A stretch of DNA of 38,260 nucleotides from a virus. The translations under genes were made by a program, and so were the position numbers. Of the stretch, positions 1 through 38,260 are shown one piece after another (the first letter of the stretch is position 1; each line of letters begins with the position of its first letter). The stretch is from the IMG/VR virus record IMGVR_UViG_3300043331_000655, positions 1 through 38,260 of that record. One strand, given 5' to 3'. The notes below the pieces were generated by a model, which saw nothing but the letters and a program-made list of their open reading frames with translations, did no database searches and was not told the origin of the DNA.

Positions 1-385
1 CCTGGGACTGACTGGATGCTCCTTGAACGGGGGGCGAAGGTCTGTGAGCATGATCGGGCGTCGGCTGAGATCCGGCGCCCGTTCCATTTTGGGACTGGCA
101 CGGCGCGACCACAAAGCTCGATTCCGCCTTGCGTCCCGTGCCGATCACGCGCTTCATGATGCGAAAGCGCTGGTACGGTTTGATGCCAAGGTTCGAAAGC
201 TGATTCTCGATCACGGCTGCGTCCTCGGGATCGACGAAGAAAACCTCTTCGTCCGTGGTCGAGAACATCACACGCCCGTTCGAGGTTTCTCTGCCCGTCG
301 CATACTTCACGGCCAGCTCGTAGGGCACGTTGGCGTCGAAGGTGAGGATGTCGGACTGCGCCGACCTGCCGTTAGCTGCTGGCAC
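1..385 (-). CDS. Hypothetical protein, C-terminus beyond window edge
   Basis: The frame stays open on the minus strand from a GTG at 385 to base 1, so at least 128 residues are encoded and the 3' end lies outside. The GTG lies inside the last codons of the upstream gene (its TAA is at 372-374), which implies translational coupling, and a G-rich stretch sits about 5 bases before it. The protein starts VPAANGRSAQSDILTFDA and contains the segments LAVKYATGRETSNGR and VFFVDPEDAAVIENQLSNLG, then becomes Gln/Ser/Pro-rich. I do not recognise a domain and assign no function. It probably forms the end of the leftward early transcript that starts near 640. Confidence 0.6.
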   Translation of the reverse strand, partial: MPAANGRSAQSDILTFDANVPYELAVKYATGRETSNGRVMFSTTDEEVFFVDPEDAAVIENQLSNLGIKPYQRFRIMKRVIGTGRKAESSFVVAPCQSQNGTGAGSQPTPDHAHRPSPPVQGASSQSQ

Positions 386-608
386 GGAGCACCCCCACGC
401 TGTCGATCCTGCGCTCGGCGTCGAACGCATAATCGCTGTCGCAATCCGGGCCGCGCAGCGCTTCATTAGCTTGCTTGGTGATGTAGGCGTGGGCGCTGTT
501 CAACAGACTCCACGCGGGTGAGATTGTCCAGCCGTCTTCCTTTCCGACGGCGACTCTGGCAGTGGCGAGGATCTTCGCGGCTGCCATCAACTGCTTGTAC
601 TGTTCCAT
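372..608 (-). CDS. Small hypothetical protein, leftward operon
   Basis: A 78-residue protein starting at ATG 606-608, with a textbook GGAGG about 8 bases upstream on the minus strand. It has an alpha-helical appearance (MEQYKQLMAAAKILATARVA, then SLLNSAHAYITKQANEALRG). No catalytic motif or transmembrane segment is visible. It is the first gene downstream of the leftward promoter at 644-673 and overlaps the next gene by 14 bases, so the two should be co-expressed. Its place beside a palindromic operator suggests an early or lysogeny-associated gene, but that is inferred from position only. Confidence 0.65.
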   Translation of the reverse strand: MEQYKQLMAAAKILATARVAVGKEDGWTISPAWSLLNSAHAYITKQANEALRGPDCDSDYAFDAERRIDSVGVLRASS

Positions 609-643
609 TTGGGAACCTCCGAAAAAATTAAACTGCTGCCTCT

Positions 644-673
644 AGTATGCTTGACGTCAAGCATTTATGTCAA
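644..673 (-). promoter_or_regulatory. Leftward sigma-70-type promoter
   Basis: On the minus strand there is a perfect -35 TTGACA (668-673), an 18-base spacer and a -10 CATACT (644-649). The start would fall about 30 bases before the ATG at 608. The spacer contains almost all of the palindrome at 647-664, so a repressor bound there would block this promoter. Confidence 0.55.
647..664. promoter_or_regulatory. 18-bp perfect palindromic operator
   Basis: ATGCTTGACGTCAAGCAT is its own reverse complement over all 18 bases. Two further ATGCTTAA half-sites follow at 676-683 and 697-704, giving a cluster of related sites across the divergent control region. This is the layout of a phage repressor operator serving two promoters. 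The repressor is not identified; the HTH proteins at 2551-3039 and 3572-3865 are candidates. Confidence 0.6.
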
Positions 674-680
674 CTATGCT
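651..680 (+). promoter_or_regulatory. Candidate rightward promoter
   Basis: TTGACG (651-656) and TATGCT (675-680) are separated by 18 bases. The -35 box lies inside the palindrome and the -10 box overlaps a half-site. It would drive the coupled operon 733-1983. The -10 match is only moderate. Confidence 0.4.
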
Positions 681-732
681 TAAACGTGAGGTAAACATGC
701 TTAACGAAAAGGAGGAGTTATAATCGTGACCG

Positions 733-891
733 ATGAAAGACAAGCCGGCAGTGGACCCGGAGGTGAGCGCGGCGGCGGCGGCGATGGGACGCAAAGGGGG
801 GCCAGCGAGGGCGGCGGCGCTGTCCGGGAAGAGGCGCAAGGAGATCGCGAAAGCAGCGGCACTGGCGCGATGGGGCAGCAAGAAGAAGTGA
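733..891 (+). CDS. Small basic KGG-motif protein
   Basis: A 52-residue protein from ATG 733 ending in TGA 889-891. It has the arrangement GRKGGPARAAALSG, RRKEIAKAAALARWGSKKK, which resembles the common small basic KGG-type proteins of bacteria and phages (GRKGG...RR.EIA..AA.ARW). The function of such proteins is not established; nucleic-acid binding is plausible from the charge. GGAGGAG at 711-717 is 15 bases before this ATG but only 8 bases before a GTG at 726 in another frame, so the initiation context is odd. The stop overlaps the next ATG by one base (TGATG), so it heads a coupled operon. Confidence 0.6.
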   Translation: MKDKPAVDPEVSAAAAAMGRKGGPARAAALSGKRRKEIAKAAALARWGSKKK

Positions 892-1094
892 TGTACACAA
901 TCACCGTGCACAACGCTCAAGGCGCAAGCGAGCAACACAGCGCGCCCACACGTAAAGCCATCGATGCGTGGCTGGCCGCCTGGGACAACCCGCTGCGGCT
1001 GTCCGCACGGGTAACCGACCAGGACGGCAATGAAGTTGCCGAGAAGCCTGCACGCGGGCGGCGCAAACTTATGTGGAAAGTGAGGGCGCGATGA
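891..1094 (+). CDS. Small hypothetical protein
   Basis: A 67-residue protein (MYTITVHNAQGASEQHS...) starting at ATG 891, which overlaps the preceding TGA. A purine-rich AGAAGAAG lies just upstream. The composition suggests a small beta-alpha fold: a short strand, a helix with AIDAWLAAWDN, then a charged tail ending in arginines. No known motif is recognised. It is second in the four-gene coupled operon that ends with a serine recombinase. The upstream in-frame extension to GTG 726 would add a Gly-rich segment that is only the shadow of the KGG gene. Confidence 0.55.
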   Translation: MYTITVHNAQGASEQHSAPTRKAIDAWLAAWDNPLRLSARVTDQDGNEVAEKPARGRRKLMWKVRAR

Positions 1095-1357
1095 CACCCC
1101 CGAATGGCGACTCGCCAATCGACAAGCTCAATGCAGCAATGAAACTGATGATGGAGTCCCAGGCAAAAAACTGGGAGGACCATCAGCGGATCTGGAAGGC
1201 AATCGGGCAGCTCGGGGAAGCGCAAAATCGCACGGATGCTCAGATTGCGGCACTCACCGCCTCACAGAAGGATGCGAACGAGCGCGTGGACAAACTCGTC
1301 AGCGCCATCGGTGAACTAATCTCGCGGCTTCCCGAAACTCAGCGAAAACCGTCCTGA
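1091..1357 (+). CDS. Predicted coiled-coil hypothetical protein
   Basis: An 88-residue protein from ATG 1091, which overlaps the previous stop as ATGA. The middle is a continuous amphipathic helix (KLNAAMKLMMESQAKNWEDH, QRIWKAIGQLGEAQ, QIAALTASQKDANERVDKLV), so a dimeric coiled coil is likely. There is no signal peptide or membrane segment. Its TGA overlaps the ATG of the recombinase (TGATG). It might be a recombinase accessory or regulatory protein, but nothing in the sequence proves that. Confidence 0.6.
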   Translation: MTPPNGDSPIDKLNAAMKLMMESQAKNWEDHQRIWKAIGQLGEAQNRTDAQIAALTASQKDANERVDKLVSAIGELISRLPETQRKPS

Positions 1358-1983
1358 TGGCGAATAGCAGGCGAGTGCAAAAACAGACGCGCGTGGCGAT
1401 CTACGCCCGAGTTTCCACCGAGGGCAAAGGCCAGGACACGGCCAACCAGGTTTTCCAGCTTCATGAGTACTGCGAGCGGCAGGGCTGGTCAGTGATCGGC
1501 GAGTACATCGACCACATCACCGGCAAGCACACCAACCGGGACGGCTTCAAACGGCTGTTCACCGATGCCTCGCAGCGGCGCTTCGATATCGTGCTGGTCT
1601 GGTCATTGGATCGGCTCACCCGTGAGGGTGTCTATGAAGCCTTCGAGCACATCCGGCGCCTGAATTCCTACGGCGTTCAATTCGAGTCGTTCACCGAAGC
1701 CCATTTCAGGACCACGGGACCGGCTGGCGAGTTGATGCTGGCTATCTCGGCCTGGATCGCCAAACAGGAGCGAATCCGGATTTCCGAGCGGACCAAGGCC
1801 GGCGTCCAACGAGCCAAGCGGGAAGGCAAGCACTGCGGCCGACCAGCTCGAGTATTCCGGCGCGACCTCGCTCTCGAGATGCACCGGGCCGGATCGAGCT
1901 ACCGGGAAATCGGCAAGGCACTGGGCGTTTCCTACGTCACCGTGCTCAACGCTGTTAAAAAAGCCTCCTCCCAGGCGGCCTGA
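1357..1983 (+). CDS. Serine recombinase, resolvase/invertase family
   Basis: A 208-residue protein with the N-terminal catalytic domain of small serine recombinases: VAIYARVSTEG with the nucleophile Ser at about residue 20, the helix-forming DTANQVFQLHEYCERQGW, LVWSLDRLTREG, and GELMLAISAWIAKQERIRIS leading into helix E. A C-terminal helix-turn-helix (about 165-205, SSYREIGKALGVSYVTVLNA) binds DNA. The length fits resolvases and invertases, not the about 450-aa large serine integrases. It could resolve or invert phage DNA or be a mobile passenger. It is the last gene of a coupled operon and is followed by a terminator-like hairpin. Confidence 0.9.
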   Translation: MANSRRVQKQTRVAIYARVSTEGKGQDTANQVFQLHEYCERQGWSVIGEYIDHITGKHTNRDGFKRLFTDASQRRFDIVLVWSLDRLTREGVYEAFEHIRRLNSYGVQFESFTEAHFRTTGPAGELMLAISAWIAKQERIRISERTKAGVQRAKREGKHCGRPARVFRRDLALEMHRAGSSYREIGKALGVSYVTVLNAVKKASSQAA

Positions 1984-2008
1984 TCCGCGTTGCAACCACT
2001 CACCCGGG

Positions 2009-2046
2009 CGGACCTATTTCAGCGTTAAACAAGCGGTCCGTTTTGT
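2009..2046 (+). terminator. Terminator-like hairpin after recombinase
   Basis: CGGACC (2009-2014) pairs with GGTCCG (2035-2040) and is followed by TTTTGT. The loop is 20 bases, long for an intrinsic terminator, so this is a moderate call. It lies 26 bases after the recombinase stop. Confidence 0.4.
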
Positions 2047-2085
2047 AACAGCCTTTCCCCTGTTTTCAGTCACTTAGACCCGAAT

Positions 2086-2101
2086 ATCACAATTTTGTGA
2101 T
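2086..2101. repeat. Inverted repeat with 2-bp centre
   Basis: ATCACAA-TT-TTGTGAT has seven-base perfect arms around two bases, in the non-coding DNA after the serine recombinase. It could be a regulator half-site pair or a recombinase crossover site, since serine recombinases cut with a 2-bp stagger. Nothing else distinguishes the two. Confidence 0.4.
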
Positions 2102-2207
2102 GTCCCACCCAGGCATTTCCATTCGTGCTACGGGTTATTGCGCGGATGCGAAATTTGCCCCCAAACCCCGCCTCTCTCGACCCTCCCGGCGCTCCCCTGC
2201 GCGCGCG

Positions 2208-2240
2208 GTCAAGTCTGCTTGACATGGGTTGCCTGTCAAG
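2208..2240. promoter_or_regulatory. Cluster of GTCAAG half-sites
   Basis: GTCAAG (2208-2213), its inverse CTTGAC (2218-2223) and a third GTCAAG (2235-2240) occur within 33 bases. The same hexamer forms the core of the operator palindrome at 647-664, so the same regulator may bind both places. The spacing differs between the two loci. Confidence 0.35.
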
Positions 2241-2267
2241 CTGTCGCACCGTCAGCACCGTCAGCAG

Positions 2268-2305
2268 GGCGGTGCGGAGATGGTACGGATTGAACGTCTC
2301 ACTCA
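2268..2305. repeat. 38-bp direct repeat, copy A
   Basis: These 38 bases are identical to 3827-3864. Both contain the first codons of the HTH gene on the minus strand. This is one of the anchors showing that the regulatory cassette is present twice. Confidence 0.85.
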
Positions 2306-2551
2306 TGCGATAAACCCACGGCGGCGCGCTTCCTCTTCAGACAGTCCGGTCTTCTGCTGGATCAGGTAGCCGGTGGTTTCATACTGCCACTTGCACAAGG
2401 CTGTCGAGCACTTTTCAATCAGGTCGACCAAAGCTGTGGCGTGCAGCATGACTTCGATCTGCTGGCCTTCGGCGTTGCGCGGCGTCAGCAGCAGCCGGAA
2501 GCAGTGAAACTCTTTCCAGTCGGTGATCTGTACCTCGATGTTGCTGTCCAT
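2303..2551 (-). CDS. Hypothetical protein of the regulatory cassette
   Basis: An 82-residue protein from ATG 2549-2551, whose start overlaps the TGA of the HTH/excisionase gene (TGATG). It reads MDSNIEVQITDWKEFHCFRL, then QIEVMLHATALVDLIEKCST, and ends in TGLSEEEARRRGFIA. It looks like a compact alpha/beta protein with no membrane segment. I do not recognise the family. It is the middle gene of copy A of the cassette and has no counterpart in copy B, where the excisionase remnant is followed directly by the HTH gene. Confidence 0.65.
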   Translation of the reverse strand: MDSNIEVQITDWKEFHCFRLLLTPRNAEGQQIEVMLHATALVDLIEKCSTALCKWQYETTGYLIQQKTGLSEEEARRRGFIA

Positions 2552-3039
2552 CACAGCGCCCTCAGATCCCGCGGCCGGATGCGCGTGCGGCGCCCGTCGC
2601 GGATCACCGGCAGCTCGCCGCTCTCGATCAGGTACCGCAGGTAGGCTTGCGTGAGCCCGGTTTGCTGCGCGGCCTGCTTGATGGTGAGGAGCTTCTCGGT
2701 TTTACCGCCGTAGATCGCGCTCAGACGGGCCAGCTTCTCGGCGAGCGATGCGGACCATTCCGAGATCGCCGCGACCTGTTGGTGAGGCGCGAGCTGCGCG
2801 CCGAGCGCTGAAAACTTTTCCACGAATGCCGGCGTCGAAACCACGGGCGGTTTCAGCCGCTCCACATCGGCCGGGTTGACGACGATGGCAGGCTTGTGGC
2901 CGTTGCGCGGCCTGTACGCGGTCTGCACCTTGCCGTCATGTATCCAGCGATCCATAGTCGCGCGGGAGATGCCGAGCAGCTCGGCCGCCTGGTGGCGTTC
3001 CGGCCATGCGGACAGGTCCGGTTCAGCGTGTTTTGTCAT
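2551..3039 (-). CDS. Double HTH DNA-binding (excisionase/MerR-like) protein
   Basis: A 162-residue protein. The N-terminal winged HTH is AWPERHQAAELLGISRATMD-RWIHDGKVQ with a wing around RPRNGHK; the C-terminal one is LLTIKQAAQQTGLTQAYLRY-LIESGELPVIRDGRRTRI, the typical excisionase-type HTH_17 pattern. The two halves are joined by a helical linker (about 75-115). ATG 3039 is preferred because upstream starts would run into the divergent gene and because a promoter lies exactly upstream. It is probably a regulator or a recombination directionality factor. A paralogue survives only as its last 21 codons at 3877-3942. Confidence 0.8.
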   Translation of the reverse strand: MTKHAEPDLSAWPERHQAAELLGISRATMDRWIHDGKVQTAYRPRNGHKPAIVVNPADVERLKPPVVSTPAFVEKFSALGAQLAPHQQVAAISEWSASLAEKLARLSAIYGGKTEKLLTIKQAAQQTGLTQAYLRYLIESGELPVIRDGRRTRIRPRDLRAL

Positions 3040-3046
3040 GTTCAGA

Positions 3047-3076
3047 ACTATATACTCAGTGCGGAGATCGAGTAAA
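3047..3076 (-). promoter_or_regulatory. Leftward promoter, probably for a leaderless mRNA
   Basis: On the minus strand TTTACT (3071-3076) and TATAGT (3047-3052) are 18 bases apart. Transcription would start within a few bases of the ATG at 3039, and no Shine-Dalgarno sequence precedes that ATG, so the message is probably leaderless. Confidence 0.5.
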
Positions 3077-3094
3077 TAGCCTACCCTGGAGGCG

Positions 3095-3292
3095 ATGGCG
3101 TACACGTGGGACCGCGAGCGGATGCATAAGATCACCGAGCATTACGAGATCGGCACCACCGACCAGGGCGACTTCATCCGCTGCCTGCACTGCGGCCTGA
3201 AAAGTTTCCACCCGGATGATGTGAAGAATCGCTACTGCGGCAAGTGCCATGTGTTCCATGAAGAACCGCGAAGCTGGCCTGCAGGTCATTGA
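3095..3292 (+). CDS. Small zinc-ribbon protein
   Basis: A 65-residue protein from ATG 3095, with TGGAGG a few bases upstream. It contains a four-cysteine zinc ribbon: CLHC, 14 residues with FHPDDVKNRY, then CGKC. The pattern CxxCG...H..DV..RYCG.C is familiar in small phage and bacterial accessory proteins of unknown function. It is transcribed divergently from the double-HTH gene. The next gene starts inside its 3' end. The C-terminal half is duplicated as a remnant at 3955-4025. Confidence 0.75.
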   Translation: MAYTWDRERMHKITEHYEIGTTDQGDFIRCLHCGLKSFHPDDVKNRYCGKCHVFHEEPRSWPAGH

Positions 3293-3473
3293 TGACCGCC
3301 GCACCGAAGACGAGTACGTGCCCGTGCTCGATCTGTGGTTCGACGTGGACGCACTCGACACGGCGAGCGGCACAGTGAATCTGGAGGACGTGATTCGAAT
3401 GCTCGATGCGGCGGCTCATGAGGCAGGCGCGACCTGCGTGCCGTCGCTCCCCTGCGCGCGGATGCGCTATTGA
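3258..3473 (+). CDS. Hypothetical acidic protein
   Basis: Begins at ATG 3258 (71 residues) or at ATG 3249, both inside the zinc-ribbon gene. It reads MKNREAGLQVIDDRRTEDEY, then VPVLDLWFDVDALDTASGTV and NLEDVIRMLDAAAHEAGA. The composition is clearly coding, acidic and soluble, but the family is not recognised. It is coupled to the zinc-ribbon gene and converges on the HTH gene at 3572-3865. Confidence 0.6.
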   Translation: MKNREAGLQVIDDRRTEDEYVPVLDLWFDVDALDTASGTVNLEDVIRMLDAAAHEAGATCVPSLPCARMRY

Positions 3474-3516
3474 TGCCTTGAGTATGCCGGGGCAGGCAAC
3501 GGTGGAAGCTGAAACT

Positions 3517-3552
3517 ACCGTCAGCACCGTCAGCACCGTCAGCACCGTCAGC
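3517..3552. repeat. Tandem 9-bp repeat, four units
   Basis: ACCGTCAGC is repeated exactly four times. Two units of the same repeat occur at 2248-2265, next to the truncated HTH gene. The array lies between two convergent gene ends and probably provided the homology for the deletion in copy A. Confidence 0.85.
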
Positions 3553-3571
3553 AGTCAGCCGGGCTTGTGGG

Positions 3572-3865
3572 TCATCGTCGGTGCGCCTTCGACTCCCGTA
3601 CTTCACAACTCACTCCCGGATCGGCTGCCGCGCGTTCGATCCGCTCGACCAAATCCGCGCTCAAACCTCGGCGATTGTTCAGCACATCGCTCAGGTACTG
3701 CGCCGAGATTCCCAGGGCGTTCGCTACGTCGCGTTGGCGCGTCGTTCCCGCCCAAGCCGCCAGCTCGTCACGCACACGCGCATCGGCAGCTTCGCGCTCG
3801 GCGTTGACCCGACGGTAGCGCTCAACGGCGGTGCGGAGATGGTACGGATTGAACGTCTCACTCAA
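3572..3865 (-). CDS. Cro/C1-type helix-turn-helix protein
   Basis: A 97-residue protein if it starts at TTG 3863-3865. That start aligns with the ATG of the truncated copy (SETFNPYHLRTA) and has AAGGA about 7 bases upstream; an in-frame ATG at 3880 would add five residues. The DNA-binding unit is QRDVANALGISAQYLSDVLN followed by NRRGLSADLVERI, a lambda-repressor-like HTH. There is no peptidase or dimerisation domain, so it is Cro-sized. It is a good candidate for the regulator that recognises the operator near 650. It follows directly after an excisionase-gene remnant. Confidence 0.75.
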   Translation of the reverse strand: MSETFNPYHLRTAVERYRRVNAEREAADARVRDELAAWAGTTRQRDVANALGISAQYLSDVLNNRRGLSADLVERIERAAADPGVSCEVRESKAHRR

Positions 3866-3876
3866 GCGGACGTCCT

Positions 3877-3942
3877 TCACAGCGCCCTCAGATCCCGCGG
3901 GCGGATGCGCGTGCGCTTGCCGTCCCGAATCACCGGCAGCTC
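3877..3942 (-). pseudogene. 3' remnant of a second double-HTH gene
   Basis: Read on the minus strand this encodes ELPVIRDGKRTRIRPRDLRA-L and a stop, matching the end of the 2551-3039 protein except for one Arg-to-Lys change. No upstream part remains: at about 3943 the sequence switches into zinc-ribbon remnant. This is the left side of a deletion junction in cassette copy B. Confidence 0.8.
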
Positions 3943-3954
3943 ACCCGTGCCTGC

Positions 3955-4025
3955 GGAGTTTCCATCCAGACGATGTGCTCAACCGCTACTGCGGCAAGTG
4001 CCACCAGTTCCATGACGAGCGAAAT
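3955..4025 (+). pseudogene. 3' remnant of a zinc-ribbon gene
   Basis: Encodes SFHPDDVLNRYCGKCHQFHD, matching SFHPDDVKNRYCGKCHVFHE of the intact gene at 3095-3292. The first CxxC pair and the start are missing. The frame runs without a stop into the gene at 4062, so an in-frame fusion is possible, but no good start precedes it. Confidence 0.75.
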
Positions 4026-4061
4026 CTCGCGCTTCGATCCATAACCTGCGACAGTGGGGGC

Positions 4062-4346
4062 ATGGAAAACCAGCAACAGCAGTTCAACCTTCACACGCGT
4101 GCAATCCTGGACGCGTTCTTTATCACCCGGATCATGGATCTGAAGTATCACAACCACGGCGCCGACCTCGGCAAACTCTCGACCGCGGACCGGCAGCAGA
4201 TCATCGCCGACGGTTGCGCCTGGTCCGAAGCCTACCTCCAACAGCAGGGACAGGTTCTACAGCAGGGTGTTCCCTACGGCCAGCAGCAGCAAGACCCAGT
4301 GGGCGCAGGCCGCAGCAGCGGTTTCGGGACGCGCGAGCGCACCTGA
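4062..4346 (+). CDS. Gln-rich hypothetical protein
   Basis: A 94-residue protein from ATG 4062, preceded by GTGGGGG. It has an alpha-helical N-terminal half (FNLHTRAILDAFFITRIMDL, then ADLGKLSTADRQQIIADGCA) and a Gln-rich tail (AYLQQQGQVLQQG, GQQQQDP). No known domain is recognised. It sits at the right end of cassette copy B, just before a long non-coding region. It could be a small structural or regulatory protein. Confidence 0.55.
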   Translation: MENQQQQFNLHTRAILDAFFITRIMDLKYHNHGADLGKLSTADRQQIIADGCAWSEAYLQQQGQVLQQGVPYGQQQQDPVGAGRSSGFGTRERT

Positions 4347-4890
4347 AAACCGACAAAAACCGACACTTTTCGGGGGGGGCAGGGATCGAGGACCACGACT
4401 GCGTGTTTCCCCGCCAGGGAGACTCGAAGTTTACCGACGAGTAAAAGACTTGCCGCCTAAAGGAAGGAAATTTCGCGGCCCTCTGGTTGGAATCATGACA
4501 CTTTTCACCTGGGCAGGTAACTAGGCTGTTGACTGGGCTTGCCTTTCCGCTCAGGAAAGTGTATTCAATTAGTGCGTATTTCAATCGGATTTCTGAAATG
4601 CGTTTCTCGAGTATCTGGGTAGTTGCAATGCACCCGACCATTGGCGTAAACTTTTCGACGGTTGCAGGCCGGCCAGCCTGCGATCTGAGCCCGCGAGGGC
4701 AAAAGCTGCGCGATGGCGGCTCCGAGGCGGCACCAAAACCGCCTACTGAACCGGGGCCGCCGCGCGATAGTTCCTGTTCAGTGGAGTCTTTGAGCTGACG
4801 CCCACAACCGCACGACAAACCGATCGCGAAAGGTCGAACACAGAGGAGATTTTTCTTGCTTCGCTCACGGAACGTGAACGTGGGGCGGAG
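4347..4890. other. Non-coding stretch
   Basis: No frame in this stretch has both a plausible start and coding-like composition. A 10-base direct repeat GACACTTTTC occurs at 4362-4371 and 4497-4506, and a G8 tract lies at about 4372-4379. A small GC-rich inverted repeat (GCAGGC...GCCTGC) lies near 4664-4681. Together with the hairpins that follow it could be a control or origin region. Confidence 0.5.
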
Positions 4891-4903
4891 TTGACTCTTT
4901 ATG

Positions 4904-4968
4904 AGTTATCGGAAGTGAGCTTAAGGGAGGTTGTCTCACCAACCCCCCTCACTATGCCTCCGATAACT
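4904..4968. other. 65-base nested hairpin, origin or RNA structure candidate
   Basis: Three nested stems share one axis. AGTTATCGGA (4904-4913) pairs with TCCGATAACT (4959-4968); AGTGAG (4914-4919) pairs with CTCACT (4948-4953); GGTTG (4929-4933) pairs with CAACC (4940-4944) around the loop TCTCAC. The outer 10 bp are perfect and contiguous with the second stem apart from a 5-base bulge. No U-run follows, so it is not an intrinsic terminator. It lies 244 bases before the replication gene. Confidence 0.75.
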
Positions 4969-5000
4969 GGCATATTATGCGCCCATCAAAGTGAGGGCTT

Positions 5001-5105
5001 CCCGCCATGCGGGACGCGCTCTCAGGGCCGCCGCGGACTCTACCCGCAACAACCCGTCACGCCTACACGACAGGAACACAGCAACGCCCCGAAGGGTCTG
5101 CTGTG
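5001..5105. other. Two further hairpins upstream of the replication gene
   Basis: CCCGC (5001-5005) pairs with GCGGG (5009-5013) around CAT. CACAGCA (5077-5083) pairs with TGCTGTG (5099-5105) with an inner CCC/GGG pairing around GAA. With the large hairpin at 4904-4968 they form a structured region ending about 106 bases before the GTG of the replication protein. No convincing gene is seen in 4891-5211. Confidence 0.5.
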
Positions 5106-5211
5106 CAATCCAATGATGTCGCAGAAGGCAGCGGAGTTTCAAGCGAAAACACGCCATGCCTTCTCTCGGGCCAACGTACAGCGCACCCACCGATAGATCG
5201 GCGGCCAGCCT

Positions 5212-6627
5212 GTGACCCAGGCAACGGCTGCACGACCGCTGCTTGAAGAGTACGGCCTTGTCGGTCCCTGGTACGTCAAGAAAGCCACCCCGCTCCTGCA
5301 GAACCTGAAACTCAAGCGCATCGCCGCGGGCGTGTGGTCTGCGGCGGCGCGCTACTGGCCGCGTCCTCGACCCTGCATCAACGTGGACGATGGTGGCCGC
5401 TGGCAAGGGCAGTTCGATGTTCTGTCCGAGTCCGAGCGTGTTGTCTACCGCGCCATGAAGGACGTGGCGAAGAAGCACGGCAAGCGGCTGGAGAAGGGCG
5501 ACACGGTGACTCTCAGTCTGCGCGACCTGCGCCGGATCACCGGCTACAGCGAATCACGCCTGTCGCGCATTATTGGCAAGCTGATCTATCACAAGGTCAT
5601 CGCGCCCTGGAACCCGATCACCAACAGCGAGGGAATACGGCGGATGCGCGGCGAGCAGGCAGGCAACCGTGTGAAGACCACGTATTACCTGCCCTACTAC
5701 GACAGCGTGCAGGCCGCATGGCGCGACGATCCGGCGATAGCCAAAGACCTGAAGTTTGGGAAGGGCCAACCGTGGACGCGCGGCCGTGGCAAGCGGTTTT
5801 TGACGCCGGATGATTTTCAAGCTTGGGAGATCGATGGATTGCCTGCAATCTACGGTCGACCGGGAGAGGGGCAGGCGGCGGCGGTTGCGGCCCACACCGA
5901 GACGAACATTCCGTCGCCGTCTGCTCCGATAACACCGACCGTTTGGGACGCGATCAAGCAGAGCCTGAAATCGAGCATGTCGAAAGAGGCATGGCGCAAC
6001 TGGATCAGGCGCACGCACCTGAAAGCGATCGACGGTTCAACCCTTGATGTCTACGTTCCCGATGAAGCGACTCTTGTCTGTCTGCGGGCGGATTACCCAC
6101 AGGTTTATGAGCAAGCCGCCGCAGCAGGCTACTCAATTCGATTCGAAGTCCAACCCACTGCCCACGAGGATGCCCTTGTCGCCGGCACGGAAACCGGCGA
6201 AGCCGTCGCCGAGACGGTAGAGTTTTCCGAGGAGCTGCTGGCGTTCATCGACGGGTATGTCGGCAGCAGCGACAGCTACGTGCAGGGCATCATCCGCGAC
6301 TGGCGCACGACGGCTGCAAAGCTCGGCTACAAACTGACCGACGCCAACATCAGGTATCTCGTCGGGCGGGCGGGCAAGCGGCAGCAACCCAAGCGCAGCT
6401 ACAACGCGGCGTGGTTCCGCACTGTCGTGATCGAGCTTCTGCCGGGTGAGTGCAACAAATGGCGGGACCAGGCGGCCAAGGCGCTGCGCGAAGCAGTCAG
6501 AACCGCGCAGGCCGAGCTCGCCGCCTGCGCATCGGCGGCCGAGCGCGAGAGCCTGCTCGCCAAACTGCGGCGCGACGAGCCCGACGTGTACGAAGCCGTC
6601 ATCCGGCCGCCACCGCGCGCCGGGTAA
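5212..6627 (+). CDS. Replication initiator-like protein with DnaA N-terminal-like domain
   Basis: A 471-residue protein from GTG 5212; no strong ribosome-binding site is seen and the start is uncertain. Residues about 70-130 (LSESERVVYRAMKDVAKKHG, LSLRDLRRITGYSESRLSRI) look like the winged helix found in phage replication and primosomal proteins. Residues about 242-310 (TPTVWDAIKQSLKSSMSKEA, WRNWIRR, LDVYVPDEATLVCLRADYP) match the pattern of the DnaA N-terminal domain, which recruits helicase. There is no ATPase Walker motif, so this is not DnaA itself. The C-terminal part is helical and charged. The likely role is recruiting host helicase to the phage origin, perhaps the hairpins just upstream. 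Confidence 0.75.
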   Translation: MTQATAARPLLEEYGLVGPWYVKKATPLLQNLKLKRIAAGVWSAAARYWPRPRPCINVDDGGRWQGQFDVLSESERVVYRAMKDVAKKHGKRLEKGDTVTLSLRDLRRITGYSESRLSRIIGKLIYHKVIAPWNPITNSEGIRRMRGEQAGNRVKTTYYLPYYDSVQAAWRDDPAIAKDLKFGKGQPWTRGRGKRFLTPDDFQAWEIDGLPAIYGRPGEGQAAAVAAHTETNIPSPSAPITPTVWDAIKQSLKSSMSKEAWRNWIRRTHLKAIDGSTLDVYVPDEATLVCLRADYPQVYEQAAAAGYSIRFEVQPTAHEDALVAGTETGEAVAETVEFSEELLAFIDGYVGSSDSYVQGIIRDWRTTAAKLGYKLTDANIRYLVGRAGKRQQPKRSYNAAWFRTVVIELLPGECNKWRDQAAKALREAVRTAQAELAACASAAERESLLAKLRRDEPDVYEAVIRPPPRAG

Positions 6628-7038
6628 AACCCCAAAAAATCGGTGTTCTGGAGTGAACCTGAGCCGAAGGTGTGTCTGCTCAACGCGGTTTAGCGTGCGC
6701 TCAGTGGCAGTGCGCGTGCGTTGTTGCCTTCCTGGATTCCGTTCTGCCTGCGAAACAACAACAACCGTCATCAGCAAGACAGAAAATCGAAACAACCGGA
6801 GGGATTGGGTTTCAAAAGTGCCAATCAATAAGGAAGGACCATCGCTTCTTTCAATGGTTCAAAGTATTACTTCAAGCAATGGTTTTTACTATGCGCAATA
6901 GTCCTTCGTGCAATCGTTGTAATCCGATAAGTTCCGCCCTATGATCGGGTTGCGCAGCTACGCCCGCGCGCTGTTTTCGGCTTCTTTCTCAGCGTGTAGT
7001 CGGGTGGATGGCGTGGCTGCGCGGAAAGGAGCACTCCG
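6628..7038. other. Non-coding, relatively AT-rich stretch
   Basis: No frame with a start, ribosome-binding site and coding composition is apparent. Bases about 6760-6925 are clearly poorer in GC than the rest of the window. CAATGGTT occurs twice there (about 6853 and 6879). An origin, a regulatory region or foreign DNA are all possible. The last 30 bases carry the AAAGGAG that serves the gene at 7039. Confidence 0.5.
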
Positions 7039-7227
7039 GTGTACCGACCGCGGAATGGATCCGGCGAAGGGGAGCGGGTTCGAAGTCTGAACGAGCGCGA
7101 GTGCAAGCTGGCTGACTATGGGCGGGAACTCACCGAGATCGAGAAGTTGACATGGGCGATAGCTGCCCGCGCGCTGATCGAGCGCGAGCAGAAGCTGCAG
7201 CAGCGGCGCCGGGAGCGTGTCAAATGA
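7039..7227 (+). CDS. Small charged hypothetical protein
   Basis: A 62-residue protein from GTG 7039 with AAAGGAG seven bases upstream. It is strongly charged and helical (ERECKLADYGRELTEIEKLT, then ARALIEREQKLQQRRRERVK), possibly a short coiled coil or nucleic-acid-binding peptide. No known family is recognised. It opens a run of four coupled small genes; its TGA overlaps the next ATG (ATGA). Confidence 0.55.
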   Translation: MYRPRNGSGEGERVRSLNERECKLADYGRELTEIEKLTWAIAARALIEREQKLQQRRRERVK

Positions 7228-7496
7228 TCCTGCTCACCCCGTTCCAGGACTCGCCCGATGAAGGCGACCCCGCCTGCCTGTGCTCGGTGTGCGGGCTGGT
7301 GATCCCGGCGTTCGACGAAGACGGCTACGACAATATCTGCGTGCGGATGTGGCCGGATCGGGAGGACTGCGACCACGAGTACCGCTTCCACGACGAGTGC
7401 ATCGCGCTGGCGATCGAAGCCAAGGTGCTGATGCTCAAACACGGCAGCCTGCAGCCGACGATGGAGCTGCCGCTAGCGACGGCGAGGGTGCAGTGA
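7224..7496 (+). CDS. Small putative zinc-binding protein
   Basis: A 90-residue protein from ATG 7224, overlapping the previous stop by four bases. It has CLCSVCG early, CVRMW, then EDCDHEYRFHDECIAL. The Cys and His spacing suggests one or two structural zinc sites of RING or treble-clef type. It is acidic, with no signal peptide or membrane segment. It is the second of four coupled small genes. The function is unknown. Confidence 0.6.
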   Translation: MILLTPFQDSPDEGDPACLCSVCGLVIPAFDEDGYDNICVRMWPDREDCDHEYRFHDECIALAIEAKVLMLKHGSLQPTMELPLATARVQ

Positions 7497-7711
7497 TGGC
7501 GAAGCGCAAGCCGCCGACGCGCTGTGAGTGGACACGCGACGACGAAACGAAAGCCTTCGAGTACTTCTCCACGAACCCGGCATTCAACCGCTGCCCGTTC
7601 TGCGGCACCGAGATCCGCCCGAGCGTGTGGCACCGCTGCAAGGACGGCGTGTCGCTCGATACGGAGCCACTCGATCCCACCTTGCAGGCAATCTGCGGAG
7701 GGCTCGACTAG
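7496..7711 (+). CDS. Small zinc-finger protein
   Basis: A 71-residue protein from ATG 7496 (TGATG overlap with the previous gene). The motif RCPFCGTEIRPSVWHRCKDG gives CxxC and a later H-x-C, a compact zinc finger. The first third is charged (MAKRKPPTRCEWTRDDETKA). The next gene starts on the G of its TAG. The role is unknown; it is one of at least six small Cys-rich proteins in this phage. Confidence 0.6.
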   Translation: MAKRKPPTRCEWTRDDETKAFEYFSTNPAFNRCPFCGTEIRPSVWHRCKDGVSLDTEPLDPTLQAICGGLD

Positions 7712-7935
7712 TGGAGCCTGTAATCGTGCTCTCGCTCTGGGTTTTGGCGTTTGGGCTGTTCTTCTTCGCTCTCGGCTGGTGTGCGCGTGCGGCGTTCTCC
7801 CGGCGCCGCCGCCACTCGAATACCTACCGCGAAGCCATGCGCGTGTTGTCCAAGGGAAACACCAGCGACCTGCTATCGCGCCGACACTCCCGCACCTTGC
7901 CCGATGGAGGTATCTCGAGCACGGGGCGGCGCTAG
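7711..7935 (+). CDS. Small single-span membrane protein
   Basis: A 74-residue protein from GTG 7711, with GGAGGG about ten bases upstream and a one-base overlap with the preceding TAG. Residues 4-26 (VIVLSLWVLAFGLFFFALGW) form one transmembrane helix, followed by an Arg-rich segment (FSRRRRH), so the C-terminus should face the cytoplasm. It could be a pinholin-like or membrane-anchored accessory protein. No lysis partner is seen nearby, so I do not call it a holin. Its last 63 bases overlap the convergent H1-like gene. Confidence 0.5.
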   Translation: MEPVIVLSLWVLAFGLFFFALGWCARAAFSRRRRHSNTYREAMRVLSKGNTSDLLSRRHSRTLPDGGISSTGRR

Positions 7936-8073
7936 TTTCCGCTTTTTGGCTGCGGTACCGCTCGACTTCTTCTTGCCGGTAGCGGCGCCCGATCCTGCGG
8001 GCTTCTTCTTTGCAGCACGGTTCTGTGTGCCTGTCTTCTTGGTTGCCTTGCGATTCTTGGTTTGAGTAGCCAT
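7873..8073 (-). CDS. Lysine-rich histone H1-like protein
   Basis: A 66-residue protein from ATG 8071-8073 (upstream in-frame ATG 8088 also possible). It is dominated by Lys, Ala, Thr and Ser: KNRKATKKTGTQNRAAKKKP, then GAATGKKKSSGTAAKKRK. This composition is typical of bacterial H1-like, DNA-coating proteins. It lies leftward against the surrounding genes and converges on 7711-7935. A possible operator (8151-8164) lies upstream. It could condense phage or host DNA or act in lysogeny. Low-complexity sequence makes the call less secure. Confidence 0.55.
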   Translation of the reverse strand: MATQTKNRKATKKTGTQNRAAKKKPAGSGAATGKKKSSGTAAKKRKLAPPRARDTSIGQGAGVSAR

Positions 8074-8150
8074 GCAGCCATGGTGCAATGCCGGTACTAA
8101 AGCTGTCCAGGAAATTGCGCAGATTCTTTTCCGGCGTACTTCAGGTTTCC

Positions 8151-8164
8151 ACTTAGAGCTAAGT
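8151..8164. promoter_or_regulatory. Inverted repeat, operator candidate
   Basis: ACTTAG-AG-CTAAGT has six-base perfect arms. It lies in the 190-base gap between the leftward H1-like gene and the rightward packaging genes, where regulatory sites are expected. Confidence 0.35.
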
Positions 8165-8203
8165 CCCGCCCTTCCGCCGACTGATTAACTAGACACACAA
8201 CAA

Positions 8204-8261
8204 AACGCGCGAGAGGGGCACTCATCTCCACTTCTGACCATCCCCTCGCGCGTTCCTTTTT
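8204..8261. terminator. Strong terminator-like hairpin before packaging genes
   Basis: AACGCGCGAG (8204-8213) pairs with CTCGCGCGTT (8245-8254), extended by GGGG (8215-8218) with CCCC (8242-8245) with small slippage. The right arm is followed by CCTTTTT. The loop of about 24 bases is long. It lies immediately before the terminase-region gene at 8267, so it may insulate late from early transcription or be an antitermination target. Confidence 0.5.
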
Positions 8262-8266
8262 GCTTC

Positions 8267-8749
8267 ATGGGAAAAACAGCGGGCAAGCCCGCAAAAACCA
8301 AACAGGTCGAGGCGCGCCGGGAGCGCATAGCCGCGGCTGTGGTCGCAGGCGAGACGGTAACGGCGATCGCCAGACGCGAGAAGCTCACACGGTCCTGGAC
8401 GAGCGAGCTGGCGAATTCGCTTGAAGTGCGGCAGCGCATCGCGCATCTGGTCGATGCCGAGCACGAGCGGCTGTCGGAGGCGTTCGCGCGCTCGGTGGAT
8501 GTCATCGGCGAAGCGCTCGGCGCGATGGACAACAAGAACGCGGCCATCAAGTTCACCGACGAGGACGGCGAGAAGCAGACCATCATCCGCGAGGTTCCCG
8601 ATCATTACGCGCGGCTGGCTGCGGTCAAGACGCTCATCGCGCTGTTACAGGCAGGCAGGCCGCCGGCAGAAAAGCCCAAGGAAGCCGCGGACCGCAAGCT
8701 GACCCTCGATGAGATCGAGGCGGCGATCCGCGCGAGAGACGCGGCATGA
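8267..8749 (+). CDS. Putative terminase small subunit
   Basis: A 160-residue protein from ATG 8267. After a basic N-terminus (MGKTAGKPAKTKQVEARRER) comes an HTH (IAAAVVAGETVTAIARREKL, TRSWTSELANSLEVRQRI), then a long helical region and a short C-terminal tail (KLTLDEIEAAIRA). HTH plus oligomerising helices is the layout of TerS proteins, which recognise phage DNA for packaging. Its place just upstream of the large subunit supports the call. The next gene overlaps its stop (ATGA). Confidence 0.6.
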   Translation: MGKTAGKPAKTKQVEARRERIAAAVVAGETVTAIARREKLTRSWTSELANSLEVRQRIAHLVDAEHERLSEAFARSVDVIGEALGAMDNKNAAIKFTDEDGEKQTIIREVPDHYARLAAVKTLIALLQAGRPPAEKPKEAADRKLTLDEIEAAIRARDAA

Positions 8750-8898
8750 TTCCGGCACAGCACCTCCTGATTGACCCGCTTGCGAAACGGAGCGTATCGC
8801 CAATTCTCGGCCGCCAGAAGATCGCACAGCGCAACGCGCTGTTCCTCGATTACTGCCTGTTCCTCGTTCGCTCCTGGAATGCGGTGATCGGTGGCTAA
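8746..8898 (+). CDS. 50-residue hypothetical protein
   Basis: ATG 8746 overlaps the TerS stop and the frame runs to TAA 8896-8898, giving MIPAQHLLIDPLAKRSVSPI-LGRQKIAQRNALFLDYCLFL-VRSWNAVIGG. The four-base overlap on the left and the eight-base overlap with the sigma gene on the right fit a translated coupling gene. No motif is recognised. It could be a small folded helical peptide or simply serve translational coupling. Confidence 0.5.
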   Translation: MIPAQHLLIDPLAKRSVSPILGRQKIAQRNALFLDYCLFLVRSWNAVIGG

Positions 8899-9559
8899 GA
8901 TTCTTCCCTTCCCCAAGTTCCCCAAGCCGCCGCAGCCGCCCACGACACCGGCCAACGCCAAGCGTGACGCGCTGGTGACCGCCTACATCGAAGTGGTCGC
9001 CGAAGAAGCCCGGAAACTGCTGCGCCGGATGCCGCCGTCCGTCGATGTCGACGACCTGCGCAGCGCAGGACAGCTCGCACTGCTGCAGGCGGCCGAGAGC
9101 TTTGACGAATCCAAGGGCGATTTCGAGCAGTGGGCGCGCTTCAAGGTGCGCTTCGCCATGCTCAACAGCGTGCGCCGGGGCAACTGGCGCGAGCTGACCG
9201 CAGAGACGCTGCCCGAAGAAGACACGCACCACGCACCGCAAAGCCATTCCCCGGAGGCGATCTACGCCGAAGGCCGAGAAGCTCCCGACCTGGTGGCGCG
9301 AATGCTTGAAATCCTCACCCCTCGCGAGCGTTTTGTGATCCACGGAATTTACGTACAGGAACTCACCCAGGAAGAGATTGGCAAGCGCCTGTCGAACGGA
9401 CGCTCGAAAGCGCAGGGCGTGTGCGCGACGCGCGTTACCCAGATCCACACCACCGCGATTCAGAAGATCCGCCAGCATCAGCGCATTCAGCCGCGCTACG
9501 GGCGCAGGGACGTGCTGCAGCTCGAAGTGTTCTCCGACATATTCCCGAAGGCGGCATGA
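8891..9559 (+). CDS. Phage-encoded sigma-70-family RNA polymerase sigma factor
   Basis: A 222-residue protein from GTG 8891. Residues about 25-95 resemble sigma region 2 (VDVDDLRSAGQLALLQAAES, FDESKGDFEQWARFKVRFAM, LNSVRR), which binds core polymerase and the -10 element. Residues about 140-196 resemble region 4 (ILTPRERFVIHGIYVQELTQ, EEIGKRLSNGRS, VTQIHTTAIQKIR), the HTH that binds the -35 element. Size and the lack of region 1 and most of region 3 fit group 3/4 factors of FliA-like type. Lying between terminase subunits, it probably directs late gene expression. The insertion SKAQGVCATR inside region 4 is unusual. Confidence 0.8.
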   Translation: MAKILPFPKFPKPPQPPTTPANAKRDALVTAYIEVVAEEARKLLRRMPPSVDVDDLRSAGQLALLQAAESFDESKGDFEQWARFKVRFAMLNSVRRGNWRELTAETLPEEDTHHAPQSHSPEAIYAEGREAPDLVARMLEILTPRERFVIHGIYVQELTQEEIGKRLSNGRSKAQGVCATRVTQIHTTAIQKIRQHQRIQPRYGRRDVLQLEVFSDIFPKAA

Positions 9560-11331
9560 CGGAACAGGACGACGCGCTCAAGCAGTTTCACGCAGCCTTT
9601 CTCGATCACAAGGCGTTTGCGGAGCAGTGTCTGACCGTCCGCGCCAAAAAAGGCGAGCTTGTTCCCTTCGTCATGCAGCCGGCGCAGATCAAGCTGAACG
9701 CGGCCATCCAGAAGTGCAAGGAACAGGGCAAGCCTGCCCGCATCATCTTCCTCAAAGCGCGGCAGGTCATGGTGTCGACCGCGACCGCCGCGCAGTTCAT
9801 CCATCGCGTTCCCTTTAAAGCGGGCCGCCGCGCCATGATCGTGGCGCACGACAAGACCGCCGCGACCAACATATTCGGCTACTACGACACCTTCGAGTCG
9901 ACGTACCAGCCGTTTCAGAACAAGCTGCCCATGCCCGAGCGCAAGCGTTCCGCAAGCGCGGCGGGGATGATCGAGTGGGAAAACGGCAGCTACATCCGTG
10001 TCGCGAGCGCGAACAATCTCGAATCGGGCCGCTCGTTCTCGCTGAACTACCTGCACCTGTCCGAATACGCCTTCTGGCGCGATGCCTCGACCCTCATGAC
10101 GGGCCTGATGCAGACCGTGCCCGACGATCCCGAGTCGATCGTGATTATCGAGTCGACCGCCAACGGCAAGGGCGGCGACTTCTACCAGCGGTGGCAGGAG
10201 GCGACCGACCCGTCGTCGGGCTCGGAGTGGATACCGCTGTTTTTCGGCTGGTGGGAGCACCCGGCGTATCAGCGCCCGATCACGGACCGCGCGGCGTTTC
10301 AGGCCAGTCTCTCAAGAGAAGAACGCGAGCTGCAGACGCGCTTCACGCTCTCGCTCGAACAACTGCACTGGCGCCGCTGGTGCATCAAAACCAACTGCGG
10401 CAACGATGTCGACAAGTTCAAGCAGGAGTATCCGGCAACACCGGAAGAGGCGTTTCTCTACTCGGGCCGCCCGAGGTTCGACCACAAAGCTCTGTCGCGG
10501 ATGCCGATCAAGGGCGACAAGCTGGTGGGCGAGCTGCACCGCGAGCAGATCGGCATTCGAACGCAATTGGTGTTCCGGCCGAATGAAGACGCCCGCGGCG
10601 CGCTGACAGTTTACAAAAAGCCCGCACAGCACAAGCGCTACGTAATCGGCATCGACGTGGCCGAGGGCATCGATGCCGGCGACGGCATTGTAAGCGCCAA
10701 CGATCCCGACTACAGCGTTGCCAACGTGCTCGACGGCGACACCGGCGAACAGGTCGCACGTTTGCGCGGCCGCATTGAACCGGGCGTGTTTGCCGAGTAC
10801 ACGGCGGCACTGGCCGAGTGGTTCAACTGGGCCTACCTGGTGCCTGAAGCCAACGGGCCGGGAATCGCTTTCCTGGAGCAGCTTCTGCGCGAGGGCTACC
10901 CGACAGGACTCATCTACCACCGCAGGCCGCAACCCGACGAGAAGTTCAGAGCCGACGCCTTCAACCGGCTGCAGGACCTGGGATGGAAGAACACCGCGAC
11001 CACCAAAGTCCAGTTGATCGACGCGCTCGATATCGAGATCCGGCAGATGGGCATCATGATCGTCGATTCGATCACCTTGAACGAGTGCCTGTCATTCGTC
11101 CGCAAACCGGACGGCAAGCAGGAAGCGGCCGATGGCGACCACGACGACGAGGTAATTGCGCTTGCGCTTGCCGTGATCGGCATTCGCACGCAACCACCTG
11201 ACCGTACTGCCCTTGGATTTCAGAAGAAAGCCCACACCGCGCCGCAGATGACTGTACAGCAGTACGGCCAAAGGCGATTACCGGCTGAGAGAGGCGCGCG
11301 ACCCGCGCCGGAAAGTCCGTACCGACTGTGA
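9556..11331 (+). CDS. Terminase large subunit
   Basis: A 591-residue protein from ATG 9556 (ATGA overlap with sigma). The N-terminal ATPase has a deviant Walker A around IFLKARQVMVST (residues 65-75), Walker B LNYLHLSE (163-170) and the coupling motif IIESTANGKGG. The C-terminal RuvC/RNase H-like nuclease shows YVIGIDVAEG with Asp367, EANGPG with Glu431, and DGDHDDEVIALALA with Asp528 to Asp531. These residues fit the headful or cohesive-end packaging motors of tailed phages. It powers DNA translocation into the prohead through the portal at 11929. The C-terminus is followed by a GTG-start coupled gene. Confidence 0.93.
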   Translation: MTEQDDALKQFHAAFLDHKAFAEQCLTVRAKKGELVPFVMQPAQIKLNAAIQKCKEQGKPARIIFLKARQVMVSTATAAQFIHRVPFKAGRRAMIVAHDKTAATNIFGYYDTFESTYQPFQNKLPMPERKRSASAAGMIEWENGSYIRVASANNLESGRSFSLNYLHLSEYAFWRDASTLMTGLMQTVPDDPESIVIIESTANGKGGDFYQRWQEATDPSSGSEWIPLFFGWWEHPAYQRPITDRAAFQASLSREERELQTRFTLSLEQLHWRRWCIKTNCGNDVDKFKQEYPATPEEAFLYSGRPRFDHKALSRMPIKGDKLVGELHREQIGIRTQLVFRPNEDARGALTVYKKPAQHKRYVIGIDVAEGIDAGDGIVSANDPDYSVANVLDGDTGEQVARLRGRIEPGVFAEYTAALAEWFNWAYLVPEANGPGIAFLEQLLREGYPTGLIYHRRPQPDEKFRADAFNRLQDLGWKNTATTKVQLIDALDIEIRQMGIMIVDSITLNECLSFVRKPDGKQEAADGDHDDEVIALALAVIGIRTQPPDRTALGFQKKAHTAPQMTVQQYGQRRLPAERGARPAPESPYRL

Positions 11332-11738
11332 AGAAAAAGCCCGCTGTCAAAATTTTGACACCCGTCGAGATTGTCGATGAATTCGTCCGTCTGAGCGCGG
11401 AAACGTCGCTTTTGGACCCCAAATTCGCCCGTCTCGCGGTTTTGGAAAAACTCATCCTCGCCTTTCCGGAAGTGGTGACGGCGGCCAAAGACGCAACCGT
11501 GATGGTCGAGGGCAATGCCGGCGCCGTCTCCGTCTCAGCCTGCAGGAAGCAGCGGGCGATTACCGATATGCCGGGACTCATCAAAAAGCTGAGTCAGCCG
11601 GTTTTTTTGTCGCGAGCGACCATCACGCTCGGAAATGTCGATGCGCTGATCCCCGACGAGAAAGAACGCGCCAAGTTCGTCACCGAGACGCAGGACGGCA
11701 AGCGCACGGTGAAGCCGCTGGAGAAAGCAGCGGCGTGA
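11328..11738 (+). CDS. Hypothetical protein between terminase and portal
   Basis: A 136-residue protein from GTG 11328, overlapping the terminase stop (GTGA). It has a basic N-terminus (MKKKPAVKILTPVEIVDEFV), a helical centre (LDPKFARLAVLEKLILAFPE) and a C-terminal part with VFLSRATITLGNVDALIP. No known motif is recognised and it has no membrane segment. Position suggests a packaging or head accessory. The following gene also begins with a GTG that overlaps its stop. Confidence 0.6.
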   Translation: MKKKPAVKILTPVEIVDEFVRLSAETSLLDPKFARLAVLEKLILAFPEVVTAAKDATVMVEGNAGAVSVSACRKQRAITDMPGLIKKLSQPVFLSRATITLGNVDALIPDEKERAKFVTETQDGKRTVKPLEKAAA

Positions 11739-11932
11739 AGTACTCCTATCCCAAGATCACTGACGGTGAGTGGGTCCGCCCGAAGCAGGAAGGCTACCGG
11801 CTCGCCTGCTGCGACTGCGGCCTGATTCACGCAGTCAATTTCCGGATCGTTGACGGACACATCGAATTCCAGCCTACGCGCCACGCACGGGCCACCGCGC
11901 AGCGGCGACGGGCACTCAAGAAAAGCAAATGA
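11735..11932 (+). CDS. Small Cys-rich protein upstream of portal
   Basis: A 65-residue protein from GTG 11735. The central motif GYRLACCDCGLIHAVNFRIV, with Cys-Cys-Asp-Cys and His, is a pattern I know from small proteins in head gene clusters of diverse phages, and may bind one metal. The C-terminus is very basic (RHARATAQRRRALKKSK), suggesting nucleic-acid or portal contact. It overlaps the portal ATG by four bases. The function is unproven. Confidence 0.65.
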   Translation: MKYSYPKITDGEWVRPKQEGYRLACCDCGLIHAVNFRIVDGHIEFQPTRHARATAQRRRALKKSK

Positions 11933-14130
11933 TCGATACCACCCAGATTGACCGCGAGCTGCTCGCGCCCGCGTTTGCACCGCAGTTGAAGCTCTCAAAG
12001 AACGAGAAGACACGGCTTGCCTTGCGTGTGCAGACGGATTTCCGCTCGGCCATCGATGACCACACCACGCGCGTACGCCGGTTCACCCAGATGTACAAGC
12101 GCTGGCGCGGTTCGACCGAGCTGCTGCCGTCCGACTGGTATCTGGTGCCGCTGACGCAGTGGCAGGTATTCGCGAAGTGGGCGAAAGAGCACGGTGCGCT
12201 GTTCGGCGACGACGCCGAGATCACGGCCACACCGATAGGACCGTCAGACGCCCGCAACACCAAGAAAGCCTCGCGCTTCATGACGTGGCTGGTGTTCGAG
12301 CACATGAAGCTCATCACCAAGGCGTCGATCTTCAATTTCCGCAAGACGCTGTTCGGCCGCGCGTTCGCATTGAGCACCTGGGAACGCGACACGTTCCGGA
12401 TTCCCACCATCGATGGCAGCGAAGTGGAAGCCGTGCATTACGAAGGACCGGGCTTCGAGAACCTGTGGCCGGATGACATCATCGTCCCCGCCGAAGACGT
12501 GAACTCCATCCAGGAATTCAGCTTCGTCTGCCGGAAGTTCAACGCGACCCCGGATCAACTGCTCGAAGACGACGGCATCACCTATCAGGGCATCGAGGAG
12601 ATGTTTCCCGAGCTGGTCAATGCGGCCGTGCAGGGACGCAGCCGCGATGCGGACGAGTCGCAGATCCAGGCCGCCAAGGATTCGATCGAGGGCGTGATCC
12701 ACGACGGCTCCATGTCGGCCAAGGGCACGCTGCAGGTTATCGCATGGTACGGCAAGTGGCGGATGCTCAAGGGCCGCGGCGATGCGACGGAGGAGAACCT
12801 GTCGCGCCGGGAGAAGTTCGAGCGCGACCTGGTTGTCTATTACCTGCCCGCGCTCCACAAAGTGATCGGCGTGCAGGACCTGGGCGCGATGTATCCGCTC
12901 AAGAAGCACCGCAGGCCGATCGTCGAGGCGTCCCTGGTCAAAGACGGCTCCTACTGGTCTGCCGGTTTCGGCGAGCTGCTGGACAAGGCTGAGATCGAGC
13001 TGACGCGCAACCACGCGCTCGGCGATCGCGCAGGCAAGCTCTCTGTCGGTCCCGTGATCTTTTACACGCAGGCCAGCGGTTTTGACCCGCAGACGTTTGA
13101 GTACACACCGGGAACCAGCTACTGCGTGGACAATCCGCAGGCCATCAACGTGGTCGACTTCAAAGCCAACATGGAATACCCGGTTTTGAAGGAGCAGACG
13201 GTCACCAAGTACGCGGAAAACGTCACCGGGCTGAACGACATGAACCTGGGGCGCGCGAGCGACAAGCCTAACGCTCCCCGCACCGCCCGTCAGACACTCG
13301 CGCTGTTGAGCGAAGGCGACATCCGGGCATCGCTCGATACCGCTTCGCTGCGCGAGGACTGGGGCCGCATCCTCGACCATTTCTGGGACCTGTGCGCGAT
13401 GTATGCGCCCAAGCTGATGTTCTTCCGTGTCACCGAGGAAGATGCCGCAGGGCTGTTCCAGACGCAGGACGGCGGCGCCTATCTGACCGAAGACGAGCGC
13501 TTCGGACGCTACGACTTCGCTATCAAGTTCGCAACCTCGGCCACCGACAAGCAGGCCAAGAAGCAGGAAGCGATCGAGCTGTACCAGGTCCGGGTGACGA
13601 ACCCGCTGGTAGCCACCAACCCGCGCGCTCTATGGGTCTGTCTCGATCAGGTATCGAAGGCATTCGGCGACAACCTGTTGCGCGACGTGATCCCGGAGCC
13701 ACCAGACCTGGGGCTGCCGAAGCGACCGAGCGAAGAGTTCGCCATGATGCTGCAGGGCGAAGAAGTACTCGTAAATCCGGCAGACAACGACGATCTGCAC
13801 ATCCTCGATCACCAGCAGCGGATGCGGGAAGCGCTCGCAGCCGAGGCTCCCAACGCAATGGCGATCGCGCAGCTCCAGGAGCACATACTCGCGCACATCG
13901 TGCAGCGGCAGCAGAAGCGCATGATGCTCGCGATGGTGCAGGGCATGGCTCAAGGCATGGCGCAGCAGAGCGCGGTAAGCGGCGTGCAGCAATCGGCGGT
14001 AATGCCCGGCGATCCCATGACGGACCCGATTGTAATGGGCGGCGGCGAACAGCAACCGCAGCAACCGGCCGCCAAGCAGACACCTATGGGGCCGGGAGGG
14101 ATGCCGGTACCGACCGGGATGGCAGCATGA
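11929..14130 (+). CDS. Portal protein
   Basis: A 733-residue protein from ATG 11929, directly after the terminase block. The length and features fit the large portal proteins of podovirus-like phages (P22-type). There is an early LAPQ/RRFTQMYKRWRGSTELLP segment, long alpha-helical and beta regions, and a C-terminal Met/Gln-rich helical barrel (HIVQRQQKRMMLAMVQGMAQ) ending in a flexible Pro/Gly tail. The dodecameric portal forms the DNA entry vertex and docks terminase and neck proteins. The assignment rests on position, size and general likeness, not on a single signature. Confidence 0.82.
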   Translation: MIDTTQIDRELLAPAFAPQLKLSKNEKTRLALRVQTDFRSAIDDHTTRVRRFTQMYKRWRGSTELLPSDWYLVPLTQWQVFAKWAKEHGALFGDDAEITATPIGPSDARNTKKASRFMTWLVFEHMKLITKASIFNFRKTLFGRAFALSTWERDTFRIPTIDGSEVEAVHYEGPGFENLWPDDIIVPAEDVNSIQEFSFVCRKFNATPDQLLEDDGITYQGIEEMFPELVNAAVQGRSRDADESQIQAAKDSIEGVIHDGSMSAKGTLQVIAWYGKWRMLKGRGDATEENLSRREKFERDLVVYYLPALHKVIGVQDLGAMYPLKKHRRPIVEASLVKDGSYWSAGFGELLDKAEIELTRNHALGDRAGKLSVGPVIFYTQASGFDPQTFEYTPGTSYCVDNPQAINVVDFKANMEYPVLKEQTVTKYAENVTGLNDMNLGRASDKPNAPRTARQTLALLSEGDIRASLDTASLREDWGRILDHFWDLCAMYAPKLMFFRVTEEDAAGLFQTQDGGAYLTEDERFGRYDFAIKFATSATDKQAKKQEAIELYQVRVTNPLVATNPRALWVCLDQVSKAFGDNLLRDVIPEPPDLGLPKRPSEEFAMMLQGEEVLVNPADNDDLHILDHQQRMREALAAEAPNAMAIAQLQEHILAHIVQRQQKRMMLAMVQGMAQGMAQQSAVSGVQQSAVMPGDPMTDPIVMGGGEQQPQQPAAKQTPMGPGGMPVPTGMAA

Positions 14131-14318
14131 AGGCGTTAGGGATGCAGGTGGGCGATCAGGTAATCGTTGCAGGCGGGTATTTCGGCGAGGAAACCGGCGA
14201 GATCACCTGGACGGACGGCTTTCAGGCTGAGATCCGGTTCCACAAGATTGCCGCGTCCGCGTTCTTCGAGCGCGAGGAGCTGCGATGTCTCAAGCGCGCG
14301 GGAGAAGAGGCGGATTGA
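14127..14318 (+). CDS. Small hypothetical protein after portal
   Basis: A 63-residue protein from ATG 14127 (ATGA overlap with portal). The pattern MKALGMQVGDQVIVAGGYFG, EETGEITWTDGF, AEIRFHKI resembles a small SH3-like beta barrel with a tight-turn G-D-x-V start. Such little barrels occur in head-associated proteins, but the fold is inferred by eye. Its last 34 bases are shared with the next gene in another frame. Confidence 0.55.
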   Translation: MKALGMQVGDQVIVAGGYFGEETGEITWTDGFQAEIRFHKIAASAFFEREELRCLKRAGEEAD

Positions 14319-14578
14319 AAGCGCTGCGCACGCCCGAGGACCGGCTTGCGGTCGACCGGCTCGAGGAGCTGCAGAACTCCGAGGGTTGGGAGATGCTGTC
14401 GCTGCGGATGGAAGCCGAGATCGAGCGCGAAATGAAAAAGCTGATGGTCTGTAGCGGCGCCGATCTGCCCGCGATCCAGGCCACCGCCCGCACCTGGCGC
14501 AACGCGCAGGAGCTGGCCGAACGGATGAGGCAGGAGATTCTGACCAAGCTGCGAAACCGCGAGGGCGACCGCCACTAA
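14285..14578 (+). CDS. Helical hypothetical protein
   Basis: A 97-residue protein from ATG 14285, six bases after GAGGAG. It is almost entirely helical and charged (RLAVDRLEELQNSEGWEMLS, EAEIEREMKKLMVC, ARTWRNAQELAERMRQEILT). It is soluble, with no motif. It overlaps the previous gene by 34 bases in another frame, which the strong ribosome-binding site supports as genuine. Probably a small head or packaging accessory. Confidence 0.6.
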   Translation: MSQARGRRGGLKALRTPEDRLAVDRLEELQNSEGWEMLSLRMEAEIEREMKKLMVCSGADLPAIQATARTWRNAQELAERMRQEILTKLRNREGDRH

Positions 14579-14585
14579 ATGACGT

Positions 14586-14894
14586 ATGCTGCCCGCCGAG
14601 CAGGTTCTGTGCGCCTTTTGCGAGCAGCCGTTCACGCGCACCCCCTGGAAGTACAAATACTGCAGCTTGAAGTGCGGGGACAAGGACCGCGCCGAAGACG
14701 ACAAGTTTCTATGGAAGCATCGCGAGCTGAACCGGCCTGAACAGGAGAAGCGCATCGCGCAGCTCATGGGCAGGCGCGGCGCGGGCAGGCTCACTCCACA
14801 GCCGCCGATGTACTTCGAGGAACGCCCGCTGATCCGCAGCTCGCTCGGCGGATTACAGAAATGGGCTATCTACGCCCACGATTACGAGGTTTAG
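14586..14894 (+). CDS. Zinc-finger hypothetical protein
   Basis: A 102-residue protein from ATG 14586. The N-terminal CAFCEQPFTRTPWKYKYC-SLKC is a classic CxxC...CxxxC treble-clef type finger, often seen in small DNA-binding or nuclease-related phage proteins. The rest is helical and charged, then Pro-rich. The gene ends at TAG 14892-14894, after which the operon is interrupted by a 239-base gap. No catalytic His-Asn-His triad is visible, so an HNH nuclease is not claimed. Confidence 0.6.
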   Translation: MLPAEQVLCAFCEQPFTRTPWKYKYCSLKCGDKDRAEDDKFLWKHRELNRPEQEKRIAQLMGRRGAGRLTPQPPMYFEERPLIRSSLGGLQKWAIYAHDYEV

Positions 14895-14942
14895 GGGGAT
14901 CTCCCTCTGCACGAGCTTGACCGGACACAGGCGTATCGCCAT

Positions 14943-15008
14943 TTAGTCGTCGTCGCTGTCGTCATCCTCGTCGTCGAACTCGTCGCCGTTCTTGGGTCTG
15001 TCAGCCAT
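14943..15008 (-). CDS. Very small acidic protein, antisense to the operon
   Basis: A frame of 21 codons (MADRPKNGDEFDDEDDDSDD and a final D) from ATG 15006-15008 to TAA 14943-14945. The second half is almost only Asp and Glu. No clear ribosome-binding site is seen. It occupies the only sizeable gap in the head operon. The sequence is not random in appearance, but a simple GAC/GAG repeat could arise without coding, so the call is weak. Confidence 0.3.
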   Translation of the reverse strand: MADRPKNGDEFDDEDDDSDDD

Positions 15009-15133
15009 CTTGACTAAGCGTACCCCGCCCGCGGGTGATCTCCGGGCGTGGCACTACTACTGCTGAAGATCCTCAGCGCAGGCCGTGAGCTGATAAGCCC
15101 GCTGGCCGCCATGTGGGGCACCTAAAGCTCCGC

Positions 15134-15487
15134 ATGAACATTGCACGACTGCAGCCCCGCTGCCGCATGTGCTCCAAGTTCCGGCCGGTTGAGGAATTCG
15201 TACTCTCGCCGACCCTGGGCTTCTGCCATGCGTGCTATCACACGCGCTCGACCGCATACGAGCGGTTTTGCGCCACGGGCGAGGCGCCCGCATTTTGCTT
15301 TGAGTGCGACCGCAGCTACGCGGACCTTGCCGCGCTCGACCCATCCGGCAACGTGCCGATGGCGATTCACCACAAAGACGGAATCATTCAGTTTCTCTGC
15401 ATCCCCTGCTCGGACGCCTATGAGCGCAAGCGCAGCGACATGTACGCCGGCACTCCGCACGGCCAAAAGATTTTTTCTCTCAACTAA
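15134..15487 (+). CDS. Multi-CxxC zinc protein
   Basis: A 117-residue protein from ATG 15134 (GTG 15113 is an in-frame alternative). Four CxxC pairs are visible: CRMC, CHAC, CFEC and CIPC, with HHKDG between the last two. This suggests two zinc ribbons. Part of it (MAIHHKDGIIQFLCIPCSDA) recalls the zinc knuckle of HNH-type proteins without a clear catalytic core. It lies directly upstream of the scaffold gene. It is a head-region accessory of unknown function. Confidence 0.65.
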   Translation: MNIARLQPRCRMCSKFRPVEEFVLSPTLGFCHACYHTRSTAYERFCATGEAPAFCFECDRSYADLAALDPSGNVPMAIHHKDGIIQFLCIPCSDAYERKRSDMYAGTPHGQKIFSLN

Positions 15488-15490
15488 CCA

Positions 15491-16240
15491 ATGGAAAACG
15501 AACAACAACCGCAACAGCAACCGGACCCTACGGCTGCGATTCGCGAGGAGCTATTAGCTCTCAAGAACGAGCTGAAGGAAACCAAAGAAGAGGCCGCCTA
15601 CTGGCGGCAGCACCAGGCGCAGCAGCAGGCCGAAGAGGAACAGCCCGAAGAGGACGCCGTTCCCGAGATCGACGAGGATCTGGCCGATGCCGTGGGATCG
15701 AACGATGCCAAGCGCGTCCATGCAGCCATCCGCAAGATGGGCTTCGCTTCGACCCGCGATGTCGATGCGCGCATTCAACAGGCCGTTCAGAAGGTCACCA
15801 CCGAACAGCAGATTTTCGCGACCTACCCGGATTTGAAAAAGCCGGATACCCCGCTGTTCAAAGCGACCGCCAAGATTTACAACGAGCTGACCGCAGGCTT
15901 GCCGAAGGATGTCATCGCCAAGAAGGGCTCGGTGTTCATCGAGCGCGCGGCGAAGCTGGCCGCTGTCGATCTCGAAGTAGAAGCCGATACACCGGCACCG
16001 CGGACGCGGCAGACCCGCACTCAGGCCGATGACGATGCCGAGCAGACGCGGCTCACCCGAGTGCGCTCGCAGCAGTCCAGCCGCTCACAGCGTGACCGCT
16101 CGGACGACGGCAACGACGAATTGTCGGATCAGCAGAAAGCGCTGGTGGCGCGGCTGCAATCGATCGGGGCTCCGATCACCGAAGACAGCTATCGCAAGGC
16201 CGCCATTCGCGGCGTGTCGGTTTCAGGAGGTAGACGGTAA
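15491..16240 (+). CDS. Putative scaffolding protein
   Basis: A 249-residue, acidic, Gln/Glu-rich protein from ATG 15491. It has an N-terminal coiled coil (EELLALKNELKETKEEAAYW, RQHQAQQQAEEEQ), a middle helical domain and a basic Arg/Ser/Asp C-terminal region (LTRVRSQQSSRSQRDRSDDG). A long coiled coil with a charged C-terminal helix, placed between portal and capsid genes, is the signature of internal scaffolds that guide prohead assembly. No sequence family is recognised. The stop overlaps the next ATG (TAATG). Confidence 0.6.
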   Translation: MENEQQPQQQPDPTAAIREELLALKNELKETKEEAAYWRQHQAQQQAEEEQPEEDAVPEIDEDLADAVGSNDAKRVHAAIRKMGFASTRDVDARIQQAVQKVTTEQQIFATYPDLKKPDTPLFKATAKIYNELTAGLPKDVIAKKGSVFIERAAKLAAVDLEVEADTPAPRTRQTRTQADDDAEQTRLTRVRSQQSSRSQRDRSDDGNDELSDQQKALVARLQSIGAPITEDSYRKAAIRGVSVSGGRR

Positions 16241-16956
16241 TGGCAAGACGTAGAGAACAGAACGCAGAGATCGAGCCCGATGTGATGCTGCCGGTCGAGG
16301 CGCAGGAAGAGATTGCCGCGCCCGTCGATCAAGGCCAGCCGCAGGTGATCCCGCCCGCAAGCGAGTGGACCGTGAACGGGATGCGCGTCCAGGATCTGCA
16401 TCCGCAGGTGCAACAGGTTATCTCCTGGCGCATGACCGACCAGTTTCTGCAGGCAGCGGCCGACAGGCCGGGGCCGCGTCCGATGGTGGAAGTGATCTCG
16501 AATGCCGAGGACAAGCGGCTGCAGCGCTACGCCGACGAGTGGGACGGGGTGGACCCCATGCAGGAGATCATCAGCCAGCACAAGGAGCCTGGGAAGCGCT
16601 ATCGCTTCATCTCGAAGAACCACCGCGCCGGAAAACGCAGATGGGAACTTGTGCGCGATCCCAAGACTGGTGATACCCCGGCGTACAACAACATGCTTCT
16701 CGCTTCGATGCCGGAAGAACGCGCGCAGGCGCGGCAACGGTATCACGAGGGGCTGGCAACGGACAGCTTAAAATCTGCCGTCGAGCAACACAAACTGGAT
16801 CAGGAAAAAGCGATCCGCGATTCGCGCAGTGGCGGCAATTTCGGCACGCTCAGCGAAGGCGATCTCTTAGTCTCGTCCGACGACCCAAGTCGGGCAGGTT
16901 CCATCGGTATCCGGGTTACTCGCGGCGCCGGGGCAGACGCAGCCGCACTTATTTAG
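16240..16956 (+). CDS. Hypothetical head-region protein
   Basis: A 238-residue protein from ATG 16240. The N-terminus is charged and disordered-looking; the centre contains WTVNGMRVQDLHPQVQQVIS and MVEVISNAEDKRLQRYADEW. It has no membrane segment or enzymatic motif. Translational coupling to the scaffold gene suggests a second assembly or minor head component. It ends 56 bases before a decoration-like protein, and that gap holds AGGAG for the next gene. Confidence 0.55.
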   Translation: MARRREQNAEIEPDVMLPVEAQEEIAAPVDQGQPQVIPPASEWTVNGMRVQDLHPQVQQVISWRMTDQFLQAAADRPGPRPMVEVISNAEDKRLQRYADEWDGVDPMQEIISQHKEPGKRYRFISKNHRAGKRRWELVRDPKTGDTPAYNNMLLASMPEERAQARQRYHEGLATDSLKSAVEQHKLDQEKAIRDSRSGGNFGTLSEGDLLVSSDDPSRAGSIGIRVTRGAGADAAALI

Positions 16957-17012
16957 CCCTCCAGCGGTCGCACTGAAATTTTCGGGCAAACACAACAGGA
17001 GAACTGCGCCTC

Positions 17013-17537
17013 ATGGCGAACAATAATTTTCCGCATGGTCTGACCCCACTGCTCATTTGCTTGAGCGGCGGCGTCCCCGTGCTCCGCAACTTCTCGAAGG
17101 CAGCCGGATACGGCACCGCGATCTTCCGGCACGATGTCGTGAACCGCGTCGCTGACGGCTCCATCGAAGCCGGGGGAACCCCTGGCACCACCACCTACAC
17201 AGGTGTCGCGCTGAACTACGGCGCCGCATCCACGGCGACAACCCACGGCGTCTACATCACTCCCGACGCTCTGTACGAAGCGCAGGATGACGGCGACAGC
17301 AGCACTCTCGATGCCGCCGACATGGGCTTGAACTGCAATCTCGTCTTCACGGCGGGCAACTCGGCAACCAAGCACAGCAAGCACCAGATCGACGGTTCCA
17401 GCAAGAACACGACAGCCACCCTCGACGTGAAGCTTCTCGAGCTGTACGCGGTTCCGAACAACGAACACGGCCAGTACGCGCGGGTTGTCGTGATGTTCAA
17501 CAAGCACCGGCTACTGCCGAACGTGGCGGGAGTGTAA
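17013..17537 (+). CDS. Putative capsid decoration or minor head protein
   Basis: A 174-residue protein from ATG 17013, with ACAGGAGA upstream. It starts MANNNFPHGLTPLLICLSGG and has a beta-rich Thr/Gly/Ala body (GVALNYGAASTATTHGVYIT, PDALYEAQDDGD). Proteins that start in this way and precede the major capsid gene are common in phage head clusters. I regard it as a decoration or head-stabilising protein by position and composition. No cleavage or catalytic motif is visible. Confidence 0.6.
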   Translation: MANNNFPHGLTPLLICLSGGVPVLRNFSKAAGYGTAIFRHDVVNRVADGSIEAGGTPGTTTYTGVALNYGAASTATTHGVYITPDALYEAQDDGDSSTLDAADMGLNCNLVFTAGNSATKHSKHQIDGSSKNTTATLDVKLLELYAVPNNEHGQYARVVVMFNKHRLLPNVAGV

Positions 17538-17577
17538 CGAGCGCGGATAGCGCAATTTTTCAAAGGACTCAAAAACG

Positions 17578-18504
17578 ATGCATATTCGCACTCAATTTCC
17601 TGATCTTTTCATGGAGGATATGTTGCCGGCGCTCGATGAACTCATCTTTGCGCGCTACAACAGATTCCCCGAGCAGTATTCCAAGATTTTCCGCGTGCTC
17701 AATTCGACCCGCTCGATTGAGCAGACCTCCGAAGTTTCCGGCCTGGGCCTCTTCAACGAAGTGGCCGAGGGCGCCGACGTCAGCTACGACTACGCCGTGC
17801 CGGGATTCGCGAAGACCTATGTTCACGCACAGTACGGACTGGGCTTCAAGATTTCCCGCATTGCAGTAGATGACGACAAGTGGAGCCTGATCGACAAGCT
17901 GACCAGCTCTGTCGGCCGCTCGGCGAAGGAGACGCGCGAGATCATCGCCGCGCTCATCTTCAACCGGGGCTTTAACAGCTCCTACACGGGACCGGACGGC
18001 AAAGTGCTGTTCGCCACCGATCACCCATTGCCGAAGTCGGGCGGGACACAGAGCAACACTCTGTCCGTTCAGGCCGACCTCGACATCGACAGCTTGCAGC
18101 TTGCTCTCACCAGCTTCCGCAAGCAGGTCGACATCAACGGCCAGAAGATCCGTCTGAAGCCCGAGATGCTGGTTGTCGCTCCCGAAGGCGAATTCAACGC
18201 CATCGAAGTACTCGGCGGCTCCATGCGCGGCGACACGGCCAACAACACCGTGAACGCATTCAAACGGCGCTCTGGCCTGCCGGCGTTCGATGAGCTGTTC
18301 GTGTGGGATTACCTCACCGACGAAGACGCCTGGTTCATTCTCGGACCCAAGGAAGACCGCGAGGTTCGCTGGTACGACCGCGAGAAGTTCAACACGATCC
18401 ACGATCGCGATTTCAATTCCCGCTCGCTGAAGACGGCAGGCTGGATGCGTTTTTGCTGTGGCTGGAGTTCGTTCTATGGCGTATTCGGTGTCTCGGGGGC
18501 ATAG
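17578..18504 (+). CDS. Major capsid protein
   Basis: A 308-residue protein from ATG 17578, preceded by AAAGGA. Features fit the HK97-fold capsid proteins of Mu gpT-like type: an N-terminal helical region (FPDLFMEDMLPALDELIFAR), an E-loop-like stretch, LFATDHPLPKSGG, a mid-domain with KPEMLVVAPEGEFNAIEVLG, and a C-terminal beta strand ending in GWSSFYGVFGVSGA. It follows scaffold and decoration genes as expected. No separate prohead protease is seen. A weak attenuator-like stem follows the stop, then a homing endonuclease. Confidence 0.85.
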   Translation: MHIRTQFPDLFMEDMLPALDELIFARYNRFPEQYSKIFRVLNSTRSIEQTSEVSGLGLFNEVAEGADVSYDYAVPGFAKTYVHAQYGLGFKISRIAVDDDKWSLIDKLTSSVGRSAKETREIIAALIFNRGFNSSYTGPDGKVLFATDHPLPKSGGTQSNTLSVQADLDIDSLQLALTSFRKQVDINGQKIRLKPEMLVVAPEGEFNAIEVLGGSMRGDTANNTVNAFKRRSGLPAFDELFVWDYLTDEDAWFILGPKEDREVRWYDREKFNTIHDRDFNSRSLKTAGWMRFCCGWSSFYGVFGVSGA

Positions 18505-18521
18505 CCCGAAACCTCCAAAAT

Positions 18522-18543
18522 AGGCCGTAAAACGGTACCTTTT
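18522..18543 (+). terminator. Attenuator-like hairpin after capsid gene
   Basis: AGG-CCGT pairs with ACGG-(TA)-CCT around AAA, followed by TTT. The stem is only seven base pairs with a two-base bulge, so read-through is expected. It could lower transcription past the highly expressed capsid gene. Confidence 0.35.
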
Positions 18544-18557
18544 GGTGATTCACTTTA

Positions 18558-18600
18558 TAGCCGAGATGCCGCATTCTATCCAGAGTGCAGCACTCGGCTA
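18558..18600 (+). promoter_or_regulatory. Hairpin enclosing the endonuclease start codon
   Basis: TAGCCGAG (18558-18565) pairs with CTCGGCTA (18593-18600). Inside, GCATTCT (18571-18577) pairs with AGAGTGC (18582-18588) with one G-T wobble around ATCC. The GTG start of the endonuclease (18585-18587) lies in the inner stem, so folding would hide it on read-through transcripts. Confidence 0.6.
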
Positions 18601-19268
18601 TTTGTAATTCGTGCGGACTGCAAAAGCCGCACACGTTCGAATTCTTCTATCGCGAAAACTCAAAGACCGGAATCGCGCACACATGCAAGGAGTGCGTCAA
18701 ACGAAGGACGCGCGAGTGGTACGCGAACAATGCAGAGCGCTCGAAGGAGTGGCATCGGCAGTTTCGGCAGAACAACCCCGAGTACCGCAGACTGGTCGAG
18801 TATCAGCGTGGACGTGAAAAGATCCTCGCCTACCAGCGGGAGTATTACGCGGCCAACACCGATTACGTGAAGGATCGGCAGAAGGCTTATGCAGAGGCCA
18901 ATGCAGAAAAGCTCGTGGAGTACAGACGCGCGAAGTATGCCGCCGATCGAGATGGGGAAAAGGCCAGGGCTGCGGCGTGGAAGAAAGCGAATCGAGAACA
19001 GGTCAGGGTATCCAACTCGCAGTACAAATTCCGCAAGAAGAAAGCACCGGGGCAATTCACCGTTGAGGATGTCCAACGAATGTTTGCCGAGCAGGATGGC
19101 CGTTGCCGATACTGCCGCACGCGAATCGATGAGGCGTTCGAGATCGATCACTGGATACCGCTGTCGAAAGGCGGCTCCAACTACCCCGAGAACCTCGTGC
19201 TCGCCTGTCCGAGCTGCAATGCGGCCAAACGCGACAAGCTCCCGCACGACTTCCTGAAGCGCTTCTAA
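18585..19268 (+). CDS. Free-standing HNH homing endonuclease
   Basis: A 227-residue protein from GTG 18585. The N-terminal zinc finger is CNSCG...CKEC. The middle carries repeated DNA-binding helices with the signature NAERSKEWHRQFRQNNPEYR. The C-terminal HNH domain (about 165-222) has CRYC, EIDHWIPLSKGGSN, NLVLACPSCNAAKRDKLP, giving the expected His-Asn and CxxC zinc residues. It is basic and stand-alone, between the capsid gene and a fibre-type gene, the usual place for mobile homing endonuclease genes. No intron boundary is evident. A hairpin covers its start codon. Confidence 0.88.
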   Translation: MQHSAICNSCGLQKPHTFEFFYRENSKTGIAHTCKECVKRRTREWYANNAERSKEWHRQFRQNNPEYRRLVEYQRGREKILAYQREYYAANTDYVKDRQKAYAEANAEKLVEYRRAKYAADRDGEKARAAAWKKANREQVRVSNSQYKFRKKKAPGQFTVEDVQRMFAEQDGRCRYCRTRIDEAFEIDHWIPLSKGGSNYPENLVLACPSCNAAKRDKLPHDFLKRF

Positions 19269-19360
19269 TCCTCGCACCTGCTGCTGGCGATTACCGGCTG
19301 TACAAGCAGTATCCCGAGCCATGCGTGTCCCGCGTGGCCGGCAGATGAAGGACAAACACA

Positions 19361-19960
19361 TTGGCACTCAATAAAACCAGATTCAAATCGCTTCTGCTGA
19401 AGCACCCGTCGACCAACGCAGCGAACCTTGCCGCCTCGAACCTCGAAGCACAGGCAGTCGCGGGGCAGACCGCGAATATCGCGGAGTTCAAGAATTCAGC
19501 GGGCACGGTTGTCGCGAGCGTTTCCGCCGCGGGCGTAATGTCATCCGTCGCCGGTTCCGGCACCGGAGCGGGCGGGTTCTTAAAGGTGGCTCGGGCGATC
19601 TACGACTTTGCCACCGATGGCGGCGCGCAGGGCGAGATTACCCCGGCGCTGACAGCGGTCATTCCCGACAACGCGATCGTCGTGGGCGGCATCATCAACG
19701 CCACCACCGCGCCGACCTCGGGCGGCTCGGCCACGATCGCTGTCGGCACCACCGCGGGATCTTCGGCGACCTCGATCAAGGCGGCAACGGCGATTGCGAC
19801 CTTCTCGGCGGATTCGCTCGTGGCAACGGTTCCCGTGTTCACGGCAGCCAGCTCGTTCAAGATGAGCGCGGCCGGTTCGATCAGCATCACCGTTGGCACG
19901 GAGGATTTGACCGCGGGCGTGATCGAAGTAAGCCTGTTCTACTTCCAGGCTGCGGCTTAA
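19361..19960 (+). CDS. Ala/Thr-rich head or tail fibre-type protein
   Basis: A 199-residue protein from TTG 19361, chosen because GAAGGAC lies eight bases upstream. The N-terminal part (LAASNLEAQAVAGQTANIAE, FKNSAGTVVASVSAAGVMSS) resembles the trimeric shaft of phage fibres. The C-terminal half (GEITPALTAVIPDNAIVVGG, IINATTAPTSGGSATIAVGT) resembles a small jelly-roll found in phage virion proteins. There is no signal peptide. It is probably a virion surface protein; head fibre and tail fibre are both possible. Confidence 0.6.
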   Translation: MALNKTRFKSLLLKHPSTNAANLAASNLEAQAVAGQTANIAEFKNSAGTVVASVSAAGVMSSVAGSGTGAGGFLKVARAIYDFATDGGAQGEITPALTAVIPDNAIVVGGIINATTAPTSGGSATIAVGTTAGSSATSIKAATAIATFSADSLVATVPVFTAASSFKMSAAGSISITVGTEDLTAGVIEVSLFYFQAAA

Positions 19961-19972
19961 AGGAGCTGACCG

Positions 19973-20329
19973 ATGAGCAACGTTTTCAAAGACGCGACGG
20001 TAACGATCGCGAGCGGCGCAAGCCTGTCCGGGATCATCCACTGCGGCGCGGGCGTGCCCGTGCAGATCCTGATGCCGGCGAGCTGGACGGCGGCCGACAT
20101 CACCTTCCAGACCTCGCAGTCCGACGACGGCACTTTCTCCGATCTCTACGACGAGAGCGGCAACGAAGTGAAGGTCATTGCCAATGCTTCACGCGCCATC
20201 GCCGTAGAGGGCGCAAATTTCGCAGGCGTGCGGTTCCTGAAGCTGCGCTCGGGCACGACCGGAAGCGCCGTCAACCAGGACGCGGATCGCTCGATCACGC
20301 TCGTCATGCGCAAAGAGCCGAGGGGATAA
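19973..20329 (+). CDS. Beta-rich virion protein, unknown role
   Basis: A 118-residue protein from ATG 19973, with AAAGGAG seven bases upstream. Composition is beta-strand rich (DATVTIASGASLSGIIHCGA, VRFLKLRSGTT), with the acidic loop SDDGTFSDLYDESGNEV. Small proteins of this type sit beside fibre genes in several phages. The gene is followed by the first signal-peptide-bearing fibre protein six bases downstream. Confidence 0.55.
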   Translation: MSNVFKDATVTIASGASLSGIIHCGAGVPVQILMPASWTAADITFQTSQSDDGTFSDLYDESGNEVKVIANASRAIAVEGANFAGVRFLKLRSGTTGSAVNQDADRSITLVMRKEPRG

Positions 20330-20334
20330 CGGCG

Positions 20335-21804
20335 ATGAAGCGGCTGCTACTGCTTCTCTTCGCATTGGCCGGTATCGCTCTCGCGCAGCCGGCCTTTACC
20401 TCTTCGAACGCCACCAAGCTCAAGGGAAAGCCGATGATCGGCACACCCGTCGACGGCGAGTCGTGGTGTCTCGACGCGGCCAACAACCGCTACATCCCGT
20501 GCTCGGGAGGAGGAGGAGGCGGCGGCGTCACCGACGCGCAACTGCAGGCGAATGCGCGCCTGTATTGCCCCGATTCCGGCGCGAACGATACCTATAGCTG
20601 CACCACTTCACCCGCGATCACGGCGCTCACCACCGGCATGGCGGTTTACGTAAAGCTAAACACCGCCAATACCGGAGCGGCCACCGTCGACGTCGATGCG
20701 GGCGGCGCGCTCGCCGCGAAAGCCATCAAGCTCATCGACGGCGCCACCGACCCGGACGATGGACTGCTGGCCGCGGGCGCAACCTACCAGCTCATCTACG
20801 ACGGTTCGGTGTTCCGCGTGAACGCCCACCTCGACACCGACAGCGAGAATGCAACCAGCTTTGACAGCATCCCTCTCTCGGGAACGCCGACCGATGGACA
20901 GACCTGGTGTCTGGCTACGGGCGGGGCCTCGTATGAACCCTGCACGCCTCCGACAGTCGATCTGACCAGCGCGCAGCTTCAGGCGAATTCGAGATTGTAT
21001 TGCGCCGATGCGGGCGCAAGCGATGCCTATAGCTGCACGACCACTCCAACCATCGCCGCATTGACAACCGGCATGGCGGTTTACGTAAAAGTAAACACGA
21101 CCAACACGGGCGCGGCGACCGTCGACATCGACGGCGGCGGCGCACTCGCGGCGAAAGCGATCAAGAAGCAGGACGGCTCGACCGACCCTGCAGACGGCGA
21201 TCTGATCGCGGGCAACACCTACCTGCTGATCTACGACGGCGCCGCGTTCCGCCTGAACACGGTTCGCACGATGCTGCAATACGTCGGCTACACGCCCGGA
21301 GTCTGCCAGAACACCACCGCAAGCCTCGGGTTTTCGCTGCCGGCGTCGAATCCGGCAGTAGCCGCTTGTGTAACCGGCGACAATTTGCAATTCGGCGTGG
21401 CGCAGTTTGCGGACGGCGGAAGCGCATTAAGCGTGCAGGGCAACTTTTACCTGCCTGCCGACTGGATCACGGGCCTGGTGCTGGTAGGCAAGTGGCGCAC
21501 CTCGGAGACATCCGGCAGTGTCGTGTGGCAGGTGCAGACGGCGTGCGTAGCCGATGGAGAGACGGCCGGCAATGGAGGAACGGGCGGCCCTTCGTGGAAC
21601 ACGGCCTCGACCGCCACCGACGCGGCCAAAGGCACGGCAAACCAGTTGAACGATTTCATCGTTTCGAGCGTAACCGTCACCGGCTGCGCGGCTGGCGAGC
21701 AACTCTATTTCAAGTTTCTGCGCGATCCGGACCACGCATCGGACAGTCTCGCCGCGACCGCGGAGCTGGTGAGCCTCACCTTCGCCTACCGGCGCACGAT
21801 TTAA
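20335..21804 (+). CDS. Tail-fibre-like protein with Sec signal peptide, two repeated units
   Basis: A 489-residue protein from ATG 20335, nine bases after GAGGGGA. Residues 1-17 (MKRLLLLLFALAGIALA) form a complete signal peptide with an A-L-A cleavage site before Gln18. Two repeated units follow: a Cys motif (GTPVDGESWCLDAANNRYIP-C, then GTPTDGQTWCLA) and a beta domain (ALTTGMAVYVKLNTANTGAA, TVDVDAGGALAAKAIK) at about 66-164 and 208-309. This beta domain is frequent in phage fibres. Residues about 320-489 form a separate C-terminal beta domain. Paired cysteines and export signal suggest an extracytoplasmic protein, which is odd for a virion part. Confidence 0.75.
   Translation: MKRLLLLLFALAGIALAQPAFTSSNATKLKGKPMIGTPVDGESWCLDAANNRYIPCSGGGGGGGVTDAQLQANARLYCPDSGANDTYSCTTSPAITALTTGMAVYVKLNTANTGAATVDVDAGGALAAKAIKLIDGATDPDDGLLAAGATYQLIYDGSVFRVNAHLDTDSENATSFDSIPLSGTPTDGQTWCLATGGASYEPCTPPTVDLTSAQLQANSRLYCADAGASDAYSCTTTPTIAALTTGMAVYVKVNTTNTGAATVDIDGGGALAAKAIKKQDGSTDPADGDLIAGNTYLLIYDGAAFRLNTVRTMLQYVGYTPGVCQNTTASLGFSLPASNPAVAACVTGDNLQFGVAQFADGGSALSVQGNFYLPADWITGLVLVGKWRTSETSGSVVWQVQTACVADGETAGNGGTGGPSWNTASTATDAAKGTANQLNDFIVSSVTVTGCAAGEQLYFKFLRDPDHASDSLAATAELVSLTFAYRRTI
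20401..20944. repeat. Fibre module repeat, copy 1
   Basis: About 540 bases that match 23811-24357 closely at the DNA level, including the identical 38-base stretch starting GCGAACGATACCTATAGCTG. A more diverged third copy occupies about 20881-21265. The copies are in the same orientation. Confidence 0.85.
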
Positions 21805-21808
21805 CCAC

Positions 21809-22048
21809 ATGGCAGATTTCCGCAATTTCGACATCAACTACCTGGGCACCGCGGGGCGCAACGTGCATCAGTTTGCCCTGAGCGCAACGGTCCACGATTC
21901 GCAGTCGGGCGAGCAGCTCGCCGACGTGACGGGCGCGAACCGGGAAGTGTTCGTCTTCAACACGACGGTTTCTCTCGACTCCACGCAGCGCAGGGAGCTG
22001 GTCGAGGCGATCGCAACCTACCTCCTCTACAAAAAGGCAGGAATGTAA
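21809..22048 (+). CDS. Small hypothetical tail-region protein
   Basis: A 79-residue protein from ATG 21809, four bases after the previous stop. It reads MADFRNFDINYLGTAGRNVH, then a strand-rich centre and a C-terminal helix (STQRRELVEAIATYLLYKKA). No signal peptide or motif is seen. It lies between two large surface-type genes and its stop is directly adjacent to the next GTG, so it is co-translated with them. It may be a connector or chaperone. Confidence 0.55.
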   Translation: MADFRNFDINYLGTAGRNVHQFALSATVHDSQSGEQLADVTGANREVFVFNTTVSLDSTQRRELVEAIATYLLYKKAGM

Positions 22049-23461
22049 GTGGCAGACTATTACGTCCGAAAAACCGGATCGGACAGCAACGGCGGAACCT
22101 CGCCCGCCGATGCATGGCTGACCGTTACGAAGGCACTGACAACGATCTCGGGCGGCGGTCATAACGTGTACGTCGGCGCGGGGACCTACCGCGAGACTGT
22201 GACGCCGAATTTCACGGCAACGTCGAACATTAACATCATTGGCGACGTAACCGGACAGTACACGGGAGATTCCGGCAGGGTCATCATCACCGGATTCACG
22301 ACCGATGACAAGACCGCGCCGAGCGCAACGGCAACGCTAACTTTGACCAGTCGCCGTTATCTGACCTGGAAGAACTTTCTAATCGTTGGCTCGCAAACGG
22401 CGGCTCTGTTGGCGACAATTCGAGACTGCACATTCCAGGACTGCTGTTTCCTTCCGGGGAACCATGTGAATAACGTGGCTATTGTGAATCTAACGGGAAC
22501 GGTTGATGTGGACGCCGCGGTGCTCTTTGAGCGGTGCGTCTTCTTCAATCCGGTTGCCAGTACCGTTGTAAACACACTTCCGACCTCGACAACAGCGGAT
22601 TACAACGCCGGCATCAGTTACAAAAACTGCCTGTTCCTGGGTGCGCAGCTCAACGTCGGCGGCTCCGGGGCAAACTCATTCAAGGGCGGCGGGGTAGCCG
22701 CGTGGAATTGCACCTTTTTTGGAGCACTCCCGGTAAGCGTTCCCGGCTCGACGATCTCAACTTCAATCCCCTGCACGATTTACAACTCCGTCGTCTTGGC
22801 AAGCAGCACGGCCCTTTCTGCTGGCACCTCGGGACAGTTGATCGAAGATTACAACGTCTTGCACGCGCCAACGGCGAGGACCAACGTAACGGCAGGCAGC
22901 AACAGCATCTCCAGCCGCAACTACGCACTGATGTTTTCGCTTTGCGACTGGCTGTGGAAAATGCAGCCGCGGCCGTTCCTGATGCCGATGGACGGCTCGC
23001 CGTTCCTCGCGTTCGGCGCGCAGGCAAGTGGTCCCACGGAGGACATTCTAGGTGCAAGCCGTCCCTCGGGTGGAGCTTCAACCAGCTATGCGGTAGGCGC
23101 ATTCGAGCGCGGCAAGATCGCGACCCGGGAAACATCCACCGTCTACACAGGCGGCGGCTCGGCGTACAAACTCACCGGACCCGGCTATCACGATTTCACG
23201 CTCGGGGTGGATGCGGCGAGCACCACCGTATCGGTTCGGGCGCGCTACGACACAAACCACGGCACGACGAACAAGCCGCAGATTGCGGTGCTGAACGGCG
23301 GCGGGTGCGGCGTGTCCGATGCGACAGCCACGATGACGGATGCCGCCGATACCTGGGAGGAGCTGCAACTGAACTTCACTCCGACCTCTAAAGGCGTTGT
23401 GACCATCCGGCTCATCAGCCGATCTGCGGCCGGCGACGGCATCGCTCTATTCGACGCATAA
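22049..23461 (+). CDS. Right-handed beta-helix tail-spike-like protein
   Basis: A 470-residue protein from GTG 22049, with AGGCAGGA upstream. It opens with YYVRKTGSDSNGGTSPADAW and LTVTKALTTISGGGHNVYVG, the common entry to pectate-lyase-like right-handed beta helices. Repeating strands with stacked Cys and Asn follow (IRDCTFQDCCFLPGNHVNNV, FERCVFFNP, YKNCLFLGA, WNCTFFGA). Residues about 340-470 form a C-terminal beta sandwich resembling a carbohydrate-binding module. There is no signal peptide. It probably binds or degrades cell-surface polysaccharide. Confidence 0.7.
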   Translation: MADYYVRKTGSDSNGGTSPADAWLTVTKALTTISGGGHNVYVGAGTYRETVTPNFTATSNINIIGDVTGQYTGDSGRVIITGFTTDDKTAPSATATLTLTSRRYLTWKNFLIVGSQTAALLATIRDCTFQDCCFLPGNHVNNVAIVNLTGTVDVDAAVLFERCVFFNPVASTVVNTLPTSTTADYNAGISYKNCLFLGAQLNVGGSGANSFKGGGVAAWNCTFFGALPVSVPGSTISTSIPCTIYNSVVLASSTALSAGTSGQLIEDYNVLHAPTARTNVTAGSNSISSRNYALMFSLCDWLWKMQPRPFLMPMDGSPFLAFGAQASGPTEDILGASRPSGGASTSYAVGAFERGKIATRETSTVYTGGGSAYKLTGPGYHDFTLGVDAASTTVSVRARYDTNHGTTNKPQIAVLNGGGCGVSDATATMTDAADTWEELQLNFTPTSKGVVTIRLISRSAAGDGIALFDA

Positions 23462-23513
23462 CACTATGGCACAGCTTCCTACGAAAGTGACCCGCGAATA
23501 GAGGGTATCCCCA

Positions 23514-23696
23514 ATGGCGATGACATTCGATTACTGGCGGAACGGAGAGCCGGCCTCGGTCGCGCAGCCGACCGCGCTCGCCGACTACTGGCGCAACGGA
23601 GAACCGGGCGAATTCTTCTACACGGCGGGCGGCGGCGGCGCGCCCGATGATCCCGATCCGGTTCCCGCCATCATCAATATTCCGCAGTTGTTTTAA
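23514..23696 (+). CDS. Small protein with two YWRNGEP repeats
   Basis: A 60-residue protein from ATG 23514, eight bases after GAGGG. FDYWRNGEPASV is repeated as ADYWRNGEPGEFF, followed by a Gly-rich then Pro/Asp-rich tail. Short proteins with an F/Y-x-Y-W-x-x-G-x-P motif are seen among phage tail genes. An 11-codon mini-frame (MAQLPTKVTRE) at 23466-23501 precedes it and may be a leader or a relic. Confidence 0.5.
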   Translation: MAMTFDYWRNGEPASVAQPTALADYWRNGEPGEFFYTAGGGGAPDDPDPVPAIINIPQLF

Positions 23697-23742
23697 GCTC
23701 GCCGCGTTTCAGCCTTCGGCTTCGAGCGGGCGATTCCCCGGC

Positions 23743-25575
23743 GTGGTAAAACGCCTTCTTTTTCTAATCCTGCTTGCGTCGGCAAGCCTCCCGGCACAGA
23801 TTGCGCTGCAATCGACCAACGCGAACAAGTTCAAGGGCAAGCCGCTGATCGGCACACCCGTCGACGGCGAGACATGGTGTCTCGATTCGGCGAATAACCG
23901 CTACATCCCGTGCTCGACGGGCGCGGGCGCTTCCGGCGTAACCGACGCGCAGTTGCAGGCCAATGCCCGCCTGTACTGTCCTGACTCCGGGGCGAACGAT
24001 ACCTATAGCTGCACCACTTCACCCGCGATTACGGCGCTCACCACCGGCATGGCGGTTTACCTGAAGGTCAACACCACCAATACGGGCGCGGCCACCGTCG
24101 ATATCGACAACGGCGGCGCGCTGGCCGCGAAAGCCATCAAACTCGCCGATGGAACGACAGACCCATCGGACGGGCTGTTCGTCGCGGGGAACACCTACCA
24201 GCTCCTCTATGACGGCAGCGTGTTCCGCACGGCCGCACACGCCGATACCGACAGCGAGAATGCGACCAGCTTCGATGGAATTCCGCTCTCGGGAACGCCC
24301 ACGGAGGGACAGACCTGGTGTCTGGCTGCAGGCGGCACTGAGTACGAGCCCTGCACCGGGGGCGCAGGTCTGACGTTCCAGCAGGAAGGCGTCACCGAGG
24401 GATCGCCGCGGGCCACGCTCGATGCTCTCGACGGCTACGGCATCACGCGCATCTTCAACGACACCGGCTCCAAGATGACCGATCAGATCGCGGTGAACGA
24501 TGCCGTGATTCTGTCGCGCACACAGGCGCAGTCGGGCGCCGATCACGTTGTCGCGGTGACCAGCTCGGGCACCGACACCTACACCGGCACGCTCTCGCCC
24601 GCGCTTGCCGCCTATCCGACAACCAGCGGAATGCGCATCGTGTTCACGCCGGACACGACGGCTTCCGGGGCAAGCTCTCTCAATCTGCACAGCCTCGGGG
24701 CACTGGGGATTTACGAATCCGATGGAACGACGAACGCGACTCTCACCGAAGATCAGACCTACGAGCTGGTGTTTGAAGCCACCGGCACGGATCGCTGGAA
24801 GAAGTTTGCGGGCACCAGCGCGGGCAGCACATCGACCACGGACGCGTTCGCATCGCTGCCCACCTGCGACGCATCGGCGGATGGCGCGGTGTACCACTTC
24901 ACGAATTCCCCCTACCTCGACACGGCCACCTGCGACGGCAGCTCGTGGACGTATCTTTATCGCGGGATGCAGGCGTACCCGGCGACGCTCGCCGATTTCA
25001 CGGCCTTCGGCACAGGCGGTTCGGCAACCCAAGCCAACGGCTATATCCGCATGGTGGGCGCAACCGGCGCAGGAAACTCAATGGTGGGCTACCAGAAGGC
25101 CGTACCCGGCGCGTCGTACTCGATCATCGCGACATTCGAGACTCTGAGCGTGAATCACGCCTTACTTAACTGCGGAGTGGGTTGGAAGGTCACCGCAGAC
25201 GGCAAGACGATGATGGCCTATCAAGCCTTTGTCTCTTACACGGGCACATCCGGCATCTCCGTCCAAAGCCTGTACGCGGGAGCGGACTGGGCCGTCGTCA
25301 GCGCGTCGAACGCAACCGCGATCGGCACCAATCCCCGCCTTGTCGGGCCTGTCACCGTGAAGCTCGACGATAACAGCACCAACCGGCAGATCAGCTTCAG
25401 CCTGGACAGGGGCGTCAATTGGACGCTCTGGCATTCAGAGACAAGCGGAGCGGCGGGCAATTTCTCGGGTGGGGCGCCGACGCAGGTTTTCTTCGGCTGC
25501 AACACGCGCACATCGGCGAACGTGGCGCCCATGATGGCGCTCATTTCCTGGGAACAAGGGGCGACGACGCAGTAG
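23743..25575 (+). CDS. Tail-fibre-like protein with Sec signal peptide
   Basis: A 610-residue protein. GTG 23743 is chosen because it gives a complete signal peptide (MVKRLLFLILLASASLPA, cleavage before Gln19); the longer frame would bury it. It shares with the 20335 gene the Cys motif (GTPVDGETWCLDSANNRYIP-C) and the beta domain at about 66-165, then the half unit GTPTEGQTWCLAAGG. A second, diverged beta domain spans about 268-355. Residues about 410-610 look like a concanavalin/LamG-type sandwich. It is probably an exported adhesin or carbohydrate-binding fibre. No good ribosome-binding site is seen. Confidence 0.7.
   Translation: MVKRLLFLILLASASLPAQIALQSTNANKFKGKPLIGTPVDGETWCLDSANNRYIPCSTGAGASGVTDAQLQANARLYCPDSGANDTYSCTTSPAITALTTGMAVYLKVNTTNTGAATVDIDNGGALAAKAIKLADGTTDPSDGLFVAGNTYQLLYDGSVFRTAAHADTDSENATSFDGIPLSGTPTEGQTWCLAAGGTEYEPCTGGAGLTFQQEGVTEGSPRATLDALDGYGITRIFNDTGSKMTDQIAVNDAVILSRTQAQSGADHVVAVTSSGTDTYTGTLSPALAAYPTTSGMRIVFTPDTTASGASSLNLHSLGALGIYESDGTTNATLTEDQTYELVFEATGTDRWKKFAGTSAGSTSTTDAFASLPTCDASADGAVYHFTNSPYLDTATCDGSSWTYLYRGMQAYPATLADFTAFGTGGSATQANGYIRMVGATGAGNSMVGYQKAVPGASYSIIATFETLSVNHALLNCGVGWKVTADGKTMMAYQAFVSYTGTSGISVQSLYAGADWAVVSASNATAIGTNPRLVGPVTVKLDDNSTNRQISFSLDRGVNWTLWHSETSGAAGNFSGGAPTQVFFGCNTRTSANVAPMMALISWEQGATTQ
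23811..24357. repeat. Fibre module repeat, copy 2
   Basis: Matches 20401-20944 in the same orientation, beginning at the AACAAGTTCAAGGGCAAGCC region and ending at the codons for EYEPCT. High nucleotide likeness at silent positions points to a recent duplication or to ongoing gene conversion. Confidence 0.85.
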
Positions 25576-25576
25576 C

Positions 25577-28500
25577 ATGAAGCGCGCTCTTTTCCTTCTC
25601 GCACTGGTTCCCTCGCTGTGGGCGGGGACATCTCTCACCCTGCCTGCCGAAAAGACAGGAACGGCTTCGTTGAGCTGCCAGGCCGGAGAAACCTGCTCTG
25701 GGACTTCCTTCACGAACGCCGCGTCGTTCCGCATCGAGTTCAGGGCGAAGAACCTCACCCGCGCGACATCCGGCAATCCATATGCCTACGTGGTGCAGGT
25801 TCCAAACGTAATGCACTTCGTCTTGCAGCGGCCTGATTACGGCACCAACGCCGGGTGCCTCACTGGACCAGGCTCCGCGATGCGCGAAGACAACATTCCC
25901 GAAACAATGGACATCGAAGTCAGGATGCAGCGCGTCGTGACCTCGGCAGGGTCTGGTTACTACACCTGCGAGATATGGAACATCGAGCCCGCTGACGGGC
26001 CGGCGTTACTCACCTCCCTGCGGGTGCCAACGAGCGGCACGACAACGATGTCAGCGGTACCGAGCGGAACGGTAACGATCGGGCCGAACTGCACCCCCGG
26101 CGCTGTATGCGGTGGGGCGGCTGGCTACGGCGTCGACCTCGCATATCTCAGGATTTTCTCGACCGCGGTGGATATGGGAAGCATCCCGCCCGCCGCTTCG
26201 GTAAAGGGCGATCTCTTCAATTACGAGTTCACCGGGTCAACGACGGCAGAGCTTGGCGCTGACGATCACGTTGGCCCCGGAGCCACCGCGCGCAACATAA
26301 CCTGGGATGCCGATGTCACCGGCTGCGGCGGCGGCACCGCGCCCTGCACGGTTACCACGCCCACCTACGGGCCTGTGTGCGATGCGGGCGACACCCAGGT
26401 CTTTCGTACCGGCACGAGGATTACAGCGGACGCCTCCGACACCTACGCGCGCAACCTCGAAGACAGCGGCGCCATTACCTACGCCTGGAACCTCGATGAA
26501 TTCCCTGCAGGCTCGAATCCGCTATTCGTCGACAACGACACCGACGATGTGACGGTCAGTGTCGAAAACACCGTGTTCGGCCAGTACGTGCTGCGCGCGA
26601 AAGTCACCGACAGCGCCAGCCTGGAGTCGACCTCCTGCACGGTGACGCATGGCGCAGTGGCCTATAACAGCGACGGCATCGTGATCTATCCTCCGGACAC
26701 GCCCGATGCAGTCGAGGCGATCGTCGGGCCTCTGATCGCGCCGGGAATGAGCCCTACTTCCTGGATGGATACAGCAGCCACCAGTTCGGCCGATGAATTC
26801 GATGCCATCTGGGGCACGGTGACCAATGCCGACCGCAAGGGGTACTGGGACTACGACGAGGAAAACTGGGGCGGCGGCACGGTCACGATCGCGCAGAGCG
26901 ACACCACCGTCTCGCCGAATCCCGGCACCAAGATGTATTGCGATAGCGGTACCTGCGACTTTCAGGGCACGGTGTGCGCCACCGGCAGCACCTCGCCCAT
27001 CAGCGGCGCAACCGTGATGGTTTCCTATCCGGCTTATCAGGGCGGCGGCGTATCGGCTGTGCAAGGCGGCTATGCCTCGGGCGTGGTTTCAACCAACGGC
27101 GAGAGCGGCTGGCTTTATGCGAGCGTCGCAAGCTGCCAGTCCGATACCGAGATCACCTTGAGCACGGCCTTGAATGTGGGCGCTCCCAAGGGCACCAGCT
27201 TCACCGGGCGCAACTGGAGCTACTTCACGGGAACGCCGAGCCCGATTCTCGCCTGGAGCGCTGCGGGTCCCTCTGCGGTTGATTTCTACGACACCGGCCT
27301 GGCTTATTACGCGATGTACTACCGCACCGGGCTGACCAAGTATCTGACCCGCGCCCGCTACATCGCAGACCGGAACTACACCAACCCGGTATCGATCAAC
27401 AAGGGCCTGCCGTTCCGCCACAACCTGAACGGCACCTATCACCACACCAACGACGGGACGCGGCAGGAATGGCGGGACGTCAACCTGGGCTCCATCGTGA
27501 TCCGCGCGCTAGAGACGGAACTCGGCGACGCGGGCCGCCCGGAATTCTGGACCGGAATCCGGTACGTCTGCGACTACATCGACGAGTCGAACAGCGCGGA
27601 CGGAGCCGGGAACCGCGAGGCGGGCTATGCGCTGGCGTTCCTGTCGATGTGCGCGATGGGAGATCCCGACAACACGCAGCGGGAAGCGTGGCTGACAGTT
27701 CTCGATACCGCGATCGACGGTTTCATGAACACACGCTGCGACGGCTCCACATCGCCGTACCGGGTGTGCCACGGCCGGAACACCAATATCTGGGTCGACC
27801 TGACCTGGGGACAGTTCCCTCCAGCTTTGGGAGGCGTGCGATCCGGCATCTATTACGCGCTCGGACCCACACACGCTACGTACTCGAAATCCAACTGGAA
27901 GGTGCGGCTTACCAACGGGAGCTATACCGCCGAGATGATCAACGGGCCGCTTACGTTCCCCGCCGCGCACCCGCACCACGCCAACTTCCCGATCCAGTTC
28001 GGCCTGGATGGAAAGCTCGGGCCGCTCTGTGTAGGAACCGGCACCGCGCCGAATTTCACCTGCGGCACGACACCGCCGACAACCGCCTATACGACGGGCA
28101 TGGTGATCTCGTTCGTGCCTCCGGTCGCCATCAACAGCACTTCGGGGTTGAACATCAACGTCGACGGCCTGGGCTCGAAGCAGGTGCTGGCGCTCAACGA
28201 CACCACTTTTGGTTTTACAGACTACAGGCTGACGGCGAACGAGCCTGTTGCGCTTTACTACAACGGCACGCGGTGGCAGGTAGTGCCCGTCACGGCCGCT
28301 TTCTATCCCAAGCTGACGCCGGACATGGACGCATCGCTTTCCGACAGCGACGACTTCGGGCGCGCGTTCTACTGGCCGGAATACGTCGATTCGACGCACT
28401 TCAACATCAAGGCGTTCTCGCTGTCGACCGACAGGGACAGCGTGCCCTATGAACCCTGGACCGGCGCGACCGGCGATTACGAATTTCAGCTTGACGGTAC

Positions 28501-29341
28501 TGGGGCCACGGGATCGCGCGTGCAGCCGTTCATGGTGGGGATCATCATGCGCGCGCTGTTCATGGCGCACCGGGCCACCGTGCTCGACGGTTCGCCCAAC
28601 GCCGACGCTGCAACCATGTTGAGCGATGCCGCGCAATGGATCATCGACTATGCCTACGATCCGTTGACGGGCGGGCTGTACTTTGCGCGCCACATGGCCG
28701 GATGCGAACTCGAGAGCGATTACGGCGTGATGCCTGCAACCATTGCAGCGATTCCGGGCGGCTGCCTGTCGGACCTGGGCGGCGCTCGCGGCATGATCGC
28801 CGAAATCACCGGAGCTATGTCGGCCGCCTACCTGCTGGAGACAGACTCGACGCGCAAGGCGGCGATCCGAACCGCCATGCTGCGGTACTGGGGGCACATG
28901 TGGGGGAAATCCGGCTACACCTGCACGGGCGAGTACGCGGCCTACTGCGACGGGGACTACCTCACGCTGGTTGAAGAAACCTACACGTCTGGCGAAAACC
29001 AATACAGAGTGGACAAATACCTCGGTTTCGCGCTCGGCTTCGGCGGCATCTTTTCCTGGCCTTCGGCAGACGCGCACACCGAATATCCGCGCGAGGCGCC
29101 GACGCGAACCGTCAGCATCAGTTTCCGGCTCGGTGACGTAACGGACGCGGACGAAGTGAGGATCACGCTCAAGGATCAGCACGGCACGGAACTCACGCCC
29201 GTCGACTGTGACGCGAGCCCGTGCAGTGTCACGATCCCCGACTATCAGGCGGGGAAATACCAGTTCAAGCTCGCCTACCGGAAGGCAGGCGCAACAGTGG
29301 CAGAGGGCCGCTACCAGCCGCTCGCCAACGTCGACGAATAA
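25577..29341 (+). CDS. Giant secreted multidomain depolymerase-like protein
   Basis: A 1254-residue protein from ATG 25577. Residues 1-16 (MKRALFLLALVPSLWA) are a Sec signal peptide. Residues about 30-220 resemble a LamG-type lectin domain, and about 262-360 a PKD/Ig-like domain (DTYARNLEDSGAITYAWNLD). From about 560 to 1140 alternating helices such as DFYDTGLAYYAMYYRTGLTK and LGSIVIRALETE suggest an (alpha/alpha) toroid of polysaccharide lyases or hydrolases. The fibre-type beta domain (INSTSGLNINVDGLGSKQVL) is inserted at about 815-905. A C-terminal Ig-like domain closes the protein. The role may be degradation of surface polysaccharide. Catalytic residues are not identified. The 3' end overlaps a leftward gene. 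Confidence 0.7.
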   Translation: MKRALFLLALVPSLWAGTSLTLPAEKTGTASLSCQAGETCSGTSFTNAASFRIEFRAKNLTRATSGNPYAYVVQVPNVMHFVLQRPDYGTNAGCLTGPGSAMREDNIPETMDIEVRMQRVVTSAGSGYYTCEIWNIEPADGPALLTSLRVPTSGTTTMSAVPSGTVTIGPNCTPGAVCGGAAGYGVDLAYLRIFSTAVDMGSIPPAASVKGDLFNYEFTGSTTAELGADDHVGPGATARNITWDADVTGCGGGTAPCTVTTPTYGPVCDAGDTQVFRTGTRITADASDTYARNLEDSGAITYAWNLDEFPAGSNPLFVDNDTDDVTVSVENTVFGQYVLRAKVTDSASLESTSCTVTHGAVAYNSDGIVIYPPDTPDAVEAIVGPLIAPGMSPTSWMDTAATSSADEFDAIWGTVTNADRKGYWDYDEENWGGGTVTIAQSDTTVSPNPGTKMYCDSGTCDFQGTVCATGSTSPISGATVMVSYPAYQGGGVSAVQGGYASGVVSTNGESGWLYASVASCQSDTEITLSTALNVGAPKGTSFTGRNWSYFTGTPSPILAWSAAGPSAVDFYDTGLAYYAMYYRTGLTKYLTRARYIADRNYTNPVSINKGLPFRHNLNGTYHHTNDGTRQEWRDVNLGSIVIRALETELGDAGRPEFWTGIRYVCDYIDESNSADGAGNREAGYALAFLSMCAMGDPDNTQREAWLTVLDTAIDGFMNTRCDGSTSPYRVCHGRNTNIWVDLTWGQFPPALGGVRSGIYYALGPTHATYSKSNWKVRLTNGSYTAEMINGPLTFPAAHPHHANFPIQFGLDGKLGPLCVGTGTAPNFTCGTTPPTTAYTTGMVISFVPPVAINSTSGLNINVDGLGSKQVLALNDTTFGFTDYRLTANEPVALYYNGTRWQVVPVTAAFYPKLTPDMDASLSDSDDFGRAFYWPEYVDSTHFNIKAFSLSTDRDSVPYEPWTGATGDYEFQLDGTGATGSRVQPFMVGIIMRALFMAHRATVLDGSPNADAATMLSDAAQWIIDYAYDPLTGGLYFARHMAGCELESDYGVMPATIAAIPGGCLSDLGGARGMIAEITGAMSAAYLLETDSTRKAAIRTAMLRYWGHMWGKSGYTCTGEYAAYCDGDYLTLVEETYTSGENQYRVDKYLGFALGFGGIFSWPSADAHTEYPREAPTRTVSISFRLGDVTDADEVRITLKDQHGTELTPVDCDASPCSVTIPDYQAGKYQFKLAYRKAGATVAEGRYQPLANVDE

Positions 29342-29999
29342 CGAACAGGCCGCAGGCGAGAGCGGCGGGCAGAAGCGTCGCCGGTTCCGGCGTGTCGACA
29401 AATTCGGGGCGCTCGGAGCCGACCAGGAAGGGGCGGATGGGAATGATGTTGCCGCTGTCGAACGTCCCGTCGTCGCCGGGAACCCACATGATCGCGTTCA
29501 CGCGCATCGTGAAGCTCGACCGCGGATAGTTGCCCATGTTGCCGCCTGCCCAGGCTCCGATGCGAATGGTGGGATTCAGGCTGCAGCAGGGGATTACGCC
29601 CTGCACCCAGTTCTGCCCGTTGAAACCGAACACCCATCCCTCGACCTCCGATTCATAGGTGACGGTCACAAGCCGCGTGTAAGCGCCGTCCGAATTAACC
29701 TGCGGCTGCTCATGCGTGTCGATCGCGAAGCTGAGATCCGACATTCCGAGCTGATAATTGCGCGGGTCTTGGGGCGCGGGGGGATACGCTTCGGCGACCG
29801 CGCTGATTTCGAGCGTGTAGCCGTTGTCAAGATACCGATATGCCGGGATCGGCGTAACCGAGCACATGGTGTCTTCGATGAGCGATCCGTCCGGGTAATG
29901 GAACCCCTGGTAGCAATCCTTGCGGGTGACGGTGAAAGGATCTGCGAACGACAAAACAGCCGTCGCAAAGAAAAACATTGCTAGTTTGAAAATAGCCAT
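29265..29999 (-). CDS. Secreted PEP-CTERM protein, probable moron gene
   Basis: A 244-residue protein from ATG 29997-29999, nine bases after GGAGG. Residues 1-19 (MAIFKLAMFFFATAVLSFA) are a signal peptide. The body has four conserved-looking Cys (C28, C45 and the pair IPCCS) and beta-rich sequence. Residues 203-224 carry the sorting signal: PEPATLLPAALACGLFVI followed by RRRWR, i.e. PEP, a transmembrane stretch and Arg cluster. This directs proteins to exosortase in Gram-negative hosts. The last about 25 codons overlap the end of the 25577 gene on the other strand. Opposite orientation and own promoter suggest expression during lysogeny. The function is unknown. Confidence 0.8.
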   Translation of the reverse strand: MAIFKLAMFFFATAVLSFADPFTVTRKDCYQGFHYPDGSLIEDTMCSVTPIPAYRYLDNGYTLEISAVAEAYPPAPQDPRNYQLGMSDLSFAIDTHEQPQVNSDGAYTRLVTVTYESEVEGWVFGFNGQNWVQGVIPCCSLNPTIRIGAWAGGNMGNYPRSSFTMRVNAIMWVPGDDGTFDSGNIIPIRPFLVGSERPEFVDTPEPATLLPAALACGLFVIRRRWRAAGSGPLPLLRLPSGRRA

Positions 30000-30093
30000 C
30001 GAGTGCGGCCTCCGATGCCGCGCTTTGCATGGTTGGGGCGGCACCTCCGAGCGGCGCGTTATCCGCGCGCCAGCCGCCCTCAGACCGATGCGC

Positions 30094-30122
30094 AATTTAG
30101 CACGCTTCCAGCGCATTCACAA
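30094..30122 (-). promoter_or_regulatory. Promoter for the PEP-CTERM gene
   Basis: On the minus strand TTGTGA (30117-30122) and TAAATT (30094-30099) are exactly 17 bases apart. It would give a leader of about 85 bases before the ATG at 29999. It makes the gene independent of the rightward late transcript. Confidence 0.5.
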
Positions 30123-30166
30123 GAACCAGTACTAACGGTCTATGCCCGTTTTGGTGATTGCTTGGC

Positions 30167-31039
30167 GTGACCTACGGTACGCTCCGATTCCGCATCGCCA
30201 AACTTCTGCCGGGGCTCGATCACGACCTCATTGACGGCTGGATCAGCGACCGCTACACCCAAATTCTCGACGAGATTCCCTGGCGGCGGCGCGAGCTGCG
30301 CACCATCGTGCAGACCGTGGCGCCGTATGAAACCGGCTCCATTGCGCTTACCGAGGGCTCCACTGCGGTAACGGGCACCGGAACGACCTTTACCTCCACC
30401 CACACGGGCGCGCGGCTGTACGTCGCTACACGCAACGAAGTCTATAGCTTCACCTATGTCAGCGGGACCACGGGCACGCTCGACCGCGCCTTTGAAGGAA
30501 CCACCGGCTCGTATAGCTACAAGCTATACCGGAGCGTCATCGCGCTGCCGGCTGCCGTGCGGCTGCTGCAGGCCGTTACCGATCTGCAGAACGGGCCGCT
30601 CGGCCAGATCACGCGCCGTGAGGCGAACGAAGAGGTAGGCGTCACCTTCGGGATGCCGGTCGAATACCGGCTGACCTACGACGACGCATCCTCGCCGCCG
30701 AATGCCCAGATCGAAGTATTCCCTGCTCCGTCTGAAGTGACCTCACTCGAAATCGAGTACGTCGCCGACGAGAGCACCTTCGCTACCGGGACCACATCGA
30801 ACACGCTGCTGCCCTGGGTGCGGCCTGCCTGCCTGATCGAAGGCGTGCAGGCGTCGGGCGAAGCGCACAAGGAAAACTGGACCGCTGCCGACTATCACGA
30901 GGGCCGCTTCGCGAAGCTGCTTCAGCAGATGATCCGCACGGCCAGCTACGGCAAGTGCGAGCCGGTCCGAATGCGCGCCGAATGGGAGCGCACGACCGGC
31001 GACCTCCGCACCATCCTCCGCAGATTGCAAATGCCATGA
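30167..31039 (+). CDS. Neck/adaptor-type protein, putative
   Basis: A 290-residue protein from GTG 30167 (TTG 30158 also possible; no good ribosome-binding site). The N-terminus (FRIAKLLPGLDHDLIDGWIS, DRYTQILDEIPWRRRELRTI) and C-terminus (EGRFAKLLQQMIRTASYGKC) are helical, flanking a beta domain about 60-120 (TAVTGTGTTFTSTHTGARLY). A helical bundle with inserted beta structure, followed by similar genes, suggests a head-to-tail connector component. The ATG of the next gene overlaps its stop. Confidence 0.55.
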   Translation: MTYGTLRFRIAKLLPGLDHDLIDGWISDRYTQILDEIPWRRRELRTIVQTVAPYETGSIALTEGSTAVTGTGTTFTSTHTGARLYVATRNEVYSFTYVSGTTGTLDRAFEGTTGSYSYKLYRSVIALPAAVRLLQAVTDLQNGPLGQITRREANEEVGVTFGMPVEYRLTYDDASSPPNAQIEVFPAPSEVTSLEIEYVADESTFATGTTSNTLLPWVRPACLIEGVQASGEAHKENWTAADYHEGRFAKLLQQMIRTASYGKCEPVRMRAEWERTTGDLRTILRRLQMP

Positions 31040-33141
31040 AACGAATTCTTATTTCTTTTTTACTGCCGTGTTTTCTCGCGGCGCAGACCGCATCATTCCC
31101 CGGCGCTGTCGTCACCGATGCCGAGCTGCTGGTAGGGCGCGATCGCGCCGACTCGACGCTTACCGCTCAGATCGATGCTTCGACGCTCACCATCCCGGTT
31201 GCCTCGGGCACGCGCTTCGGGGCGAACATGCTGGTCACCATCGATAGCGAGCAGATCAAAATCTGCAGCGTGGCCTCGAACACGCTTACCGCCTGCAGCG
31301 GCGGGCGCGGCTTCAACGGAACCACGGCCGCCACTCATGCGAGTGATGCATCGGTTCGCGGGCAGATCGGCGGCTACTATCACAACGCGCTCTCGGAAGA
31401 GATGCAGGCAGTCCAGGCAGCGCTCGGGGCCAAGTTCCGCAATCTCGGCATCTGGGCCACGCAGTACGACTTCGCGGCGCAGGCTCCGGGCGGAACCCTC
31501 AGCGCAGGCGTGGGAGCTTCGGTAACGCTCACCCCCTGCCCCACCGGAGTGGCGGGCGCCAACACCAACCACTATCTGTATGTCTCGGGCGGCACCGGAA
31601 CCGCGGAGCCGGTTCTCATCACCGGAGGCACCTGTACCTCGGATGCAACCACGGGAACGGTTCAATTCACGCCCGCCAACGCGCATTCGGGCGCATGGAC
31701 GGTTGCGAGCGCGACGGCGGGCATTCAGGAAGCGTTTTATTCCAGCTCCGATCCGATGCAGGTGATTTTGGACGAAGGCACCATCACCATGCGCGGCAAG
31801 TTGAGCTTCCCGCGCGATTCGATTTCACTTGTCGGGCAGGGCTTCAGCGCGAGCAAGCTCACCTGGCCGAGCGACCTCGCGGACGATCTGATTTCCGTGG
31901 ATGGCGGGGGCGGGGGTTCCTACCGGCGCGGCGTGCATCTGGAAAAATTCGCGATCTACTCAACGGTGCAGCAGACGGCGGGCGCGGCCATTCATTTGTA
32001 TTCAACAACGTGGTCCGTGCTGCGCGATTTGAAGATCCAGGGCGACGATTCAGTGTCGACGCTGTATCACGGCGTGTGGTTCGACGAGGTAGACAACGTT
32101 CACATGGATCACGTCGAGGCGGTAGCCGACAACGACGCGGTGCGAGTGAACGGCACCGTGGGCGCGGGCGCGAAAGCAGGCCTCTACATCCATAATTCGC
32201 GGCTGCTGAATTCCACTGTCGGCATTCGTGTGGGCGGCGGATTCGGCGGGCTGTATGTGACGCAGGCCGACATCATCGCCAACGGCACGGGCCTGTTGCT
32301 CGACCAGACGCTCGCGGCGGAATCGAACCGGGAAATCTTTCTCGACGGAACGACCACCATCGACTCCTCGACCTCGATCGGCATCGACATCAACGAAGGC
32401 TTCAACAACGGCTACCTGGGTTTGAGCGGCACCTGGGTTTCGGCCAACGTGACCGGAATGCGGGTACGCACGGGCACGGCCGCAAGCGCAAGTATCAACA
32501 TCGCGGGCGGAACCTTTTTCAACAACTCGACGGTTGGAATCCTGAACGAATCGACCGTCGCTTTGTGGAATGTGACCGGGACGGCGTTCCGCTCCAACGC
32601 CACCGCTATCAATCAGAGCGTTACCAGCGGGTTCTATGTGCGAGGGCTGCGGTTCGACTCCAACACCACCGATATCACCGGCACGGTCTACAGCGTCGAA
32701 AACGCCAACGTTTCCTGGCCGCACACAACCGAGCGGCAGTTGTTCCTCGAGATGGGCAACGTCGCGGGCACGGACACCACAGGCGGCGAAACGCTGTGGA
32801 TCGGCGCGGGAGAAAACGGAATCGCGACGGCGGAAGGCGAGATTTCAGAAAGCGGCACGATCAAGGGCGCGGCTGCCGTGGGTTTCCGCGGCTTTGCCGA
32901 AGGCGGCCAGTACCAGGGCGCAATGGAATTCTGGACGAAGCAGTCCGGCACGGCCTACCGGCGCTTCATGGTCCCGTCAGACGGCGGTATCCGCGTCGAG
33001 ACAGCCGGCAAGCCGTCCTGCGATGCGGATCATGGCGGCAACATTCACTACGTCGCGGGCGGCGCGGGAGTCGCCGACACCTTCGAGGCCTGCCGCAAGG
33101 ACGCATCCGATAACTACGCCTGGGTGTCCATTCTCCCGTGA
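31036..33141 (+). CDS. Secreted beta-helix tail-spike-like protein
   Basis: A 701-residue protein from ATG 31036, overlapping the previous stop. Residues 1-16 (MKRILISFLLPCFLAA) form a signal peptide with cleavage before Gln17. Residues about 20-130 are a phage-fibre N-domain (TLTIPVASGTRFGANMLVTI, CSGGRGFNGTTAATHASDAS, YYHNALSEEMQAVQAALG). Residues about 225-600 are a right-handed beta helix with repeats such as VHMDHVEAVADNDAVRVNGT and LYIHNSRLLNSTVGIRVGGG. A C-terminal domain (about 610-701) closes it. It resembles capsule-degrading spikes, but with an export signal. Catalytic acids cannot be assigned by eye. Confidence 0.72.
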   Translation: MKRILISFLLPCFLAAQTASFPGAVVTDAELLVGRDRADSTLTAQIDASTLTIPVASGTRFGANMLVTIDSEQIKICSVASNTLTACSGGRGFNGTTAATHASDASVRGQIGGYYHNALSEEMQAVQAALGAKFRNLGIWATQYDFAAQAPGGTLSAGVGASVTLTPCPTGVAGANTNHYLYVSGGTGTAEPVLITGGTCTSDATTGTVQFTPANAHSGAWTVASATAGIQEAFYSSSDPMQVILDEGTITMRGKLSFPRDSISLVGQGFSASKLTWPSDLADDLISVDGGGGGSYRRGVHLEKFAIYSTVQQTAGAAIHLYSTTWSVLRDLKIQGDDSVSTLYHGVWFDEVDNVHMDHVEAVADNDAVRVNGTVGAGAKAGLYIHNSRLLNSTVGIRVGGGFGGLYVTQADIIANGTGLLLDQTLAAESNREIFLDGTTTIDSSTSIGIDINEGFNNGYLGLSGTWVSANVTGMRVRTGTAASASINIAGGTFFNNSTVGILNESTVALWNVTGTAFRSNATAINQSVTSGFYVRGLRFDSNTTDITGTVYSVENANVSWPHTTERQLFLEMGNVAGTDTTGGETLWIGAGENGIATAEGEISESGTIKGAAAVGFRGFAEGGQYQGAMEFWTKQSGTAYRRFMVPSDGGIRVETAGKPSCDADHGGNIHYVAGGAGVADTFEACRKDASDNYAWVSILP

Positions 33142-33169
33142 CAATTGACCCGGCTAGGAGCGTATCGCC

Positions 33170-33958
33170 GTGACCCGCTCGGAACTCACACAGCGGACGC
33201 TGCGCCGTCTCGCGGAATCGACCTCGGAGCCTGTCGCGGTGACAGAGGCAGAGGTTATCCGCGCGCTCGATGAAGGGCAGCGCCTGTTTGCGGCGATCTC
33301 GCTTTCGATCGAACGCACCGACCGCTTCGACCTCACCGCTAACCAGGTCTGGTATCAGGCTTCGGTCCAGCTCCCCGACTTCTTTGTGCCGCTACGCTGC
33401 GCGCAACGGCCGCTCGCGACCGGAGTGAGCGAATTCGACGTGCCGACCTTCGATGAAGTCACCTTCGACGAAGCGACGGCGAATGCCGGCGCCGTCACGC
33501 GGGTGAAACCCGCACGGCTCGCCGAACTCGATGCGCTCGACCGGGAGTGGCAGAACGCGCGATCGAACACCACGCTGCGCTATGGCGTCGTCGGCTTTGA
33601 ATTGCTGTTTGCGTATCCGGCGCCCTCGGCTGCGGGCGTGTCGCTTGAGATGACCTATGCGGCGACACCGCGCGATTTGACGAGCGGTTCGCAATCGCCC
33701 GACATTCCCTCGCAGTACCACCAGTTTCTGATCGACTACGCCCTGCCCACGCTGCGCCTCAACGACGGCGGTGCGGAGCTGGAGCGCTCGGTGAAGGGCC
33801 TGACCCGTTTCCTGGATGCGGCGGAACAGTGCGCCGACACGGTGCGGGCACGCTCAAAGACGCTCCAGTACGACCGCGAGCCTTTCGAGCTGCGGGCCTT
33901 TGACCGCTCGCGGCTGATCGGGGAAGTGGTGAAGAAACGCAAGAGGATCGCTGCATGA
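33170..33958 (+). CDS. Putative neck or adaptor protein
   Basis: A 262-residue protein from GTG 33170, nine bases after GGAG. It begins with helical TRSELTQRTLRRLAESTSEP and VTEAEVIRALDEGQRLFAAI, followed by a beta-rich middle and a C-terminal helix bundle (YHQFLIDYALPTLRLNDGGA, FLDAAEQCADTVRARSKTLQ). This helix-beta-helix order is like the genes before and after it and like connector proteins of podoviruses. No signature residues are seen. Confidence 0.5.
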   Translation: MTRSELTQRTLRRLAESTSEPVAVTEAEVIRALDEGQRLFAAISLSIERTDRFDLTANQVWYQASVQLPDFFVPLRCAQRPLATGVSEFDVPTFDEVTFDEATANAGAVTRVKPARLAELDALDREWQNARSNTTLRYGVVGFELLFAYPAPSAAGVSLEMTYAATPRDLTSGSQSPDIPSQYHQFLIDYALPTLRLNDGGAELERSVKGLTRFLDAAEQCADTVRARSKTLQYDREPFELRAFDRSRLIGEVVKKRKRIAA

Positions 33959-34590
33959 TTTCCTATCCCGACATCCTTGAGGAATTGCTGCCCGCGCTGA
34001 ATGCGTCGAGCTACACCGATCTGGTGTTCTGGACGCAAGAAGAACTGCTCGAATTCGCGGAAGAAGCGGCGCGGCAGCTCGGCGCGCTCGGGGTCAACGT
34101 TTCGCGCGACGACCTGGCTGTCTATGGCGGAAGCTCCAGCTTCCAGATGCCGGCGCGCACTCTCTCGGTGATCCATGTCTCGCACGAGGGCCGCAGCTTG
34201 CGCGGCATCAACGTCCAGGAACTCGAAGCGCGCGACTCTGACTGGCGCACGGCTGCCGATGACGAGCCGACACACTTTGCATCCGATGTGGCAGGCGTCG
34301 AGATCCTCACGCTCTACCCGATGCCCAACGACGACGGCACGGGCGGCGTGGTGCGGCATCACTGGCAAGGGCCGGTATGGTCACCGCTCGCTCCCGATTC
34401 CCCGCTGGCACTGATTAGCGACACCGCTCCGGGACCGGGAATCTTCGGCGACTACATCCGTTACCGGGTGATCGAGAAAGCGCGCGAGCGCGACGGCGAC
34501 GGCATGATGCTTGACGCGGCGATCCATGCCGGCGAACGGTGCAAACTCTACGCGGCAATCTTCGGAAGGTACTGGGAAGCAGCAGAGTAA
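33955..34590 (+). CDS. Putative head-tail adaptor protein
   Basis: A 211-residue protein from ATG 33955 (ATGA overlap). It starts ISYPDILEELLPALNASSYT, DLVFWTQEELLEFAEEAARQ, has a beta middle (SSFQMPARTLSVIHVSHEGR) and a terminal helix pair (DYIRYRVIEKARERDGDGMM, ERCKLYAAIFGRYW). The tail motif with L.DAA..AGERCKLYA..FGRYWE resembles C-terminal helices of phage adaptor proteins that sit under the portal. Coupling to the stabilisation gene supports a neck role. Confidence 0.55.
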   Translation: MISYPDILEELLPALNASSYTDLVFWTQEELLEFAEEAARQLGALGVNVSRDDLAVYGGSSSFQMPARTLSVIHVSHEGRSLRGINVQELEARDSDWRTAADDEPTHFASDVAGVEILTLYPMPNDDGTGGVVRHHWQGPVWSPLAPDSPLALISDTAPGPGIFGDYIRYRVIEKARERDGDGMMLDAAIHAGERCKLYAAIFGRYWEAAE

Positions 34591-36767
34591 TGGCGTACAG
34601 GAAACAAGTCGAGATCGTACAACCGGGATCGCTGAATCTCGCTCTGCCCACCGATGGCGTGGGGAGCGATTCGATCGCGATGCACAACTTCCGCACCGAC
34701 CGGCACGGCTGCCTGCGCTCGCGTCAGTCGATGACATCGAGCGTTGCGCCCTCCGGCCTGATTCACACGATTTACCGGCACGGTCAGAATCGCATCTACG
34801 GGGCAGACGACGAACTCTACAACGGCACCACGCAGATCGTGCCAACATCGGGCGCCTACACCTTCAACACGAGCGACCTGAAGCCGTTCGGCCTGGCCTC
34901 GTTTGCAGGCTTCCTGTGGATCATGACGCCGGATCTCCAGCAGTGCTGGAACGGCGGCGGCACTTCGAATACCTGGGCTGTAGCGGCGGTTTCGACCGCG
35001 CCCTCGCAATCGCTGCAGGCGGGCGGCTCGCTGGTCGACGGGCAGACGTATGAGTATTACGTCACCTATGAAACCGCGCTCGGCGAGGAAACCAATCCCA
35101 CCAATCCCGTCACTGCGTCGCCATCCGGTTCCAATCTCACGGTTCGCATCACGCCCACCGCGCACACCGATGCGCGCGTGACCCTGTGGAATGTCTACCG
35201 CGTCGGCAACACGCTGCCCGAAGCCTATCGCGTGGCGCAGTTGCCGGTTGCCACCACATCGTTCGACGATACCGGCGCGGGCGATTACTCCGACCTCGAA
35301 GTGACGCGCCGGGGCATCGTGCTCGAAACCGATCACGACGCGCCACCCTCTGCCGCAGGCCTGGAGGGTCCCTACTATCAGCGGCTGGTTGCCTACTGCA
35401 CCAGCGCGCACAAAAACCGGGTGTTTTACACCAAGCCCAATAAGCCCTGGCATTTTCCCTCGACCTACTGGTTCGACGTGGGCGACGAGAGCGATGAAAT
35501 TATCCGGATCGTCCAGCATCCGTCACATCTGCGGATTTACAAAAAGCGCTCGATCTGGCGGCTGTACGGCGATTGCGACTCGGGCCGCCTGGAGCGGACC
35601 AATGCCTCGCTCGGTCTGATCGGCGCGGCGGCGATTGCTACGCGGGGCGGGCTCGACTACTTCCAGGGGCAGGAGGGCATCTACGTCAACAACGGCGATG
35701 TCAACCGCTCGATGAGCGACAAGCTCGAAACCATCTGGCGCGACGGCATCACCTTCGCCTCGGGCGCCTATCCGAACATCGCCATTCAAAGCAGTGAAGC
35801 GGTGCGGCAGAAACATTCCCTCGCGATCAAAAACAACCGGCTGTACTACTCCTACATCGATGAATCGGGCGCGGCGGCCTATCAGACGCTCGTGTGCGAT
35901 CTCGATACCGGCAACTGGTGCTCGCAAACCACCGACGCGGCGGGACTGGGCGGATACACGGCGCTGTTCGACGAAGGGCAGTACGGCGAGCTTCTGGGCG
36001 CGGCCAACGGCGCAATCTGGGCGCTCGAACAAATCTCGACCGCGAATGCGATCCCGCTCACCTGGACCTCGGCCTATCGCGATCAGGGATTCCGGGACCG
36101 CAAGAAAACCTACTCCGATCTGGTCATCGAACACTCGACCAAGCGCAGCGCGGCCGATCAGAACTGCACGGTAAAGCTGAAGCTCGACTCGGGCGACACC
36201 TCCGACCTGGCGGTAGGCTCGATCCCTGTCGCCACGGTTGCGGCGGGCGCGGCGCGCACCGTGTCCACATTCCCGCTCGGGACGGACAAGCAGGGCGTGG
36301 AAGCCCGCAACGCGGCCATTCATATCGAGTCGACCTCGGGCATCAATTACGAGACAGTCATTTATAGCGCGGCGCTCCACTATTACCTGGAGCCGCGCGA
36401 TGCGACCACCTGGGATTCGGGGATCATCGATCTGAACGACCCGCGCGTGAAGGGTCTGGAGCTTCTCTGGCTCGACATCGCAAGCACGATCGCGCTCACC
36501 TACACCATCTGGACGGAACTGCCGGGCGGCGCGATGGCAATACGGCAGACAGGGGATTTCACACCGGGCACAAGGCGGCCGTTCACGATTGAGACTCCTG
36601 GCGTCGAGGGGCGACTACTGAGAATCGTCATTCAGCGCAAGACCTCGGTGACTTCGGGCACGTTCCGGCTGTATGGGGCGCGGCTGCGCTACAAGGCCAT
36701 CGGGATTTACCTCGAAGGCGCGCGCTCGAACGTGTGGCAGACGCCGGAACTTGCTCCCGGCGTGTAA
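34590..36767 (+). CDS. P22 gp10-like phage stabilisation or tail hub protein, putative
   Basis: A 725-residue protein from ATG 34590 (TAATG overlap). It has repeated beta segments consistent with a propeller: IHTIYRHGQNRIYGADDELY, YYQRLVAYCTSAHKNRVFYT, PNKPWHFPSTYWFDVGDESD and IRIVQHPSHLRIYKKRSIWR. Residues about 145-235 form a fibronectin-III-like insertion (QTYEYYVTYETALGEETNPT). The 'gadget PWHFP...F.VGD...I..I...S.L.I.K..SIW.L.G' pattern is what I expect from gp10-type DNA stabilisation proteins of podoviruses, which plug the neck. The C-terminal 100 residues form a beta module repeated in the next two genes. Confidence 0.6.
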   Translation: MAYRKQVEIVQPGSLNLALPTDGVGSDSIAMHNFRTDRHGCLRSRQSMTSSVAPSGLIHTIYRHGQNRIYGADDELYNGTTQIVPTSGAYTFNTSDLKPFGLASFAGFLWIMTPDLQQCWNGGGTSNTWAVAAVSTAPSQSLQAGGSLVDGQTYEYYVTYETALGEETNPTNPVTASPSGSNLTVRITPTAHTDARVTLWNVYRVGNTLPEAYRVAQLPVATTSFDDTGAGDYSDLEVTRRGIVLETDHDAPPSAAGLEGPYYQRLVAYCTSAHKNRVFYTKPNKPWHFPSTYWFDVGDESDEIIRIVQHPSHLRIYKKRSIWRLYGDCDSGRLERTNASLGLIGAAAIATRGGLDYFQGQEGIYVNNGDVNRSMSDKLETIWRDGITFASGAYPNIAIQSSEAVRQKHSLAIKNNRLYYSYIDESGAAAYQTLVCDLDTGNWCSQTTDAAGLGGYTALFDEGQYGELLGAANGAIWALEQISTANAIPLTWTSAYRDQGFRDRKKTYSDLVIEHSTKRSAADQNCTVKLKLDSGDTSDLAVGSIPVATVAAGAARTVSTFPLGTDKQGVEARNAAIHIESTSGINYETVIYSAALHYYLEPRDATTWDSGIIDLNDPRVKGLELLWLDIASTIALTYTIWTELPGGAMAIRQTGDFTPGTRRPFTIETPGVEGRLLRIVIQRKTSVTSGTFRLYGARLRYKAIGIYLEGARSNVWQTPELAPGV

Positions 36768-36787
36768 ATGGGTGATCTCCAGATAGC

Positions 36788-37126
36788 ATGATTCGGCAGG
36801 TTTTTGAATTTAAAGAGATCACCACGCTGTATGAGGCGTCTTCGGTCGCGGGCACGCTCGATTTTTATGTCGGCCTGCCGAACGCGGCGGTAGCGCTGCC
36901 GTCAGCAACGCAGAATCTCTCGCTGCCCGTCACCACCACGCGGCAGACCAAGACGCACCAGCTCGGGCAGGTAGGCAGTGTCTACAAGGTGCGCTACGTC
37001 CCCGGCGCATCGACGGGCGTGCTGCGGCCATACGAAGCGACGCTGCAGGTGCGCGTGATCGGGCTGTATCTGCTCGGCTCGCAATCCGACGTCTGGGACT
37101 CGGGCGAAATCGCACTCGGGGTTTAA
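36788..37126 (+). CDS. Small beta module protein, paralogue of the preceding C-terminus
   Basis: A 112-residue protein from ATG 36788. Its end (VRVIGLYLLGSQSDVWDSGE-IALGV) matches the end of the 34590 protein (AIGIYLEGARSNVWQTPELA-PGV). A seven-codon frame (MGDLQIA) at 36768-36791 overlaps its ATG and could couple it to the gene before. It is all-beta, with no signal peptide. Probably a tail component that arose by duplication of the C-terminal module. Confidence 0.6.
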   Translation: MIRQVFEFKEITTLYEASSVAGTLDFYVGLPNAAVALPSATQNLSLPVTTTRQTKTHQLGQVGSVYKVRYVPGASTGVLRPYEATLQVRVIGLYLLGSQSDVWDSGEIALGV

Positions 37127-37127
37127 C

Positions 37128-37679
37128 ATGCCGAGCGAGAGCGCAAAACTCTTCCGGCTCGTCTCGATCGAATACGAAGCCTCGGCTGCCGCGACCTTCA
37201 CGCTTTCGACAGACCTTCCTGGCGAAGTACTCGCCGTGCGCCACACCGAAACGCTACCGACGACCAGCGGCAGGCAGGTCTACAAATTCGTTCTGAGCGG
37301 CGCCGTCAAGGGCAGCATCATCCGGGTGCGGCTCACCCCGAACCTTTCCGGATCACTGACGGTGTATCGCGTCGGGCTCTATGTGCGGCGTCTCGGCAGG
37401 CAGGCAAGTGACTGGCAGTGGTACTACCTCAAGGACATCGTGCCCACCGAGGACTGGGTGGCGGTGAAGGTTCCGATTCCACCCACGCCTGACGAGTACA
37501 CGCCTGTGAAAGTGCCGGTTCCACCGACCCCGGATGAATACGCGGCGGTGAAGGTTCCCATTCCGCCCACGCCGGCAGAATTTTCGACGGTGAAGATCCC
37601 GATGGAGCAGTCCTCCGAGATGTCGCAATGGATCGACTTCCCGATGGATGAGGACCAGCCGACGCACAGGGCGGCGTAA
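37128..37679 (+). CDS. Tail protein with proline-rich 14-residue repeats
   Basis: A 183-residue protein from ATG 37128. Residues 1-90 again show the beta module of the two previous genes (FVLSGAVKGSIIRVRLTPNL, VYRVGLYVRRLGRQ). Residues about 112-158 are a tandem repeat of VKVPIPPTPDEYTP-like units of 14 residues, three complete and one partial. The C-terminus is short and acidic. The repeat should form an extended proline-rich stalk or linker. The next gene overlaps its stop (TAATG). Confidence 0.6.
   Translation: MPSESAKLFRLVSIEYEASAAATFTLSTDLPGEVLAVRHTETLPTTSGRQVYKFVLSGAVKGSIIRVRLTPNLSGSLTVYRVGLYVRRLGRQASDWQWYYLKDIVPTEDWVAVKVPIPPTPDEYTPVKVPVPPTPDEYAAVKVPIPPTPAEFSTVKIPMEQSSEMSQWIDFPMDEDQPTHRAA
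37461..37586. repeat. Three tandem 42-bp repeats
   Basis: Units at 37461-37502, 37503-37544 and 37545-37586 encode AVKVPIPPTPDEYT, PVKVPVPPTPDEYA and AVKVPIPPTPAEFS. A partial fourth (TVKIPM) follows. The copy number may vary between relatives. Confidence 0.85.
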
Positions 37680-38260
37680 TGATTCCCATTCCTGAAGATT
37701 TGATCCCCAAGGATCAGCAGGAGCTGTGGCGCGTTCTCCAGGACCGGCTGCGGCAGCTCGAGAGTCCCGCGGCCACCACCGCGACCGTCACAAGCGGATC
37801 CGCGCAGGCCTTCTCCGGTTCCCACAAGCAGCGCTTATCGGTTTCGGCGGCGAGCGTACCCGTAGGCTCGACCTTCTGGGAGACAGACCGCACGGTGCTC
37901 TACATGGCGGTTTCGAGCGGGACCAACGCGCGCATCTGGAAGTACATCAGCGGGACGTACCGGGCGGCGCTTTCGAGCATCCCCACCGATCTGACCTCCA
38001 AGGACGAGGGATTTCTTTTCTATTCGACCGACTATTACCGGCTGTGGCGGCGCACCGCATCGGCCTGGGAGTACGCGCCGGGCGAACGGGCCCACAAAGA
38101 GATCACGCTCTATCCGGGCACGGTTCCGAGCGGTTGGGCGGTGTGCGACGGATCGAGCGTCACCATCACCACGGCAACGGCTGGAACGACCTCGTTCACG
38201 ACACCGGACCTCACCGGGCAATTCATCCGGGGCGGCACCTATTCCGGCTCGGTAGTGGCG
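37679..38260 (+). CDS. Tail-collar domain protein, partial
   Basis: ATG 37679 overlaps the previous stop and the frame stays open for 194 codons to the window edge. It starts MIPIPEDLIPKDQQELWRVL-QDRLRQLE, continues with a beta-rich segment (STFWETDRTVLYMAVSSGTN, YYRLWRRTASAWEYAPGE) and reaches the phage tail-collar motif TLYPGTVPSGWAVCDGSS...TTPDLTGQFIRGG. The collar domain (PF07484-type) is typical of short-tail fibres and host-recognition proteins. The missing C-terminus probably holds the receptor-binding tip. Confidence 0.8.
   Translation, partial: MIPIPEDLIPKDQQELWRVLQDRLRQLESPAATTATVTSGSAQAFSGSHKQRLSVSAASVPVGSTFWETDRTVLYMAVSSGTNARIWKYISGTYRAALSSIPTDLTSKDEGFLFYSTDYYRLWRRTASAWEYAPGERAHKEITLYPGTVPSGWAVCDGSSVTITTATAGTTSFTTPDLTGQFIRGGTYSGSVVA

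Follow-up and report, generated by a model that had tools for sequence, protein, structure and literature searches.

Four proteins encoded by a podovirus of Bryobacterales (Acidobacteriota) carry Sec signal peptides, and our best reading is that they are probably Sec-exported, disulphide-bonded fibres and enzymes directed at polysaccharide. The window analysed here covers positions 1 to 38,260 of the record IMGVR_UViG_3300043331_000655, and the genes concerned start at 20335, 23743, 25577 and 31036 (Table 1). The tails of tailed phages are conventionally described as being assembled in the cytoplasm. The export tags on these fibre and putative sugar-degrading proteins suggest that, unlike ordinary tails, they would leave the cell interior before lysis. 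Judged from sequence, the leaders are a property of the whole phage clade, in part common to its host, and reach beyond the four window genes. The host was assigned from matches to the major capsid protein (MCP), which occur in 16 of 257 Bryobacterales genomes, some of them on contigs of 74-100 kb.

Table 1. Genes of the window considered in this analysis
Feature	Coordinates	Strand	Remarks
Major capsid protein (MCP)	17578..18504	+	No signal peptide; defines the clade; related proteins in IMG/VR and in 27 phage records, where many bear a capsid annotation
Neck-domain tail-fibre-like protein	20335..21804	+	Sec signal peptide at 20335-20385; a C-x10-C pair in each of its two fibre domains
Beta-helix-like protein	22049..23461	+	No signal peptide; stop codon directly before the GTG start
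Paralogue of 20335, first gene of the fibre and large-protein pair	23743..25575	+	Sec signal peptide; GTG start
Large secreted-type protein, second gene of the pair	25577..29341	+	Sec signal peptide; domain order in text
PEP-CTERM-like protein with signal peptide, host-type cargo gene	29265..29999	-	Weak PF07589 match, E=0.031, below the cut-off
Adaptor-like late gene	30158..31039	+	No leader; matched 11 times in clade members; lies just upstream of 31036 and overlaps it
Beta-helix-like spike	31036..33141	+	Sec signal peptide; syntenic leader-bearing orthologues
SU10-type tail adaptor	33170..33958	+	No leader; PF24175, E=1.7e-12
Nozzle-type virion protein	34590..36767	+	phrog_511/3287; leaderless here, leader-bearing in the sister low-GC lineage

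Signal peptides of the window proteins

The four leaders proposed in the initial annotation are all present: MKRLLLLLFALAGIALA in 20335, with predicted cleavage before QPA, MVKRLLFLILLASASLPA in 23743, before QIA, MKRALFLLALVPSLWA in 25577, before GTS, and MKRILISFLLPCFLAA in 31036, before QTA. They were scored by means of our own heuristic, for which seven known E. coli signal peptides (of which PhoA was missed) and four non-secreted controls served as a check. By this measure each leader has a basic n-region, a hydrophobic h-region and small residues at -3 and -1, and no membrane helix follows. Since the mature parts of the four proteins contain no transmembrane-like segment (maximum Kyte-Doolittle-19 value of at most 1.5), membrane anchors were rejected; lipoproteins were also set aside, as no lipobox occurs at the predicted cleavage sites.

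Three of the four starts are fixed because gene ends overlap or adjoin. An ATGA overlap places the start of 31036 3 bases ahead of the upstream gene's end, the 25577 gene follows the preceding stop directly, and 20335 starts five bases beyond its preceding stop; a start further upstream is possible for 23743 alone. The same heuristic detected no leader in 19361, 19973, 22049, 30158/30167, 33170, 33955, 34590, the MCP, the portal or the terminase, among which are all five neighbours (19361, 19973, 22049, 30167 and 33170) previously described as leaderless. The adaptor-like late gene had there been given a start at 30167. Confining the leaders to four genes proved too narrow: the four are real, but leaders are found clade-wide and are partly shared with the host, and a fifth secreted-type gene had been missed. 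This gene, on the minus strand (29999..29265), begins with MAIFKLAMFFFATAVLSFA, with predicted cleavage before DPF, and ends in a PEP-CTERM-like C-terminus.

The cysteines noted initially number 12 in 20335, 10 in 23743, 26 in 25577 and 7 in 31036; in 20335 and 23743 many of them form C-x10-C pairs.

The neck domain and the fibre and large-protein pair

A neck domain common to 20335, 23743 and 25577 matches the tail fiber gp47 of Pseudomonas phage Pa193 (PDB 9b45; HMM E 8.7e-16; Foldseek E=1.4e-5, TM 0.72). In the modelled domain (pLDDT 86.7) the two cysteines of the pair sit on neighbouring predicted strands, whereas the aligned segment of gp47 lacks the pair; Pa193 is a contractile-tailed phage whose fibres are assembled in the cytoplasm. 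The pair is present in 48/48 leader-bearing neck-domain homologues and absent from 16 leaderless ones, with four discordant cases: in three a leader is visible but went unscored, and in the fourth the N-terminus of the protein is incomplete. Leaderless phage fibres within the host order that have the same domain (L293 and L307) also lack the pair. Because it tracks the leader, the Cys pair provides independent evidence that the neck proteins reach an oxidising compartment. The combination of leader and C-x10-C neck domain offers a sequence signature for spotting exported fibres.

A check for homologues without the leader, which the initial annotation had suggested, did not overturn the prediction: the leader is kept in the neck-fibre family, in nearly all of 35 homologues of 25577 and in the syntenic orthologues of 31036. 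The last (L226:6469 and L227:10295) occupy the same position in host genomes, and 31036 is probably the phage clade's own exported spike, as part of the best reading. The paralogues 20335 and 23743 share 81% DNA identity from codon 25 on; their leader region is much more diverged, yet still encodes a leader. The C-terminal domain of 20335 is common to leaderless phage fibres (L083-L097). No matches came from BLAST searches of annotated phages made directly with 20335, 25577 and 31036, from scans of viral contigs with 20335 or 25577 as the single query, or from a first scan of genome contigs with the two paralogues; PDB sequence searches with 25577 and 31036 gave nothing meaningful, and 22049 had no family match.

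Genes 23743 and 25577 constitute a two-gene module, a fibre plus a large carbohydrate-enzyme-like protein, with leaders on both. The large protein consists of an N-terminal region, a PKD-like region, an alpha/alpha GH127-like region, a neck fibre domain with the Cys pair and a C-terminal Ig-like region. Its full-length relatives occur in Bryobacterales chromosomes and in 7 phages, and are homologous along its length but distant (about 25-29% identity, on a long branch); with such distance its function may have drifted, which counts against the best reading. So does the weakness of the GH127-like match, found in a relative of 25577 (E=0.026), 25577 itself having no confident catalytic-family match. 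A separate spike in L118 has a GH123 N-terminal domain match above the cut-off.

In unrelated phages the module keeps its leaders and sits at the tail-fibre locus, adjoining tape measure, tail, DNA-ejection or terminase genes where these could be typed. In host chromosomes it lies in exopolysaccharide clusters, beside glycosyltransferases, Wzy_C, flippases and Asn synthase. All 29 host-genome ORF matches to the large family lie near a neck gene, a count biased by their having been fetched around neck genes, with some from the same contigs. Host, siphophage and podophage copies of the pair have an N-terminal domain in common, and phage and chromosomal copies interleave in the large-protein tree, with at least 5 changes. 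This distribution shows movement of the module between phages and exopolysaccharide loci of the Bryobacterales, soil bacteria that have been little studied. Selective export of the window proteins as adhesins or polysaccharide-degrading enzymes, or their addition outside the cell, as first proposed, gains support from these host-locus homologues and from the tracking of cysteines with leaders.

Leaders across the capsid clade

Leaders occur on 81 of 207 late genes within the capsid-protein clade and on 8 of 947 outside it; this exceeds chance, since the same test flags only those 8 among the 947 genes downstream of the outgroup capsid gene. On the capsid tree, the label 'two or more leader genes' requires 2 changes, and 'one or more' requires 4; shuffled labels need 11, and not one of 500 shuffles is as low. 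By class, leaders are found in small1 (19/19), small2 (12/12), fibreA (9/9) and fibreB (4/4) genes, and in none of the capsid (0/161), portal (0/39) or adaptor (0/15) genes. One clade member, L107, has no leader at all, which counts against the best reading.

In the sister lineage, leaders are borne by the tail nozzle, canonical tail fibres and two small proteins, and never by capsid, portal or adaptor. In its fibres they stand ahead of normal tail-fibre N-terminal domains, which the outside phages MW202524 and MW202785 have without a leader. The nozzle has a leader in 12/12 genes of the first census and in most of a further set, and its gene adjoins and follows that of the SU10-type adaptor. 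Its model has a P22 gp10/SU10-type fold: the top 13 PDB matches are tail nozzle or portal-tail complexes, led by the VP1, Pa223, SU10, P22 gp10, Sf6 and T7 nozzles, with a model pLDDT of only 55.5. PDB sequence searches with the low-GC nozzle profile (A4) and with fibreB (A3) gave nothing meaningful. The phage nozzle homologues examined outside the sister lineage (in L177, L178 and the window) have no signal peptide. That the window nozzle and the beta-helix gene 22049 are leaderless also counts against the best reading.

Known systems and candidate explanations

Literature searches of open-access full text found no description of Sec leaders on tailed-phage structural proteins; the nearest known case is that of the mosaic adhesive trimer (MAT) fibres of Bdellovibrio bacteriovorus, which the predatory bacterium encodes and uses in prey recognition (PMC10769870). 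In these a conserved beta-rich domain of ~130 aa comes right after the signal peptide, and 13 of 21 members end in an S74 peptidase/chaperone, the other 8 lacking it (PMC10769870). The resemblance lies in a signal peptide followed by a fibre-like protein. The window proteins have no S74 match in Pfam, MATs are not phage-encoded, and the MAT report describes no nozzle, late-operon context or fibre and large-enzyme pair.

Among phages, the leader-bearing sister-lineage protein resembles podovirus nozzles (P22 gp10, SU10, Sf6 gp8, T7 gp12) in fold and post-adaptor gene position, and the window resembles loci of podovirus virion depolymerases and tailspikes in having a beta-helix spike and putatively carbohydrate-active fibres at the tail locus. 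Classical podovirus tailspikes and depolymerases are assembled onto virions in the cytoplasm and have no Sec leaders. Morons with secreted proteins are likewise phage-carried Sec-leader genes acting outside the host cytoplasm. They are usually single autonomous genes; in contrast, several leader genes of the window form part of the late operon and adjoin or overlap genes for structural proteins.

The leaders and their conservation, the association of Cys pair and leader, the distribution of the module and the host are observed; what we infer for the window is actual export, the enzymatic activity, the polysaccharide target and the timing. The four proteins would be synthesised as Sec precursors in late infection and, once signal peptidase I has cleaved them, fold with disulphides outside the cytoplasm. 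The pair 23743 and 25577, with the duplicate 20335, would form a fibre-plus-large-enzyme module aimed at the exopolysaccharide of the Bryobacterales host. The exported pool may strip or bind surface polysaccharide and be released at lysis, either free or attached to particles once the inner membrane fails; for the window proteins, free action is slightly favoured over attachment to the virion.

A free secreted module, in which an adhesin or depolymerase would remodel the exopolysaccharide around an infected or lysogenic cell, aiding release and spread or excluding competitors, has close to an even chance of being correct. It agrees with the presence of the same pair in host polysaccharide loci devoid of phage genes, with the N-terminal domain shared by host, siphophage and podophage copies, with the interleaved tree and with the PEP-CTERM secreted cargo gene on the other strand; it leaves unexplained the leaders on the sister-lineage nozzle and canonical fibres, and in other phages the pair occupies the tail-fibre locus, often as sole fibre candidate. 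Host cargo alone fails on the leader-bearing sister nozzle.

That nozzle, an essential part of the virion tube, is an argument for assembly across the inner membrane, a possibility to which we give somewhat less than even odds, in which exported fibres and spikes (and the sister nozzle) would mature in the periplasm and dock at lysis onto released heads that had formed, with portal and adaptor, in the cytoplasm. The leaders ahead of normal tail-fibre domains, their restriction to external or distal parts and never MCP, portal, adaptor or ejection-type proteins, and the tight packing of the late-operon genes point the same way. Against it, heads already filled would have to remain open, or plugged by the adaptor, up to lysis, and the N-terminal domain of the pair, being shared with chromosomal and siphophage copies, does not look like a tail-specific anchor; a virion-only reading fails on the leaderless window nozzle. 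That this tailed-phage clade splits its virion assembly, with heads, portal and adaptor in the cytoplasm and nozzle, fibres and spikes Sec-exported, oxidised in the periplasm and joined at lysis, is a tentative proposal, and a shade more doubtful still.

It is improbable that the leaders are unused for export and are hydrophobic N-termini retained because they serve the particle in packing, oligomerisation or contact with membranes. Export in the window itself is a prediction, which leaves room for this view; however, the basic n-region, uncharged h-region and AxA site followed by Q are kept while the sequence diverges, the Cys pair tracks the leader, and host-locus copies bear the same leaders. 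An artefact, whether of misplaced start codons, of hydrophobic runs arising by chance or of misassembly, is very improbable: gene calling is uncertain in DNA of 62% GC and the predictor is heuristic, but the fixed starts, the many independent contigs, the outgroup rate of 0.8% and the conserved leaders contradict it.

Sec leaders on fibres, spikes and the sister nozzle mean either that virion assembly is divisible between compartments or that a secreted arm of fibres and enzymes operates beside the virion, and both options are directly testable.

Leaders in the window and its capsid clade

All genes of the 38,260-base IMG/VR virus record were translated and then scored for leaders, with the caveat that gene calling is uncertain at high GC. 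The initial annotation had proposed Sec leaders on four fibre- or spike-type genes, named by their starts. The analysis reads them as two paralogous tail-fibre-like genes (20335 and 23743), a large carbohydrate-enzyme-like gene (25577) and a beta-helix-like spike (31036). All four were borne out, and the starts of three are pinned by the ends of adjoining genes. The mature part of 23743 (GTG start) shares 81% DNA identity with that of 20335 from codon 25 onward, yet the leader of 23743 is far more diverged and keeps its leader character, the pattern expected if selection acts on physical character rather than on letters. A fifth leader gene would, from its sequence, be a host-type secreted cargo gene. 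The serine recombinase at the left end possibly serves integration or inversion.

Features of the window
Feature	Coordinates	Strand	Remarks
Large terminase			
Capsid protein			Related to annotated capsid proteins
SU10-type adaptor			
Nozzle-type protein			
Small serine recombinase (resolvase/invertase type)	1357-1983		Left end
HNH-like endonuclease (zinc-finger type)	18585-19268		Flanked by capsid gene and fibre region
Beta-helix-like protein, leaderless	22049-23461		Between two leader-bearing fibres; stop codon immediately before GTG start
Fifth leader gene, PEP-CTERM-like C-terminus	29999..29265	minus	Within late region
Separate small genes after 34590 (nozzle-type gene)	36788-37679		Domains related to Bryobacterales-lineage nozzle repeats

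Plus-strand genes downstream of the capsid gene were scored in 80 plus 80 IMG/VR loci with capsid-protein relatives. Within the window's clade, at least one leader was found in 25 of 31 loci, and 81 of 207 genes were leader-bearing; outside it, leaders occurred in 8 of 100 loci (8/947 genes). In a tree built from the capsids of 34 representatives, four changes sufficed for the label "one or more leader genes", against a mean of 11 after shuffling (no shuffle among 500 went that low), and two sufficed for "two or more"; the p-value of the enrichment is a guide only, because genes are non-independent, the representatives were taken from leader-bearing loci first and the tree is a quick one. Leaders are a property of the clade, with one clear exception (L107). 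Three successive leader-bearing fibre-type genes and the C-x10-C neck domain also occur at L180:5146-9587 and L181:5128-8268, in phages where the clade's capsid marker is absent from the stretch examined. Terminase genes at L004:3133-5583 and L005:2681-5044 carry an apparent intein-like insertion past the Walker motif (e.g., 'RCLRGDTKVWTSEGLQEISK').

Tagged tail parts and the cysteine pair

In the low-GC sister lineage (examples: L007, L008, L033, L043, L109, L111-L116, L118, L133, L135, L144, L151), the gene order is capsid (leaderless), small protein (leader), Wzy_C O-antigen-ligase-like protein, small protein (leader), SU10 adaptor (leaderless), nozzle (leader), tail fibre (leader) and internal-type proteins (leaderless). 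Profile searches found leaders in the families small1 (19/19), small2 (12/12), fibreA (9/9) and fibreB (4/4), and in none of 15 adaptors, 39 portals or 161 capsids. The nozzles carried one in 12 of 12 cases, one slightly below threshold, and 16 additional loci, some overlapping the first set, were concordant except for one or two unreadable N-termini. Nozzle identity is based on PHROG matches and on a structure model of low confidence (pLDDT 55.5); its 13 top PDB hits are without exception podovirus nozzles or portal-tail complexes, among them SU10, P22 gp10, Sf6 and T7 gp12. In MW202524 and MW202785, complete phages outside the clade, the nozzle and fibre homologues are leaderless. Leaders on a nozzle and on canonical fibres are hard to explain unless virion parts of this lineage are exported and join heads at lysis.

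The Wzy_C O-antigen ligase/polymerase-like membrane protein (L008:3731-4912, with equivalents in L111 and L113-L116) has a fixed place between the capsid and tail genes of the low-GC lineage and likely modifies the host surface late. The same place is occupied in a Manatee Spring podovirus (L177, MW202524.1) by a capsid-to-nozzle run of glycosyltransferase and methyltransferase genes (3082-11913). A leader-bearing late protein of 1,340 aa at L118:14145-18164 matches a GH123-type N-terminal domain, and the nozzle of the Bryobacterales lineage (L098, L104, L175) reaches about 1,390 aa, its C-terminal domains repeated.

A tail-fibre neck domain matching the Pa193 fibre (PDB 9b45) is present in 20335 (two copies), 23743 and 25577. 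Leader-bearing proteins have two Cys about 10 residues apart in this domain; leaderless phage fibres carry Ala, Val, Ile or something else at these positions. With the set extended to Bryobacterales genomes, the pair was found in 48/48 leader-bearing neck proteins and was absent from 16 leaderless ones; leaderless phage fibres of the same host order (L293, L307) lack it. Of four apparent exceptions, three (L251, L266, L287) have a leader visible by eye but missed by the home-made heuristic, and L289 has an incomplete N-terminus. In the predicted neck structure (pLDDT 86.7), Cys8 and Cys19 lie on adjacent strands (6-10 and 16-19), so a cross-strand disulphide is plausible. This tracking of the leader by the cysteine pair is independent evidence that leaders are used.

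Spike, host and mobile module

Leader conservation in homologues, which had been suggested as a check, held for 31036: syntenic orthologues in the Bryobacterales contigs L226 and L227, placed between 30158-like (adaptor-like) and 33170-like (SU10-type adaptor) genes, keep the leader. The mature N-termini of 31036 and these orthologues align (QTASFPGAV / QNTAKFPGAV / QNTAKFPTRL), as do three cysteines, and L101 and L104 have related leader-bearing spikes. Close relatives of the capsid protein, at 49-58% identity, lie in three Bryobacterales/Bryobacteraceae MAGs and one labelled Streptosporangiaceae, and the window capsid has a match in 16 of 257 Bryobacterales genomes, several on contigs of 74-100 kb. 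These matches make Bryobacterales (Acidobacteriota) very probably the host, a single-source assignment via MAG contigs. The Streptosporangiaceae contig (L173), whose capsid gene is 58% identical to the window's, is probably mislabelled through a binning error.

In Bryobacterales chromosomes, a leader-bearing neck fibre gene immediately precedes the gene for a leader-bearing protein of ~900-1,300 aa. Adjoining genes specify glycosyltransferases, Wzy_C polymerase/ligase, flippases, Asn-synthase-type enzymes and a hexapeptide transferase. Twenty-nine host-genome ORF hits to the large family had a neck gene nearby; the stretches had been fetched around neck genes, and some of them overlap. About 45 of the order's 257 genomes contain a strong large-protein match (E<1e-30), and homology of 25577 to the chromosomal protein spans the length of 25577 (blastp E as low as 5e-18; profile E 2.4e-25). 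Seven more viral contigs have a leader-bearing large protein, five with a recognised neck fibre upstream; where typed, neighbours are tape-measure and tail genes, a DNA-ejection-type gene, or terminase and major-head genes. When 35 large proteins are placed on a tree, those from phages and those from chromosomes are intermixed, which takes at least five changes (the window copy is on a long branch), so the pair has moved repeatedly between phages and chromosomes.

Export and polysaccharide

Phage morons carrying Sec leaders are a familiar category, as are virion depolymerases. No report of a conserved Sec-leader array in a tailed-phage structural operon, nozzle included, was found in the open-access literature. 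The nearest described system is the cell-encoded Bdellovibrio MAT fibre family, alike in having signal peptides on phage-tail-fibre-like proteins (PMC10769870).

Export plus oxidation is a well-supported inference as the common denominator of the leader proteins. The window's fibre/enzyme pair could act free on exopolysaccharide: with an N-terminal domain common to chromosomal, siphophage and podophage copies, the pair resembles a module that has no tail-specific anchor. Since this points differently from the sister lineage, attachment of the window proteins to virions is given slightly less than an even chance, and commitment extends only to export and polysaccharide direction. The window proteins are probably exported, polysaccharide-directed fibres and enzymes.
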